From positions 40,184-104,183 of the forward strand of contig JASPKZ010004562.1 in assembly GCA_030220185.1 (NCBI GenBank): a stretch of DNA of 64,000 nucleotides. Reading direction: 5' to 3'. Position numbers and translations under genes: made by a program. The DNA is from Diploptera punctata (Eukaryota; Arthropoda; Insecta; Blattodea; Blaberidae). The notes below the pieces were generated by a model. That model saw only the letters and a program-made list of their open reading frames with translations. It made no database searches and was not told the origin of the DNA. Positions 1 through 64,000 of this stretch are shown here, in pieces. Positions within the stretch are counted from its first letter, which is position 1, and each line of letters starts with the position of its first letter.

Positions 1-987
1 CACTTATAGAATGTGTCTAAATGGCACAAAGAGTAGGGTGCGTATAGGCAAACAGTTTTCGGTTACTTTTGCAATCCACAATGGGTTGAAGCAAGGAGAT
101 GCTCTACTATTTAATTTTGTATTAGAGCACGCCATCAAATCTTTAGAGGATGAAGAAGGCCTACAACTCAATGGTATTAATAAGCTCTTAGTTTATGGTG
201 ATGATATAGCGAGGAGATACTAAAGGCCAACACGCACACACTACTGAGTAACACTAAGAAATTGGGACTTGAGGTAAATATCAACAAAAATAAATATACG
301 GTCACATATAGAAATACATTATATAATGGAAATGGACAGCTAATGACAAATGAGGGATATTTTTGGGAAGTGACTGAATTCAAATACCTAGGAACAATAA
401 CCGCAAACAGGAATGAGAACGAAATTGAACATAGGCTGAATTCTGGAAATGCGTGTTATACATTACAGAGACTTCCCAACGTCTTCAAAAAACGTTAAAC
501 TGAAAATGTGTAAAATTATTATTCTACCAGTTATATTATGTGTATGCGAAACATGGATTCTTACTTTAAGGGAGGAAAGGAGATTACGAGTATTTGAGAA
601 TAAAGTTCTTAGGGAAATTTTGGACCAAAGAGAGATGAACAGACAGGTGAATGGAGACGACTGCATAACAGTGAATTACATGGTCTTTATAGAAAGCCAA
701 ATATAATGAGAACAGTTAAGTCTCGTAGACTGAGATGGGCAGGACATGTGGCACGAATGGGGAATGAAAGACATGCAAGGAAGCTTCTTGTAGGAAAACT
801 AGAGGGAATAGCCCAGTTGGTAGACCAATAATGAGGTGGGAGAATAACATTAACTATGATATGAGGGAAGTAGATTATACAGGGGATGATTGGAAAACAT
901 TAGCTCAGGATAGGGATGTATGGAGAGCTTATGTCCGCGCGGCCATGAGCCTATGGGTTCGATAGTGCCAGTGAGTTAGTTAGTTAT
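1..987 (+). pseudogene. RTE-like LINE, 3' portion (copy A)
   Basis: This is the 3' part of a non-LTR retrotransposon of the APE-endonuclease/reverse-transcriptase type, cut off on the left by the window edge. It begins inside the RT palm (MCLNGTKSRVR, NGLKQGDA). The catalytic loop is damaged: it reads VYGDD where copy H (49589-52264) reads VYADDVV, followed by a short deletion. The C-terminal region typical of this family (LRWAGHVARM-like, then the GRPRMRW-like segment) is readable in broken frames to about 960. The element ends with CCAGTGAGTTAGTTAGTTA, a tetranucleotide tail that is the 3' end of all copies in this window. Several frameshifts and stops show it is dead. Assignment to the RTE clade is from general family resemblance and is less sure than assignment to LINEs. 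Confidence 0.85.
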
Positions 988-1581
988 AGATGTCGTTGCT
1001 CTGCGGCAAAATATTTAACAAAAGTGAAAAACGTGAAATGTTATTATTTTCTAGTTCTTCTATTCCTTCTGCTCTAAAATGCAAAAAGGTCGCTCCAGTG
1101 TCAGTTTTGAAGATAGTAGCGATAAAAGTAAGAAGCGAAAGACTGTACAACTTCGACGTTGAAACTCGTCCAAAGAACTTACTTTTGTAAGTAAACTACA
1201 TTTAAAGGAGCAAGGATAGGAAAACGCATCGGAACTAGTAAATGAAACTGTCTTAAACAACTCCAGTAAGGGCAGGAAAAGCCCTTCTAGATTCTAAATC
1301 ATCAAAGTCACAACTCCAAATAAAACTTTACAATGAAAGTGAAGTTATTTAGGTAATTATTGAAGTTAATTCAAGCCAAAGGCAATATAAGCTTATAAGA
1401 GCACAAGTAAAATAAAGATTAGCTAATATGTATCAATTATTTAATCCTGCCCTTTAAGGTAAAGAATGTTGTTACCCTAGTAAGGATTTTTAGTGAATCT
1501 TTTGCAGTTACAATAAATTGTTGGATCATACAAGCTGACGTATAGTTGCATTACAAGATCCAGTGTCGTCGTCGTCATTCG

Positions 1582-1634
<53 letters not shown>

Positions 1635-2288
1635 GGCTGTAGATTAATCTGTTTTTCAAAGTATCTCGCAATAAGTTGTGTTTAATAAGCTAAAAAGTAT
1701 TCGGAAGTAGGATCTAAAAAGTAATATTTGGTAAAAAAAAAAGGGTAAGAGTATAGAATGTAGAAAATATAACAAATAGAAAATCCATAAATTAAATCTT
1801 TACATAATGTTGTTTATGTCAAAGGGGATTGAGATACTGAGGTCATGCACCTCCAAATCAATCCACATGTGTACGATTAACAATTTTAAGTGCAAAATAA
1901 TATCTGAGTCTGCATTCTTGATGCGAGGGCCTTTAATTGGTTGTTATACTCGTATGCAAAGGATTCGTAATGACTGATTTAACAAAATATTTGTAAAACA
2001 GCACCTTTACATATTTTAAATTATATTTTTATATTGAATCATTGTGGAATATTCAAAAGCAGAATTTTTGTGGTTTTTATTCTTCATAATGTATACTGCT
2101 ATTAGAATACGTTTTCTTACTTATTAAAAAGATAGATTTGCTTTTAATAATTAATTATCTCATGCCGGTGCGGCGTGGGGTTATAAAAGTTTCTATAAAA
2201 AGCGAAGTTTAAATAGCGCAAAAGAGAAATTATCTCATATTGCTAATTTTCATCATCGGTACCGGAAGGTCGAATGTATTGTTCAAAC
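988..2288. other. AT-rich stretch without a recognisable gene
   Basis: No convincing coding region is seen on either strand; the short frames have no family signature. It holds a TTA-type microsatellite at 1578-1634 and a TATAAAAG string at 2182-2189 with no gene following it. The right edge is the target site of the Penelope-like insertion. Confidence 0.6.
1578..1634. repeat. (TTA)n microsatellite
   Basis: A perfect run of about 17 ATT units follows a short GTC run. It may be the remnant tail of a retroposon, since many elements here end in ATT units, but no element body is recognised next to it. Confidence 0.9.
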
Positions 2289-2300
2289 ACTGTAGTGTGC
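2289..2300. repeat. Left target site duplication of the PLE pair
   Basis: ACTGTAGTGTGC occurs here and again at 5272-5283, directly abutting the two outer ends of the inverted PLE pair. An exact 12-bp match exactly at the boundaries is unlikely by chance and marks one insertion event. Confidence 0.88.
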
Positions 2301-2354
2301 TCCCTATTAGGTTCGTCTTCCGGGCATATAGGCCGTGGTCCAGTCGTTCTTCTA

Positions 2355-2395
2355 CTCGACGTTTCGTCTACTGCTGCGGTAGACATCTTCAGGAG
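2355..2395 (-). ncRNA. Hammerhead-ribozyme-like motif, PLE left arm
   Basis: This is the mirror copy of the motif at 5147-5187. On the minus strand it reads CTGAAGA, one T, a GTCTAC/GTAGAC hairpin, then GAAACGTC. The three bases before the CTGA and after the GTC can pair (CTC with GAG). Activity is inferred from the pattern only; the extra base between the CTGANGA box and helix II departs from the textbook consensus. Confidence 0.6.
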
Positions 2396-2653
2396 ATACT
2401 GCGTGCTCTCTGTGAACTCCTCAACAGTCGGCTGCAGACTGGCTGGTCGTTGGAAACTCCCTCCCTATTTATAGGCACGCCCCTGGTGGAGAGGCGGTTT
2501 TCTGCGCGGTCCGTGTTGCGTGCTGTTTTGTCCAGGCTGTCGCTAGCAGAAGTCATAGGCTTCGTTGTCGTATTGTGCAGTGCCGGGATCCAGATTTTGT
2601 TTATCTTCATGGTTTCTTCTTTTTTGTTAAAGGAATTTTTGTGTTTATATATT

Positions 2654-3770
2654 TCAATGGCTTCTCTGTACAGTCTGGTGTAATAATGTGATGTTTGGGA
2701 CAATACCTGTGTTTCTTCGAATCTTATTATATGTTCTTGGTTGTTCATCCAGTGTTCCGCTACGGCTGATTTTTCCTTTTGTTTTAGTCTGCAATGCCTC
2801 TTGTAGTTCTTGCAATCTTGTGGTAACCATTCTTTTTGTTGTGCCGATATAAACCTGTCCACAACTGCAAGGGATGCGATATATACCGGCAGTACTTAAC
2901 GGATCTCTTGTATCTTTGGCTGGGCGCAGTATATTGCTGATTTTTTGTGTTGGCTTGTAGGTTGTAGATATGTTATATTTATTTAATATTCGACCAATTC
3001 TCTCCGTTATTGTCTTGATATATGGTAGGTACACCTTACCCTTTGCCTCCTCCTTGTTCCCGTTTTCGGATTTGTATTTATTGGGATTTATGGCTCGGCG
3101 AAAATCTGTTTTGCTGTATCCATTGGATTGAAACGCTGCTTGGAGATGATTAATTTCTTCTTGTAGATACTGTGGTTCCGAAATCCTTTTGGCTCGTTCC
3201 ACCAGGGTTTTAATTATTCCGCGTTTTTGTCTGGGATGATGGTTGGACCGCTTATGTAGGTATCTGTCTGTGTGAGTCTTTTTCCTATATACCTTGTGTC
3301 CAAGTGTCATGTCTTGGTTTCGAATTACTAAAACATCCATAAACGGTAGACTGTTGTTCTCTTCTCTTTCCAGGGTGAATTGGATGCTGGGACAAATACC
3401 ATTTAAATGTTGCCTGAAGTTATCAAGTTCTTCTTCACCATGCTCCCACATGACGAATGTGTCGTCCACATATCTCAGCCAAACTGAAGGTCTTAATGTA
3501 GCATTCTCCAAGGCCTGTTTTTCAAATTGTTCCATGTAAAAATTGGCTATTACGGGGCTTAATGGACTTCCCATGGCCACGCCATCTATTTGCTCGTAGA
3601 ATATTCCTCCCCATTGGAAATACGTTTCTGTGAGGCATATGTTATACAGCGCTACTATGTCTGGGGGAAAGAGTTCTTGCAAGTATGTCATAGTGTCTGG
3701 GATAGGTATCTTAGTAAATAAAGAAACCACATCGAAGCTTATTATTTTATCGTTTGGCTTGAGTTTCAGA
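2654..3770 (-). pseudogene. Penelope-like RT/GIY-YIG protein, left arm, frameshifted
   Basis: This reverse-strand copy encodes the PLE reverse transcriptase from the LKLKPNDKIISFDVVSLFTK region onward, so the N-terminal part of the protein is absent. Seen in order: GVAMGSPLSPVIANFYMEQF, the catalytic YVDDTF, the LPFMDVLV block, then GIYRIPCSCGQVYIG of the GIY-YIG endonuclease. A single inserted base near 2817 shifts the frame just after the YIG block, so the last part of the nuclease is read out of frame (LQELQEALQ instead of the RLQEHKRHC of the right arm). A second inserted base lies near 2612. There is no start codon because the copy is truncated at the palindrome centre. It is almost certainly non-functional on its own. 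Confidence 0.92.
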
Positions 3771-3771
3771 G

Positions 3772-4935
3772 CGTCTGAAACTCAAGCCAAACGATAAAAT
3801 AATAAGCTTCGATGTGGTTTCTTTATTTACTAAGATACCTATCCCAGACACTATGACATACTTGCAAGAACTCTTTCCCCCAGACATAGTAGCGCTGTAT
3901 AACATATGCCTCACAGAAACGTATTTCCAATGGGGAGGAATATTCTACGAGCAAATAGATGGCGTGGCCATGGGAAGTCCATTAAGCCCCGTAATAGCCA
4001 ATTTTTACATGGAACAATTTGAAAAACAGGCCTTGGAGAATGCTACATTAAGACCTTCAGTTTGGCTGAGATATGTGGACGACACATTCGTCATTTGGGA
4101 GCATGGTGAAGAAGAACTTGATAACTTCAGGCAACATTTAAATGGTATTTGTCCCAGCATCCAATTCACCCTGGAAAGAGAAGAGAACAACAGTCTACCG
4201 TTTATGGATGTTTTAGTAATTCGAAACCAAGACATGACACTTGGACACAAGGTATACAGGAAAAAGACTCACACAGACAGATACCTACATAAGCGGTCCA
4301 ACCATCATCCCAGACAAAAACGCGGAATAATTAAAACCCTGGTGGAACGAGCCAAAAGGATTTCGGAACCACAGTATCTACAAGAAGAAATTAATCATCT
4401 CCAAGCAGCGTTTCAATCCAATGGATACAGCAAAACAGATTTTCGCCGAGCCATAAATCCCAATAAATACAAATCCGAAAACGGGAACAAGGAGGAGGCA
4501 AAGGGTAAGGTGTACCTACCATATATCAAGACAATAACGGAGAGAATTGGTCGAATATTAAATAAATATAACATATCTACAACCTACAAGCCAACACAAA
4601 AAATCAGCAATATACTGCGCCCAGCCAAAGATACAAGAGATCCGTTAAGTACTGCCGGTATATATCGCATCCCTTGCAGTTGTGGACAGGTTTATATCGG
4701 CACAACAAAAAGAATGGTTACCACAAGATTGCAAGAACACAAGAGGCATTGCAGACTAAAACAAAAGGAAAAATCAGCCGTAGCGGAACACTGGATGAAC
4801 AACCAAGAACATATAATAAGATTCGAAGAAACACAGGTATTGTCCCAAACATCACATTATTACACCAGACTGTACAGAGAAGCCATTGAAATATATAAAC
4901 ACAAAAATTCCTTTAACAAAAAAGAAGAACCATGA
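3772..4935 (+). pseudogene. Penelope-like RT/GIY-YIG protein, right arm, open but 5'-truncated
   Basis: An uninterrupted frame of about 388 codons encodes the C-terminal half of a Penelope-like element protein. The RT palm motifs are intact (SFDVVSLFTK, GVAMGSPLSP, YVDDTF at about 4072-4089), followed by a linker and a GIY-YIG endonuclease (GIY at about 4657, YIG at about 4693) with its conserved downstream R and H residues. It ends with a lysine-rich tail (NSFNKKEEP) and a TGA. A GTG at 3814 is not a credible start, because the frame stays open back to the palindrome centre. The fingers region of RT is missing, so the copy is 5'-truncated although it has no internal stop. PLE proteins copy RNA at nicked ends made by the GIY-YIG nuclease; this fragment probably cannot do so alone. 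Confidence 0.92.
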
Positions 4936-5271
4936 AGATAAACAAAATCTGGATCCCGGCACTGCACAATACGACAACGAAGCCTATGACTTCTGCTAGC
5001 GACAGCCTGGACAAAACAGCACGCAACACGGACCGCGCAGAAAACCGCCTCTCCACCAGGGGCGTGCCTATAAATAGGGAGGGAGTTTCCAACGACCAGC
5101 CAGTCTGCAGCCGACTGTTGAGGAGTTCACAGAGAGCACGCAGTATCTCCTGAAGATGTCTACCGCAGCAGTAGACGAAACGTCGAGTAGAAGAACGACT
5201 GGACCACGGCCTATATGCCCGGAAGACGAACCTAATAGGGATCAAGACGCCGGCCGTGAAAGCCTACAGTT
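4936..5271 (+). other. PLE 3' region and terminus (right arm)
   Basis: This non-coding 3' region follows the stop codon. It contains the hammerhead-like motif at 5147-5187, then GACCACGGCC and GCCCGGAA boxes that recur in six short foldback elements in the window. It closes with 31 bases absent from the left arm that end in CCGGCCGTGAAAGCCTACAG. The same terminus, at one end only, occurs on the short elements, which ties them to PLEs. Confidence 0.75.
5147..5187 (+). ncRNA. Hammerhead-ribozyme-like motif, PLE right arm
   Basis: Core box CTGAAGA (5150-5156) fits CUGANGA. A spacer T is followed by helix II GTCTAC (5158-5163) paired with GTAGAC (5171-5176), then GAAA (5177-5180) and CGTC (5181-5184). 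Helix I would be CTC before the core with GAG after the GTC cleavage triplet. Helix III would be only the self-complementary ACGT, as expected for minimal PLE hammerheads that act as dimers. PLEs are known to carry such ribozymes; self-cleavage of this one is untested. Confidence 0.65.
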
Positions 5272-5283
5272 ACTGTAGTGTGC
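5272..5283. repeat. Right target site duplication of the PLE pair
   Basis: ACTGTAGTGTGC, identical to 2289-2300. Confidence 0.88.
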
Positions 5284-5410
5284 ATTTCCGTTTTAAGTTA
5301 ATCTTGCGGCTGCAAACTTTTAGAAATCTACTGTAGCATTACACATATCTAAATATAAAATATTTATTTCCTTTTATAACGAACAAGTTTAGTTTTAGTA
5401 GGATTAAAGC

Positions 5411-5446
<36 letters not shown>
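5411..5446. repeat. (ATT)n microsatellite at LINE 3' end
   Basis: An ATT run directly adjoins the reverse-strand LINE fragment 5447-6110 on its 3' side, so it is probably that element's tail. Confidence 0.75.
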
Positions 5447-5447
<1 letters not shown>

Positions 5448-6110
5448 TTATTTTTTATTGCGAATGAGTCCATGTAGGACTATGCAAAGTACTTAGATGC
5501 GTTTCCTTTTATTCCATATTACCCTATTTTTTTGCTATGTGTTTTATTTCTCTCTTCTGTCCACGTTGTTCCAGTTTTTTATTCGGTTTGTCCTCTTCGT
5601 CAACCTGCCAATTGGACACTTTAATTTTAAATATATCTCTGTTTATGATATCTTATTAAGTAATTCCTGCCTATTCTAAGTCAATTTTCACTACACCAAT
5701 CTATTTCATAGTATCCACTGGTGCTTTACGTCTATTTTCGTACAATTCTATCAATTGTTATGAAAGTCTATTTATCGTTTAATATGCCCATAAAATTGTA
5801 ACCTTCGTCTTATAATATCACTATGAATGTCTGTATATAATTTTATTTCCTTTTTACTTTTGAGTATATATGCTTCACCTATGACTGATGGACCTAAAAC
5901 TTATTTTTTTATAATTTTGCATTGCGTTTTCTATATTTTATAACTTTTTTGTTCAATATTAACGTCTGTGCTCCATAGAGGCACCCCGGTTTAATTACAG
6001 TGTTATATTGTCTTAATTTTGTATGTAAATATATGCATATTTTATTATAGATATTGTGAGTAAGCCGAAGTACTGTATTTGTTTGGAATCTATTTATTAT
6101 TATTATTGTT
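5447..6110 (-). pseudogene. LINE 3' fragment (family 2, copy 1)
   Basis: This is a reverse-strand, heavily decayed C-terminal end of a non-LTR retrotransposon. It is recognisable because it aligns along its length with the better preserved forward copy at 62585-63262. Shared landmarks on the coding strand are the TTCGGCTTACTCACAA start region, a CTATGGAGCA segment, the CATTCATAGTGATAT segment and the GGACTCATTCGCAATAAAAA terminus. Readable protein traces resemble the C-terminal region of RTE-like elements (LYGAQTLILN-like, IRKRRLKF-like in the other copy). There are many stops and no catalytic domain. An ATT tail follows. Confidence 0.7.
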
Positions 6111-6954
6111 ATTATTAATTTATTTATTTTAATCAAACGCTACAAAAAGTTTTAATTTTTTACACCATTTCCTCGATTTTGTTTATAATGATAAGTTTAA
6201 TTCTAGCGCTCTCTATTTCTCTGAGTTCTGTTGGAAAAATAAATTTGAACGCTTCCTCATAGAGCTTGATGTACCTCGAGATTAAATGAGTTGGATTCTG
6301 TACACTATTACAAATTATTTTACTCTACTGACAATAATTTATCCCCTTCCAACTGATAGTGATTTTTATTGGAGTTGATCAAACAACATAGGAGTTCCTC
6401 TGTGTACACACGTATGTGACATGAAAAAGAACTGATTTTTAATACCTATGGAAATAAACCGCGATGTTGAATTTTTAACATGTGGGGAGATGGTTGGAAC
6501 CTGCGATTCTCAGATTCCAAGGGGAATGTATTTAGTCGAAGTCATCAAGACCGAAGATAAAAAATTTGAAAAGAAAAATAATAAAAATGAGGCTAATTAA
6601 AAATTAAACCAAAACAGTAAACTCAACTGTGATCAAAGGCACCCATAGTAAATATTAGTGTGGGGCTTTGGTAGAAAGGATCTTGAAAGCTGAAGAAAGA
6701 TCTTCTTACAGCTAAATGATAGAGACAGTGTCATCTTACTGTTATTAGGTGCAGGAAGCCAAGATAACTCGATTAGATTTCCAGAGAAAAAAGATTTCAA
6801 CTCCATTACAAGAACTCGCGTTTTACTAAAGTCTGTTTTTTATTACTCCTGATTAAACGTACTTCTTTTCTAGCCACCCATTTACTCGAATTTTTATTTC
6901 AGTATTCCTATACAAGTCTCTCTTTAAACTTTTAGGTGGTTTTACATAAAATAT
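6111..6954. other. No recognisable feature
   Basis: AT-rich sequence without a convincing gene, tandem repeat or transposon terminus. A short ATT cluster at the left edge belongs with the adjoining LINE fragment. Confidence 0.5.
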
Positions 6955-7075
6955 TAGTAAGTAAGTAGGACTTTATTAGACAAAAAGTAAGATATTTACA
7001 ATATTATTTACAAATATGGGTCGCACGGGCAGTAAGCCGTACGTGCTGTTGACAGTCCGTTACAATAAACATAAA
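6955..7075 (-). mobile_element. 3' end of an unidentified retroposon (family X, copy 1)
   Basis: On the minus strand this ends ...GTCTAATAAAGTCCTAC followed by TTACTTAC units. The AATAAA-type signal close to a short-repeat tail suggests the 3' end of a retroposon. The same roughly 100 bases, including the GTCGCACGGGCAGTAAGCC block, recur at 23190-23290 with a different tail unit (TAC). No coding capacity is visible in either copy, so the class is unknown. Confidence 0.65.
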
Positions 7076-7123
7076 ATATGTTAGAATACTACTAGGTATA
7101 GAAACACGTTGTAAATTAAAATA

Positions 7124-7449
7124 TATATACAGTCAATATGCCCATTTCACCAATTAATGTTTTAAAATGGTCAACAAGTTTCTACAGCCAAGCTGTCATT
7201 CTCAAGACCAGATATTGACTGAAGACAAAATTGATAATAAATAAATAAACAAATTCAGTTAAAAACAAACTACGTCACAAACTACGTGACATATGTGACG
7301 TGGTTTGTTTTTAACTGAATTTGTTTATTTATTTATTATCAATTTTGTCTTCAGTCAATATCTGGTCTTGAGAATGACAGCTTGGCTGTAGAAACTTGTT
7401 GACCATTTTAAAACATTAATTGGTGAAATGGGCATATTGACTGTATATA
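7124..7449. mobile_element. Foldback MITE-like element with long inverted arms
   Basis: The arms (to 7279 and from 7294) are near-perfect reverse complements around a 14-base loop, starting ACAGTCAATATGCCC and ending GGGCATATTGACTGT. TA dinucleotides flank both ends. It encodes nothing. The whole unit would fold into one hairpin of about 150 bp. Confidence 0.8.
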
Positions 7450-8020
7450 AATTTTAATATTTTATCACCAAGAAGACCACTTGTGTATTAAATACGTTGT
7501 AAATTATTAGCACGTTGGATAGAAGTGATATAGTGCATGGATTTACCACAGCTTATCCCTTTAGTGGAATAAAAATATAGTAACATTTTGGGGTCAAATA
7601 ATTTGTTTTCATTAAGAAGTGATTCTCCCTAAATTTAAATGCTGCCAAACTAGATAAGGATTTGCCGTATATTTACTCAGGTAATTGTTAAAGGCGACGA
7701 AAGGGAATGTTTTGTAATAAAATTGGTAGTTTTCGTGGAAATTAAATTAAAACTTCTGCGTTTTGGAATATCGAAAGAGAAATGTTGCAATATGGAACTT
7801 CCCCTCCTACAGGTAAGACGCTCCTACTAAGCAACCAGTCAATGAATACAAACCTACTTTCGAGAAAAGAAATTAGCTCAAGTTTGCAGACATTCAGGTT
7901 TGTTTGTATCTTAATTAATTGCATTGATTTTAATAATGGAAACATTTACAAAACAAGAATATCTTGATTTTCATTTACAGATAATCACACATTCATGAAA
8001 CCGTGATTGTTCTAGACCGG
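7450..8020. other. No recognisable feature
   Basis: AT-rich sequence; the overlapping short frames at 7742-7967 on both strands have no domain signature. Confidence 0.5.
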
Positions 8021-8024
8021 ATGA

Positions 8025-8190
8025 AATTGTAAATAAGGAAGAGGATATTTTGAATTTGGTGGAGGAAAATCCAGTCGTAGCAGCCGTGAAGTTGATGTAT
8101 CACATTGGACTGTTCTATGAACTTTGAAAGAACAATTACTGCGACCATACAACGTATCCATTATCTATTACCTAAGAATGTTCAACATTT
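8025..8190 (+). pseudogene. Degraded mariner-like transposase fragment (HTH region)
   Basis: Broken frames read EDILNLVEENP, then a DVSHWT-like and LKEQLLRPYNV-like string. This resembles the helix-turn-helix region of insect Tc1/mariner transposases (loop ENP, VSHxTV, LKE..L.PY). A second, equally degraded copy lies at 15020-15175 and shares the GATATTTTGAATTTGG stretch. There are stops and frameshifts throughout and no DDE motif is seen. The call rests on short matches. Confidence 0.45.
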
Positions 8191-8722
8191 GCTGTGAAGA
8201 ACATATTTCATAGCAGATCAAAACATAAGATAATATGCTTACAGACAATTCCGAGCCTAGATATTATTCCGATTCTTCGTTGAAATTTTGTCATTCTGTT
8301 TAGATTAATTTGTTAGATTTATTAAAATTTCGAAAGTGATCGTTGTTTGTGTACATCTCAGGTCAGCATGGTTATGTCAAGAACATAAACATGGACGTTT
8401 TTAGAAACTAATTGATAGAGATGTTCAAGATAAAAATTAAATGATGAATTGTGATTAATGCGATCTTAGGAATTAAAATCCAACCCAGCATTTGCCTTGA
8501 TGATATTTCAAAGTAAACTATACACGCAACTAGGTTATTATATCAGTGCATAATATTTCTATTCCTTGTCATGTAAGCTTCATTGTTAAATTGGATACGT
8601 AAAAACTGTTTCATAACACTTTGCAATGCAACATTACATTTTAAATGTTATACCAGTGTAACAAAACATTCCCACTTTTCCAACAGAACATAACTACGTG
8701 TAATATAATAGCCAACTTTTGC
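8191..8722. other. No recognisable feature
   Basis: AT-rich sequence ending at the TTAA target site of the piggyBac remnant. Confidence 0.5.
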
Positions 8723-9055
8723 TTAACCCAGTTATTCCCAAAAAAAAAAATAGTTTTTCTAATAACGTACAATTTAGATACGTAAAACTAGTCATTAGAG
8801 TCTAACAATGATCTTTTGTAAGAAGTTTTAAATTTTAGATATCGGAAATTCTCAGGAATGGGTGTCCTATAAAAAAGGACGGTGGGAAAAGAGGTATGAT
8901 TTATACCTGAAACTCCTTGATCAGTTTAAGAAAAACAATGTGGTGAATTTCAGACAAAATTGAACAATATTTAATTTACTTATATAAAAAGTACATAAAT
9001 GTTAGTAGAACATAAAACACTTTGTATTTTAGTGCAAAAAATGAAATAAACTGGA

Positions 9056-9250
9056 CTTCAAAGCTTGGTTACATTTTCCTGTGATACTTTGGGACTTCAA
9101 AGCTTGGTTACATTTTTCCTGTGATACTTTGGGACTTCAAAGCTTGATTACATTTTCCTGTGATACTTTGGGACTTCAAAGCTTGATTACATTTTCCTGT
9201 GATACTTTGGGACTTCAAAGCTTGGTTACATTTTCCTGTGATACTTTGGA
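9056..9250. repeat. 39-bp tandem repeat, 5 copies
   Basis: The unit starts CTTCAAAGCTTGGTTACATT and repeats at 9056, 9095 (one extra T), 9135, 9174 and 9213. Copies differ by one or two bases. It sits between the transposase C-terminus and the terminal repeat of the piggyBac remnant, where transposase-binding repeats are found in some transposons. The short forward frame across it is only a by-product of the 39-bp (13-codon) period. Confidence 0.95.
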
Positions 9251-9477
9251 AAACATTTTATATGCAAAGTTACATCGCATTTTGTGCACTTCATAGATGC
9301 CTTTTTTGGCAGATTCTGCCCCTGGTCTGTTTCCCTTGTGATTCAAACATATGATCAATTCGGTTATGTCTAGATTCCAAGTTTTCTACGTGGTGATGAA
9401 CATCAATGTTTTGCAGGCGTTGATATTGTAAGAGCTATTGCCAATCTTCTTCTAAAACCAAGATGATCAATTTTCCC

Positions 9478-10978
9478 CTAATTTAGTTTATGAAGTTGCC
9501 ACGTGTTTTGCTCACAGACATCAATGCAGTGGCAAATAAGTGGAAAATACCACTTTTTCCCTCTTATTGCAATTCGATATAGGCTGATATTTTGATCTGC
9601 CCTATGTACACCCTCCATGCCACAATTGTAAACCCGAAGCATATATGGTTGTAACACTGTAATTCTCTTTTTATACTTATTTGAAAATAGTCTGACTGCC
9701 TGGAGAACGAACACTGGTACTGAATTTGATGCTACTGACACAAGGATATTGTCATTCCAATTGGCAACGACAATATTTCTGTCGGCTGTTGTCTCGAAGT
9801 CATAAGAACTACAGTTCTGTTTTCGCAAGTATTCTTTTGTTTTGATCGGACAATTAGGCACACGATTATCTCTTATGGTACCAGTGTCTCGTATACCCCT
9901 TACGTTCAGCTCATCCAGGAGAGGAATTGTGGTAAAATAATTATCAAAAATAGATGCCTGGGATGTGGACCTCGAGTTGCAAGCACATAAACTGTCGGTC
10001 CTAGAGTAAACTCATTCTTTTAATGTACAGGTTTATTTGAATGAGTACCTTGATATGGTGCCTGACGTACCATTTGTGTGTTGTGCCTACCCATAGCTTG
10101 AATTCAAATCTGATGAGTTTTCCCCGAAGTATGGAACCATAGCTTCATCTACATTGTGTTTTCTGTATGAGGAGAGAATTTTTGGAATTTCCTATTCAGC
10201 ACACTAAAGAGAGGCTGAACTTTGGCAAATTTGTCAACAGGATTCAAATACTCATTGTCACAACAATGCAAATTACTTATTATGAAATCAAACTTATTTC
10301 TTGACATATAATCGGCAACCAGTTCATTATGTGAATCTTTATATACCTCTCAGTACAACCATCTTGATACAGAATTTTACCCACTAAGCAATGTAATCCC
10401 GATAAAAGTTCTCATTTCTCCATCAGAAAAATCGGCCTGTCGGTTTTTACGTGCTGCATAACGATTTGTATTTGTGAGATTGATAACTTCTTCATCAAAC
10501 TGAGCCAAAAATATATCTAATGTACCTAAATTGCTACTAACCGAATAACATTAGGCCAATTGATAGTTTGAGTTTCTAAATCACCATCATGTCAAGAATA
10601 TTTTGTTTTCTCATGTCTAAGTTAGCCATCGGTTGTGGCACTATGATTTTCATTACTTCCGGGTAGAGTTACTTGTTTAGCAGTATCGTCAGTGGTGATA
10701 ATAGTATCTCCATTCCTTTCATCCTATCCTGGTATACCTTCCTGTTTGATGAATATTATTTCAGACTCATTTCGTAACTGTGTACCTGGTAAGCGACTCA
10801 CATCGCAGTCATCTTCTTCGCCAGAATCTTCATCATCTCCTGTATTTGGTGGAAATATCACTACAGCATCTACATTTCCTTCCGCGGTCTCAACTTCCTC
10901 CAAAATAGTAATTATTTCATCAAGAGTCATACTACAAAAAAAGAAAAATGCGGTTGTAACAGCTACCCATTTTCCCAT
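9478..10978 (-). pseudogene. piggyBac-type (PGBD) transposase, degraded
   Basis: The N-terminal piece (10724-10978) has an acidic stretch TGDDEDSGEEDD followed by VSRLPGTQLRNESEI, typical of PGBD transposase N-termini. The middle, in shifted frames, shows DNEYLNPVDKFAKVQPLF and an EAMVPYFG-like block around 10100-10250, the region that carries the catalytic aspartates. The C-terminal piece (9478-9861) has the conserved GMEGVHRADQNISLYRI, RGKKWYFPL and NTWQLHK blocks. The cysteine-rich C-terminal domain is not evident. Several frameshifts and stops make it non-functional. The family assignment is firm; the exact catalytic residues cannot be confirmed across the frameshifts. Confidence 0.85.
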
Positions 10979-11199
10979 CGTCCTTATAAAATGACACTAT
11001 CAATTTCAATCACCATTGCTCAAATTCTTATGTATGAATTATGATTTAAACTTTATATTAATACAGTAAAACTTGTTCAAAACGGAATCGCATGGGACCA
11101 ACTTTTTTCCACATTAGACAACATTCCGCATTATAAAAAGAACAGAAACACATTAACCAATCTTAGATTATAGAGCACCGTATATGTCTTGTTATGTAC

Positions 11200-11755
11200 C
11201 TTGGATTAATTGTAGTTCCGCTGCCGTTGGAAAGTGAAGTATTGGTATGTACGAGCGACTTTGACGGTAACGCGCGAAAAACCTATCCCGTTTCGTCAGC
11301 GTTAAAAATGTCTCTTAGGCGCGTATCCTGAAATTAAAGTATGCAGTTTCGATTTCCGCTCACTAACTATAATTTCGTCCACATCATTTGATTCTCCGCA
11401 AATTTGATTCAACACTACATTGTGTCGTCTTTTAAAACTGTCCACAACCAACCTGAAGATGCCTTGAAATCGTTATTCCCTAGGGATTTACCAACAGCTA
11501 GAGCTTGACTTAGGAGCATAGATTTTTTGATCGTGGACTTGTAAAACACACCTCGTTAATCCCGCCCCTCTTCATGCGACCATTTCCTTCTGTCCATTCA
11601 TTCGTTATTTTTTCTTTGTTTTTTAAAATCTCACAAACTTGGGGTTTGCACATTTAAATTTAGTCATTATTTCGGGTACTGAGGGTTTGTTTTTCTACAT
11701 CTTCAATCACTTTCGCTTTTTCGTTTAATGACAATGATACATACGATTTAGCCAT
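11200..11755 (-). pseudogene. Tigger/pogo transposase (CENP-B-like DNA-binding N-terminus), degraded
   Basis: Reading the minus strand from an ATG at 11755 gives MAKSYVSLSLNEKAKVIEDV, the CENP-B/pogo type N-terminal HTH (SLxEKxxVIxxxE). After frameshifts there are FKRRHNVVLNQICGES, DVDEIIV and RDIFNADETG blocks. These correspond to the second HTH and to the first catalytic Asp region (NADETG) of Tigger transposases. The remaining DDE domain is not found; the sequence runs into the 3' terminal repeat about 130 bases later, so the gene is internally or 3' deleted. Confidence 0.75.
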
Positions 11756-12036
11756 CTTTATTCCGTAAATTCAGAACGCTACCTGTGAAAGATACGTACA
11801 CAATCAGTCTCAGACCTTAAACTAATTTAAGATTTTACAGTGCACTGGTTATTTGTAAGACAGATGTCACAAGCCAAATATGTGTTAAACGAACCTGTAT
11901 TTCGCAAAACAGATATGCAGCGAGGCGAAAGAAAATTCCAGATACAGGTAGAAACTCTACTTCACCCGGCGTGAGCGGCAGGAATCATCCCTTATTGTTA
12001 ATTCGCCTAATGGGAAATCAATGAAGTGGAATCTAA

Positions 12037-12617
12037 TTTATTTCTCTCTCTCTCTCTCTCTTTCCGCTTTATAAACATTTATTTCATGAATTGTGTAGAA
12101 ATATCCTTCCGTTTCCGCGTTGGGCAGATTCCGTTTTATACAAAATAAATACACATAAAATTACTATTATTTTGCCGGGACAATACATTTGTTCAAATTG
12201 GGCATATTTCCGCATTATTTACGTCCTGCATTATTCAGTAATTTATTTATCTCTCTCTTTCCGCCTTATTAACTTTTCATGAATTGTGTAAAAATATCTT
12301 TCCGTTTCCGCGTTGGACAAATTCCGTTTTAGACAATAAATACACGTAAAATTACTATTATTTTGCCGGGACCAATACATTTGTTCACATTGGACAGATT
12401 TCCGCATTATTTACGTCCTGCATTATTCAGTAATTTATTTATCTCTCTCTTTCCGCCTTATTAACTTTTTTCATGAATTGTGTAGAAATATCCTTCCGTT
12501 TCCGCGTTGGACAAATTCCGTTTTATACAAAATAAATACACGTAAAATTACTATTATTTTACTGGGACCAATAAATTTGTTCAGATTGGAAAGATTTCCG
12601 CATTATTCACGTTCCGG
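12037..12617. repeat. Three tandem copies of a ~195-bp subterminal block
   Basis: Each copy contains CTCTCTCTTTCCGC (12053, 12251, 12443), GAAATATCCTTCCGTTTCCG-like, ATTACTATTATTTT and TTTCCGCATTATTTACG-like segments, giving periods of about 198 and 192 bp. The array lies between the transposase start and the right terminal repeat of the Tigger remnant and resembles that terminus, so it probably arose by duplication of the element's end. Confidence 0.9.
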
Positions 12618-12718
12618 ATTAAGCACGTTTCACTGTATTAGTTGAACTATTGGAAGCAAATGTAAATTAATATCAAACCAGAATTCAAAGAAAATATTTA
12701 AAATAATTACCTTCTTTC

Positions 12719-13050
12719 ATTGGCATCTTTTAAAAGAAATCTAAATTTATATTTGCTCTAAACTCGACTTCATTATTATCCAGTGTAAGATATTAATTGG
12801 TGTTTCCCGTATAATGTATCATATTTATATTATTATTATTATTACTATTATTATTATTATTATCGTATCATTATTGTTATTACCCTATGAAATGTTGTTT
12901 GTACATGACATTTACATTGCTACATTTATTGTATCTTTAACTGTTTATAATTAGTATAGTGTATATCTATAATTGTCGAATATTTATTTGTATTTGTGCT
13001 GGTTGAGTGGAAGAGAGGGCCTTATGGCCTTAACTCTGCCAGAATAAATA

Positions 13051-13113
<63 letters not shown>
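12719..13113 (+). mobile_element. LINE 3' end with (TTA)n tail, inserted in the piggyBac
   Basis: From GGCATCTTTTAAAAGAAATC onward this matches the 3' end of the jockey/CR1-type LINE at 33655-34440, including the last coding residues (FKRNLNLYL-like), an internal ATT run, GGCCTTATGGCCTTAACTC and the CCAGAATAAATAAAG signal followed by a TTA tail of about 58 bases. Only the 3' 0.3 kb was copied, a usual 5' truncation. Confidence 0.8.
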
Positions 13114-13116
<3 letters not shown>

Positions 13117-13328
13117 GATGTGTGTTTTTCCATCTTGCAGAAGAGGGCACAAAATAATGCGTTAAATGTTGTTAAAATAAATCAAAATAAGCAAATAATA
13201 TTTTATGTAGTTACCAAATGCTGCCAACATTATTAAAAGACTTATAACATATATGAAACACCACAAATGACATTATATCTGAAGGCTCTGCAACTGGCAC
13301 TAAGAAAAGGACGGCGGGATTATCTGGG

Positions 13329-13807
13329 TTAAATACGTACTTTATTCCATATTTTATCGCTTAACTCAATCAATTTGAGTTCTATTAATAAACACGGTGG
13401 AATTAACTTTTTCCTGGGATGAGTATGTTTTTGTGTCAGGTGAACACTTTAAAAATTTTCTCCTAATTTGTAACCCGATTCAAGTATTTGTCGTACAGTT
13501 ATAATTTTTACTCAGTTAAATAAGTGCGGAGAACAGGAATTTCGTTTCTTTGGATTTTTGCAATTACATTTATAGTTATCGTGGAAATTAACAACATATT
13601 TTACTATTTATAAATATCGAAAGCCAAATGTGGTAATATGTACCCCTCGCCAAACTACACATAAGACATATCTCTCGGTTCATTATCCTGTAATTAAAAG
13701 AAAGCATTCAGTCCGTGCATATTTACAGTCGAGGAAAATAATTTGACCAATGTTTACGAAACTTCAGTATTTTTACACGCTTTATATTAGCTTGACCTGT
13801 ATCTATC
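13329..13807. other. No recognisable feature
   Basis: AT-rich sequence directly outside the piggyBac TTAA site; no gene or repeat recognised. Confidence 0.5.
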
Positions 13808-14105
13808 TATGTAACGGAATTTTCAACGCGATTTTCACCCACTTACAATCATTGGATCGACTTGAAAATTTGTATACTAGTAAAGGACCAATGACAATAC
13901 AATAATTTCATCCTGGCCAGAATCAACAGAAAATCAAAGAAACTGTCTGTGTAATTATGTAACGGAATCTTTCAATATGATTTTCACCCACTTAAAATCA
14001 TTGGATCGACTTCAAACTTTGTATACTTGTAAAGGACCAATGACAATACAATAATTTCAGAAATGGTTTCTAAAATCCTGGCTAGAATCATCAGAAAATC
14101 ATAAA
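13808..14105. repeat. Two direct copies of a ~148-bp unit
   Basis: TATGTAACGGAAT starts copies at 13808 and 13956. Both carry GATTTTCACCCACTTA, ATCATTGGATCGACTT and AAAGGACCAATGACAATACA. The second has an extra insertion near its end. It is a short tandem duplication of unknown origin. Confidence 0.85.
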
Positions 14106-14157
14106 AATAAAAACCGGTAAAATAGGTTGCGGACGTGTCAACTTTTTAGTCAATTGT

Positions 14158-14242
14158 TATAAGATGCTGGTACAGCGGTAGACTGTAGTGATATATAATT
14201 TCAGTAATCCATAGGTCGCTGGTTCAAATCCGGTCCGCAGGG
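14158..14242 (+). tRNA. tRNA-like sequence (degenerate, possibly SINE head)
   Basis: The sequence shows CAGCGGTAGACTG, resembling a D-arm/box A, and GGTTCAAATCC, a good box B with T-arm (GCTGGTTCAAATCCGGT), followed by a T run (GGGTTTTTTT) like a Pol III terminator. The anticodon region does not fold cleanly. It is more likely a tRNA-derived repeat or pseudogene than a working tRNA. Confidence 0.35.
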
Positions 14243-14329
14243 TTTTTTTAGAAGAGTATTACTTTTAGCGGATACTACAATAGTATCGAATTTAAAGATA
14301 TTTACATTTTTATCTTATTCTGTAAAATA

Positions 14330-14806
14330 TTAAAACTAAAAAATAAATAATAGTTTAAAAAACTAAAACAACACGCTTTATTAGAAAACCGAACTAAAAA
14401 ATGAAAAATAATTTTAATTTCCAACATGCTTGGGATAAAATTAAAGTGGTCAACAAAAAAAATAATCCCCAACACATTTAGAATAGAACTATAGTTATCT
14501 ACAAAAAAAATGCCATCAAAAGCGTGGGGTGTTCTATACCAATTAATATATTTGATAATAAACAGATATTGGTAAAAGTAAAATCTCCAAGAAGAAAATG
14601 TAAAAACCATAAAAAGAACCCTACGATTTTGATAGTAAAATATTTTTTTTGTAGATAACTACAGTTTTATTCTAAATGTGTTGGAGATGATTCACTTTAA
14701 TTTTATCCCAAGCGTGTTGGAAATTAAAATTATTTTCCAATTTTTAGATCGGTTTTCTAATAAAGCGGGTTGTTGTAGTTTTTTAAATTACTATTTCTTT
14801 TATTTA
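14330..14806. mobile_element. Foldback element with ~165-bp inverted arms
   Basis: Left arm 14330-14509 and right arm 14642-14806 are imperfect reverse complements (for example CGCTTTATTAGAAAACCGA against TCGGTTTTCTAATAAAGCG). They surround a spacer of about 130 bases. It is non-coding; the short reverse frame inside is not conserved. The divergence between arms indicates an old insertion. Confidence 0.75.
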
Positions 14807-15019
14807 CCGTATAACTTTTAATAATACAAAAAAATAAAAACCATGAATACTGTGACATGATTCTCGTTTATGCAGAAACTAGTCCTGGCTGGTACACTGT
14901 ATGAAGTACGATTTCCATATACAAATGTTCTAAAATCACGTTGCAATGCGTCATAGAATTGACGACACAGGAAGGGTATTACTAAAGTAACGAAAACGTG
15001 TACTAGACTCGATGAAAGT

Positions 15020-15175
15020 GAAAATAAAGAAGATGATATTTTGAATTTGGCTGAGCAATATCTATATTCAGGAACATGGCAGCCGTAAACTTAGTGCACC
15101 ATTTTTTAAGAATTTTAAAAGAGCAATAACATTATTACTGAATCCATATCACATTCAAATCGTTGACTGTCTTTT
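15020..15175 (+). pseudogene. Degraded mariner-like transposase fragment (copy 2)
   Basis: It shares GATATTTTGAATTTGG and the following arrangement with the fragment at 8025-8190, reading DDILNLAEQ in one frame. It has stops in all frames. The identification depends on that comparison. Confidence 0.4.
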
Positions 15176-15224
15176 ATCTAGTGATTGGAGTGATTTTCAT
15201 CCACTTGTGGTACATTGCCAGTGG

Positions 15225-15690
15225 TTGTATTCTCCCAGTTATATTATATGGACACGAAACTTACTTTAAGGGAGGAGAAAAGATTACGAATATCTGAGAA
15301 TAAAGTTTGATAAAATGTTTGAACCAACGAGAGATGAACAGACAGGAGAATTGAGAAGACTGCATAACGGTGAGCTATATGATCTTTATGGGAAACCAGA
15401 TGTAATAAGGTAGTAAGAATAGTGACGTCTTGTAGACTGCGATGGGGAGGATATGTGGCACGAATGGGGAATGAAAAAGGGGCGAGAAAACCCCTTGTAG
15501 GAAAATCAGAGCGGAAACGCGCAGTAGGTAGGACAATAATTAGGTAGGAGAATAACATTAACCATGATTTCAAGGAAGTAAATTATATAGAGATGATTGG
15601 AAAACATTATCTCAGGACAGGGATGCATGGACAACTTATGTCCGCGCGGAAATGAACCTACGGGGCCAATAACGCCAGTGAGTGTTATTT
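15225..15690 (+). pseudogene. RTE-like LINE 3' fragment (copy B)
   Basis: It starts at the LPVILYG-like segment and runs through the RRLRISE.., RWGGYVARMGNE and GGRTI-like C-terminal segments to a terminus GCCAGTGAGTG, with many substitutions and small deletions relative to copy H. It is clearly older than copies G, H and I. Confidence 0.85.
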
Positions 15691-16145
15691 CCCTTTTGAT
15701 CAATTTTAGATGCAGTTCTATAATGGTAAATTATATCAGAAACAAAATTGCCCACATTTTAAGAAGATTATACTAGAAAAATAAAGTGGTACAAGTCGTA
15801 ATACCGGAATCTGGGAGTTGCGTTCTTAGGATAGTCAATGTACCCTCTGATTTGTTACTTCATCCCTCGCTCCACTTCAAAATGAAACTACACAGCACCA
15901 GTACTTACAATGTTCACTGTGATGTGTCAGCAGGACCGTCCAAAGTAACTGTTATAAATATTCTGAATTATTTTAACGGCCAAGGGAATCTAAAGGGTCT
16001 CCATACTTTAAATATTTACTCATCATCAACTCAGGCTAAAATTGCTTAGTTTATAGGGCCTATAATGTTCATGTTGAAAGACTGAGATAAAATTAATTTA
16101 TAATTTACGTTGGCAGAGAAACATGTTATTGTTGCATTCACGAGT
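15691..16145. other. No recognisable feature
   Basis: A forward frame at 15786-16049 (87 codons) shows no known domain and is not supported by other evidence. The right side is an AT dinucleotide run. Confidence 0.45.
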
Positions 16146-16147
16146 AT

Positions 16148-16149
<2 letters not shown>

Positions 16150-16196
<47 letters not shown>
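16150..16196. repeat. (AT)n microsatellite
   Basis: A run of about 23 TA units immediately precedes the LINE fragment at 16197. Confidence 0.9.
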
Positions 16197-16200
<4 letters not shown>

Positions 16201-16656
16201 AATGGGGTAATACGAAGACATTTTGGTAAACAGATGAGGACAGAGACAAAACTAAGATTACATAACATCACATCAAAAGTTGCCCTAAAATATGGAAGTG
16301 AAATTTGGATTTTAAATAAAAGAAACTCTCATAAATCTCAAGTAAGCCAAATGCGCTTCTTACGATCATTGTTAGGAGTTAATAGACTGGATCACCAAAG
16401 GAACACTACTATCAGAGGAAAACTTGGAGTAACAAGTTTAAATGAAGATATACAAAGATACCAACAAGAATGGAAAAATAATTTGAGAAGAATGCCAAGA
16501 AATAGACTTCCAAAATTGGTATTCCAATATACCCCAACTGGACATAGGGACCAAGGAAGACCAAAACATCGGTGGAAAGATCAAGACCATCTTCGCTAGG
16601 TTTACCGTACAGGCCACACGGCCTACAACGAATTTGTTCATGATGATGATGATGAT
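16197..16656 (+). pseudogene. LINE C-terminal fragment (family 4)
   Basis: The frame at 16123-16599 is open through MNGVIRRHFGKQMRTETKLR, ALKYGSEIWILNKR, RFLRSLLGVNRLDHQRN, NNLRRMPRNRLPKLVFQY and GRPKHRWKDQ. This is the C-terminal region that follows RT in RTE-like and related non-LTR elements (the YGSEIW, RMxxxRLPK and GRPxxRW pattern). The RT domain itself is absent, so it is a 5'-truncated copy. It ends with an ATG-repeat tail at about 16638-16656. A shorter relative lies at 41595-41840. Confidence 0.75.
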
Positions 16657-16725
16657 ATATATATGAATATGAAAGTTTTCTTGGGTTTTCCGCATCTTGG
16701 ATTCAAGTTCGGCCTCTGGGCCACT

Positions 16726-16776
16726 GATTCCGACGTTTCGGCATGATTCCACATGACATTATCAAGGATTGATAAG
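16726..16776 (-). ncRNA. Hammerhead-like motif, left arm of split foldback
   Basis: The minus strand reads CCTTGATAATGTCATG, a loop, CATGCCGAAACGTCGG. It is the degenerate counterpart of 19252-19295: helix II has one mismatch and helix I keeps about three pairs. Confidence 0.4.
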
Positions 16777-16820
16777 TTCGAATCACAGGTTCAGTCTTAT
16801 ATAATAAACATCCAAGGTTT

Positions 16821-18957
16821 TTTTTTTTTTGGCCGCATGAAGCGCCACCCAGTGTGCCGCGTTGGAACCAGGAGCAGCTCCCTGGCGGCGAATACCTTTG
16901 TGACTATCGAGTTGGGGTTTAGTCACTTAGCCTGCGCTTTTTTAGCGGCGTTGTTGTTCAGCTAAAAATTGATGTTGACGGGAGGTGAAATAAGTTGTTA
17001 CCTTGCTAGAGCAGGGCATCGTAAACCACCTGGCCGGGCAAGCAGAGAGTCCGAAAGCCGACCAGGAGGAATGAGCCACGCTACTCCAGCTGCAGCACAG
17101 CTCTCATTTCATGAAACTGGGACATCAAGGTCTGGGGAATATGTTCCGATGAGCTGCACGCAGCTGTAACGCATGCCCTATATTGCCAACAATGGGATTA
17201 GAATAACATGAAACATGTTATCCACACGTTGTTCAATTATAGTCGCAATATAAGGCATTTGCGATATGTTGCGATCCTCGTGTATAGAGGGGCCGAAACA
17301 ATAATTTTGAGACATTTGTTCTGTATTATCTGGACTTCGTTTTTGTGACAATAAGCGAGGATTCTCCAGGCTTCACAACCGTACAGCAACATGCTACGGA
17401 TCACAGCTGAATAAAGAGTCAGTTTGATCCGTGTTGACAGTGTAGGTGACTTGAAAAATGGATAAAGTAAGGCAATTGCCGCATTTGATTTATGAATAAG
17501 ATGCCGAATATGAATTTTGAACGTAAGTCTGGAATCCAAATGGATCCCAAGATACTTGACTGAAGGCTATTGTCGGAATTGGTGAGTTCCCAAGGTGAGT
17601 TGGATTTGGCTTCGTCTACTAGACTTAGAAAACAAAACAGCTTTAGTTTTGTTTACATTGAGTTTAATGTTCCATAGACGAAACCAGGAATGATAGGAAT
17701 TCAAGGCAGATTGGAATATAGGGATACGGCGAGGTAATAGACGGAAAGGTGTCTGTTGATACAAACAAGTATCATCAGCAAAGGATGCAAGGTGAATACG
17801 ATTGAAAGTTGGGATATCAGACACATAGAGAGTGTACAGTAAGGGAGAAAGGACTGCACCTTGTGGAACTCCCGCCAAGAGGGTCTTACAGTCAGAATTA
17901 TACCCACTAACCGACACATAAAATTGTCGGTTAGTTAGGTATTTAGCTATAATTTTAATTAAATCAGCCGAAATTTGAAATTTGATTAATTTGTATAATA
18001 AACAATTTATCCAAGTCGTATCGAATGCCTTCTCAATATCGAGGAATACTGCCAAAGTACTTTTCTTGTTGTTGAATCCCGTTACAACCTGGTCAACCAA
18101 TCGAGCAAGCTGGAACGGAGTACTATGTGTTTTTCTAAAGCCAAATTGGTGAGTAGGAATAAGGTTTCTCTCTACCACCTCTTGTTTTAGTCTTGCCAAA
18201 ATTATTTTCTGCAGAACTTTCCCCAGCACAGGTAGAAGACTGATTGGCCTTAAGTTGTCTGGGTGGGTTGGATCTTTCCCAGGTTTAGGGATAGTGATAA
18301 CTTTGGCTTTTTTCCAGACTTCAGGGAAGTACTGGAACTTAAGACAAAGCTTCACTATCTGAAGGAATAGGAGTAGGACTTTTGGCGGTAAATATTTTAC
18401 TGCCAGGTTTGGTATCCGGTCATGACCGGGGGCGCGAACGGAAGGGAGATCATGGATTACGGCTATCAATTCCGAAAGCCGTATATCTGGAAGGGTGAGA
18501 GGGATGGGTCTTTCAAGAAAAGTACTTACTGTATGATGTACTTCAACTTCATGAGCCTGTGTGGTGAGTTCATGTGGCGGAACCGTAGTGCAAGATGATT
18601 AGAGAGGATTTGGGCTTTCTCCTGTGGGAGATAAGCCCAAGTTCCATTATCATTAATTGCAGAAGGAGGAGCCGGTGCTCGACTCCGTTTTATTCTTTTG
18701 AGAATCGTCCACGGGGGCGTTTTAAGATCAGTAAAGCGCTGGAGGGACGAGTCCCATTCAGCATTTCTCATTTCTTGCAATCGATTCCGCACCAAATGAG
18801 TGTAGCGATTGTGTAGCTGTTTGTATTGGGGTGCGCCGAAAGTACGGTATAACCTGAGATACCGCTTTTTTTCATTTAGATAATTTTGAAGTGTGGGATC
18901 GTATGGTCGTGTGTGTGTAGTGTCATTTGTTGGCGTTGTAGAAAGTGTAATGGCCAC
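16821..18957 (-). mobile_element. Jockey-type LINE, 5'-truncated, with poly(A) and TSD
   Basis: The element lies in reverse orientation. Its poly(A) tail appears as a T run at 16818-16830. A direct repeat CATCCAAGGTTT flanks it (16809-16820 and 18958-18969; the last T residues merge with the tail). It is 5'-truncated inside the ORF2 region. The 3' 400 bases (16831-17235) are non-coding 3' UTR. The site of insertion is the arm of the ribozyme-like foldback, so the LINE is the younger of the two. Confidence 0.9.
17237..18957 (-). pseudogene. Jockey-type reverse transcriptase, frameshifted
   Basis: Three consecutive reverse frames make up the protein: 18526-18957 (linker upstream of RT, PPWTILKRIKRSRAPAPPSA), 17567-18469 (RT) and 17237-17539 (C-terminus). 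RT motifs seen in the 300-codon piece are DRIPNLAVKYLP, PISLLPVLGKVLQKII, LDIEKAFD (about residues 143-150), AGVPQGAVLSPLLYTLY and the catalytic FADD (about 230-233). The C-terminal piece has FKIHIRHLIHKS and YGCEAW. The arrangement is that of jockey-clade LINEs. The endonuclease is missing because of 5' truncation, and at least two frame breaks separate the pieces. The first ATG lies in the target site duplication and is not a native start. Confidence 0.9.
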
Positions 18958-19251
18958 CATCCAAGGTTTAGTTAGTTCTTATGTTGTTAAATACCTTCAG
19001 TTTTCAGTGTGGTCCGTTTCCGAAGCCGTACACCTATCCAAACTGTAGTTAAAACTGAAGACGTTTAACTACATACGAACTAAACCTTGGATAGGTGTAC
19101 AGCTTCGGAAACGGACCACACTGAAAACTGAAGGTATTTAACAACATAAGAACTAAACCTTGGATGCTTGTACGTCTTCGGAATCGGACCACAGCGAAAA
19201 CTCTATGCATTTTATTATATATAAGACCTAAACATGTGACTTGAACTTATC

Positions 19252-19295
19252 ATTCCTTGATAATGGCATGTGGGATCATGCCGAAACGTTGGAAT
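19252..19295 (+). ncRNA. Hammerhead-like motif, right arm of split foldback
   Basis: The core is TTGATAA (19257-19263, two changes from CUGANGA), then a spacer T, helix II GGCATG (19265-19270) with CATGCC (19277-19282), then GAAACGTT. Helix I is strong: ATTCC (19252-19256) pairs with GGAAT (19291-19295). It has the same topology as the PLE motif but completely different stems, which supports selection for structure. The core substitutions suggest loss of activity. Confidence 0.5.
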
Positions 19296-19434
19296 CAGTG
19301 GCCAGAGGCCGACCTTGAATCCAAGACGCGGAAAACCCAAGAAAACGTTCATATTCATACTTATATCCGCGAAAATCTGCAATATAACATATATATATAT
19401 ATATATATATATGATATGAAAAGAAAAAAGAATG

Positions 19435-19506
19435 CTTGAGTCGGGATTTGAACTCGAGTCTCTAAAGTCTGTACCTTTTGCGCTCTAACCAACTGAGCTA
19501 CCCAAG
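19435..19506 (-). tRNA. tRNA-like repeat (family T2, copy 1)
   Basis: The reverse strand folds as a cloverleaf: acceptor CTTGGGT/ACTCAAG with one wobble, D-arm GCTCAGTTGGTTAGAGC, T-arm with GAGTTCAAATC box B. The anticodon arm has a 6-bp stem possibility with loop GTACAGA and a mismatch in this copy. A second copy with the same flanking GATATGAAAAGAAAAA sequence lies at 43005-43076, so this is a dispersed tRNA-derived repeat rather than a unique gene. Confidence 0.5.
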
Positions 19507-22500
19507 AATTCCAAGACAAACATACAATTTTCTTATACATGTAGTATTCTCAATTCACACAAGAGGTAGCGGAAATATCACTCAACTACCATCTAGCGGC
19601 TAACCTAACAGTTAAGCAAATTATTAAGGAGAATATTTACTTTATAGCAGTAACGCTTGTATATATAGATATTATATTTATAATATATATATATATATAA
19701 TGGTTCAATTATACTTTTTAGAACATTACTATTCAATATATTACATAAACGCTGTTTAGTATTGCCCGGTAAGAGGTTTGTCACGCGAGAGTTTGCCTTC
19801 ACACTGATTACTGAACTGAACGAGACGTAAACTGCGAATTCTATTGTATCACATTGCAAAGAATAATGTATATTCGTTTGACATTTCTTTGCTTTTCAGC
19901 GATAGTTGTAGGGTATTTTCTTAACACAAGTTACAAAACATGTTAAATACTATATTCCTCAAGCATCGTATCAGTAGTATTGTATTTAATAAAATTAAGC
20001 GTTAGTCTTGGTGAATTATAGTTACTATGCTCGCCTCTGGTTCATACGTTTCCGGGTGGATTTTTGTTTTCAGGGCGTAAACATCCTGAGTATTAGTTCC
20101 TTTGAACTAAAGCTATGTTGTAGATGTTTCAGCACGTAAAATTACCAAAAACTCTAAAAAAGCATTTGTGAACAAAATTGTAGCCCCTTCAGGCTCATAC
20201 TTAAACTGCTACGCTCCTTTCACGCCCAGATTTGAATTGTGAAGCTAATGTTCTGTTTAACAGCATTGTTAAATAAAAAAATAACATAAATAATAAAGTA
20301 AGCTATCCTGCAAATACTGATGGGATTTCGAATGTTCGACATAATAAGAGTAGTATTTTGTTTAATGACTCTCTTCAACAACTTATGATTATTAGCGCTG
20401 AATTAAAAGCAGGGCGCGCATATTGTTCTAGCAGTTTCCACTGGATTTGAACATGCGGAGGTGAGCATGGCATCCACTAGTTCTCCGGAATAGAATTTTG
20501 TCTAAAACAAATATAATACACACGTTATATAATTTGAATGAAATCTACAAATTATTTTTTTAACTTCCACATTTTGCTTAAACATAGGCCTACTAAACTT
20601 TTAATCAAAGAGAAAACATCCTTCCTAAACCGGGATATAAATCCAATATCTCCTGCTTTACGTACTGCTACACTAAAGCATTGAGCTACTTACCAATCCA
20701 GGAAGAGTAATAAAATGTAGCGGACTGGAATAGTTTAAATGAGGTGAGATGAGAACATGCATCAGACATGAGCATGATGAGTGTTGTGATTATGGTCTTG
20801 CGACAACTCCAAACATCGCTGCAATCAACATTCCTCCTCTCCCACTCACAAATTTAGACACCAACATATACTCGTTCCAACTTCTCAGTGACTAACATGC
20901 AAACTCCCTCAAGTATTATCTGTTGGTCTTGCAGGATTGCATATCAATTAGTGTAATCAGCGTTTTCTCACTACTGGAATAATATGTAGTGATAGGAGCA
21001 GGGTGGAAGCTGGGACTACTTACTTAGAAGCGACAAATTCGATAAAAGTATGCAGAGTTATTATGAAAATTTAAAATTTGTAAATATTTGAGATGATATG
21101 CTAACAATGGACATCTCAATTGAGTATTTAGTCGATATTTATATTTTGAGTCAATGTCATATCTGTTCAAAAATCTTTGTATAGAATAGAAATAAAATTT
21201 TACTGTTCATTGGTAGTGTGCTTGACAATAACTTAAGATCGTGAGTTCAAACAGGTCAAGAACTTAAGTTTCTAAAACCAGACATCACAAAGAATGCCTT
21301 GTCTAAGAGTAAAAATAATCACAAACAGTTTCTATTTCCTCAATGTGAGGTCACACAAATCATGACGACATGGAAATATCCTAATCACATTTTCTTAAAT
21401 TAAGGTACAAAGGGACTCATGATTTGTCATCAGCCTAAAGCATCGACCTTCTTCTAAGACAAATAAATTACATTTTCTGAGTGGGCTTCAGAGACACCTG
21501 ATTAGATTAATAGAACGTCATATTTCTAACAGGTTCTTACCAATCACAATATATATATATATTATTGCCATCCCACAGCAAAACGGAACATTTGGAGATA
21601 GCTTAAATCAGACATTTTCTTAAATCCGGAAAAAAGTGCATTATCTACCTTAAAGTAATTGGGACCTGCCCAAAATGTTTGACTGGCTGATTTTGCTTTA
21701 GAACCTCCTTCTGCTGTAGGCCTAATAGCAGACAACCGATCAGGTATAATGTACGCTAGTTCGTTCAATACATCCATTGGAATGTGTCCCTGTTACAAAT
21801 TCTCACTCAGTTGAACAAAGGAATTTGACCGCATCTCTCGAGATCTTACTGACTTGTACAATTCGTTCCAAAGCTGTTCTATGAAATTGAGTTCAGGATT
21901 CTGTGAGGACCAGTCCATCGGCGATCATAATTGTCTACAGCTCGAGTCCAAGCTCTGTGTGTTTACGGGGGGAAGTGTGGGGAGTGGGAGGAGGTACACG
22001 TCTCAGCTTCTCATAGTACTAACAGCTGAGACAGCAAATTCGTTTCAGACACACGGAGCTGGGTCCCGAGCAGTACATACCACTGCATAGTAGCCTGTCT
22101 GTGAAACATAGCACCTAGCACTGTCATCCTGTTCATAAAAACGCCTCGTTGTTGGGAGGCTTTCAACATCCACAATTGTACAATATCTCTATCATTTTAT
22201 TATGCCACTTATAACCACTGGCGGTCCCACACCGCTGTATGGAAAACAACGTCATTCCACACCACCAAAATCCTGTTAGGCACTGCATATTCAGGTAGAA
22301 GATGATCGTCGGATAGTCGCCGTACCCAACATGTCTATCAGTTTGAAATAATGCGAATCTATACTCATAACTACATAGAAACTATTTCCATTCCTCTAGT
22401 GTCGAGTTGCTTCGTCCAATACTACCCAGGACTCTGAGCTTTATTCACCTTCATGATATGCCGCTGTCCTTCAGGAATAACATAGTTCGCGATGTTTCAA

Positions 22501-22930
22501 TGGAAATGGACACTTCTGTTACTACTTGAAATTACTGTATACATCGGTTGTACCTGTTTCTTTTTTACAATTCCACGATTTGGAGTTCTGTTGATAAGAT
22601 ATTTCGCGGAACGTACACCATTGCCACAAAGTATATTAACCTTCCACTGAAACAGGACGGATCCTGCTGTTTGTTTGGCGTCATTTAACTTGACGACTAT
22701 TGCCTTGCTGAAGACTCTACTGAGATGACAGCTCACAATTATGCCCTTGCCATAGTTTGTTAGCTCTACACCATACGACAGTTGGTTCTCATGATGCTTA
22801 TTCCATTCATTCATTTTGTGAATTTTCCTCACAATTGAGAGTTTTCTCCAACCAATCTTAGTGATTAACATGAATTATATGTATAAATGACTATGGACTT
22901 ACATGTTTCCAACAAACATTCACAGATTTT
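19507..22930. other. Long stretch without a recognisable gene
   Basis: About 3.4 kb with no supported coding region. The frames at 21562-21777, 21854-22090 and 22497-22871 lack known motifs. A degenerate tRNA-like segment lies at 20634-20703 (reverse) and another box-B-like GAGTTCAAAC at about 21242. An AT-rich mini-palindrome lies at 19660-19700. It may be intergenic or intronic; the sequence does not decide. Confidence 0.5.
20634..20703 (-). tRNA. Degenerate tRNA-like sequence
   Basis: The reverse strand shows AGTAGCTCAATGC, similar to box A, and a GGATTTATATCC in box B position. Pairing is imperfect and no anticodon can be assigned. It is probably an old tRNA-derived repeat. Confidence 0.3.
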
Positions 22931-23050
22931 CCTTAATTAAAGTTCTCCATCGTTCTCTGTCCTCTGTGTCTTCATCTGTTACACAAAATTTACTCATTGA
23001 ATGTTGTTCTTCCAGGTTGTTCTAGGTCTTCCTTTTATGTTCATTCTTTA
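22925..23050 (-). pseudogene. Possible LINE C-terminal remnant
   Basis: The reverse strand shows GRPRTTW-like and EDTEDRERWRTLIKENL-like strings, resembling the end of RTE-like proteins. It is very short and degraded, so the call is tentative. Confidence 0.3.
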
Positions 23051-23157
23051 AATTTTCCATGTAGACGGCCTTTTTCAAGCTTATTTAAAAAGATAATGAC
23101 CACATAAGTAATTGCACACTAAATTAACTGAAATCTTGTGTACCTAATTACTTGCTA

Positions 23158-23158
23158 T

Positions 23159-23191
<33 letters not shown>

Positions 23192-23292
23192 GACTTTATT
23201 AGACAAAAATTAAGATATTTACACTATTATTTACAAATATGGGTCGCACGGGCAGTAAGCCGTACGTGCTGTTGACAGTCCGTTACAATAAA
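23158..23292 (-). mobile_element. 3' end of unidentified retroposon (family X, copy 2)
   Basis: It matches 6955-7075 over about 100 bases (TATGGGTCGCACGGGCAGTA and flanks). On the minus strand it ends AATAAAGTCCTAC followed by a perfect TAC repeat (seen as AGT units at 23158-23189). The tail unit differs from copy 1, which ends in TTAC units. Confidence 0.65.
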
Positions 23293-23430
23293 GTAATAAT
23301 TGGTACTAGTGTAAAGAAAAATAAACAACAAAAAAAGCAATAACATTACAATTACATAAAGTAAACACAATAATAATATTACAATTAAATAATAACACAA
23401 TAGCATTAAACACTAAAGAACATTAACATT

Positions 23431-23862
23431 ACAGGGCCTCCCCGAAAAGTGACCAACTCAAGGCTATACCCAACACAAAACGAACATTTAGTACATGACA
23501 TAGCTTAGCATTCACTCATAAATTCATACTGAACAAAACTAATATAATATGGGTAAATATAATAAACATATATAAAAATATATATTTGGGGACTACTTGG
23601 ACTTTGAAGTTTTATGACATTTGACTTAACTGCCAAATAAACAATTCAGGAAACTTGTTTCAACCTGGTCCCGCTGCATCGGAGAAACCAATGGACAGTG
23701 GTCTATACTATAATAGCAAGTACTCAAAGGCTTGCTATTATAGTATAGACCACTGTCCATTGGTTTCTCCGATGCAGCGGGACCAGGTTGAAACAAGTTT
23801 CCTGAATTGTTTATTTGGCAGTTAAGTCAAATGTCATAAAACTTCAAAGTCCAAGTAGTCCC

Positions 23863-23898
<36 letters not shown>

Positions 23899-24032
23899 TA
23901 TTATATTTACCCATATTATATTAGTTTTGTTCAGTATGAATTTATGAGTGAATGCTAAGCTATGTCATGTACTAAATGTTCGTTTTGTGTTGGGTATAGC
24001 CTTAAGTTGGTCACTTTTCGGGGAGGCCCTGT
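23431..24032. mobile_element. Large palindromic MITE with TA-flanked CAGGGCC termini
   Basis: Two arms of almost 300 bp are close to perfect reverse complements around a loop near 23724-23738. The ends are TA-CAGGGCCTCCCCGAAAAGTG and its complement, so TA is the likely target duplication, pointing to the Tc1/mariner superfamily. An AT run inside the right arm (23867-23894) has expanded relative to the left arm. There is no coding capacity. A degraded relative of part of an arm is seen near 39345-39400. Confidence 0.85.
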
Positions 24033-24420
24033 ATATCCTTATGTGAACAAACTTTATGTCTATAATCCTGAGTTAAAAATTCTCACTTGGCAGGCTGGGA
24101 GGCATGAGGCAAGTATAAAGGTAGAAATTAAAGTGAGAAAGAAAGAAAAAGAAAGAAAGAAAGAAAAGAAGGAAATGGAAATTTAACTATTGGGAGAGAG
24201 GCAAGCATTGTTCTTATTCCAACTATAGAATCACTATTTTTTAGTCTTCTTCTTTTTCATCATCTTCTTCTTCTTCTTCTTCTTCTTCACGGTTTAGGCT
24301 TATTTATTTTCTAGTATGGAATTAATTCTTGAAGGCACAGAGGACAGAGAACGTTCGGGAACTTTAATTAAGGGAAATTTGTGAATGTTTGTTGCAAACT
24401 GATAGTTTATAAGTCCATAG

Positions 24421-24452
<32 letters not shown>
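24033..24452. other. Low-complexity stretch, no gene
   Basis: It contains an AAAG-rich run (24133-24175), a TTC run (24262-24289) and an AT run (24424-24452). No coding signal. Confidence 0.6.
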
Positions 24453-24456
<4 letters not shown>

Positions 24457-24795
24457 CACCGTTGTCGTCTCGAAGTAGCGTGCTGCCTTGTCACGCAGCG
24501 GGCCCGGGTACGATTCCTGGTCGGGACTGGCTCCTGGGTGAGTTTTTTTCGGGGTTTTTCCTCAACTGTAAGAAAAATGTCAGGAAGCTTAGGGCCCAAC
24601 GGTACCCGAAAATCATCCGGCCATCATCATCATCATCATCCTTATCATTATCATCATCATCATCATCCTTCACCGGTGTGGAAAGCAACGGGAAGCTATC
24701 ACACCTGTAATTCCCTAGTAAAGCTGCAAAGCATAGCATGAAAATGCTATGATTGCAGTGAAAGACCTTCCCTCGGGCAAAATTACCGTAGATGA
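24453..24795 (+). mobile_element. tRNA-derived SINE (family A, copy 1)
   Basis: It starts AGTCCACCGTTGTCGTCTCG, a tRNA-like head with AGTAGCGTGCTGCC (box A) and GGTACGATTCC (box B). The body contains GGGGTTTTTCCTCA, a CAT microsatellite, GTGTGGAAAGCAACGGGAAG, and the conserved end AAAGCATAGCATGAAAATGC. It ends near a TAGATGAATA tail. Four more copies and one partial copy are in the window. It is non-coding; overlapping frames are artefacts of the microsatellite. Confidence 0.88.
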
Positions 24796-25250
24796 ATATA
24801 CATTAAATATATGTATATATATTCATGTTAATTACTAAGATTGGTTGGAGAAAACCCTCAATGATGAAGAAAATTCTCAAAATGAATGAATGAATGAATG
24901 AATTAATTATTGACATAATAAGACGTGATGAGTAGAGTTACTGTTAAAAGGAGGACTGGATCAGATGAAATACTTAATTAACTAAATTAAGATCTCTAAT
25001 AAAATGTAATATAAATTTTTATGCATTGAATATTCTTTAATAGGAATATTTCATTTAGGAGGAAATGAGTTTGCAGAACTACTGAAATGATGGAAAATCG
25101 CGTAACGCTTAATTTGTACGATATAAGCAAAAGGAAATTGAAAAGTGTTCAATCATCTAGCAGAAATAATTACTTTTGATCATGTGAAGCGCCGTTTGTT
25201 AATTGCGCTGGAGGAGATTGCGCAAGTTTGGTGCACCCCCTCTCACCCCA
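24796..25250. other. No recognisable feature
   Basis: AT-rich sequence with a short GAAT run at 24886-24902; nothing else is recognised before the GC-richer promoter-like segment. Confidence 0.5.
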
Positions 25251-25277
25251 TTGTCAGAAGCCAGAGTTTGGTTTGAT

Positions 25278-25311
25278 TCAGTTGTTGTCGCGAGCGCGTG
25301 CTCTCCAGTTG
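25278..25311 (+). promoter_or_regulatory. Putative TATA-less core promoter: initiator plus DPE
   Basis: TCAGTT at 25278-25283 matches the arthropod initiator TCAKTY with A at 25280 as +1. AGTTG at 25307-25311 is exactly +28 to +32 and fits the DPE consensus RGWYV at the required spacing. The surrounding 150 bases are richer in G, C and CpG than the neighbourhood and no TATA box is seen. An ATG follows at 25314. Spacing and sequence agree with known insect promoters, but there is no transcript evidence here. Confidence 0.5.
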
Positions 25312-25313
25312 TC

Positions 25314-25327
25314 ATGACTTCGAGCAG
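25314..25327 (+). CDS. Putative first coding exon of an unidentified host gene
   Basis: ATG ACT TCG AGC AG is followed by GTAAGC, a strong 5' splice donor, giving a 14-base coding part after a 34-nt 5' leader from the predicted start site. No further exon was found to the right, where sequence is AT-rich and repeat-bearing, so the gene cannot be named. It would encode only M-T-S-S plus a split codon before a phase-2 intron. Support comes from the promoter elements and the donor occurring together. It could still be coincidence. Confidence 0.35.
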
Positions 25328-25330
25328 GTA

Positions 25331-26204
25331 AGCTCCATTTTGTTTACTTTACGATCCTAAATTTATTACTAAAAATGTTTTTCCTGTTGCTAGAACTTAA
25401 GGGAATTAGTGCTGTTTACTCTATAAAGTATCTATTTTTTTCCGTTTTTTAAAAGTATTTTTAAAGGTAATTATGTATAAAGATACCTCTTTTCGCTCAC
25501 CTTAATGCATGAAGCTAAAACGTAACCTATAACTTAAGCGATCCCACTTTGTCGTTAAACTTTGATGTTACGTTAATTAGTGTTTAATTACCTTCATTAT
25601 GTTTCTAAAGTCATGTATAAAAATGAACAATGAAAAACGATACCCTTCTAATTGCCTTGTATTCGGGAAGATCCACAATGGTGATCGACCTGTGATTTGT
25701 CATGGTTTCCTTTAGTTGTCAACGCAAACTATGAGTTAAAAGTATCGATAGAACGATCCATTTCAAAATCCTCCGAATTTATGTGAGTCGTATTTCCATA
25801 GACCACATGAATTTAAATAATATACACATGGCTCACTTGTACACGTCGAATGATGTTAGACGAAATATGACGAAGAGAGTTCAAACATCTCAAAATACAA
25901 TTTAAGTAAAACAATATATTTTTTTTAAACGTTACTGAACTTTTTGAATATAAATACGGGATACATTATAGTTGAGAGACAATAAAACTAAATTTCCCTC
26001 ATAATATAATTAACCCTTAAATTAGAAAAACAATAATATCTCGGGTCAATTATTTAAATGAGTAGGACTGTAGTGAAAATAAAATCATGTATTAATTCTT
26101 AATTATGATGTCTATACAGTATTAGGGTAATTCAATACAAACATTTAAGTAATTTCTGCTCGTTCGGTTTTCTATTGTTTTATTACAAACATTAAGTAAA
26201 TGAA
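25331..26204. other. Possible first intron or intergenic sequence
   Basis: AT-rich with no coding signal or repeat recognised. If the exon at 25314-25327 is real, this would be the start of its first intron. Confidence 0.4.
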
Positions 26205-26208
26205 GTGG

Positions 26209-26474
26209 AATGCAGGCTTTTACGGCCGGTGATTATGTAAAAGATTCCGGGCTATGTGGCCGTGGTCTATAACTGGCGTTTCTTCCAGACGTTTCTCCCT
26301 CAACTGCGGAGGGCATCTTCAGTGGCGAGCGCTTACAGCTGTTGCTTCTCTGTCGTAGACTCGACTGCGAATGAACAGCAGAAAGCTGGACGCTCTTTTT
26401 TTTTACTAGTGCTGACGTCACGTGAGTCCCAGCTTTTATTACCATGATTACCAGCCGTGAAAGCCTGCATTCCA
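26209..26474 (-). mobile_element. PLE-derived foldback element (subfamily 1) with GTGGAATGCAGGC ends
   Basis: The ends are AGTGGAATGCAGGCTTTTAC on the left and, reversed, AGTGGAATGCAGGCTTTCAC on the right. Both carry the CCGGCCGTGAAAGCCTGCATTC-type terminus on the outward strand. The left half has the GACCACGGCC box and a ribozyme-like motif at 26283-26325; the right half is unrelated except for its terminus. No clear target duplication is seen beyond the palindromic ends. Confidence 0.7.
26283..26325 (-). ncRNA. Hammerhead-like motif
   Basis: The minus strand reads GCCA-CTGAAGA-T-GCCCTC, loop CGCAGTT, GAGGGA-GAAACGTC-TGG. Helix I (CCA with TGG) and five of six helix II pairs are intact. It is the same family as 46199-46241. 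Confidence 0.55.
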
Positions 26475-26475
26475 C

Positions 26476-27137
26476 TATATTAATAATATTAAAATTACCA
26501 AACGTTTATTAAAAATGGGTGGACTCTTACTTATCACTCCCTAACGCTGATCCAACCAGCGATAACTCAAAACAGCGATAGAAAAATCATAGACTAAGTA
26601 ATATAGCCTACTCTGTGGAGAAAATAGCAGTTAGCATCACAATATCGTCTAACAGTGTCATAATATTGTGATTTGCTTATTTAAATAAATACTTCAAAAT
26701 TGTCAAATAGTGTTATAAAAAAATCAAGCGCTAGTAGAAGTGCAGTTGAGCCAATTATACAAACACTTAAACATGCACAGTACCTAGACACCTCTCAGTA
26801 CGAAATAAAAATACACATAATCCACGTACTGGTCTGCTGAAATGGTGCTTAAATTGAAAGTATACCTTACCATCCATTCGCCTCCCATGGAACCGGAAGA
26901 ACGAAAAGTGCAAAGAAACACTCATATCATAAAAAATAATTAGATTTTTTAGAATGTTTGATTTTTTATTTGGTGGCTTAGATCACTGCATCACATGTAA
27001 TATAATATTGGAATTGACTTGATGTCTCACACCTAACATAAACAACTTTATTACTGTGAATATAAAAAAAATGGATTCGTTACGACATTCTTATTCAATA
27101 CTAATAAAATGCATTGTTAAAACCGTTGAGGTGGAGA
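26476..27137. other. No recognisable feature
   Basis: AT-rich sequence without supported genes or repeats. Confidence 0.5.
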
Positions 27138-27524
27138 GTCATAAAATAAAATAAGTTAAAATATACCTTCTTAGGTAAAATCCGTCGTCCTCAACTTATA
27201 AAATATGTAATCTTTATGCCTGTAGGCCTTTCAGAACATCCGTTCCATCTTCAGCAGGCCACTCTTCGCTACAACATCCAGTATGATGGTTGATGCTGCT
27301 GGTTCTAATGTGGCTCTGTCGTGACTAAAGCTTATTCCTGACGACAGAGCCACATTAGGACCAGCAGCATCAACCATCATACTGGATGTTTAGCGAAGAG
27401 TGACCTGCTGAAGATGTAATGGATGTTCTGAAAGGCCTACAGGCATAAAGATTACATATTTTATAAGTTGAGGACGACGGATTATACCTAAGAAGGTATA
27501 TCTTAACTTATTTTATTTTATGAC
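27138..27524. mobile_element. Foldback element with ~180-bp arms
   Basis: It begins GTCATAAAATAAAATAAG and ends with the reverse complement. The arms (to about 27321 and from about 27342) are highly similar around a short loop. The arms contain CTGCTGAAGATGGAAC..GTTCTGAAAGG on the outward strand (rightward in the right arm, 27398-27442). This is the same CTGAAGA-stem-GAAA arrangement as the ribozyme-like motifs but without a clear GTC. It carries no gene. Confidence 0.75.
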
Positions 27525-27660
27525 ATTGTTATTGTAACATGCAATTTTGTCATTGACAGCAATTTTTGTAAGAATAACTATTTTTAATTATTATGTCTTA
27601 CATTCAAATGTTACAACATTTTCACATAACATTTAATTATGTTAGAATTTATAACATGGT

Positions 27661-27738
27661 ATAATTCCCTAGAAAAACTGCAAAGCATGGCATGAAAATG
27701 CTATGATTGCAGTTAACCACCTGCCCTAGGGCAGAACA
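27661..27738 (+). mobile_element. SINE family A, 3' end only
   Basis: AATTCCCTAGAAAAACTGCA through GCATGGCATGAAAATGCTAT to the CCTAGGGCAGAA block matches the 3' end of the SINE family A. The tRNA-like head and body are absent. Confidence 0.75.
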
Positions 27739-27813
27739 CAATTGAATACGTAGAATAAAATACATTATTACTTATTACCAAGAAGTTAGTGAATGGAATA
27801 AGGTTAAGATTAT

Positions 27814-28358
27814 TTAATGAACGAGTTGGAGAAAATGCTTTAACATCTCACTTCATAAAGTTGAGTGTCTTCACGATACCGGTTTCAAAAGTATAGTATT
27901 ACTTCCATCTTCAGTCAAATTCCAACTGTCAAAATTTTGTCGTTAACATCATTTTCTGAACTGCTATCTGGTGTCGATTTTATGAACTTGGGAAAATTTT
28001 TATGAAAATCTGCAATTGCAGGTCATAGTTTTCTAGAGAATCACAAAATCGGAAGAGAAACTAAACTTTTGAAACATTTGGAAAAACCTTTGGAATTGAC
28101 AGTTTGGCAAAATATATACATTTAGAAGAATAAATATAAAGTAATGGATTTTGATAACCCCGACGATAATAATTCGATCTCCAAGTACATAAAATCGACA
28201 CCAGATGACAGTTCAGAAGATAATGTTAACGACGAAATTTCGACAGTTGGAATTTGACTGAAGATGGAAGTAATACTATAATTTTGAAACCGGTATCGTG
28301 AAGACACGCAACTTTATAAGGTGAGATGTTAAAGCGTTTTCTCCAACTCATTCATTAA
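27814..28358. mobile_element. Foldback element with ~170-bp arms and ~200-bp spacer
   Basis: Left arm 27814-27985 and right arm 28187-28358 are reverse complements with some mismatches, ending TTAATGAACGAGTTGGAG and its complement. Each arm has GACTGAAGATGGAAGTAATA..TTTTGAAACCGGTA on the outward strand (right arm about 28255-28296). The ribozyme-like order is kept with helix III ACCGGT and a possible GTA cleavage triplet, though helix II is weak. The spacer is unique and non-coding. Confidence 0.75.
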
Positions 28359-29090
28359 TGTAAATACCTCTTAGTGTTTCCTCCCACTGTAATTTTAATT
28401 AAATTAATATTAGTTGTTTTTGTAAGCTTTTTAACTTTAAAGTTAAACTATTTTTAAACTAAAATTTAGAATGACTATTTAACTCATGCCCCAAATGGGA
28501 GTAAATGACCAATCACGTTTCAATGATTTCTGTTTTACAACCAATCAGAGTCGTGTTTCACGAAATATTTATCTGTGTTATAATTACCATATATTAAACA
28601 AAGCTCCTCGTTTTTAATATTCTGAACAGGTCTGACCGTTATTTTGCAGTGACTGAGCCTATAAGAAATACGGCTACCAGATTGTATATATAGTGCATAC
28701 ATGTCAACATTTGTAGCAATTTATTATACCACCAAAAAAAGAAACCACTGTTTGACTTTCTTAAATGTATTTTTTCCCAGGTAATAATCCAGAAAAATAT
28801 AATTGTAATATTTACATCATACGACATCAGAAATGAATTAATATACAGATTGATGTTTCATTTTTTCTCCACTAGAGAGCATTCTTACAATATTGCGTTC
28901 CTTTGGCAATAAATAGTATGATCTGGTTGCAGTGATAAACAAAAGAAGCAGTAGAAGCGTACCTATCGTTTCTCATTTGTTTTCAAACATCGCCGTTTGC
29001 ATTAAATATATAAATATTTTGAAATAACTACAGTTAAATAATGATTTGTGAGTAAACAGCTTAATTTTATTCGTTAAATAGTCCTAACAA
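28359..29090. other. No recognisable feature
   Basis: No gene supported; AT-rich. Confidence 0.5.
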
Positions 29091-29178
29091 ATGCCACTCT
29101 TGATTTCCAAATTCTCTAGATAAATTCACTCCTCACTTCGTGAGTCGTGAATTTATCGATAATTTGGAAATCACTCGT
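29091..29178. repeat. Short palindrome
   Basis: AAATGCCACTCTTGATTTCC reappears inverted as GGAAATCACTCGTGGCATT. The arms are about 42 bp with a few mismatches and almost no loop. It is probably a small foldback element or the core of one. Confidence 0.75.
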
Positions 29179-29329
29179 GGCATTACTTATGATAAGCAGG
29201 TATCAAATTTAAAAATGTACAAGCACAACATTAAATTAAGTGTATGAACAATGGAATCATATGATGTTTTTATTATTAATTTAACATTTCTCAATGAAAG
29301 ATAAATTAAATTTGAAGAGAAAAATTTTC

Positions 29330-29402
29330 GCCTAGACCGGGACTCGAACCCGGGACCCTTGGCTTTCCGGGCCAAGTGCTCTACCAACTGAGCTACCGAG
29401 GC
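29330..29402 (-). tRNA. tRNA-like sequence, family T1, copy 1
   Basis: The cloverleaf reads GCCTCGG acceptor, GCTCAGTTGGTAGAGC D-arm, anticodon arm CTTGGC-CCGGAAA-GCCAAG (six pairs, seven-base loop), and T-arm CCGGGTTCGAGTCCCGG. The acceptor has one C:T mismatch, position 33 would be C rather than T, and the anticodon stem is one pair too long. Boxes A and B are perfect and a T run follows on the sense strand (GCGAAAATTTTT). If GGA is the anticodon it would be serine, but the long variable arm of tRNA-Ser is absent. It is best treated as a transcribable tRNA-like repeat. Confidence 0.5.
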
Positions 29403-29633
29403 GAGTTACGATCTAGACGCAAATTTTTCTCTTATATACGTTGTAATTCCCTATCGCCAAATGCTTTTGAAACCATTGTTTCTATCTTTGCAAATGGCGG
29501 CTTCTTAGTTAAGAAGACATTTATTGGAAATTTAACATTACTTTAAAAGCCAGTAAGGCCTCTAATGATGTTTTTATTATTAATTTAACATTTCTCAATG
29601 AAAGATAAATTAAATTTGAAGAGAAAAATTTTC

Positions 29634-29705
29634 GCCTAGACCGGGACTCGAACCCGGAACCCTTGGCTTTCCGGCCAAGTGCTCTACCAACTGAGCTACC
29701 GAGGC
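29634..29705 (-). tRNA. tRNA-like sequence, family T1, copy 2
   Basis: Same as copy 1 but one G/C shorter in the anticodon loop (CTTGGC-CGGAAA-GCCAAG, six-base loop), so it cannot be a normal tRNA. Confidence 0.45.
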
Positions 29706-29999
29706 GAGTTACGATCTAGACGCAAATTTTTCTCTTATATACGTTGTAATTCCCTATTCGCCAAATGCTTTTGAAACCATTGTTTCTATCTTTGCAAATG
29801 GCGGCTTCTTAGTTAAGAAGACATTTATTGGAAATTTAACATTACTTTAAAGCCAGTAAGGCCTCTAATGAGTTTTTATTATTAATTTAACATTTCTCAA
29901 TGAAAGATAAATTAAATTTGAAGAGAAAAATTTTCGCCTAGACCGGGATAGGGAATTACAACGTATATAAGAGAAAAAATTGCGTCTAGATCGTAACTC

Positions 30000-30072
30000 G
30001 CCTCGGTAGCTCAGTTGGTAGAGCACTTGGCCCGGAAAGCCAAGGGTCCCGGGTTCGAGTCCCGGTCTAGGC
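30000..30072 (+). tRNA. tRNA-like sequence, family T1, inverted copy
   Basis: It is identical in sequence to copy 1 but on the forward strand, preceded by GTATATAAGAG (TATA-like) and followed by GCGAAAATTTTTC. It forms the inverted end of the composite. Confidence 0.5.
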
Positions 30073-30106
30073 GAAAATTTTTCTCTTCAAATTTAATGGA
30101 ATCATA

Positions 30107-30530
30107 ATTGTTAAGTTCCTTCTTAAACATAATAACCTTACTTTTGTTGCAGTGCAGTTACGTGACTGTTTACAAGGTAATTTAAAAAAGTAACATTGGC
30201 AATAAGGGTTTCATGGTGTGACTACGAGAGTATAAGCTTGATTTCTTTGTTCCAATAAAAGAGAAGCACTACCTTTCCATTGTCTCGGATAACCACTTGA
30301 CAGCGTATTGCATTACAGTGAATTCAAACCTGCGTCAAGTAAAAAAGAATTCTACTTAATTTCCACGTGTAAACATAACGACGCATAGTAAAATTTATTT
30401 TTAAAAAATGTGAAAATGTAGAGAAAGATATTCTCAAATTCACAACTGCTCTGTAAAATGCTTACGGATGCCACCTGTCGCATAAAAATTATGACCATGT
30501 GCAGAATATATTTAAAGAAAATTCAATGTC
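30107..30530. other. No recognisable feature
   Basis: No gene or repeat recognised between the tRNA-like composite and the 49-bp minisatellite. Confidence 0.5.
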
Positions 30531-30873
30531 AAGTCAGGCCTAGAAGGTCCTTATCTTAACACTCGCTGCTGGCCTCATCAAGTGAGGCCTAGAAGGTCCT
30601 TATCTTAACACTCGCTGCTGGCCTCATCAAGTCAGGCCTAGAAGGTCCTTATCTTAACACTCGCTGCTGGCCTCATCAAGTGAGGCCTAGAAGGTCCTTA
30701 TCTTAACACTCGCTGCTGGCCTCATCAAGTGAGGCCTAGAAGGTCCTTATCTTAACACTCGCTGCTGGCCTCATCAAGTGAGGCCTAGAAGGTCCTTATC
30801 TTAACACTCGCTGCTGGCCTCATCAAGTGAGGCCTAGAAGGTCCTTATCTTAACACTCGCTGCTGGCCTCATT
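30531..30873. repeat. 49-bp minisatellite, 7 copies
   Basis: Units start at 30531 and every 49 bases to 30825 with AAGT(C/G)AGGCCTAGAAGG and end GCTGGCCTCATC. Copies differ only at the C/G position. Each unit can pair GAGGCC with GGCCTC across most of its length. Confidence 0.97.
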
Positions 30874-30879
30874 CACATT

Positions 30880-31139
30880 CGGAGGTGGGACGATCATCAA
30901 GCCAGTATAGGGGTGACATGAAGTCATCATATCGAGTCTCTCAGCAGTTATTGCGGTTTTCTAAACCTGCAGCCGCTACTTATTGTAGCTACCCAAATCC
31001 TTCAAGATTCAGTGAAGGTGCCGGTCCCATAACAGCCGAAATTCCTTGAGAAAATTCCTTCTCCATGGGGACTAGAGCCAGCGCAACTTATAGCGCCAAG
31101 GCCTGATGGCTTGAACCGATCTCCTACGGCACGGGATTA
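30880..31139 (-). mobile_element. SINE family C, degraded copy
   Basis: On the reverse strand it has the tRNA-like start CCCGTGCCGTAGGAGATCGG and the conserved middle (GGACCGGCACC..., GTAGCTACAATAAGTAGCGG) shared with 41096-41450. It ends near the GATCATC block. It is considerably diverged. Confidence 0.65.
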
Positions 31140-31242
31140 GAATATATTACCCATGTATAAATTGAAAACGAAATTATTTTGAAAAAAAGTATTCAAATAA
31201 TTACGTTTAATTTAGGTTATTTATATTTTATTATTTAGATAT

Positions 31243-31565
31243 AGTCCACCGCTGTGGTCTCGAGGTAGCGTGCTGCCTTGTCACGCAGCGGGCCCGGGTT
31301 CCAACCCCGGTTGGGGGAGTTTTTCTGGGTGAGGTTTTTATCGGGGTTTTTCCTCACCTGTAAGACAAATGTCAGGGAAACTTTAAGGCCCAAACGGTCC
31401 CCGAAATCATATGGCCATCATCATCATCATCATCATCCTACGCCGGTGTGGAAAGCAACGGGAAGCTACCATATCTTACAATTCACTACTAAAGCTGCAA
31501 GCATAGCATGAAAATGCTATGATTGCAGTGAAAGACCTGCTCTCGGGCAGAATTACTATGGATGG
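31243..31565 (+). mobile_element. SINE family A, copy 2, with 10-bp TSD
   Basis: A full-length tRNA-derived SINE: AGTCCACCGCTGTGGTCTCG, box A GAGGTAGCGTGC, box B-like GGGTTCCAACC, GGGGTTTTTCCTCACC, a CAT run, GTGTGGAAAGCAACGGGAAG, AAGCATAGCATGAAAATGCT, and a GGATGG tail. ATTTAGATAT flanks it at 31233-31242 and 31566-31575. Pol III would transcribe it from the internal boxes and a LINE would mobilise it. Confidence 0.92.
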
Positions 31566-31719
31566 ATTTAGATATTATATTAGTAAAAAATAACATTTGT
31601 CTATTACAATTATAAGATTATTTACGTTTACGATTCGAAATTTTACTATATAAAAGCAATTCAAATAAAACAATATTTCTTAATATAGTTTAAACGTTAA
31701 AATAGAAGGTTTATTTATT

Positions 31720-31910
31720 TATATTATTTTTGGTCTGGACATCTTACCTCAATATTAATGTTGATTTGTTCTTGGACATGTTTCAAAACAATTCTGTTTT
31801 ATCGTCCAGAGTCTGGGAAAGCTGACGATACAACAGAATTGTTTTGAAACATGTTCAAGAACAAATCAACATTAATATTGAGGTAAGATGTCCAGACCAA
31901 AAATAATATA
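31720..31910. mobile_element. Foldback element with 87-bp arms
   Basis: Arms 31720-31806 and 31824-31910 are reverse complements with about one mismatch, around a 17-base loop. The ends are TATATTATTTTTGGTCTGGA and its complement. There is no coding potential. Confidence 0.85.
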
Positions 31911-33654
31911 ATTAAAATAACCTCAAAATATAACTTCCTAAAATTAAATATTAGAAGGTTTATATTACACGCAGTAGAGCAATTTAGACATTTCTTATTG
32001 ATTATATTTTTTAAGTCATTAGTGTTATAATTCAAAGCTGGATTTGAAAGGGAAGACAAATTTGGTTCAGAGGAGTCTTATTTAAGATTAAAGGACTTTA
32101 ATTCAACAAATCTACGTCACAGAATTCACGGCTTCACTTCGCTCCCGAAGAAAATTATAGTTAGGATTTTTAAGTCCTGATAATTCATGGACACCGGCCA
32201 AGTTTGAACTGGCAAACTTCAAGCAAATATCAGCATCTAGTCAACATTACCCGGATTGACTGTTTTTCTATTTTATTATTGCCTAATGTATTATTATTAT
32301 TGTTATATATTAGTTATTGTTTAATTAATTTTACTTTTAACGCTTTCTTGAGAACCAGATAGGATTACATATTTATATTTCAGGAGTATTTTAAATAATA
32401 CATTTGTTGAATCTTAACAGCAATAAACAAATTCAGTAAACAGTCACAAATATCTTTAGTTAAATTGATAGAGTTGGTAAAGAAGTCTCAATTGGCTATT
32501 CTAAAACATACAATCATAATTGGAGATCTGTGTTTGGGGCGATGCGAGATCTTGGACAATTGATAAGTTTTAAAAATGGGTTTCAATTTTTACAACAATG
32601 AGAGCAAGAACTGTTTTTGCGCGATAGTGCGTTTTGTCATACTTACAGCAATTGTGACCATGATTGGAAGTTCAACTTCTTATAACCTAAATAACTATAC
32701 TTTAATAAAATAACTATACTGTAATATTACATATTACAAAACGCGTGTGGGAACTAAAACCACTGCCCTCTATGTATACTATATACAATGTATATACAAA
32801 AAATATCCAAAAGGTAGTGTTAATATACATTATACGAAACATGTCACTGCATTTTAAATGAACTGAACTTTATTTGAAACAATATAAAACAATAAATACC
32901 TACTTGCCGATATGTTGTCACTAATATTGTCTCAAGGCCTCCTGTGGTTTCAACTAATAAACATTGCCCACACTGTTAACGTTAGTCAATTGTTTATAAT
33001 GAACGCAAATATTTCCTACAAATATGTTATTATTTTACTATTATTTTGAAAACACCATCCCGCAAAAAAATGTACAGCGCACGTTTGTGAAGTGTTTTAC
33101 AGAATCTCGGAAATTAAAAACCTCGCTATCGCTCTATTTTAAACATTTTCCTCGCTTCTGTAAAACCACTTCCCAACCTACTATTGTTGATAACTTATTT
33201 TGTGACGGTAAGGTGAGTTTGTAGAATAGTAGAGAATCGCCTCTTTAAGTGTATAAAGGTTAGATGGACAACATATTTTCTAATCATAAGATTAGAAGGG
33301 GAGGTCCAATGTGTTGGGTAACGGGATCGCCATATCTCATCTACATTTTTATATTTTTTCTTTATTTTCTCTAGCAGAAACCAAGGAGTAATTGAATGTC
33401 AAAATCCTAGGTTCCTTTCTCGTTGTGTGGTCACCATAGGCCTAAGTATTTAAAGAATGTGATAAAATATCGTGGGGTATTGTACTGCATATATCCATGG
33501 ATTTAATCGCCCTAATTTGAAACGATGTTTTGATATAAAGTTGTTAAAAATACTAAAAAAAAACTTATAAAAGTGTCACATTTATCTCTCATACAGGAAC
33601 TCGGGAATTTTAAAGTGGGGAGTTCGTAATCAGTTGTTTTCCTATTACAAAATA
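31911..33654. other. No recognisable gene
   Basis: About 1.7 kb, AT-rich. A reverse tRNA-like trace (CCAAGTTTGAACTGGC) is near 32200-32220. The frame at 33024-33224 has no known motif. Confidence 0.5.
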
Positions 33655-34203
33655 CCCTTTTATATTCTTTGATCCAAACCTTAGTGATACCGCATTTTGA
33701 CTACTGTGACGTTCTACTAACTGACATAAGTGATGGATTGTCGGACAAACTGCAGCGTGTCCATAATATGTGTATCAGATTCATATTTAATGTTCGAAAA
33801 TACGATCACATTTCTCCATTATTCCACGAATTGTCATGGCTACATCTAAAAGAGAGAAGAAAATCGCACTGTTTAATTCTCTTATTTAAGATCCTACATA
33901 CCTCGATTCCCAATTATTTATCATCCCGTTTCCAGTATCTATCCTCAAACCATAACTTAAACACAATATCACAACATAGTCTATTGCTTAATATACCGCA
34001 ACATAGGACATCACATCACTCCATGTCATATACCATCTTCACTTCTCGCAACTGGAATTCCCTACCACAAGAAATAAGGGGCTGCCAGACATTGGCATCT
34101 TTTAAAAGAAATCTAAATTTATATTTGCTCTAACCTCGACTTCATTATTACCCAGTGTAAGGTATATATTAATTGGTGTTTCTCGTATAATTTATCATAT
34201 TTA

Positions 34204-34242
<39 letters not shown>

Positions 34243-34440
34243 CGTATCATTACTGTTGTTGCCCTATAAAATGTTGTTTGTACATGAAATTTACATTGCT
34301 ACATTTATTGTATCTTTAACTGTTTGTAATTAGTATAGTGTATATCTATATTTGTCAAATATTTATTTGTATTTGTACTGGTTGAGTGGAAGAAGGGCCT
34401 TATGGCCTTAACTCTGCCAGAATAAATAAAGTATTATTAT
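33655..34440 (+). pseudogene. Jockey/CR1-type LINE, 3' end with C-terminal coding region
   Basis: An open frame of 154 codons (33669-34133) encodes the protein C-terminus beyond the RT catalytic domain. It has PHFDYCDV, LQRVHNMCIRFIFNVRKYDH, SPLFHELSWL, NWNSLPQEIRGC and FKRNLNLYLL, the thumb/C-terminal pattern of jockey, CR1 and related LINEs. The 3' UTR has an ATT run at 34200-34241, GGCCTTATGGCCTTAAC and ends CCAGAATAAATAAAG with an AT-rich tail. The copy is 5'-truncated. A shorter copy is at 12719-13113 and a distant relative on the other strand at 46775-47825. Confidence 0.85.
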
Positions 34441-34991
34441 ATTATATATTATTATATATTATTATATATTATTATATATATTATATTATATATCATCTTT
34501 GTTGTTTACCTGGCACATCCTGCATATTTTTGACTGGAAATATACACATTTCAGAGAAGGAATTCTACAGAATCAAAGTTCGGTACTTAGAGTCATGTGT
34601 GAACATGGAACGTTAAGCTCGGATTATTTAGTCCAGTGTTACAAAGCTTAATAAGTTAATCTTTTGATATCGCTAAGAGCAACTTACGGTCGCTTGAAGA
34701 AGCACAATGCGATAGAGTAGAATTAACGTAATAGGAGTCAAGCGCGATTCTTGTAATAGTGTTAGGTTCATTCCTTGTTTCCTGATGCGACTTAAACATG
34801 AAACTGTTACAAATCTGATTACGGCACTCTTGTCTTATCATGCAATGCCTCCTTGTTCATAAAATAGAAAGAATCCGCAAAGGAAAGTGCTCTAGAATAC
34901 CTGACTGTAGAGTCAGCAATGATTTGTTATTATAACCAAAATTCGCATTACAATCGACAATAGAAAGAACAAGGGAACTATTGCGACTTGC
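34441..34991. other. AT-rich tail and unannotated sequence
   Basis: It begins with an ATTATAT repeat continuing the LINE tail to about 34495. The rest has no recognised feature. Confidence 0.5.
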
Positions 34992-35002
34992 ATGGCGCTC
35001 GT

Positions 35003-35297
35003 CGTAGTGTAGTGGTTAAGGCACTGAGCTACAAGCTGGAGGGTCGAGGGTTCAAGTCCCGTTGGGGTCAGGATTTTTAAACTGACCCAAACCCTCTGGC
35101 GGCACTATGGCCCTGGGTTCGACTCAGCCTCTAACAAAAATGAGTACCAGACACTTGTTCTGGGGTAAAGGCGGCCGTCACGCAGGGCTGACAACCCGGC
35201 TGACATAAAGTGCCGATTGTCTAGAAAAAGTGGGAGCCTTAACCTCCTACTACCCCAAGGGCCTCCGGGCCTGTTGTGGGATCACTTTACTTTACTT
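35003..35297 (+). mobile_element. tRNA-derived SINE (family B) with 11-bp TSD
   Basis: The head CGTAGTGTAGTGGTTAAGGC (box A) and GAGGGTTCAAGTCCCGTTGG (box B) are tRNA-like. The body includes GGTAAAGGCGGCCGTCACGC and a GCCTCCGGGCCTG segment. The tail is TTTAC units. ATGGCGCTCGT flanks it exactly (34992-35002 and 35298-35308). It is the only copy of this family in the window. Confidence 0.92.
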
Positions 35298-35435
35298 ATG
35301 GCGCTCGTTCTTTGTTTTGTTTTGATACAACAGGGGTTTTCTTATTGGTGGCTCTTTTTTTTTACACTGTGGTTAGATGTAATGTTAATGTCAATTCGGT
35401 CAACACTTGGATGATTATATCACTTACATGTGTAC

Positions 35436-35880
35436 TCACTAACTAACTCACTGGCACTATCGAACTCGTAGGTTCATGGCCGTGTGGACATAAGCTCTCC
35501 ATATATCCATATCCTGAGCTAATGTTCAATCATATCCTGTATAATCTACTTCCCTCAAATCATAGTTAATGTTATTCTCCCACCTCATTATTGGTCTACC
35601 AAACTGAGCGTTTTCCCCTCTGGTTTTCCTACAAGAAACTTCCATGCACGGCTTTCATTCTCCATTCGTGCCACATGTCCTACCCATCGCAGTCTACGAG
35701 ACTTAACTGTTCTTATTATATTTGGCTTCCTATAAAGACCATGTAGTTCACTGTTAAGAGTCATCTCCATTCATCTCTCTGTTCATCTTTCTTTGTTCCA
35801 AAAATGTACTTTAGAACTTTATTCTCAAATACTCGTAATCTCGTTTCCTCCCTTAAAGTAGCAGTACATGTTTCGCATGG
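35436..35880 (-). pseudogene. RTE-like LINE 3' fragment (copy C) with 12-bp TSD
   Basis: A reverse-strand 3' end: tail CACTAACTAACTCACTGGCA on the left, then the GRPxxRW-like, RRLRWVGHVARMENESRAWK and SELHGLYRKPNIIRTVKS segments (reverse frame 35588-35770), and a 5' truncation in the TLREET-like segment. TTACATGTGTAC flanks it at 35424-35435 and 35881-35892. The coding part carries frameshifts. Confidence 0.93.
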
Positions 35881-36126
35881 TTACATGTGTACATTTCTCT
35901 TAAATAACTAGGTACAATACATGAGAAACGGATATATCATGTTTGGGATTCCACATAATTCTGCATTTCAGCTTAGACATAGTTCACGGTAAACCAAGTG
36001 CACAAATATTTTACTGCTATTGTTTGAACTTGATTGTCGTAAAATACATCCATTGCGTTTTTCTTTTTAGATTTTTTTAATGGAGAGGTCTGCTTTATTA
36101 GTTTTTAATACCAATCGAAGCAGCTA

Positions 36127-36134
36127 CTAACTAA

Positions 36135-36183
<49 letters not shown>

Positions 36184-36288
36184 TGACTGACTGACTGACT
36201 GACTGACTGACACTATCGCACCCGTAAGTTGATGGCCGCGCGGACATAAGCTCTCTATACATCCCTATCCTGAGTTAATGCTTTGCAG
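36127..36288 (-). mobile_element. RTE-like LINE 3' stub (copy D) with expanded tetranucleotide tail
   Basis: Only about 80 bases of the element end remain (CACTATCGCACCCGTAAG to CTATCCTGAGTTAATG). The tail expanded into about 12 CTGG units (36131-36180) followed by seven CTGA units (36179-36210). This is a microsatellite born from a retrotransposon tail. Confidence 0.85.
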
Positions 36289-36293
36289 TCATA

Positions 36294-36405
36294 CTTACTT
36301 ACTCACTGGCACTATCGAACCCGTAGGTTCATGGCTGTGCGGACATAAGCTCTCCATATATCCCTATCCTGAAGCTTTCCAATCATCCCCTGTATAATAT
36401 ATTAA
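36294..36405 (-). mobile_element. RTE-like LINE 3' stub (copy E)
   Basis: CTTACTTACTCACTGGCACT through the GTTCATGGCTGTGCGGACAT and CCCTATCCTGAAG segments; the last 110 bases of the element, reverse strand, lying just after copy D in the same orientation. Confidence 0.85.
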
Positions 36406-37165
36406 CTTCAGATCGTTTTATTCTCTCATTACCAAAATAAAACCTGACTGAATCGCAGCAGTTGGTCTTTTAAATCACGAGTCCATTTCAAGGGGAATGA
36501 TTTTAGTTCCTTTAAACCAGATAAAAATGACATTATAATAAAATAATAACACCACTACAGTTTGAAATGTATCATCTGAGAATTTTGCCAGAATTAGGTA
36601 CTTGTAACACTTTTTATTGGGTTTGTAATAACGAATGGGCAAACCGAAACTCTAGAATTTAGGGACGGCGTAAGTGGCCAAAAGGCCTGCGAAATAATCG
36701 CTGATATTTGTTATAAGAGAGGGAAAATGAATTAAAAATATATATAAGTATTTAATATTTTTGGCACACAACTTCTTAAAATAAATTAAACCTCTTTTTA
36801 ACCGATAGCGAAAATAAGTTTGTAGGCTATACTTTGTCACGTGGTTTCTCTAACTGTTAATCAAATAACTTTTATTTTTATAGAGGTTTATAATTAATCT
36901 AAAATACCATATGTTTAATTCATGTTTACGGGTTTTAAATTCAAGTTAGCAGGAACTTAAGGTCGGTAAAATAGCATTGCTCGAAACAGCAGAATTTAAG
37001 TTTTAGAGCATTTTTTTCAAATGACCGGCCAACAAAATGAAAGTGGGAAGCATTTTTTCATGCTAGTCTGTCATTAGGACTAAATACATTATTTGTCAGT
37101 TGGGACATTCAAAAATCTTATCGTAATTTAAAATGGACAGGTCTGGTTCCCAAAAGTAATATATT
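36406..37165. other. No recognisable feature
   Basis: AT-rich sequence; no supported gene. Confidence 0.5.
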
Positions 37166-38155
37166 CTCAACTAGCTAACAACCGGCGTGCGCTTCCACAC
37201 CTAAATAGATGAAAATTAATGTGCTTTTATGTTCAGTTGAATAAGTAAAAGAAAAAAAAATATATACATGAAAATGTATGTGCTTTTATGTTTAGTTGAA
37301 TAAATAAAAGAAAAATTAACTATACATTTATATTATTATGGAATATTATGGAATCTACTTATCCCAATCTTCTTTACATAAATGTGCTGAAATACGAAAA
37401 TTAATGTGCTTTTATGTTCAGTTGAATAAGTGAGACGAGAAATTTATATCGTAATTATTTTTAGATACTCTGTGCTGTTTGCCCAGCGTTGTCCGGATCT
37501 ACTCATACAGATCTTCTTGGCATAAATGAGCTGAAAGACGAAACTTAATGTATTACTTATGATTAGTTGAATAAGCAAAGTGAAAAATAATTATAAATGT
37601 ATATCGTAATTATTTTAAGATTCCCCGTGCTGATTATCCGGTGTTCCCGGGAATCTACTTATCTCGATCTTGGCATAAATGAGCTAAAAGACAAAATTCG
37701 TTATTGTGAGTTATCCGTAAAAGAATGCTATGTGCTGCTATGCTTGCACAGGAATCTACCTAGGTCCTACTTGTCTCGATCTTCATGTCTTCAATGAAAG
37801 ACAAAAATGGTTATTCGCGAGTTATCCTTAAGAGATAAACATATGCTGTCGCGGACTTTTTTGTAGAGCTTTTTGAAATATTCAATTCTGTGTACATTAA
37901 TTTTGTGTACTTGTTATGGTTTAGGCAGCGTAAGTCATTTAAGCGTCCGAAGAGCTACTTTTTTCACGTTTTCGACTAAAAGGGCGATTTTTAAGTATGT
38001 AGGAGTTGAGTGTCACAACTCTCTTATAGCCTATGTTCATCCCGGGAATTTCCTGAACATTTTGCAAAAAGCCACACCACAATCGGATCAACGGTACGGC
38101 TGCGCATAAAGTACGAACAAACAAACAAACATTTATTTTTATATATTAGATTAAA
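37166..38155 (+). mobile_element. Unclassified repeat with internal ~170-bp periodicity
   Basis: It starts near CTAGCTAACAACCGGCGTGC and ends ACAAACAAACAAACATTTATTTTTATATATTAG. In between, ATGTGCTTTTATGTTCAGTT, GGAATCTACTTATC and GGCATAAATGAGCTGAAAGA recur three to five times with divergence. The boundaries resemble dispersed insect repeats with a GC-rich start and an ACAA-rich end, but I cannot assign a class. There are no coding motifs. Confidence 0.5.
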
Positions 38156-38670
38156 CAAACACTATAGATCTGTTATAAAGAATAGCGTAGCTTTCAAATC
38201 CATAGCCTCTGCTATAAGTAACAGGTGCATCTAACTCTTCTCTTTTCTTCAGGAGGAATATAAAACAATTAGCCTTGGATTTTCTGTGTGAAAATTAATT
38301 CTACTCTATATGATTTCAACTAATTGTAACTATCCGCCTATAACTGTGTATCTGAAGTTGAGAAAAGTAGAAATTCTTCCAAGTCTTCTGTATGAAGCAG
38401 AACGTCAGTAAAGTGTGATAGACAGTAATTAGGATTAACTATATTCTAGTGGAACTTGGAAGGGAATATTTCTTGCCTTTAAGATAGATGAAATGAGGAC
38501 CAAGAATGCGAAATCCGAAAATAGCTTGCAGAGATTAGAGAAGTGCTTTTATCCATTAATAGCAAGACAATGTGTGAGGAAGGCAAGATGAGGGAATTTG
38601 TGAAATTTCCTTGGTGTTGATTTTGTTTGTGAATTGTTCGTTAAAATATAGATTATCATCTCCGCATTAA
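38156..38670. other. No recognisable feature
   Basis: AT-rich sequence; nothing supported. Confidence 0.5.
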
Positions 38671-38682
38671 GGTTGTTACATC

Positions 38683-39034
38683 CATCCATCCATCCATAGT
38701 AATTCTGCCCAAAGGCAGGTCTTTCACTGCAATCATAGCATTTTTCATGCTATGCTTTGCAGCTTTACTAGGGAATTTTAGGTGTGGTAGCTTCCCGTTG
38801 CTTTCCACACCGATGAAGGATGATGATGATGATAAGATGAATATAAATGATGACGATTGCGATGGCCATATGATTTCGGGGACCGTTTGGGCCTTAAAGT
38901 TTTCCTGACATTTGTCTTACAGGTGAGGAAAAACCCCATAAAAACCTCACCCAGAACAACTGTCCCAAGCGGGGATCGAACCCGGGCCCGCTGCGTGACA
39001 AGGCAGTACGCTACCTGAGATCACAGCGGTGGAC
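38683..39034 (-). mobile_element. SINE family A, copy 3, with 12-bp TSD
   Basis: Reverse orientation: CATC tail units at the left, then the conserved GCTATGCTTTGCAGC end, GAT microsatellite, AGGTGAGGAAAAACCCC, the tRNA-like head (GGATCGAACCCGGGCCCGC; box B) and CACAGCGGTGGAC. GGTTGTTACATC flanks it at 38671-38682 and 39035-39046. Confidence 0.93.
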
Positions 39035-39046
39035 GGTTGTTACATC

Positions 39047-39339
39047 TGTATGAAAAATTTACAAAGCCATTTTTTTAATACAACAACAATTTAATAGAAC
39101 ATAGGGCTCTATTATTATATTATGTAAGCTTATATTTGTATTACCTTCTTTCTTCATATTAATTTGACCTCTCCCTTTGTAGATACTTTTACATGTCTGA
39201 CGTCACCTCTTCCTTACATGGACACGACTTGTCGCGACAGGGATTTTCTTAAACTCTAGATTACACATACTTTTTTGACCACGCAAAGACATGGAGGACT
39301 CCGTAGATGAGTGATCAAGCTCAATACTAAGGCCACCTC
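39047..39339. other. No recognisable feature
   Basis: AT-rich sequence between two SINE-like elements. Confidence 0.45.
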
Positions 39340-39505
39340 CGTTACAAGATGAACATTTAAGACAAAACACATCATTCGCTCATATATTCATACTAAACAA
39401 GGAGAAAAAAGTCTCTGCCAGGAAACTTGTCCCTACCGGAAATCGAATCCGGGCCCGCTGCTTCCGAGGCGACGATGTTATCACAAACCCCCTCGGTGGA
39501 CTATT
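39340..39505 (-). mobile_element. Degraded mix: MITE-arm relative and tRNA-like SINE head
   Basis: 39345-39400 resembles part of the arm of the MITE at 23431-24032 (GAACATTTA..., TTCATACT.AACAA). 39430-39505 on the reverse strand has a tRNA-like head (GAATCCGGGCCCGCTGCTTC, CCTCGGTGGACTA) related to, but different from, SINE family A. Both are fragmentary. Confidence 0.45.
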
Positions 39506-39511
39506 TATTAA

Positions 39512-39705
39512 CTGATCTTGAAGAAGATTTCCGGGCTGTAGGCCGTGGTCTTGAGGCTTGAAGTTGTCTGAGACAACCCTTGACGATGCCAGACGCAGTC
39601 TCTGGCGAAACGTCGGGGAGCTTCAAGCCTCAAGACCACGGCCTACAGCCCGAAAATCTTCTTCAAGATCTTCATAGCAACTCCGGCCGTGAAAGCCTAA
39701 GTCAA
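39512..39705 (+). mobile_element. PLE-derived foldback (subfamily 2) with 10-bp TSD
   Basis: GATTTCCGGGCTGTAGGCCG and CGGCCTACAGCCCGAAAATC are the inverted arms. A single ribozyme-like motif lies between them at 39577-39617. The right end alone carries ACTCCGGCCGTGAAAGCCTA. TATTTATTAA flanks it at 39502-39511 and 39706-39715. At 194 bp it is the shortest member. Confidence 0.85.
39577..39617 (+). ncRNA. Hammerhead-like motif
   Basis: CCC-TTGACGA-T-GCCAGA, loop CGCAGTC, TCTGGC-GAAACGTC-GGG. Helix II has six perfect pairs (39588-39593 with 39601-39606) and helix I has three (CCC with GGG). The first core base is T instead of C. Confidence 0.55.
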
Positions 39706-39715
39706 TATTTATTAA

Positions 39716-39961
39716 TTGTTAATAAACTCGTTATTAATTATTTTTAGTCAAACCACTGAAGTTCTCTGAATATAAATGTAAATAGGCCCTATTACCTGCT
39801 CTCTATAAATATGTGACAAAACATTTAATAATGGAATTACTATATAGTTGCACATAACAAATATTATGATTGTCTTATCTAGTGTTAATTTAGTAATTAT
39901 ACGAAAGAAGCAGGATGTAGAGCATTTTCCACTAAACTGATTTTTACATTTGGAACCAATT
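39716..39961. other. No recognisable feature
   Basis: AT-rich sequence. Confidence 0.45.
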
Positions 39962-40024
39962 ACTAAGTCACTGGTACTATGGAACCTCTAGGTTCATGGC
40001 CGCGCGGACATAAGCTCACCATAA
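39962..40024 (-). mobile_element. RTE-like LINE 3' stub (copy F)
   Basis: AAGTCACTGGTACTATGGAA to GCGCGGACATAAGCTCACCA is the last roughly 60 bases of the RTE-like element in reverse orientation. Confidence 0.8.
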
Positions 40025-40327
40025 CGATGGTTGTATACAGGACGGGAAATGAGTGATTTGAGTATCACAGGTCTTGCATCTGTAGTCACGCTAGTAGAAT
40101 ATCTGACGGCAACATTCCAGTGCTTCGAAGAAAGTATTTTGCAACTTACAAAATGGCTGCTTTCATAATATTTTCAGGTATTAAGTCGAATGGCACAGAG
40201 AAAAAACTTATAGTAGATCCATGACCTTGAACTGTGTTTATAAAGTTAAATGCAGGCTTTCACGTCCGGTAATTTTAATGTTGAGTGATTCCGGGTTATG
40301 TGGCCGTGGTCCATTACTGGTGTTCCT

Positions 40328-40371
40328 ACCAGACGTTTCTCCTTCATTTGCGGAGGACATCTTCAGTGGTG
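40328..40371 (-). ncRNA. Hammerhead-like motif, left arm
   Basis: The minus strand reads ACCA-CTGAAGA-T-GTCCTC...GAAGGA-GAAACGTC-TGGT. Helix I is four pairs (ACCA with TGGT). Helix II has mismatches. Confidence 0.5.
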
Positions 40372-40418
40372 AGTACTGAGGCTGAGCCTCCGACTAGGAA
40401 ACACACTTAGAAGTACTC

Positions 40419-40461
40419 GCCACTGAAGATGCCCTCCGCAGATGAGGGAGAAACATCTGGT
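40419..40461 (+). ncRNA. Hammerhead-like motif, right arm
   Basis: GCCA-CTGAAGA-T-GCCCTC...GAGGGA-GAAACATC-TGGT. The GTC triplet is changed to ATC and one helix II pair is lost, so this copy is probably inactive. Confidence 0.45.
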
Positions 40462-40526
40462 AGGAACACCAGTAATGGACCACGGCTACAACCCGGAATC
40501 ACTCAACATTATGTGTTTATAAAGTT

Positions 40527-41084
40527 TTATGTTTAAGATGGGTAGACTTTATATTGGGATATATCTAAATTGCAATCTTAGTTGTTGCATTAAGGGCTGC
40601 TATACGTCACTTTGTCCTTTAAATCTTAGAAAATGTACTTTTAGTTGTACAACATAATTATGCCAAAATCGGAAGCCAAATAAACTTGTGAAACCAGTTC
40701 ACACATGTAAATGACAGTGTTTAAATGCGGAATCTGAAGACATTTAATACTCCATTTCGACAAAAAAAAGTGACTTCTGGTTCCTTTACTCTACCCTTCA
40801 AATAATTTTCTTTCCTTCATATTTATTCTTTAAATTTATCCATTAATTGGTAGCTCTATTTCCATTATTCTTTCATTCAACTAGTAGGAGCACAGAGTTT
40901 TATAAGGCCAATACCATAAGAATTTTTAGCTTACCGATAATTATTCACAACAGAGCGCAGTGATTGGTTATAATTAAAATACAATTTAGCAAATACTGAT
41001 CTATGAGTGGACATTTCAATACCCAGAATATTAATAAAATGGAAATAAGTTATGTATTTTCTTTAGGCCTAATATTATATAATT
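40527..41084. other. No recognisable feature
   Basis: No gene supported; sequence up to the SINE target site. Confidence 0.5.
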
Positions 41085-41095
41085 GGATATATTAG

Positions 41096-41450
41096 GTGTC
41101 CCGCGCCGTAGCCGAGCGGTTAAGGTAGGAAGAGGTAGGAAGCCTTGGCGCAGAGCTACGGGACTTGCGCTGGTTCGAGTCTCCATGGGGGAAGAAATTT
41201 TCTCATGGTATTTCGGCCAGTATGGGACCGGTGCCCACCCAGCATCGTGAGGCAATTGGGTAGCTACAATAAGTAGCGGCTCCAGGTTGAGGAACCAGCT
41301 ATAACGGCTGGGGGACTCGACATGCTAACCACATGTCACCCCTACACTGGCTGTTGATCATCTACCTCTGTGATTGACACACGTGGATGTGAAGGGCCGA
41401 CAGCCGGCTGGTAAAAGGGCAACCGCTGAAAAGTTGAAAGACCCTCAATC
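41096..41450 (+). mobile_element. tRNA-derived SINE (family C) with 11-bp TSD
   Basis: The head CCCGCGCCGTAGCCGAGCGG resembles a type-II tRNA (Leu/Ser) start. GCTGGTTCGAGTCTCC is box B. The body contains GGGACCGGTGCCCACCCAGC and GCTACAATAAGTAGCGGC. The end is AAAAGGGCAACCGCTGAAAAG. GGATATATTAG flanks it at 41085-41095 and 41451-41461. A degraded copy lies at 30880-31139. Confidence 0.93.
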
Positions 41451-41594
41451 GGATATATTAGTAATAATGTTTTAGTAGAATGACCTCTCTGTTTTGTATC
41501 TTACAAATCAGAAATACTCCTTAAGACAATTTCGTCAATTTCCGAACAATTACGCATCTGGTCTGACAACTTTATTTCGACAATAAAGTGATGA

Positions 41595-41840
41595 GATAAG
41601 AATGCAGTGGAATAGTAGGGAAATGGTTGAACATATACAAAATTATCAGATTAAATGGTTCCAACGCGTCCAGAGAATGTCAAGTTCCCGTTTACCAAAG
41701 ATGATTTACCACCTCAACCCTAAAGGCAAAAGAGACCTCGGAAGACCCTTCAACCGATGGAAAGATCAGTTTTTGTAGTCGCAGAACGGGCATCATCACC
41801 CAATACTGCATTCGGAAGAAGAAGAAGAAGAAGAAGAAGA
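41595..41840 (+). pseudogene. LINE C-terminal fragment (family 4 relative) with GAA tail
   Basis: A readable frame gives NSREMVEHIQNYQIKWFQRV, RMSSSRLPKMIYHLNPKG and GRPFNRWKDQFL, the same C-terminal pattern as 16197-16656. It ends at a stop and then a GAAGAA run (41817-41840). The RT is missing. Confidence 0.7.
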
Positions 41841-42399
41841 TATTTTAGCGATTGTCGACCGTGATTGGTTCAAACTTACACGGATATAAATTCAGTTGGT
41901 CAATTTTCATTGCTTAACGTAGGAAGAAAACAATCAGTAGAAATCAGGAGATAGTAATGAAATACTTCTCCATACTATGGACTTCTGGAGTCGATAATGT
42001 ATCTACAATCTAGATTATATATATATTTTAATATTTTTATAAATTTACTACGTCTGACTCTTTGTATATACCCATACTTCTCCACATGAGGCATATGTGC
42101 CCCCTTGTGATGGTTACTTCTTATTTTCTTGTCTTAATCCTGGGCTTGCAGCTGTTGGGAAGCGAGTTATTCCATCTCCTCCTGCCGGTTGGAATATTAT
42201 CTCGTACGACTTCTGATAGCCTGTCATCACTCATTTTTGTGACATGATTATTCCATTCCTGCCCCCTTCTTGATATCCTTTTTTGAATTACACATTGTTC
42301 CAGAATGTATTAATTTCCCTTTCTACAATTATATCCTTTTGTTTACTATTTTTTAAGTATCATAATTTCACACCTTTAAGATTTTTAACAACAACAATA

Positions 42400-42400
<1 letters not shown>
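41841..42400. other. No recognisable feature
   Basis: AT-rich; the 61-codon frame at 42062-42247 has hydrophobic character but no family match that I recognise. Confidence 0.45.

Positions 42401-42455
<55 letters not shown>
42401..42455. repeat. (AAT)n microsatellite
   Basis: About 18 AAT units next to the reverse-strand LINE end 42456-42565, so probably its tail. Confidence 0.9.
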
Positions 42456-42456
<1 letters not shown>

Positions 42457-42563
42457 TTTGTATTCATATACAGATTTTTAATGCTAACATATCTTTCAGT
42501 GCCTAAAGTTTTATTTTCATTCTGAACTCATTTCTATCAATCCACTCCATGCCCTCCAGTTCT

Positions 42564-42565
<2 letters not shown>
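42456..42565 (-). mobile_element. LINE 3' end fragment (family 3, copy 1)
   Basis: TATACAGATTTTTAATGCTA, TTTCAGTGCCTAAAGTTTTA and CCATGCCCTCCAGTTCTCTT match 63295-63405, the reverse-strand 3' end of family 3. Only about 110 bases are present. An AT run (42566-42600) follows. Confidence 0.65.
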
Positions 42566-42605
<40 letters not shown>

Positions 42606-42670
42606 AACTGATTACAATTTACCTGATGCAAGATTTAATAGTTCTGATTTCTAGATTGAACCTTTGAAAT

Positions 42671-42966
42671 AAGTGTTTCACTGCAATCATAGCTTGTTCA
42701 TGCTATTTTTGCAGCTTTACTAGGGAATTATAGGTGTGGTAGCTTCCCGTTGCTTTCCAAACCGATGAACGATGATGATGATAATGATAGATGATGGCCG
42801 GATGATTTCGGGGACCGCTGGGCCCTAAGCGTTCTGACATTTGTCTTACAGGTGAGGAAAAACCCCGAAAAAACCTCACCCAGTAGCCTGTCCCGACCGG
42901 GAATCGAACCACGGCCCGCTGCGTGACGAGGCAGTACGCTACCTGGAGACCACAGCGGTAGACTAT
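42671..42966 (-). mobile_element. SINE family A, copy 4
   Basis: Reverse copy: GTTTCACTGCAATCATAGC, CTAGGGAATTATAGGTGTGG, GAT run, GACCGGGAATCGAACCACGG, GACCACAGCGGTAGACTATA. The tail end is truncated or decayed and no TSD is clear. Confidence 0.85.
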
Positions 42967-43004
42967 ATACTCGTATATATATGATATGAAAAGAAAAATG
43001 AATG

Positions 43005-43076
43005 CTTGAGTCGGGATTTGAACTCGACTCTCTAAAGTCTGTACCTTTAGCGCTCTAACCAACTGAGCTACCCAAG
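43005..43076 (-). tRNA. tRNA-like repeat (family T2, copy 2)
   Basis: A cloverleaf as at 19435-19506. Here the anticodon arm is CTAAAG-GTACAGA-CTTTAG with six pairs and T33, which would give anticodon ACA. The extra pair and the dispersed, flank-sharing second copy argue for a tRNA-derived repeat. Confidence 0.5.
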
Positions 43077-43121
43077 AATTCCAAAAATATATTTATAATA
43101 TCTATATATATATGTATATAT

Positions 43122-43122
<1 letters not shown>

Positions 43123-43162
<40 letters not shown>

Positions 43163-43164
43163 AG
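43123..43164. repeat. (AAT)n microsatellite
   Basis: An interrupted run of ATA/AAT units between the tRNA-like repeat and the next LINE. Confidence 0.85.
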
Positions 43165-46059
43165 CTTTCTTTTACCTAGCAGCAATGAGGACTTAAGGTC
43201 ATGCTTACCAATCAACCAGGTTAGAAAAAATAGTCCTATTATCTAAATTACAATAATTACCCATGCCGGACTGGTCGAAGGTGATAAGCCAGACAAAAAA
43301 AGTACCTTGGGCGAAAGAGTGACGATCTTTCACCGTAAAAATACAACCGTCAAGAAATGCGGACATGGGTTCATCTGGGGTAAAATTTTCCGGAGGTCAA
43401 ATAGTCCCCCATTCGGTTCTCCGGGCGGGGACTACTTCAGAGAACCCATGCCAAAGGCTCAAACACAGGGACATGTTCCTAGGAACATGGAATGTTAGGA
43501 CTTTATACAATAGCGGGGCACTAGAGATATTAACGCGGGAATTAGATAAATCACCCTTGGGTATAGTCGCTTTACAGGAAGTTAGGTGGTCAGGAGAAGG
43601 TAGTCAGGAATCAGGAAGCTTTGCATTATTTTACGGGGCTGCAGAAAGACCTGCATTTGGAACAGGTTTTTAGTCAGAAGGAGGATCCTATCCGCTATCC
43701 GAGATATTAAGTTTGTCAGTGATAGGATATCATACACAATTCTAAAGGGTAAACGACATGATTTTATAATTGTAAATGTGCATGCCCCCACAGAAGATAA
43801 AGATGACAAGATCAAGGATGAGTTCTAAGAAGAATTAGAATGCTTATTTGATAGCCTTTCACGATATAATATGAAAATTGTCTTAGGAGATTTTAATTCA
43901 AAAGTGGGGCGGGAAGATATAATCAAACCAACAATAGGCAAATTCAGTCTTCATGAAGATAGTAACGACAACGGGGTAGTAGATTAGTCACATTTGCCAC
44001 ATCAAAGAATCTCATTGTTAAGAGCACAACATTTCAGCATAAGGATATTCATAAATACACCTGGGCGTCCCCAGATGGAGAAACTCGGAACCAGATAGAT
44101 CATGTATTAGTGGATAAACGCTAGCAAAGCAGCATCATCGATGTTAGATCAGTTAGAGGGACGGACTGCAATTCGGATCATCATCTGGTCAGAGTGAAAA
44201 TAAGACATCGGCTATCGCTTATGAGAGGAATAAACGCTAAAGATGATTCTGTAAAATTTGAATTAAAAAAAAACTTGAAAAATGATGAAATACGGCAAGA
44301 ATACCAAATCAAAATTGCTAATAGATTTGAAGTACTATAATCTTCAGATGACAATGTGGCAAACAAGAAGAAGAAACTGATATAAATAAAGAATGGGAGG
44401 CTATAAGAGATACTATTAAATTGTCAGCATCGGAAAGCATTGGTAGTTTAAAAAAAGAGGCAAAACAAGAAATGGTTTGATGAGGAATGTGCTGACATTG
44501 TGAAGAAAAGAAAGGTAGCAAAATTTAAATGGTTACACGAGCCAAATGAGGTACAATTAGAGCAATTGGGTAGTATTAGACGGGAAACCACCAAGTTACT
44601 AAAGAGTAAAAAGCGGGAATATTTGAGAGAGAAGATTAATGATCTTGAAATAAATGCAAAAAATAGGAACATTAGAGAATTATATCAGGGAATTAGCATA
44701 GAGGAGAAAGGGTTTCAGGCTAGAACAAACATAATTCGGAATGAAAATGGGGATATGATTGCAGATTCCAGTAGTATATTAAATAGATGGAAAAGTTACT
44801 TTAATCAGCTATTAAATGTACACACAGAACAGGATATTGAGGAGGATAATTTACATACAGCAGAAATGCTAGTCGCAGAACCAAGTGCATTAGAGGTTGA
44901 AATGGCGATAGAAAAATTGAAGATGTATAAAGCATCAGGTTCGGATGAGATCCCAGCAGAAATGATAAAATTAGGGGGAGAAAAATTGATGGACAAGATA
45001 CGCTGGTTGCTTAGTATGATTTGGGAAAAAGAAGCTCTTCCAGATGAATGGAAGGAATAAATTATCATACCAATTTATAAGAAAGGAGAATAAAACTGAT
45101 TGCAACGACTATAGGGACATCTCATTACTTTCAACTTCGTACAAAATTCTAACAAATATATTAGTAAGCAGACTTACTCCCTATGTTGATGACATTCTAG
45201 GAGATCATCAATGTGCATTTAGAAGAAACAGGTCTACAACAGTTCAGATTTTTAGTATATGACAGATTTTAGAAAAGAAATGGGAATACAATGGTACTGT
45301 ATATCAACTATATGTTGACTTCAATAAAGCATATGATTCAATTAAGAGGGAGAAGTTATATAGTATCCTGCTGGAGTTCGGAATTCCTAAAAAGTTAGTT
45401 AGACTTATACGAATGTGTCTAAATGGCACAAAGAGTAGGGTGCGTGTAGGCAAACAGTTTTCGGACACTTTTGTAATCCAGAATGGGTTGAAGCAAGGAG
45501 ATGCACAATCTCCTCTACTATTTAATTTTGTACTAGAGCATGCCATTAAATCTTTAGAGAATGGGGAAGGCTTACAACTCAATGGTATTAATAAGCTGTT
45601 AGTTTATGCTGATGTTGTAGTACTACTGGCCGATAGCGAGGAGATACTAAAGAACAACACGCACACACTATTGAGTATAATTAAGAAATTAGGACTGGAA
45701 GTAAATATCAGTAAAACTAAATATATGGTCACACGTAGAAATTCAGTATATAATGGAAATGCGACAGCTAATGAAAAATGCCTGGGAAATTTTGAGGAAG
45801 TGGCTGAATTCAAATACCTAGGAACAATAATCACAAATAGGAATGAGATGCACAAAGAAATTAAAGATAGGCTCAATTCTGGAAATGCATGCTATTATGC
45901 ATTGCAGAGACTTTTGATGTCCCAACTCCTTTCAAAAAACGTTAAGCTGAAAATATATAAAACTGTTAATCTACCAGTTGAATGCAGGCTTTCACGGCCG
46001 GTAATCATGATGTTGAGTGATTCCGGGTTCTGTGGCCGTGGTCCATAGTTGGTGTTGAT

Positions 46060-46102
46060 ACCAGACGTTTCGCCCTCAACTGCGGAGGGCATCTTCAGTG
46101 GC
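46060..46102 (-). ncRNA. Hammerhead-like motif, left arm
   Basis: Exact mirror of 46199-46241. Confidence 0.6.
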
Positions 46103-46198
46103 GAGTGCTTCTAGGCGTGTTTCCTGGTCGGAAGCTCTACTTAGAGTACTACTACTCTAAGTAGAGCTTCCGACCAGGAAACACGCCTAGAAGCACTC

Positions 46199-46241
46199 GC
46201 CACTGAAGATGCCCTCCGCAGTTGAGGGCGAAACGTCTGGT
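46199..46241 (+). ncRNA. Hammerhead-like motif, right arm
   Basis: GCCA (46199-46202), CTGAAGA (46203-46209), spacer T, GCCCTC (46211-46216), loop, GAGGGC (46224-46229), GAAACGTC (46230-46237), TGGT (46238-46241). Helix II has six perfect pairs, helix I has three Watson-Crick plus one wobble, and the cleavage triplet would be GTC. It is the cleanest motif in the window. Confidence 0.65.
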
Positions 46242-46774
46242 ATCAACACCAACTATGGACCACGGCCACAGAACCCGGAATCACTCAACATCATGTTAAT
46301 CTACCAGTTATATTATATGGGTGCGAAGCATGGACTCTTACTTTAAGGGAGGAAGGGAGATTACGAGTATTTGAGAATAAAGTTCTTAGGAAAATTTTTG
46401 GACCGAAGAGAGATGAACAGACAGGTGAATGGAGAAGATTACATAACAATGAACTACATGGTCTTTATAGGAAGCCAGATATAATAAGAACAGTTAAGTC
46501 TCGTAGAGTGCGATGGGCAGGACAAGTTTGCGCGTATGGGGAATGAAAGACGTGCATGGAAGCTTCTTGTAGGAAAGCCAGAGGGAAAACGCCCAGTTGG
46601 TAGACCAAGAATGAGGTGGGAGAACAACATTAACTATGATTTGAGGGAAGTAGATTATACAGGGAATGATTGGAAAGCATTAGCTCAGGATAGGGATGTA
46701 TGGAGAGCTTATGTCCGCGCTGCCATGAACCTACGGGTTCGATAGTGCCAGTGAGTAAGTAAGTAAGTACAATA

Positions 46775-47825
46775 AAAATATTTTACAGTACAATACAATA
46801 ATTATCTACAATATATCTTGATTCACTCTATATTTAACGAATAAAATATAAAATTTACAAGGCAGAAAAATAAATAAAAAACTATTGGCATAGAAAACAA
46901 ATTAATTCCGGAGAACAATTAATTATATAACAACAAGTAATTGTATAAGCGTGACTTAAAAGTGTCAAGTGGGCAGTAACCCATGGTATGTTGAGGACGT
47001 GATTTCCAGGAGCGGGTAGATGTGAAAGAAGTACAATAAAAAGATGAACTATGGCGATGATTTGTTAGCAGACTGCTATCTTGTGACCTAGTGTCAATAT
47101 TGTGGTAAGAATATAACTTCTCTAATCAGGACGCCAGGTAACTAGGAGTAAAAGAGAGCAGAAGCTTAAAAAAAAGTGATATAGAGTGCAATTTATGTCT
47201 GTCGCCAAGACGGAGCCAAGAGAGATTATTGAAGTGTTCGGAAATATGATCATAACGGTGGATATTAAAAATAAAACGAATGCAAGCATTATGAACACGC
47301 TACAGTCTCTGCAACAAGTTAAAGTTTAGGTCATTGTATATAACGTCACAATAATCAAGTGTGGCAACTCAAGATTCTGCACAAGGGTTTGTTTTAGGAA
47401 AACAGGGAGAAATTTCTTTAAAAGTCTCAGAACATTTAAAATGGAGAAAGTCGTTTTTACAGATGTGTTCTACTTGTGTTTGCCAGATACATTCCAAGAT
47501 CGAGTACTCAATAAGAATATGGGATAATTATATTATTTATAATAATGTTTAGAAATGTAAATATGTTAAGTTTGTGAGCAGTCTTTGTCGTTCCATTAGA
47601 ATGACTCATGATTTGTTAGCAATCGGATTTAGACCGACAATTGAAGAGCAACTTGTGGCAACACAAGATGATGATAGATATATCTTCATTAATATTTGTC
47701 AAGCTGTTATAGAGGCAATCTGCTGGTGAATGTAGGTAAATTTGGATATTGTCAGCATAGAGATGTTAATGGCAGTACTTTAGTACAGTTGATAAGTAAT
47801 TGACGCGAATTGAGAATAGAAGAGA
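46775..47825 (-). pseudogene. Jockey/CR1-type LINE, RT to 3' end, degraded
   Basis: The reverse strand, in shifting frames, reads LSTVLKYCH.HLYADNIQIYL (the YADD box with its last Asp changed to Asn, about 47735-47765), DYCDVIYNDL, RVHNACIRFIFNIHRYDH, FNNLSWLRLGDRHK, LLLSFTPSYLAS, then SWKSRPQHTMGYCPLDTFKS near the C-terminus. The C-terminal part resembles the protein at 33669-34133. There is no endonuclease. The mutated catalytic box and stops show it is dead. Confidence 0.75.
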
Positions 47826-47832
47826 TTTTAGA

Positions 47833-48985
47833 ATACTACGGGGTGAATCATAAATATGGCTTTACGTTTGATCGCGTTGTGTGATGAAAATATTACCATT
47901 ACGGGAACCGTTGGAAAGGCAATTATTCAAATTACAACAATGGAATAAAACAAAACAGTGTAGAACTTACTTCATTAGTCAAAATTACGTCTAATATGCA
48001 ACAGAAAATTACAATTCCTGCATGGGTAATGACGTATGCTAATGATCGTGAGGCCGCAAGACGGGCAAGAAGTGAATTTAACGTAACATTACAGCTGTCG
48101 ACTGTGGGAAAGTGGAGAAAACGACTGCTGAAAACGGGAAGGATGCAGAAAATCAAATCTCCTGGAAGGCCTCGCATTAGCACGGATGCAGAAACAACGA
48201 AGAGAATTGTGGAGGCGTTCGACGCTAGCCCACAAAAATCAACCCGCCAAGCTGCACGTGAGTTCATATCAGTCAATCGAGTGTGTGTCATGTTTTGAAG
48301 CGTGAGAAGTACCACCCCTTCACACGATTCGTGTCCACGAACTTAATGAAGACGACCCTGACAGGCGGATGGAATTTTGTGAATTTGTTGTAAGGGAATC
48401 AGCAAACAACGGACATTGGTACAGAAAATTACACTTTTCTGATGAAGCTATTTTCCATGTGAACGGACGTGATAATCGACACAATTGTCACTATTATGGT
48501 AAAGAGAATCCAATGTTATTGAAGATACACGTTTAAGATGCGACAAAGTCACTGTTTGGGCTATGATCAGATGGGAAGGACTGTTAGGAATGCGAATTTT
48601 GGATGAGACCGTTAATGGTGATCGGTGTAGTGATATCCTTGGACAAATTGTCCTGCCTGTAATGCAAAGTGCTGAACATGAACAATGTTTATTCCAGCAG
48701 GATGGTGCGCCTCCTCACTATGCAATTGTGGCGAGGGATATTTTTGATGATCATTTGCAAAACATGTGGGTGGGAAGAAGATGCCCCATTGAATGGCCAG
48801 CCCGTTCTCCTGACCTCACAGCATGTAACTATTGGTTGTAACTCATAGGTGAGTTAACTATTTGAGAATTGTATGCGACATTAGAGTCCCAACTAGTTGC
48901 GGGCAGCGCTTTCTACATAATTACCAAAATCCGTTTGAATTTGAGTTCATTTTATGAATAATCTATGTATTATTCAACCAAAGCT
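47833..48985 (+). pseudogene. Tc1/mariner-superfamily transposase, frameshifted
   Basis: The N-terminal frame 47996-48298 has a helix-turn-helix pair (LSTVGKWRKRLLKTGR and SPGRPRISTDAETTKRIVEA, QKSTRQAAREF) with the GRPR linker between them. In shifted frames follow LNEDDPDRRMEFCEF and LHFSDEAIFHVNG, containing the first catalytic Asp. The frame 48563-48841 has FQQDGAPPHY (second Asp) and WPARSPDLTACNYWL (third Asp), with 36 residues between these two, so it is a DDD-type mariner relative. Frame breaks at about 48298 and 48530. The boundaries are approximate; terminal repeats were not clearly recognised. Confidence 0.8.
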
Positions 48986-49080
48986 TTTTAGATTTTCGTT
49001 TCAAGCTTGATACACAATGTAGACATGCGAATCTCGTACCTGAAATATCTTCTGATATACATATGAAATAATGAGCTAGA

Positions 49081-49425
49081 AATCCATCCATAGTAATTAT
49101 ACCCGACGGCAGGTATTTCACTACAATCATAGCATTTTCATGCTATGCTTTGCAGATTTACTAGGGAATTATAGATGTGGTATCTTCCCCTTGCTTTCCA
49201 CACCGGTGATGGATGATGATGAAATGATAAGGATGATGATGATGGCGATGATGAAGATTGCAGGATGATTTTCGGGGACCGTTGGGTCCTAAGCTTCCTG
49301 CCATTTGTCTTACAGGCGAAGAAAAACCCCGAAAAAACCTGCCCAGGAGCCTGTCCCGACCGGGAATCGAACCCGGGTCCGCTGCATGATAAGGCAGCAA
49401 GCTACCTCGATTGACTAGTTAGAAA
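49081..49425 (-). mobile_element. SINE family A, copy 5
   Basis: Reverse copy: CCATCCATAGTAATTATACC, GCATTTTCATGCTATGCTTT, CTTGCTTTCCACACCGGTGA, a GATGAT microsatellite, GGGAATCGAACCCGGGTCCG, and a slightly decayed head at the right (GCTACCTCGATTGAC). TAGAAAT on both sides could be a short target duplication but is weak. Confidence 0.88.
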
Positions 49426-49588
49426 TAGGGATGGAATGAAACGAGGACGAATACTTTTTGCAGTTAAATTACAACTAATTTGCTTCTAAATATTCATTTA
49501 AATTTATCATTAAGAGAAATTATGAATATTTTGTCTTAATTATAAGTCTATGTCTGTTATAATATATTATATATAAAAACTTTAAAAT

Positions 49589-52264
49589 ATGTATTTTGTT
49601 TTACATAGAAAGATCACCTTATCAAATATTTATGATAATGTACATGCCCCCACAGAAGATAAAGATGACAAGATCAAGGATGAGTTCTATGAAGAATTAG
49701 AATGCTTATTTGATAGCCTTTCACGATATCATATGAAAATTGTCTTAGGAGATTTTAATGCAAAAGTGGGGCGGGAAGATATATTCAAACCAACAATAGG
49801 CAAATTCAGTCTTCATGAAGATAGTAACGACAACGGGGTTAGATTAGTCACATTTGCCACATCAAAGAATCTCATTGTTAAGAGCACAACATTTCAGCAT
49901 AAGGATATTCATAAATACACCTGGACGTCCCCAGATGGAGAAACTCGGAACCAGATAGATCATGTATTAGTGGATAAACGCTGGCACAGTAGCATCATTG
50001 ATATTAGATCAGTTAGAGGAACAGACTGCAATTCAGATCATCATCTGGTCAAGGTGAAAATCAGACAACGGCTATCGCTTATGACAGGAACAAACGCAAA
50101 AGATGATTCTGTAAAATATGAATTAAAAAACTTGAAAAATGTTGAAATGCGGCAAGAATACCAAATCAAAATTGCTAATAGATTTGAAGTACTGGAATCT
50201 TCAGATGACAATGTGGCAAATGAAGAAGAAACTGATATAAATAAAGAATGGGAGGCTATAAGAGATACTATTAAATTGTCAGCATCAGAAAGCATTGGTT
50301 GTTTAAAAAAGAGGCAAAACAAGAAATGGTTTGATGAGGAATGTGCCGACATTGTAAAGAAAAGAAAGCTAGCAAAAGTGAAATGGTTACACGAGCCAAA
50401 TGAGGTTAATTTAGAGCAATTGGGTAGTGTTAGATGGGAAACCACCAAGTTACTAAAGAGTAAGAAGAGGGAATACTTGAGAGAGAAGATTAATGATCTT
50501 GAAATGAATGCAAAAAATAGGAACATTAGAGAATTATATCAGGGAATTAGTATAGAGAAGAAAGGGTTTCAGGCTAGAACAAACATAATTCGGAATGAAA
50601 ATGGGGATATGATTGCAGATTCCAAGAGTATATTAAATAGATGGAAAAGTTATTTTAATCAGCTATTAAATGTACATACAGAACAGGACATTGAGGAGGA
50701 TAAGTTACAGACAGCAGAAATGCTAGTCGCAGAGCCAAGTGCATTAGAGGTTGAAATGGCAAATGAAAAATTGAAGATGTATAAAGCATCAGGTTCAGAT
50801 GAGATCCCAGCAGAACTGATAAAATCAGGGGGAGAAAAATTGATGGACAAGATACGCTGGTTGCTTAGTATGATTTGGGAAAAAGAAGCTCTTCCAGATG
50901 AATGGAAGGAATCAATTATCGTACCAATTTATAAGAAAGGAGATATAACTGATTGCAACAACTATAGGGGCATCTCATTACTTCCAACTTCGTACAAAAT
51001 TCTAACAAATATATTAGTAAGCAGACTTACTCCCTATATTGATGACATTCTAGGAGATCATCAATGTGCATTTAGAAGAAACAGGTCTACAACAGATCAG
51101 ATATTTAGTATAAGACAGATTTTAGAAAAGAAATGGGAATATAATGGTACTGTACATCAACTATATGTAGACATCAAAAAAACATATGATTCAATTAAGA
51201 GGGAGAAGTTATATAGTATCCTGCTGGAGTTCGGAATTCCTAAAAAGTTAGTTAGACTTATACGAATGTGTCTAAATGGCTCAACGAGTAGGGTGCGTGT
51301 AGGCAAACGGTTTTCAGACACTTTTGAAATCCAGAATGGGTTGAAGCAAGGAGATGCACTATCTCCTCTACTATTTAATTTTGTACTAGAGCATGTCATT
51401 AAATCTTTAGAGAATGAGGAAGGCTTACAACTCAATGGTATTAATAAGCTGTTAGTTTATGCTGATGATGTAGTACTACTGGCCGATAGCGAGGAGATAC
51501 TAAAGGCCAACACGCACACACTATTGAGTAACACTAAGAAATTAGGACTGGAAGTAAATATGAGTAAAACTAAATATATGGTCACACGTAGAATTACATT
51601 ATATAATGGAAATGGACAGCTAATGACAAATGAGGGAAATTTTGAGGAATTGGCTGAATTCAAATACCTAGGAACAATAATCACAAATAGGAATGAGATG
51701 CACAAAGAAATTAAACATAGGCTCAATTCTGGAAATGCATGCTATTATGCATTGCAGAGACTTTTGATGTCCCAACTCCTTTCGAAAAACGTTAAGCTGA
51801 AAATATATAAAACTATTATTCTACCAGTTATATTATATGGGTGCGAAACATGGACTCTTACTTTAAGGGAGGAAAGGAGATTACGAGTATTTGAGAATAA
51901 AGTTCTTAGGAAAATTTTTGGACCAAAGAGAGATGAACAGACAGGTGAATGGAGAAGACTTCATAACAATGAACTACATGGTCTTTATAGGAAGCCAGAT
52001 ATAATAAGAACAGTTAAGTCCCGTAGACTGCGATGGGCAGGACATGTTGCACGTATGGGGAATGAAAGACGTGCATGGAAACTTCTTGTAGGAAAGCCAG
52101 AAGGAAAACGCCCAGTTGGTAGACCAAGAATGAGGTGGGAGAACAACATTAACTATGATTTGAGGGAAGTAGATTATACAGGGAATGATTGGAAAGCATT
52201 AGCTCAGGATAGGGATGTATGGAGAGCTTATGTCCGCGCGGCCATGAACCTACGGGTTCGATAG
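49589..52264 (+). CDS. RTE-like LINE endonuclease/reverse transcriptase, open 891-codon frame (copy H)
   Basis: This is the best preserved protein in the window. It has the C-terminal part of the APE endonuclease (GDFNAKVG at 54-61, QIDHVLVD, SDHHLV at 149-154), a lysine-rich linker, then RT: IPAELIKSGG, PIYKKGDITDCNNYRGISLL, the palm Asp in YVDIKKTYD (D528), NGLKQGDALSPLLFN, and catalytic YADD at 624-627. The C-terminal part has GCETWTL, RRLRWAGHVARMGNERRAWK and GRPRMRW. The first 15 to 18 residues come from flanking DNA fused in frame, and the GTWNVRT/QEVRW start of the endonuclease seen in copy G is missing. It is therefore a 5'-truncated but uninterrupted and probably young copy. Protein made from it should lack full endonuclease activity. 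It would act in target-primed reverse transcription. Confidence 0.93.
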   Translation: MYFVLHRKITLSNIYDNVHAPTEDKDDKIKDEFYEELECLFDSLSRYHMKIVLGDFNAKVGREDIFKPTIGKFSLHEDSNDNGVRLVTFATSKNLIVKSTTFQHKDIHKYTWTSPDGETRNQIDHVLVDKRWHSSIIDIRSVRGTDCNSDHHLVKVKIRQRLSLMTGTNAKDDSVKYELKNLKNVEMRQEYQIKIANRFEVLESSDDNVANEEETDINKEWEAIRDTIKLSASESIGCLKKRQNKKWFDEECADIVKKRKLAKVKWLHEPNEVNLEQLGSVRWETTKLLKSKKREYLREKINDLEMNAKNRNIRELYQGISIEKKGFQARTNIIRNENGDMIADSKSILNRWKSYFNQLLNVHTEQDIEEDKLQTAEMLVAEPSALEVEMANEKLKMYKASGSDEIPAELIKSGGEKLMDKIRWLLSMIWEKEALPDEWKESIIVPIYKKGDITDCNNYRGISLLPTSYKILTNILVSRLTPYIDDILGDHQCAFRRNRSTTDQIFSIRQILEKKWEYNGTVHQLYVDIKKTYDSIKREKLYSILLEFGIPKKLVRLIRMCLNGSTSRVRVGKRFSDTFEIQNGLKQGDALSPLLFNFVLEHVIKSLENEEGLQLNGINKLLVYADDVVLLADSEEILKANTHTLLSNTKKLGLEVNMSKTKYMVTRRITLYNGNGQLMTNEGNFEELAEFKYLGTIITNRNEMHKEIKHRLNSGNACYYALQRLLMSQLLSKNVKLKIYKTIILPVILYGCETWTLTLREERRLRVFENKVLRKIFGPKRDEQTGEWRRLHNNELHGLYRKPDIIRTVKSRRLRWAGHVARMGNERRAWKLLVGKPEGKRPVGRPRMRWENNINYDLREVDYTGNDWKALAQDRDVWRAYVRAAMNLRVR

Positions 52265-52288
52265 TGCCAGTGAGTAAGTAAGTATACG
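49630..52288 (+). mobile_element. RTE-like LINE copy H, element span
   Basis: Homology to copy G begins near 49630 (TGTACATGCCCCCACAGAAG) and ends in the tail CCAGTGAGTAAGTAAGTATA. There is almost no 3' UTR: the stop codon is about 12 bases before the AGTA tail. No clear TSD was found. Confidence 0.85.
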
Positions 52289-52548
52289 GTGTAGATCTAT
52301 TACAATTATTAGCTTTGGTATTAAAATAGTGCACTACCTCAATGTGCTGCTATGGAAGACATTTTCTTAAAATGCTTTGTGATTAAGTCTGTAAAATCAA
52401 TAAATAGGCTAATTTTAAAGTTTAGGTATTTGGCGTCGCGTCGCAGCTTCGAATGGCTAACAGTGAAAGTAAATATTTGCTTTAGTCATACATCTTTACA
52501 ATATAATAGCTAATCTCGTCTCAAGTTCATGATGCTGCATCTTCACTT
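52289..52548. other. No recognisable feature
   Basis: AT-rich sequence between the LINE end and the tandem repeats. Confidence 0.45.
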
Positions 52549-52632
52549 ACGTAGCTTCTTGCTCCGAAGGGTAGAAACAAACGGTTGAGAACGTAGCTTC
52601 TTGCTCCGAAGGGTAGAAACAAACGGTTGAGA
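52549..52632. repeat. 42-bp direct duplication
   Basis: ACGTAGCTTCTTGCTCCGAA begins exact copies at 52549 and 52591. It contains CTCCGAAGGGTA, similar to the CTTCGGAAGGGTA of the adjoining 58-bp array, so the two arrays may share an origin. Confidence 0.95.
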
Positions 52633-52672
52633 AACATTTGCATTTTATAATTACTATTTATAGTCGTTTAAC

Positions 52673-53310
52673 TACCAACTACTGAGTTCCTTCGGAAGGG
52701 TACTAAAAGTCCGTGTGACGTATACTTTACTACCAACTACTGAGTTCCTTCGGAAGGGTACTAAAAGTCCGTGTGACGTATACTTTACTACCAACTACTG
52801 AGTTCCTTCGGAAGGGTACTAAAAGTCCGTGTGACGTATACTTTACTACCAACTACTGAGTTCCTTCGGAAGGGTACTAAAAGTCCGTGTGACGTATACT
52901 TTACTACCAACTACTGAGTTCCTTCGGAAGGGTACTAAAAGTCCGTGTGACGTATACTTTACTACCAACTACTGAGTTCCTTCGGAAGGGTACTAAAAGT
53001 CCGTGTGACGTATACTTTACTACCAACTACTGAGTTCCTTCGGAAGGGTACTAAAAGTCCGTGTGACGTATACTTTACTACCAACTACTGAGTTCCTTCG
53101 GAAGGGTACTAAAAGTCCGTGTGACGTATACTTTACTACCAACTACTGAGTTCCTTCGGAAGGGTACTAAAAGTCCGTGTGACGTATACTTTACTACCAA
53201 CTACTGAGTTCCTTCGGAAGGGTACTAAAAGTCCGTGTGACGTATACTTTACTACCAACTACTGAGTTCCTTCGGAAGGGTACTAAAAGTCCGTGTGACG
53301 TATACTTTAC
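52673..53310. repeat. 58-bp minisatellite, 11 identical-looking copies
   Basis: Units start at 52673 and every 58 bases to 53253, beginning TACCAACTACTGAGTTCCTT and ending GTGACGTATACTTTAC; 11 x 58 is exactly 638. I see no variants. Each unit has the short hairpin CCTTCGGAAGG. Confidence 0.98.
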
Positions 53311-54671
53311 GGGACGTAGAAGAATATAAATTCTGAAAAAGAGATATCCCAGCAAATATTGTCGGTTCTTTGACGTCCAGGCGATGCTAATGATATTAGG
53401 TGTTAAACAATATTATTAAAAAATAACACCTGAGAAATGGTACGCTGACTTGTCTTTAATAACAATAATGATTTGTTTCTGTTGCACCCGTTAATCCATC
53501 ACCACTTAAATATAAGTTGCACCTTGACCTGAAATATTATCTATAACATTTTTAGAAAATAGCCCTGCAAAGATTTTCACATACGGCGGTATACAAACCA
53601 TAAACTTAAGCAAGGTTCAACGTGGATTATCAATTATTATGGGACAGATTCCTCTAAATGGACTAAGATACCGCCAAATTCTTTAAGTTTCAAGACCATA
53701 ACTATTACTACTCCAGTATAAACTTTTAATTCATAAATAGTACACAATTTTCTAATGAGCAACAGAAATAAAAAAGTTAATGTTTCACTTGTTCAAATTA
53801 TACTGTGAAAATATGTATTCATCTCTGTACTTAAATCTATTTCTTCTCTCGTTACTACAGTTAAAAATTTAACACAGTCTTAATAGACTTCATGTGAAAT
53901 AAGCACTCTAGGTTGTACAAACAAGGGAACTGTAAACCATTGCATGCCGAAACCTGCCTTGACATTTCTTCGAGAGAATTGTTGTGATATACCAAGACCG
54001 TGTCCAAAAAATACCTGCCGTTCTTAACATAGAAACCGAAACCACAATCCAGCAATGACAACCCACTATACGGAGCAAATGTACGTACATCCCTGCATGA
54101 GTTAAGAGAGGAGTGAAGTGAGGCGTGACGCGGCGCGGACGGCAGGTAGCGAGGCTTATCCAGTCCGCCAATACAGGATTCGTATTACTTCCCTATAGTT
54201 TAAATGAGTGATTTGGCGCTGGATTTTAGCTATTAAATCAGGTGCAAGGAAAATAACAATAATAATGATGATGATAATAGTAATAATAAGTAATGTAATT
54301 TTATTTAAGTTTTGGATTCTACTAGCTACATTAATGATCAAGTGATATTATATTGCCCCTTTGATATACTGTAGAAAGTTATGGACTCTATTGAAGCAAA
54401 GTTCTCATAAATGTGGCAAGTCATGTAGGTGTGTTTGATATTGCTAGTTAAAGTTGTGACCCGCGTAACTTGATTGCGATCAAACTTGTCCGAAGTAACC
54501 TAGTTCTGTCCAACAATTACGAAATTTCCTTTGCACAACCAAGTTTAGTTATATCTTGGCACGTTGTAATTTCGAATCTGAATGTAATTCTTATTATAGA
54601 CCTACATTAATCGTTTTAGAACTTAAGTGTTCATTCATAGTTAACTTATTTCTTGTTTTTAAAATTATATA
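53311..54671. other. No recognisable gene; one GC-rich patch
   Basis: Mostly AT-rich. 54090-54165 is GC and CpG rich (GTGACGCGGCGCGGACGGCA). The 87-codon reverse frame at 53908-54171 spans it but has no recognised motif. Confidence 0.45.
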
Positions 54672-55345
54672 CATATTTACTCGAGTAATTTCCCCCTCTT
54701 TTTTCAAGATTTAGGAACGAGCATTCGAGGAGGGGAAATAATGCGGCGACCCACAAAAATATCAATACGCTTTCATAATGTAAAACACTATAAATTAGAC
54801 ATCGACGGTAATTCCATCACGGTCATTGTACTTTATTCTCAAAGACATTTTGAGAAATTGAAAGAATAAGTTGCATTTAATGTTTATCTATTTTCAGACA
54901 CTCAAACCATACAAAAGATAATGGTACAGTAGATAACAATGAATATGTGTTTCACTCAATTTTCCTTGGCGAAATTTATCATTTGTTGTAACCTAAAATT
55001 TGCAGTGTAACTGTATACTTTCTTAGTAGAGTTTAACGACACTGACGGAATAACACTGTTACCAATGCACAATGATACCTAACTGTATTCAGACTGACGA
55101 CAACAGATGCGCGTGTGACAGAGACTGAAGGTACCGTTAGGTCTTTGTTGAGGGGATGGATTCGACCTTGGGTTTTCCATGAATTCTTTTGTGTTATACT
55201 TTAAATCTTCATAAGAATGTAAAAAATGTTGTAACTGAAAATTTTTGTCCTAATTAATACACATTGTATCAGAGGTGCATAAAAAATTCACGTGAAAAAC
55301 CTAGGGGGAAATTACGTGAGGGGTTAATTATGCGAGTAAATACAG
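54672..55345. mobile_element. MITE-like element with TATTTACTCG termini
   Basis: Left end TA-CATATTTACTCGAGTAAT and right end, reversed, TA-CTGTATTTACTCGCATAAT. Both ends carry a CCCCCT block soon after (AATTTCCCCCTC on the left; the right end reaches AATTTCCCCCTAGG after 28 more bases). TA flanks both sides. The 674-bp interior has no coding signal. It is probably a non-autonomous Tc1/mariner-group element. Confidence 0.6.
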
Positions 55346-55480
55346 TATTTTGTTTATAATGTGAAGAAGTATAAATTATTCAATATATAATTTTAAAATC
55401 CAGGAATACAATTATCCCATTTACTTAAAAATACAATTGAATAAAGAGAAACATAAGTTACTTATTATAATAGTTTTCCT
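55346..55480. other. No recognisable feature
   Basis: Short AT-rich flank containing the left TSD of the next LINE copy (from 55481). Confidence 0.4.
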
Positions 55481-55494
55481 GTATAAACTGTACT

Positions 55495-56418
55495 CCGGAA
55501 AATTTTACCCCAGTTGAACCCATGTCCGCATTTCTTGACGGTTGTTTCTTACGGTGAAAGATCGTCACTCCTTCGACCAAGGTACTTTTTTCGTCTGGCT
55601 TATCACATTCGACCAGTCCGGCATGGGTAACCCTATCGGCAGCAATGCTACCGCCGGCATAGCTCTCAGGATCATTTAAGCACGCAAGCCACTCCACCAC
55701 GACAAGGTAAAGATACCAACGTAGAAATGCATTATATAATGGAAATGGACAGCTAATGACAAATGAGGGAAATTTTGAGGAAGTGGCTGAATTCAAATAC
55801 CTAGGAACAATAATCACAAATAGGAATGAGATGCACAAAGAAATTAAACATAGGCTCAATTCTGGAAATGCGTGCTATTATGCATTGCAGAGACTTTTGA
55901 TGTCCCAACTGCTTTCAAAAAACGTTAAACTGAAAATATATAAAACTATTATTCTACCAGTTATATTAAATGGATGCGAAACATGGACTCTTACTTTAAG
56001 GGAGAAAATGAGATTACGAGTTTTTGAGAATAAAGTTCTTAAGAAAATTTTTGGACCAAAGAGAGATGAACAAACAGGTGAATGGAGAAGACTACATAAC
56101 AATGAACTACATGGTCTTTATAGGAAGCCAGATATAATAAGAACACTCAAGTCTCGTAGACTGCGATGGGCAGGACATGTTGCGCGTATGGGGAATGAAA
56201 TACGTGCATGGAAGCTTCTTGTAGGAAAGCCTGAGGAAAAACGCCCAGTTGGTAGACCAAGAACGAGGTGGAAGAACAACATTAACTATGATTTGAGGGA
56301 AGTAGATTATACAGGGAATGTTTGGAAAGTATTAGCTCAGGATAGGGGTGTATGGAGAGCTTATATCCGCGCGGCCATGAACCTACGGGTTCGATAGTGC
56401 CAGTGAGTAAGTAAGTAA
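55495..56418 (+). mobile_element. RTE-like LINE copy I with inverted 5' end and 14-bp TSD
   Basis: 55495-55713 is the element's 5' leader in reverse orientation (reverse complement of ACCTTGTCGTGGTGGAGTGG through the leader also seen in copy G). It joins directly to the last 0.7 kb in forward orientation (55720-56418). GTATAAACTGTACT flanks the whole at 55481-55494 and 56419-56432. This is the pattern of twin priming, where the second cDNA strand is primed in the opposite direction. Confidence 0.92.
55756..56397 (+). pseudogene. RTE-like C-terminal coding fragment in copy I
   Basis: A 213-codon open frame covers the region after the RT palm: FKYLGTIITNRNE, LKIYKTIILPVI, GCETWTLTLREKM, LRWAGHVARMGNEIRAWK and GRPRTRWKNN to the natural C-terminus AAMNLRVR. 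No catalytic domain is present. It is close to copy H, so the insertion is recent. Confidence 0.9.
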
Positions 56419-56432
56419 GTATAAACTGTACT

Positions 56433-56759
56433 TTGTTAGAATCCTAACTTTAATAGACTATTCATAATCAGTGAGGTTCCCTTTTATTTTACTCAATTTA
56501 AATGTACTTGTGTTCTTTTTTTTCACTGCCTTTTTTCTGGGATTATTCATTTAATAGATAATAGTTATTTATCACATTTTTAGACAATCGCCTTCCGTTA
56601 TGCTCACCTATCTAAACCTTACCTATCTCAACCGCGATATCCGATTGCTAACCACGCGGGACACATGTAGAGAGTTTTCAGGCGAAAGGGATAATATGTA
56701 GCTAAGAATTGAACGATAAAATCATCGTTTCAACAATTATACACATTCTTTTTTACCAT
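56433..56759. other. No recognisable feature
   Basis: AT-rich flank between the LINE and the 25-bp array. Confidence 0.45.
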
Positions 56760-57738
56760 ATGACTGTTACTTAGAGCATAACAGATGACTGTTACTTGGA
56801 GCATAACAGATGACTGTTACTTGGAGCATAACAGATGACTGTTACTTGGAGCATAACAGATGACTGTTACTTGGAGCATAACAGATGACTGTTACTTGGA
56901 GCATAACAGATGACTGTTACTTGGAGCATAACAGATGACTGTTACTTAGAAGCATAACAGATGACTGTTACTTGGAGCATAACAGATGACTGTTACTTAG
57001 AGCATAACAGATGGCTGTTACTTGGAGCATAACAGATGACTGTTACTTGGAGCATAACAGATGGCTGTTACTTGGAGCATAACAGATGACTGTTACTTGG
57101 AGCATAACAGATGACTGTTACTTGGAGCATAACAGATGACTGTTACTTGGAGCATAACAGATGACTGTTACTTGGAGCATAAACAGATGACTGTTACTTG
57201 GAGCATAACAGATGACTGTTACTTGGAGCATAATAGATGACTGTTATTTGGAGCATAACAGATGACTGTTACTTGGAGCATAACAGATGACTGTTACTTG
57301 GAGCATAACAGATGACTGTTACTTGGAGCATAACAGATGACTGTTACTTGGAGCATAACAGATGACTGTTACTTGGAGCATAACAGATGACTGTTACTTG
57401 GAGCATAACAGATGACTGTTACTTGGAGCATAACAGATGACTGTTACTTGGAGCATAACAGATGACTGTTATTTGGAGCATAACAGATGACTGTTACTTG
57501 GAGCATAACAGATGACTGTTACTTGGAGCATAACAGATGACTGTTACTTGGAGCATAACAGATGACTGTTACTTGGAGCATAACAGATGACTGTTACTTG
57601 GAGCATAACAGATGACTGTTACTTGGAGCATAACAGATGACTGTTATTTGGAGCATAACAGATGACTGTTACTTGGAGCATAACAGATGACTGTTACTTG
57701 GAGCATAACAGATGACTGTTACTTAGAACATAACAGAT
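56760..57738. repeat. 25-bp minisatellite, about 39 copies
   Basis: The unit ATGACTGTTACTTGGAGCAT plus AACAG is repeated with rare variants (TTAGAGC, GATGGCTG, TTATTTGG, AATAGATG and two single-base insertions). Each unit contains CTGTTA and TAACAG, which can form a 6-bp hairpin. Variants occur in a patchy order useful for tracing its growth. Confidence 0.98.
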
Positions 57739-57819
57739 GGCGATAGTTTAGTTTGCACTATTTGTTATACATTGGATTTTTTAGGATTCTGAGGAGAATA
57801 TCGAGGACTTATAACAATA

Positions 57820-58140
57820 TTAGTCTGACTAATTGACTGGCAGCACTGAACCCGGAGGTTATGACCGCAAGGGCATACGCTCTCCATACATCAATATCGT
57901 GATATGTTTTCAAATTATTCTCTGTATAATTCATTTCCCTCAAATCATGGTTGATGTTATTCTCCCATATAATTACCCTAACTGTTAAGCGCTTTCCCTC
58001 TGGTTTTCTACAGTAAGTTTCCTTGTCCCTTTTTCATTCCCCATTCGTGCCTTGTGTCCTGCAAATCGCAGTCTACGAGACATATCTATCATAATACGAT
58101 TGGTTTCCGTTGATGTACCTCACTATTATGTAGTTTTAGG
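57820..58140 (-). pseudogene. RTE-like LINE 3' fragment (copy J), old
   Basis: The reverse-strand end of the RTE-like family, heavily diverged: CTGGCAGCACTGAACCCGGA, CATACGCTCTCCATACATC, GTTGATGTTATTCTCCCA and CCCCATTCGTGCC blocks in the same order as copies C and K. There is no open frame. Confidence 0.8.
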
Positions 58141-58563
58141 CTCTACACAACATTGTATTTCATGAAATGGACTGTCTGAGAAATCCAACATATATTTATA
58201 AACTTTAGGTCGTTGTCTTTGTACGGTTTGACAGTTTTTCACATATTTTATTTCTTATTTCATTCTTATTTATACACACTTTAACATGTAAGGTCATACA
58301 CCCTGCAGGCTTGTGTGTTTACTGTTATATGAATGGTTTATTTCACAAACTACGTAAGTCACTTTTTGGACAGACTTGAGTAAATAGAGAAATCACCTTT
58401 TATGTACTTAAATTTATGATTTAGAACAGAAATAATACAAGTCAGGTTACTATTGAACATTGTGGGAAGTCGTGACAATGTCATTTAATTCAGATACCAC
58501 GTTAGACAGTGACTGATGTTGATTCTGCACTGAACAGCCTACGCATGGAGGAAATAACTATCT
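58141..58563. other. No recognisable feature
   Basis: AT-rich sequence up to the TSD of copy K. Confidence 0.45.
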
Positions 58564-58579
58564 ATTCGTATGCTCTCTT

Positions 58580-59395
58580 ACTCACTTACTTACTCACTGG
58601 CACTATCGAACCCGTAGGTTTGATGGCCGCGCGGACATAAGCTCTCCATACATCCCTATCCTGAGCTAATGTTTTCCAATCATGCCCTGTATAATCTACT
58701 TCCCTCAAATCATAGTTAATGTTATTCTCCCACCTCATTATTGCCTACCAACTGCGCGTTTTCCCTCTGGTTTTTCTACAAGGAGCTTCCATGCACGTCT
58801 TTCATTCCCCATATGTGCCACATGTCCTGCTCATCGCAGTCTAAGGGACTTAACTGTTCTTATTATATCTGGCTTCCTATAAAGACAATGTAGTTCATTG
58901 TTATTTAGTCTTCTCCATTCACCTGTCTGTTCATCTCTCTTTGGTCCAAAAACTTTCTTAAGAACTTTATTCTCATATACTCATAATCCCCTTTCCTGCC
59001 TTAAAGCAAGAGTTCAGGTTTCGCATCCATATAGTTTTATATATCTTCAGTTTAACGTTTTTTGAAAGGAGTTGGGACATCAAAAGTCTCTAATGCATAA
59101 TAACAGGCATTTACAGAATTGAGCCTGTGTTTAATTTCTTTGTGCATCTCATTCCTATTTGTGATTATTGTTCCTAGGTATTTGAATTCAGCCACTTCTC
59201 AAAATTTCCCTCATTTGTTACTACCTGTCCATTTCCATTATATAATGCATTTCTACGTGTGACCATATATTTAGTTTTATTGATATTTACTTCCAGTCCT
59301 AATTTCTTAGTGTTACTCAGTTAGTATGTGCGTGTTGTCCTTTAGTATCTCCTCGCTATCGGGCTCCCCATGTCCTCAGTAGTAGAGTCATCAGC
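58580..59395 (-). pseudogene. RTE-like LINE 3' part (copy K) with 16-bp imperfect TSD
   Basis: Reverse orientation: ACTCACTTACTTACTCACTG tail, the C-terminal segments in broken frames (GCCACATGTCCTGCTCATCG corresponds to RWAGHVA), then KYLGTIITNRNE and EVNINKTKYMVTRRN, ending 5' just after the catalytic box region (CTACTACTGAGGA remnant). ATTCGTATGCT(C/A)TCTT flanks it at 58564-58579 and 59396-59411 with one mismatch. Stops and indels make it dead. Confidence 0.92.
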
Positions 59396-59411
59396 ATTCG
59401 TATGCTATCTT

Positions 59412-59715
59412 CATTATTATTACTAATTTCCCATGGGATTCTGGGGTTAAGAGGTTGTGCTTATTTGTGTTATTGTTGTGCCAGGTTTTTGATTTTGAAT
59501 TTACAATGGACTCATTAGTAATTATAATTATTTTGTAATGGATTCTGAAGATGGTCTAATATCAATCACAATATAAGTGATGAAACAAAGAGTGGGATAC
59601 AAAATTAATGTGATTATAAAATAAACAATATTAAATAAATGTTTCGTCAGCGGAAATATAAAATAATTGAACAATATTTTCCAATTTAACTTTTATAGGA
59701 AGAGAAAATCACTAT
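59412..59715. other. No recognisable feature
   Basis: AT-rich sequence. Confidence 0.45.
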
Positions 59716-59946
59716 GAGGTTTTAATTTAAAATGTTTTATACCTCACCTCATGTCCAGTCTTCTAATTATACCAGTTTCGAAGCTTTGGGCAGCTTCATC
59801 TTCACTAATTTCTTGTCGATTGATGTTATGTCCATCTGTTCTCAGTCGACAAGAAATGACTGAATATGAAGCTGCCCAAGCTTCGAACTCCGGTACAATT
59901 AGAAGACTGGACATGATGTAAGATATAAAACATTTTAATTTAAATC
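59716..59946. mobile_element. Foldback element with ~100-bp arms and a hammerhead-like motif
   Basis: Left arm 59716-59820 and right arm about 59842-59946 pair with several mismatches (TTTTAATTTAAAATGTTTTA and AAAACATTTTAATTTAAATC; CCAGTCTTCTAATT and AATTAGAAGACTGG). There is no coding capacity and no clear TSD. Confidence 0.75.
59765..59810 (-). ncRNA. Hammerhead-like motif
   Basis: The minus strand reads AATTA-GTGAAGA-T-GAAGCT, loop, AGCTTC-GAAACTGGTA-TAATT. Helix I is five perfect pairs (AATTA with TAATT), helix II six, and helix III could be the near-palindrome ACTGGT with GTA as cleavage triplet. The first core base is G instead of C. The right arm copy is more degraded. Confidence 0.5.
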
Positions 59947-60775
59947 TTAATATTTTCCAATTCGAGGTCACTTATTCCTTCCGTGAGACAGAGATTTCGC
60001 TCTTCTGAAAAGAAAAATCAAAAGGAGTGATCGAATTTACACATTGAGCAACTATTGAATTTCAAGCCAGAGGATAGAGATTTCAAGTAGTAATCCCTGA
60101 TTGTTCTGACCTAACGGACTATAAAAATTGGTGGCCAAATTTACAAAAAAAAAAAGTGACTTCTCAAAAGCCATCAGGAAGACGAGTTCCAAGGCAGCAG
60201 AAATAATCATTTAATATTGTATCACTACTAATAATGGTGCAATCATCGCACAGTATTTTATTGATGGCCTACAGTAGCATATAGTCCCGTATCATTAGTA
60301 ATGATTGAATAACTTTTCCTACCATATATCAGCATATCCTCCAATAAAGAAAATAACAGTTGATGACATACTCAAGGTAATAGAGTATATCCCTCAATAG
60401 GAAGAAATTACTAGCTTCTATGATGAATTACGTAGTTGGGCAGTGTGTGATTAATGTAATTTATAAAGTGTTTCCACTGACTGAATGAGTTTGGAGAAAA
60501 TAGTTATTATGTTTATATTATGTAGGCATATTAATTTTCTTTTTAAAATATTTAAGACATTCATTTTAAAGTTTTCTGTATCTCAATTATTACAAAATTT
60601 AAAAAAAAAACATTTACTTTTAGTGAAAGTGTGCATTTATTACAGAAACAACATAGGTATAACGTTTTTAATTGATTACAATAATTATATACAATTTATT
60701 CTATATTTTAAAATATGGAAACCATCTTAAATGTGACATAGAACTCATAAAAATTCTTCTCGCAATGATGATCTT
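59947..60775. other. No recognisable gene
   Basis: AT-rich; the 81-codon frame at 60485-60730 is rich in F, I, N and K as expected by chance in this composition. Confidence 0.5.
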
Positions 60776-61016
60776 GTAGATGTAGAAGATTTCCGGGCTG
60801 TTGGCCGTGATCTTGAGGCTTGTAGTTCCTCGACGTTTCGCCAGAGACTGCGTCCGGCATCCTCAAGGGTTGTCTTGAGACTGGCAATTTTGTCGACTAC
60901 CTGCCCTATGTATACATTTATCCGCGACGTCGGGGAACTACAAGCCTCAAGACCACGGTCAACAGCCCGGAAATCGTATACAAGATCATCATAGTAACTC
61001 CGGCCGTGAAAGCTTA
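60776..61016. mobile_element. PLE-derived foldback (subfamily 2, second copy)
   Basis: Arms TTTCCGGGCTGTTGGCCGTG and CACGGTCAACAGCCCGGAAA, with TTGAGGCTTGTAGTTCC and its complement inside. The left half has a ribozyme-like motif at 60831-60869. The right end alone has ACTCCGGCCGTGAAAGCTTA, as in 39512-39705. No target duplication was recognised. Confidence 0.8.
60831..60869 (-). ncRNA. Hammerhead-like motif
   Basis: The minus strand reads CCC-TTGAGGA-T-GCCGGA...TCTCTGGC-GAAACGTC-GAG. Helix II keeps GCC..GGC with an internal mismatch. It is similar to 39577-39617. Confidence 0.45.
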
Positions 61017-61627
61017 AGTCAATATATCCCGCTATGTTTATGACAAAATATTTTTGTGAGAAAGTTTTTGCAATTCCTGAAAATGTACCATCTACTGATG
61101 TGTTGTTTCTGAAATAAACCATTCTTATGCTGAGTTGAACAATCTGCTGTAGACGTCCAGGGGTGGGGTGAGCGAGTTCAAACAGAAGTACTCTATATTT
61201 TCAAAACATACTAATTACGTTATTCAAAACAGTTAGAATAGATGTGACGGCTTGAACGTCGACATTTCTGGGTTAATGTAGGCCTATACGATTTTTTCCC
61301 CTCAGTTGTACTAGTTCCTCCATCTGGGTTGATTTTGTTTCGTTCACAACGGGTTCTTCAGCTTGGAATATGACAGTATATTGTTGTGTTCGTGTTGTTA
61401 TAAATCAATTTACTTATTTTAATTGAATTATGACGAAAATGGTCTGGTGATGGAATTCCTACTGAACATCTTCCTTGACGATTGACAAAAGTAGAAAAAA
61501 AGTTAACTAATGTTGACCGGCATTGGGATTTTAAACTGGGACCTTCCGAATACGAGTCTCGAATATTACCGGGTAAACAGACTAGCTTGAATTTTCATAA
61601 TTTTCAGTAACTTATTATGTTTAATCA
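61017..61627. other. No recognisable gene
   Basis: AT-rich; a tRNA-like reverse trace (GGGATTTTAAACTGGGACC) lies near 61527-61545 but does not fold convincingly. Confidence 0.45.
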
Positions 61628-61785
61628 AGTCCGTCGCTGTGGCGTAGTCGGTAGAGTCCCTACCTTCCACTCCGGCGACCCGGGTTCCATTTCCGGCGGA
61701 GTAAGGGATTTTAATCTCCACCTTGGGACTGGGTGTGCGTCGTGTCCTTGTTTATTTGTGTGAATAAGGAAAAAAGGTAAAAAAG
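61628..61785 (+). mobile_element. tRNA-derived SINE (family D)
   Basis: GTCCGTCGCTGTGGCGTAGT, then CGGTAGAGTCCCTACCTTCC and CCCGGGTTCCATTTCCGG (box B-like) form a tRNA-like head. The short body has GGATTTTAATCTCCACCTTG and GTGCGTCGTGTCC, with a TTTATTTGTG end. It is a single copy here and no TSD was recognised. Confidence 0.6.
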
Positions 61786-62319
61786 TAGAACAAGAATGAA
61801 AAAAAACAATGTGAACGAGAGAAAACAAGAAAAATAGAACTATCCGATTAAAACTACAGATACAGTAAGTGATGAGAACAAGGCAAAAAAATCAGATGAA
61901 CATCATCAATACAAATAAATGTAAAAAAAAAGTTAAAACAAAAATATAGGGTTATTGCCTTTTATTTGTAATCCAATATACCGTATTTACTCAATGTAAA
62001 CAGTGTTTGATAAAAAACAAGTAGAATATTATTCAGATAATTAATTTTAGTGTCAACATTTGTTATTTTTACTAAAAATATTGTTTTGGAACGCTTGAAC
62101 ATCTCACGTCTTGGCTGAGTGTATACCAGTTGCGAAAACGTGAGTGAAATAAGGGTCTATGTGACTTGCGAAGATAATGACTTGAATTGTTAAACAGCGT
62201 TGTTATGTAATTCCGAGCTAAGTTCCAGTTCTACTGTAAATAAACAACTTGACTCCGTCTATTGGGAAACCGTGGTGCTACCCGCCATATTACTCAACTG
62301 TCACCGATAGAAACATTGT
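61786..62319. other. No recognisable gene
   Basis: A-rich then mixed sequence; nothing supported. Confidence 0.45.
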
Positions 62320-62402
62320 TCTAAGGCATCGTTTGCCAACCTGTGGTTCGCGAAAACCTTAGGGGGTTCGCAAAATATTTCAAGGGGTTCGCCAAAACTT
62401 TT
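62320..62402. mobile_element. Possible hAT-type terminus
   Basis: GGTTCGCGAAAACCTTAGGG followed by GGTTCGCAAAATATTTCAAG and GGGGTTCGCCAAAAC repeats resemble the ends of some hAT transposons with GGTTCGCGAACC-type repeats. No partner terminus or transposase was found, so this is weak. Confidence 0.3.
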
Positions 62403-62463
62403 CCGTAATGACGGGTTTCGAGGTTAGGCCTATTATTGCTTCCTTCATTTCTGCGGCATTGTC

Positions 62464-62466
<3 letters not shown>

Positions 62467-62543
<77 letters not shown>

Positions 62544-62573
62544 TAATAATAATATAATAATAATAATAATAAT
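62467..62573. repeat. (AAT)n microsatellite
   Basis: About 35 AAT units with two interruptions. It directly precedes LINE family 2; the other family 2 copy also has ATT units at its 5' side (6095-6120), so the run may be part of the element. Confidence 0.92.
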
Positions 62574-62584
62574 ATTGGAATTGA

Positions 62585-63262
62585 AACCAAAGCCTATAAA
62601 AGTAGATGCAAAAAAATGGAAACAGCATTTCGGCTTACTCACAACACTTATAATAAAAAATGCATATCTTTACATACAAAATTACGACACTATAACACTG
62701 TAATTAAATCAGAGTGCCTCTATGGAGCAGAAAGAAACATTAATTTTGAACAGAAAAAAAATATATCGAAAATATAGTGAAAAAATGAATGCAAAAATTA
62801 TAAGAAAAGTTTTAAGTCCACAAGTCATAGGTGAAGCATTTAGACTCAGAATTAAATAGGAAATAAAAATATATACAGGCATTCATAGTGATATTAGAAA
62901 ACGAAGGTTAAAATTTTATGGCCATATTAAACGAATGAACTCAAATAGGCTTACAAAACAGATAACGGAATTCTACGAAAACAGAAGTAAAGCTCCAGTG
63001 GATACTATGAAGTGGATCGATGAAGTCAAAAAGGACTTAAAATTGGCAGGAATTACTAAAGAAGATATCCCAAACAGAGATATATTTAAGAATTAAGGTG
63101 AATAAGTGGCAAGTTGACCAACAGGGACAAACCAGAAGAAAAAAACTGGAACAACTTGGACAGATGAGAGAAAACAAGCTCATAGCAAAATAATGAAAGA
63201 ATATTTGGGCTCAAAGGAAACGCCTCTAAGTACTTTGCGTAGTCCTACATGGGCTCATTCGC
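62585..63262 (+). pseudogene. LINE 3' fragment (family 2, copy 2)
   Basis: The coding strand has GVPLWSRKKH-like remains, then a fairly open C-terminus: GIHSDIRKRRLKFYGHIKRM, NSNRLTKQITEFYENRSKAP, TMKWIDEVKKDLKLAGITKE and DIPNRDIFKN. The YGHIKRM...NRLTK pattern is the C-terminal region of RTE-like LINEs. No RT is present. It ends GGGCTCATTCGCAATTAAAA. The copy matches 5447-6110 on the other strand. Confidence 0.75.
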
Positions 63263-63269
63263 AATTAAA

Positions 63270-63620
63270 AAAAAAAGAAAAAATAATTTATTTATTTTTA
63301 TTTATATACAGACTTTTAATGTTTACACATCTCTCTGTGCCTAAAGTTTTATTTTCTTCTCCATTCGTCTCTCTCACACCCAATCCACGTCCTCCAGTCC
63401 TCTTGTCTCATTCCAGTTCTTATTTCCTGCATCCACGAGTTTCGAGGTCTTCCTCTCCTCCTTCTTCCAGGGGACACCATTCCAATGTTTTCCTGGGTAA
63501 TCTTTCTGCTTGCATTCGTCGTGTACGATGGCCCATACCAGTTTAATTGCTTATACCGTTTAACTCTACTATTGAATAACAATATTCCTTTTTTTCTTAT
63601 GACAGTATTTCTCATTTGTT
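63270..63620 (-). pseudogene. LINE C-terminal fragment (family 3, copy 2)
   Basis: The reverse frame 63349-63615 is open: RNTVIRKKGILLFNSRVKRY, LNWYGPSYTTNASRKITQEN, GMVSPGRRRRGRPRNSWMQE, IRTGMRQEDWRTWIGCERDE. PGRRRRGRPRNSW is the hallmark C-terminal block of RTE-like LINEs. The 3' UTR and an AAAT-rich tail lie at 63270-63348 and abut the tail of family 2 copy 2 tail-to-tail. The RT is missing. Confidence 0.8.
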
Positions 63621-63732
63621 AATTTTGAATATTGCTGCGCTCCGCAAGAAACCATTTCACGAATAAGATTTTGGGCCAAGGGGTGGGGAAGGGCCAACGG
63701 CAGCGCCCGAGGGACAGGACGCGCACGAGGGG

Positions 63733-64000
63733 GAAGAAGACGAAGAAGAAGAAGAGAAGAAGAAGAAGAAAAGAAGAAGCAAGAAGAAGAAGAAGAAGGC
63801 AAGAAGAAGAAGAAAGCAGCGAAAAGAAGAAGAAGGAGGCGGAGGGGAGAAAGGGGAGGGACGAAGAAGGCGAAGAAAAGAGAAGAAGAAGGCGACGACG
63901 AAGAGAAGAAGAAAAGGAAGAAGAGGCTAAGAAGAAGAAGAAGAAGAAGGAAGAAGAATAAGAGAAGAAGGGAGAAGAGAAGAAGAAGAAGGCGAGGAAG
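63733..64000. repeat. Purine-rich GAA/GAAG tract
   Basis: An almost pure A/G strand made of imperfect GAA, GAAG and GGA units running to the window end. The long Arg/Lys/Glu frame over it is a composition artefact. Confidence 0.92.

Follow-up and report, generated by a model that had tools for sequence, protein, structure and literature searches.

Introduction

The stretch of Diploptera punctata DNA analysed here, 64,000 nucleotides long and referred to below as the window, raises the question of why one hammerhead-like RNA motif recurs at eight places within it and of what the elements are that carry it. The initial annotation assigned the motif to a Penelope pair and at least six foldback elements. 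The role of the hammerhead in Penelope-like elements (PLEs) has been called 'still a mystery' (PMC7761336), and in the thousands of insertion records kept by this genome one can read which RNA was copied and in what way. Our reading, to which we give a probability of about 0.75, is that a PLE hammerhead lies over the start codon in families with a GTC cut triplet, that the paired elements are two-ended PLE insertions, and, least certainly, that the mRNA would cut itself as a brake.

The motif is a minimal type I hammerhead

The described order of core, one base, hairpin, GAAAC and triplet is present at all eight listed places. A strict scan of the window (helix II of at least 5 bp, helix I of at least 3 bp, GUN triplet) returned 9 matches, against a mean of 0.017 and a maximum of 1 in 60 first-order Markov versions of the window. 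Across the genome (3.12 Gb, 10,165 contigs), exact matches to the pattern CTGANGATG-N12-24-CGAAACGTC number 15,163 (reversed control 0), the GAAACCGGTA form of the GGTA class has 4,342 (control 1), and the GTC form with the inserted base left free has 17,101 (control 11). For seven of the eight places a covariance model of seven variants gave E values from 2.3e-14 to 5.7e-08, but for 59764-59811 a value of 4.3; since 5144, 19251, 39574 and 46197 are themselves members of the model, only 26282, 40326 and 60826 count as independent finds. The Rfam hammerhead search gave no match in the whole window at E up to 5 or in 46190-46260 at E up to 10. Over the genome, RF00163 is uninformative because it was silent in every control genome.

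The seven GTC/GTT variants of the covariation alignment were partly selected by a pairing requirement; in them all counted pairs form (100% of 62 cells), 7 of 9 pairs show two-sided changes, and the covariation score is 0.841 versus 0.240 in shuffles, a value reached by 0 of 500. When the structure is slid out of register, pairing falls to 34-41%. Because of that selection, we added a strand-swap test on the GGTA class, whose members D and H lie outside the alignment and whose search pattern fixes the core and the first stem base, not the helix. In 34 helix II variants, hand-picked among the 100 matches listed, 5.5 of 6 positions pair versus 4.66 after swaps (maximum 5.09 in 1000). Contiguous pairing is limited to 2-4 pairs in several of them. 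The earlier proposal of a conserved RNA structure with paired change in both helices is thus borne out; helix II does covary across variants, and the claim that it stays complementary fails at one of six positions at 26283 and two of six at 40328.

Stem III is reduced to one to three pairs, as in the PLE-type minimal hammerhead, and in each of the two main classes it is its own complement (ACGU, ACCGGU), in keeping with predicted cutting as a dimer. The motif is of an already known kind, the minimal type I hammerhead of PLEs, and cleavage is predicted. The known examples (Cervera and de la Pena 2014; Lunse, Weinberg and Breaker 2017; in part as given in PMC7761336) share the order of CUGANGA, helix II, GAAA and helix I, and likewise have almost no stem III, a location in the pLTR, thousands of copies and proposed dimer cutting. 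Metazoan retrozymes also carry type I hammerheads in short non-autonomous repeats, but they are described as tandem repeats propagated via circular RNA (PMC7229834), whereas the elements here are inverted pairs. Retrozyme-like tandem units, each with an intact hammerhead, were not found: the pairs are inverted, and 601 bases of one tandem array hold no GAAAC.

The state of the core differs among the copies (Table 1). CUGANGA is kept at 5147, 26283, 40328 and 46199, and the other four of the eight places, which had been described as sharing a CTGANGA-like core, are altered: C3 is U in the copies at 19252, 39577 and 60831, the first of which also has G8 changed to A, and C3 is G at 59765. These four copies are probably dead, because C3, and at 19252 also G8, has changed; the importance of both bases was tested in PMC11167929. 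Besides these 4 of the 8 sites, the strict scan or the model shows the strict core in partner arms of A, D, F and G (the plus-strand arm of F was checked in part). All eight places in the initial annotation are real, and it overlooked the partner arms of A, B, F and G and both motifs of D.

Table 1. Insertions, hammerhead copies and coding frame in the window
Feature	Positions	Strand	Remarks
Pair A	2298..5275	.	two 5'-truncated PLE copies head to head; tail right only (about 5245-5271)
Hammerhead, left arm of A	2352..2398	-	core intact; overlooked earlier; strict scan, model
PLE reverse transcriptase frame, right arm of A	3763..4935	+	mirror copy 2654-3781 on minus strand
Hammerhead, right arm of A	5144..5190	+	core intact; AUG at 5156 opens PLE leader; strict scan, model
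Pair B	16654..19367	.	inverted arms 16654-16808 and 19211-19367; 2.4 kb between
Hammerhead of B	19251..19296	+	core decayed (C3, G8); partner 16726-16771 (-)
Insertion C	26208..26472	.	long left arm, very short right arm; tails both sides
Hammerhead of C	26282..26328	-	core intact, one helix II mismatch; model
Pair D (GAAACCGGTA class)	27814..28358	.	arms 27814-27991 and 28181-28358
Hammerhead-like motifs of D	27877; 28258	-; +	strict scan
Insertion E	39514..39670	.	hammerhead in right arm only
Hammerhead of E	39574..39620	+	C3 to U; model
Pair F	40249..40513	.	tail left; 15-bp duplication 40233-40247 / 40512-40526
Hammerhead of F	40326..40372	-	core intact, two helix II mismatches; partner 40417-40463 (+)
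Pair G	45980..46295	.	tail left (about 45980-46005); inserted in LINE
Hammerhead, right arm of G	46197..46243	+	core and helices intact; AUG at 46209; partner 46058-46104 (-)
Pair H (GAAACUGGUA class)	59713..59952	.	81% self-complementary
Hammerhead of H	59764..59811	-	C3 to G; strict scan, weak in model
Insertion I	60765..60992	.	complete hammerhead in left arm only
Hammerhead of I	60826..60872	-	C3 to U; model

The inserted base and the start codon

The initial annotation saw in the single base before helix II a departure from the usual consensus that might define a variant. The base itself is real: with that position left free, the 100 matches listed comprise 94 with T, 5 with G and 1 without the helix. 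This is the fair count, as the 139 of 140 scan matches with one extra base are circular, nearly all of those loci having been fetched with the base fixed. Known hammerhead alignments do, however, contain insertions where CUGAnGA meets the neighbouring stems, of one or two nucleotides at most (PMC10085705), so the extra base by itself defines no variant.

In the GTC families, the PLE frame starts with an AUG made up of A9, the inserted U and G10.1. This AUG opens 27-65 codons in A, C, E, F, G and I, part of that length reaching into flanking DNA, and the encoded peptide starts M-x-x-A...ETS, with GAA ACG TC giving E-T-S in frame in six families. A tandem copy (L059) extends the frame to 91 codons. 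The first 89 residues encoded there resemble the N-terminal part of an anole PLE protein (26 of 56 positions matching, E 9e-12). The arrangement resembles that of PAc, the Poseidon PLE of Anolis carolinensis, whose ORF reportedly starts where stem II does, so that C3 and G8 precede the start codon, and whose cut site lies 26 bp after the start codon, versus 28-29 nt here (PMC11167929); by analogy, the same inserted U is likely in PAc. We note that in the subfamily CTGATGAGG, which comprises the 5 G cases, the usual AUG is lost and an upstream in-frame AUG is present at A6-U7-G8.

The in-frame E-T-S in six families could be taken to mean that the motif is kept purely as a protein-coding leader and that its likeness to a hammerhead is accidental. 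We consider this very improbable: both helices covary as the encoded residues change, helix I lies outside the frame on its 5' side, and the GGTA class retains the core and a covarying helix without the frame. In D and H, which belong to that class, the U is kept, yet no more than 5-10 codons follow from the AUG, and the U there needs more than coding to explain it.

The foldbacks are head-to-head PLE cDNA pairs

The link to Penelope made in the initial annotation holds. The frame at 3763-4935 in Pair A contains RVT_1 (Pfam, E 5.2e-12), and the best-scoring named relative is from Anolis sagrei (63% identity over 99%), the named relatives being largely from animals. The same frame contains CSCGQVYIGTTKR, which we take to be GIY-YIG-like; Pfam at E up to 0.001 reports no GIY-YIG endonuclease on 3763-4935, and some homologs carry PF01541. 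The description of the foldbacks as unrelated-looking has to be given up, since A, C, E, F, G and I share the coding leader, and those relatives of A and G that were fetched consist of two PLE cDNAs joined head to head, with target duplications. The 'foldback elements' are such pairs. The short ones copy the mRNA leader, which they cover from the inferred transcription start as far as the reverse-transcription start sites.

The listed sites lie in inverted pairs, those of C and I with one much shorter arm, and the ribozymes and tails point outward. Pair A is a near-perfect palindrome (2298-5244, 99.6% self-complementary) between copies of the target duplication ACTGTAGTGTGC at 2289-2300 and 5272-5283. 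Pair G is inserted between the copies of a 16-bp duplication (45964-45979 and 46294-46309), its arms 46006-46148 and 46153-46295 are 100% complementary with a 4-nt gap, and both begin at the inferred transcription start. No target duplication was found at Insertion C (26208-26472). The interior of Pair B holds a LINE-type reverse transcriptase frame (17567-18598, minus strand; RVT_1 E 2.8e-35), either a nested insertion or captured sequence.

Long perfect palindromes may arouse the suspicion of an assembly artefact, and the arms of Pair A at 2806-3770 and 3774-4738 are 100% complementary over 965 nt with a 3-nt gap. Separate insertions nonetheless differ in arm length and show target duplications and single tails, and other copies of the LINE that hosts Pair G show the site without the insert. 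An artefact is hardly credible as the source of the pairs.

Insertions across the genome

The outward arrangement recurs outside the window. Among the 100 ribozyme matches listed, 33 neighbour pairs at most 6 kb apart point outward, 0 point inward and 2 lie on the same strand; among the 83 tail-motif matches listed outside one tandem array, whose 17 places were left out, the corresponding counts are 38, 0 and 1. For a closer view we assembled 66 insertions, six of them from the window and the other 60 fetched; both arms could be placed on two family references in 48. The 18 that were dropped (L033, L034, L041, L045, L050, L051, L057, L058, L059, which overlaps L060, L062, L067, L073, L076, L079, L082, L086, wE and wI) were divergent, single-armed in the sequence retrieved or without a match to the two references. 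Direct target duplications flank 42 of the 48 (9-19 bp, mostly 10-16 bp), against 1 of 48 in a shifted control (L083), and 6 have no convincing duplication. Exactly one 3' tail is present in 46 of 48; the two insertions with two tails, L060 and wC, both lack a duplication.

Short inverted arms and direct duplications are MITE-like, and the foldbacks could in principle be independent DNA elements of the foldback or MITE type that are moved by a transposase with the ribozyme as a passenger. We give this hardly any weight. Arm lengths form a continuous series that runs from the bare leader up to 1.8 kb with PLE coding sequence, the ends match the two known PLE tail positions, and the arms are unequal.

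Where the arms begin is informative about the RNA that was copied. In the 45 simple insertions (the 48 minus L036, L060 and wC), 33 of 90 arms start at most 8 nt from the transcription start, which was inferred from sequence only (TATA and an Inr-like element in A, an Inr-like element in G), and both arms do so in 14 insertions. We note that a single C or G lies between two arms beginning at +1 in L087 and L063; this could be a cap that was copied, but with two cases nothing is proved. In the 31 remaining insertions, the arm ends lie at most 30 nt apart in 14, versus a mean of 2.75 and a maximum of 9 in 5000 permutations, so the arms were not shortened independently. The centres of L037, L043, L061, L068 and L088 have loops that continue the native sequence of one arm, a mark of cDNA folding back.

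These features bear on an alternative in which insertion is one-ended and self-primed, a single cDNA folding back and copying itself into the second arm, as was proposed earlier for the Adineta Penelope with an antisense template (PMC3846280). Palindromic centres with short native-sequence loops, the agreement of arm ends above chance and the near-identity of long arms all favour it. The unequal insertions tell against it: 17 of the 45 have arms whose lengths are more than 30 nt apart, and 12 of these carry the tail on the shorter one. In those 12, neither arm is a copy of the other, because the tail-bearing arm is the shorter and each arm has unique RNA-derived sequence; for the same reason both target ends were apparently primed. 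A full copy to the primer should, moreover, invert the tail and flank, whereas the duplications are direct. We therefore regard self-priming as an unlikely account, and retain two-ended insertion. A common template molecule for both arms is unsupported, because the arms of one insertion, compared with the nearest other insertion, were mutually closest in only 2 of 16 and 0 of 12. An apparent clustering of arm differences at the outer ends proved wrong on checking.

Proposed insertion mechanism

In the two-ended mechanism that we propose as the simplest account, the PLE would make a staggered break at the target, and both 3' ends of the break would prime reverse transcription of PLE RNA. One end would use a distal start site, about 115 nt into the ORF, and so leave a tail, and the other a proximal site, about 85 nt into the ORF, and leave none. 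The two cDNAs would then be joined head to head, either by end joining or by snap-back of one cDNA and annealing to the other, and come to lie between duplications of mostly 10-16 bp. The RNA structure with its covariation, the PLE identity, the outward pairing, the duplications, the single tail and the leader-length arms are observed; two-ended priming, snap-back and uncut capped templates are the parts that we infer.

The PAc protein offers the closest comparison, as it is described as cutting and extending both target strands and as starting from two neighbouring sites, some 110-118 nt into the ORF, that delimit the tail, as here (PMC11167929). The insertion records agree with the anole enzyme in vitro in that both strands are extended, two start sites are used and the ribozyme is dispensable for insertion. 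The anole enzyme chooses its start sites equally on the two strands in vitro (PMC11167929), and the one-tail rule is therefore not predicted from it; the rule is an addition that can be tested directly in a reconstituted reaction. PAc loci are described as tandem (PMC11167929), whereas the copies sampled here are mostly head-to-head pairs with one tail.

Head-to-head inverted pLTRs, one of which may carry a tail, together with target duplications and palindromic junctions, and with self-priming as the proposed explanation, were already described for the Penelope of Adineta vaga (PMC3846280), and the elements here share that arrangement. They differ in that copy number in Adineta vaga is very low and the duplications cited for it are 8-10 bp, versus mostly 10-16 bp here; the word hammerhead has 0 occurrences in the PMC3846280 text drawn on. 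As far as we have seen in a limited literature search, the counts, the near-strict one-tail rule and the argument from unique RNA-derived sequence in both arms are new, and we claim no priority.

Role of the ribozyme

If cleaved RNA served as template, arms would begin at the cut site. Only 1 of 90 arms starts at most 3 nt from it, a count biased by the choice of loci for an intact ribozyme, so pairs found by the tail motif were used as a ribozyme-blind test. In these 38 tail-only pairs, 11 gaps fall at 190-208 nt, where two full leaders are expected to give about 200, and no peak appears at the values for two cut ends (about 32) or one (about 116); the nearest gaps are 19, 24 and 103. Most templates seem uncut, because full-leader gaps are common and pairs found by the tail show no cut-site peak. 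Ribozyme mutants likewise leave PAc insertion unaffected in vitro (PMC11167929).

Our favoured role for the ribozyme is self-inactivation of the mRNA, which is the least certain part of the account and is suggested by the position of the motif and by analogy with PAc, whose RNA is reportedly cut only with the protein present (PMC11167929). A dimer held by the self-complementary stem III would probably do the cutting, and the cut would behead the element's own mRNA, taking off the cap and AUG. The brake model is weakened by the passages cited from PMC11167929, in which no PAc RNA reads begin or end at the cut site, a result that tells against frequent cutting in vivo. Our tentative proposal, which may well prove wrong, is that the two break ends use different RNA start sites, hence the one tail, on capped uncut mRNA, and that the hammerhead would be a self-destruct switch on the mRNA and template once protein is present, not a step of transposition processing.

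Other repeats

Several further repeats were noticed. The tandem array L091 (G000:C9:2254880-2255480) consists of units of about 137 bp from a G-type leader and occupies 17 places on one strand over 2.5 kb, among the matches listed; the units read no longer have GAAAC or the second half of helix II, and the array looks like a satellite with a dead ribozyme. Within the window, inverted pairs with outward hammerhead-like cores lie at 7115-7458 (TTGAGAAT..GACAGC..GCTGTA GAAAC; model matches 7167-7211 on the minus and 7362-7406 on the plus strand, at only E 1.4) and at 31696-31934 (CTGACGAT..GAAACATGTTC), where stem III would be ACAUGU. The inverted pair at 27138-27524 carries CTGAAGATGGAAC..GTTCTGAAAGG in its left arm, changed in the right arm, a ribozyme-like remnant without a cut triplet. 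The inverted pairs at 23430-24033 and 14340-14801 show no clear hammerhead core by eye. Rfam matches to MIR5200 and mir-576 were rejected as long inverted repeats with scores under the gathering level. tRNA-like matches above the Rfam gathering score lie at 29329-29402, 29633-29705, 30000-30073, 19433-19507 and 43003-43077; three of them fall within an inverted or repeated cluster at 29.3-30.1 kb, and the matches are perhaps tRNA-derived repeats.
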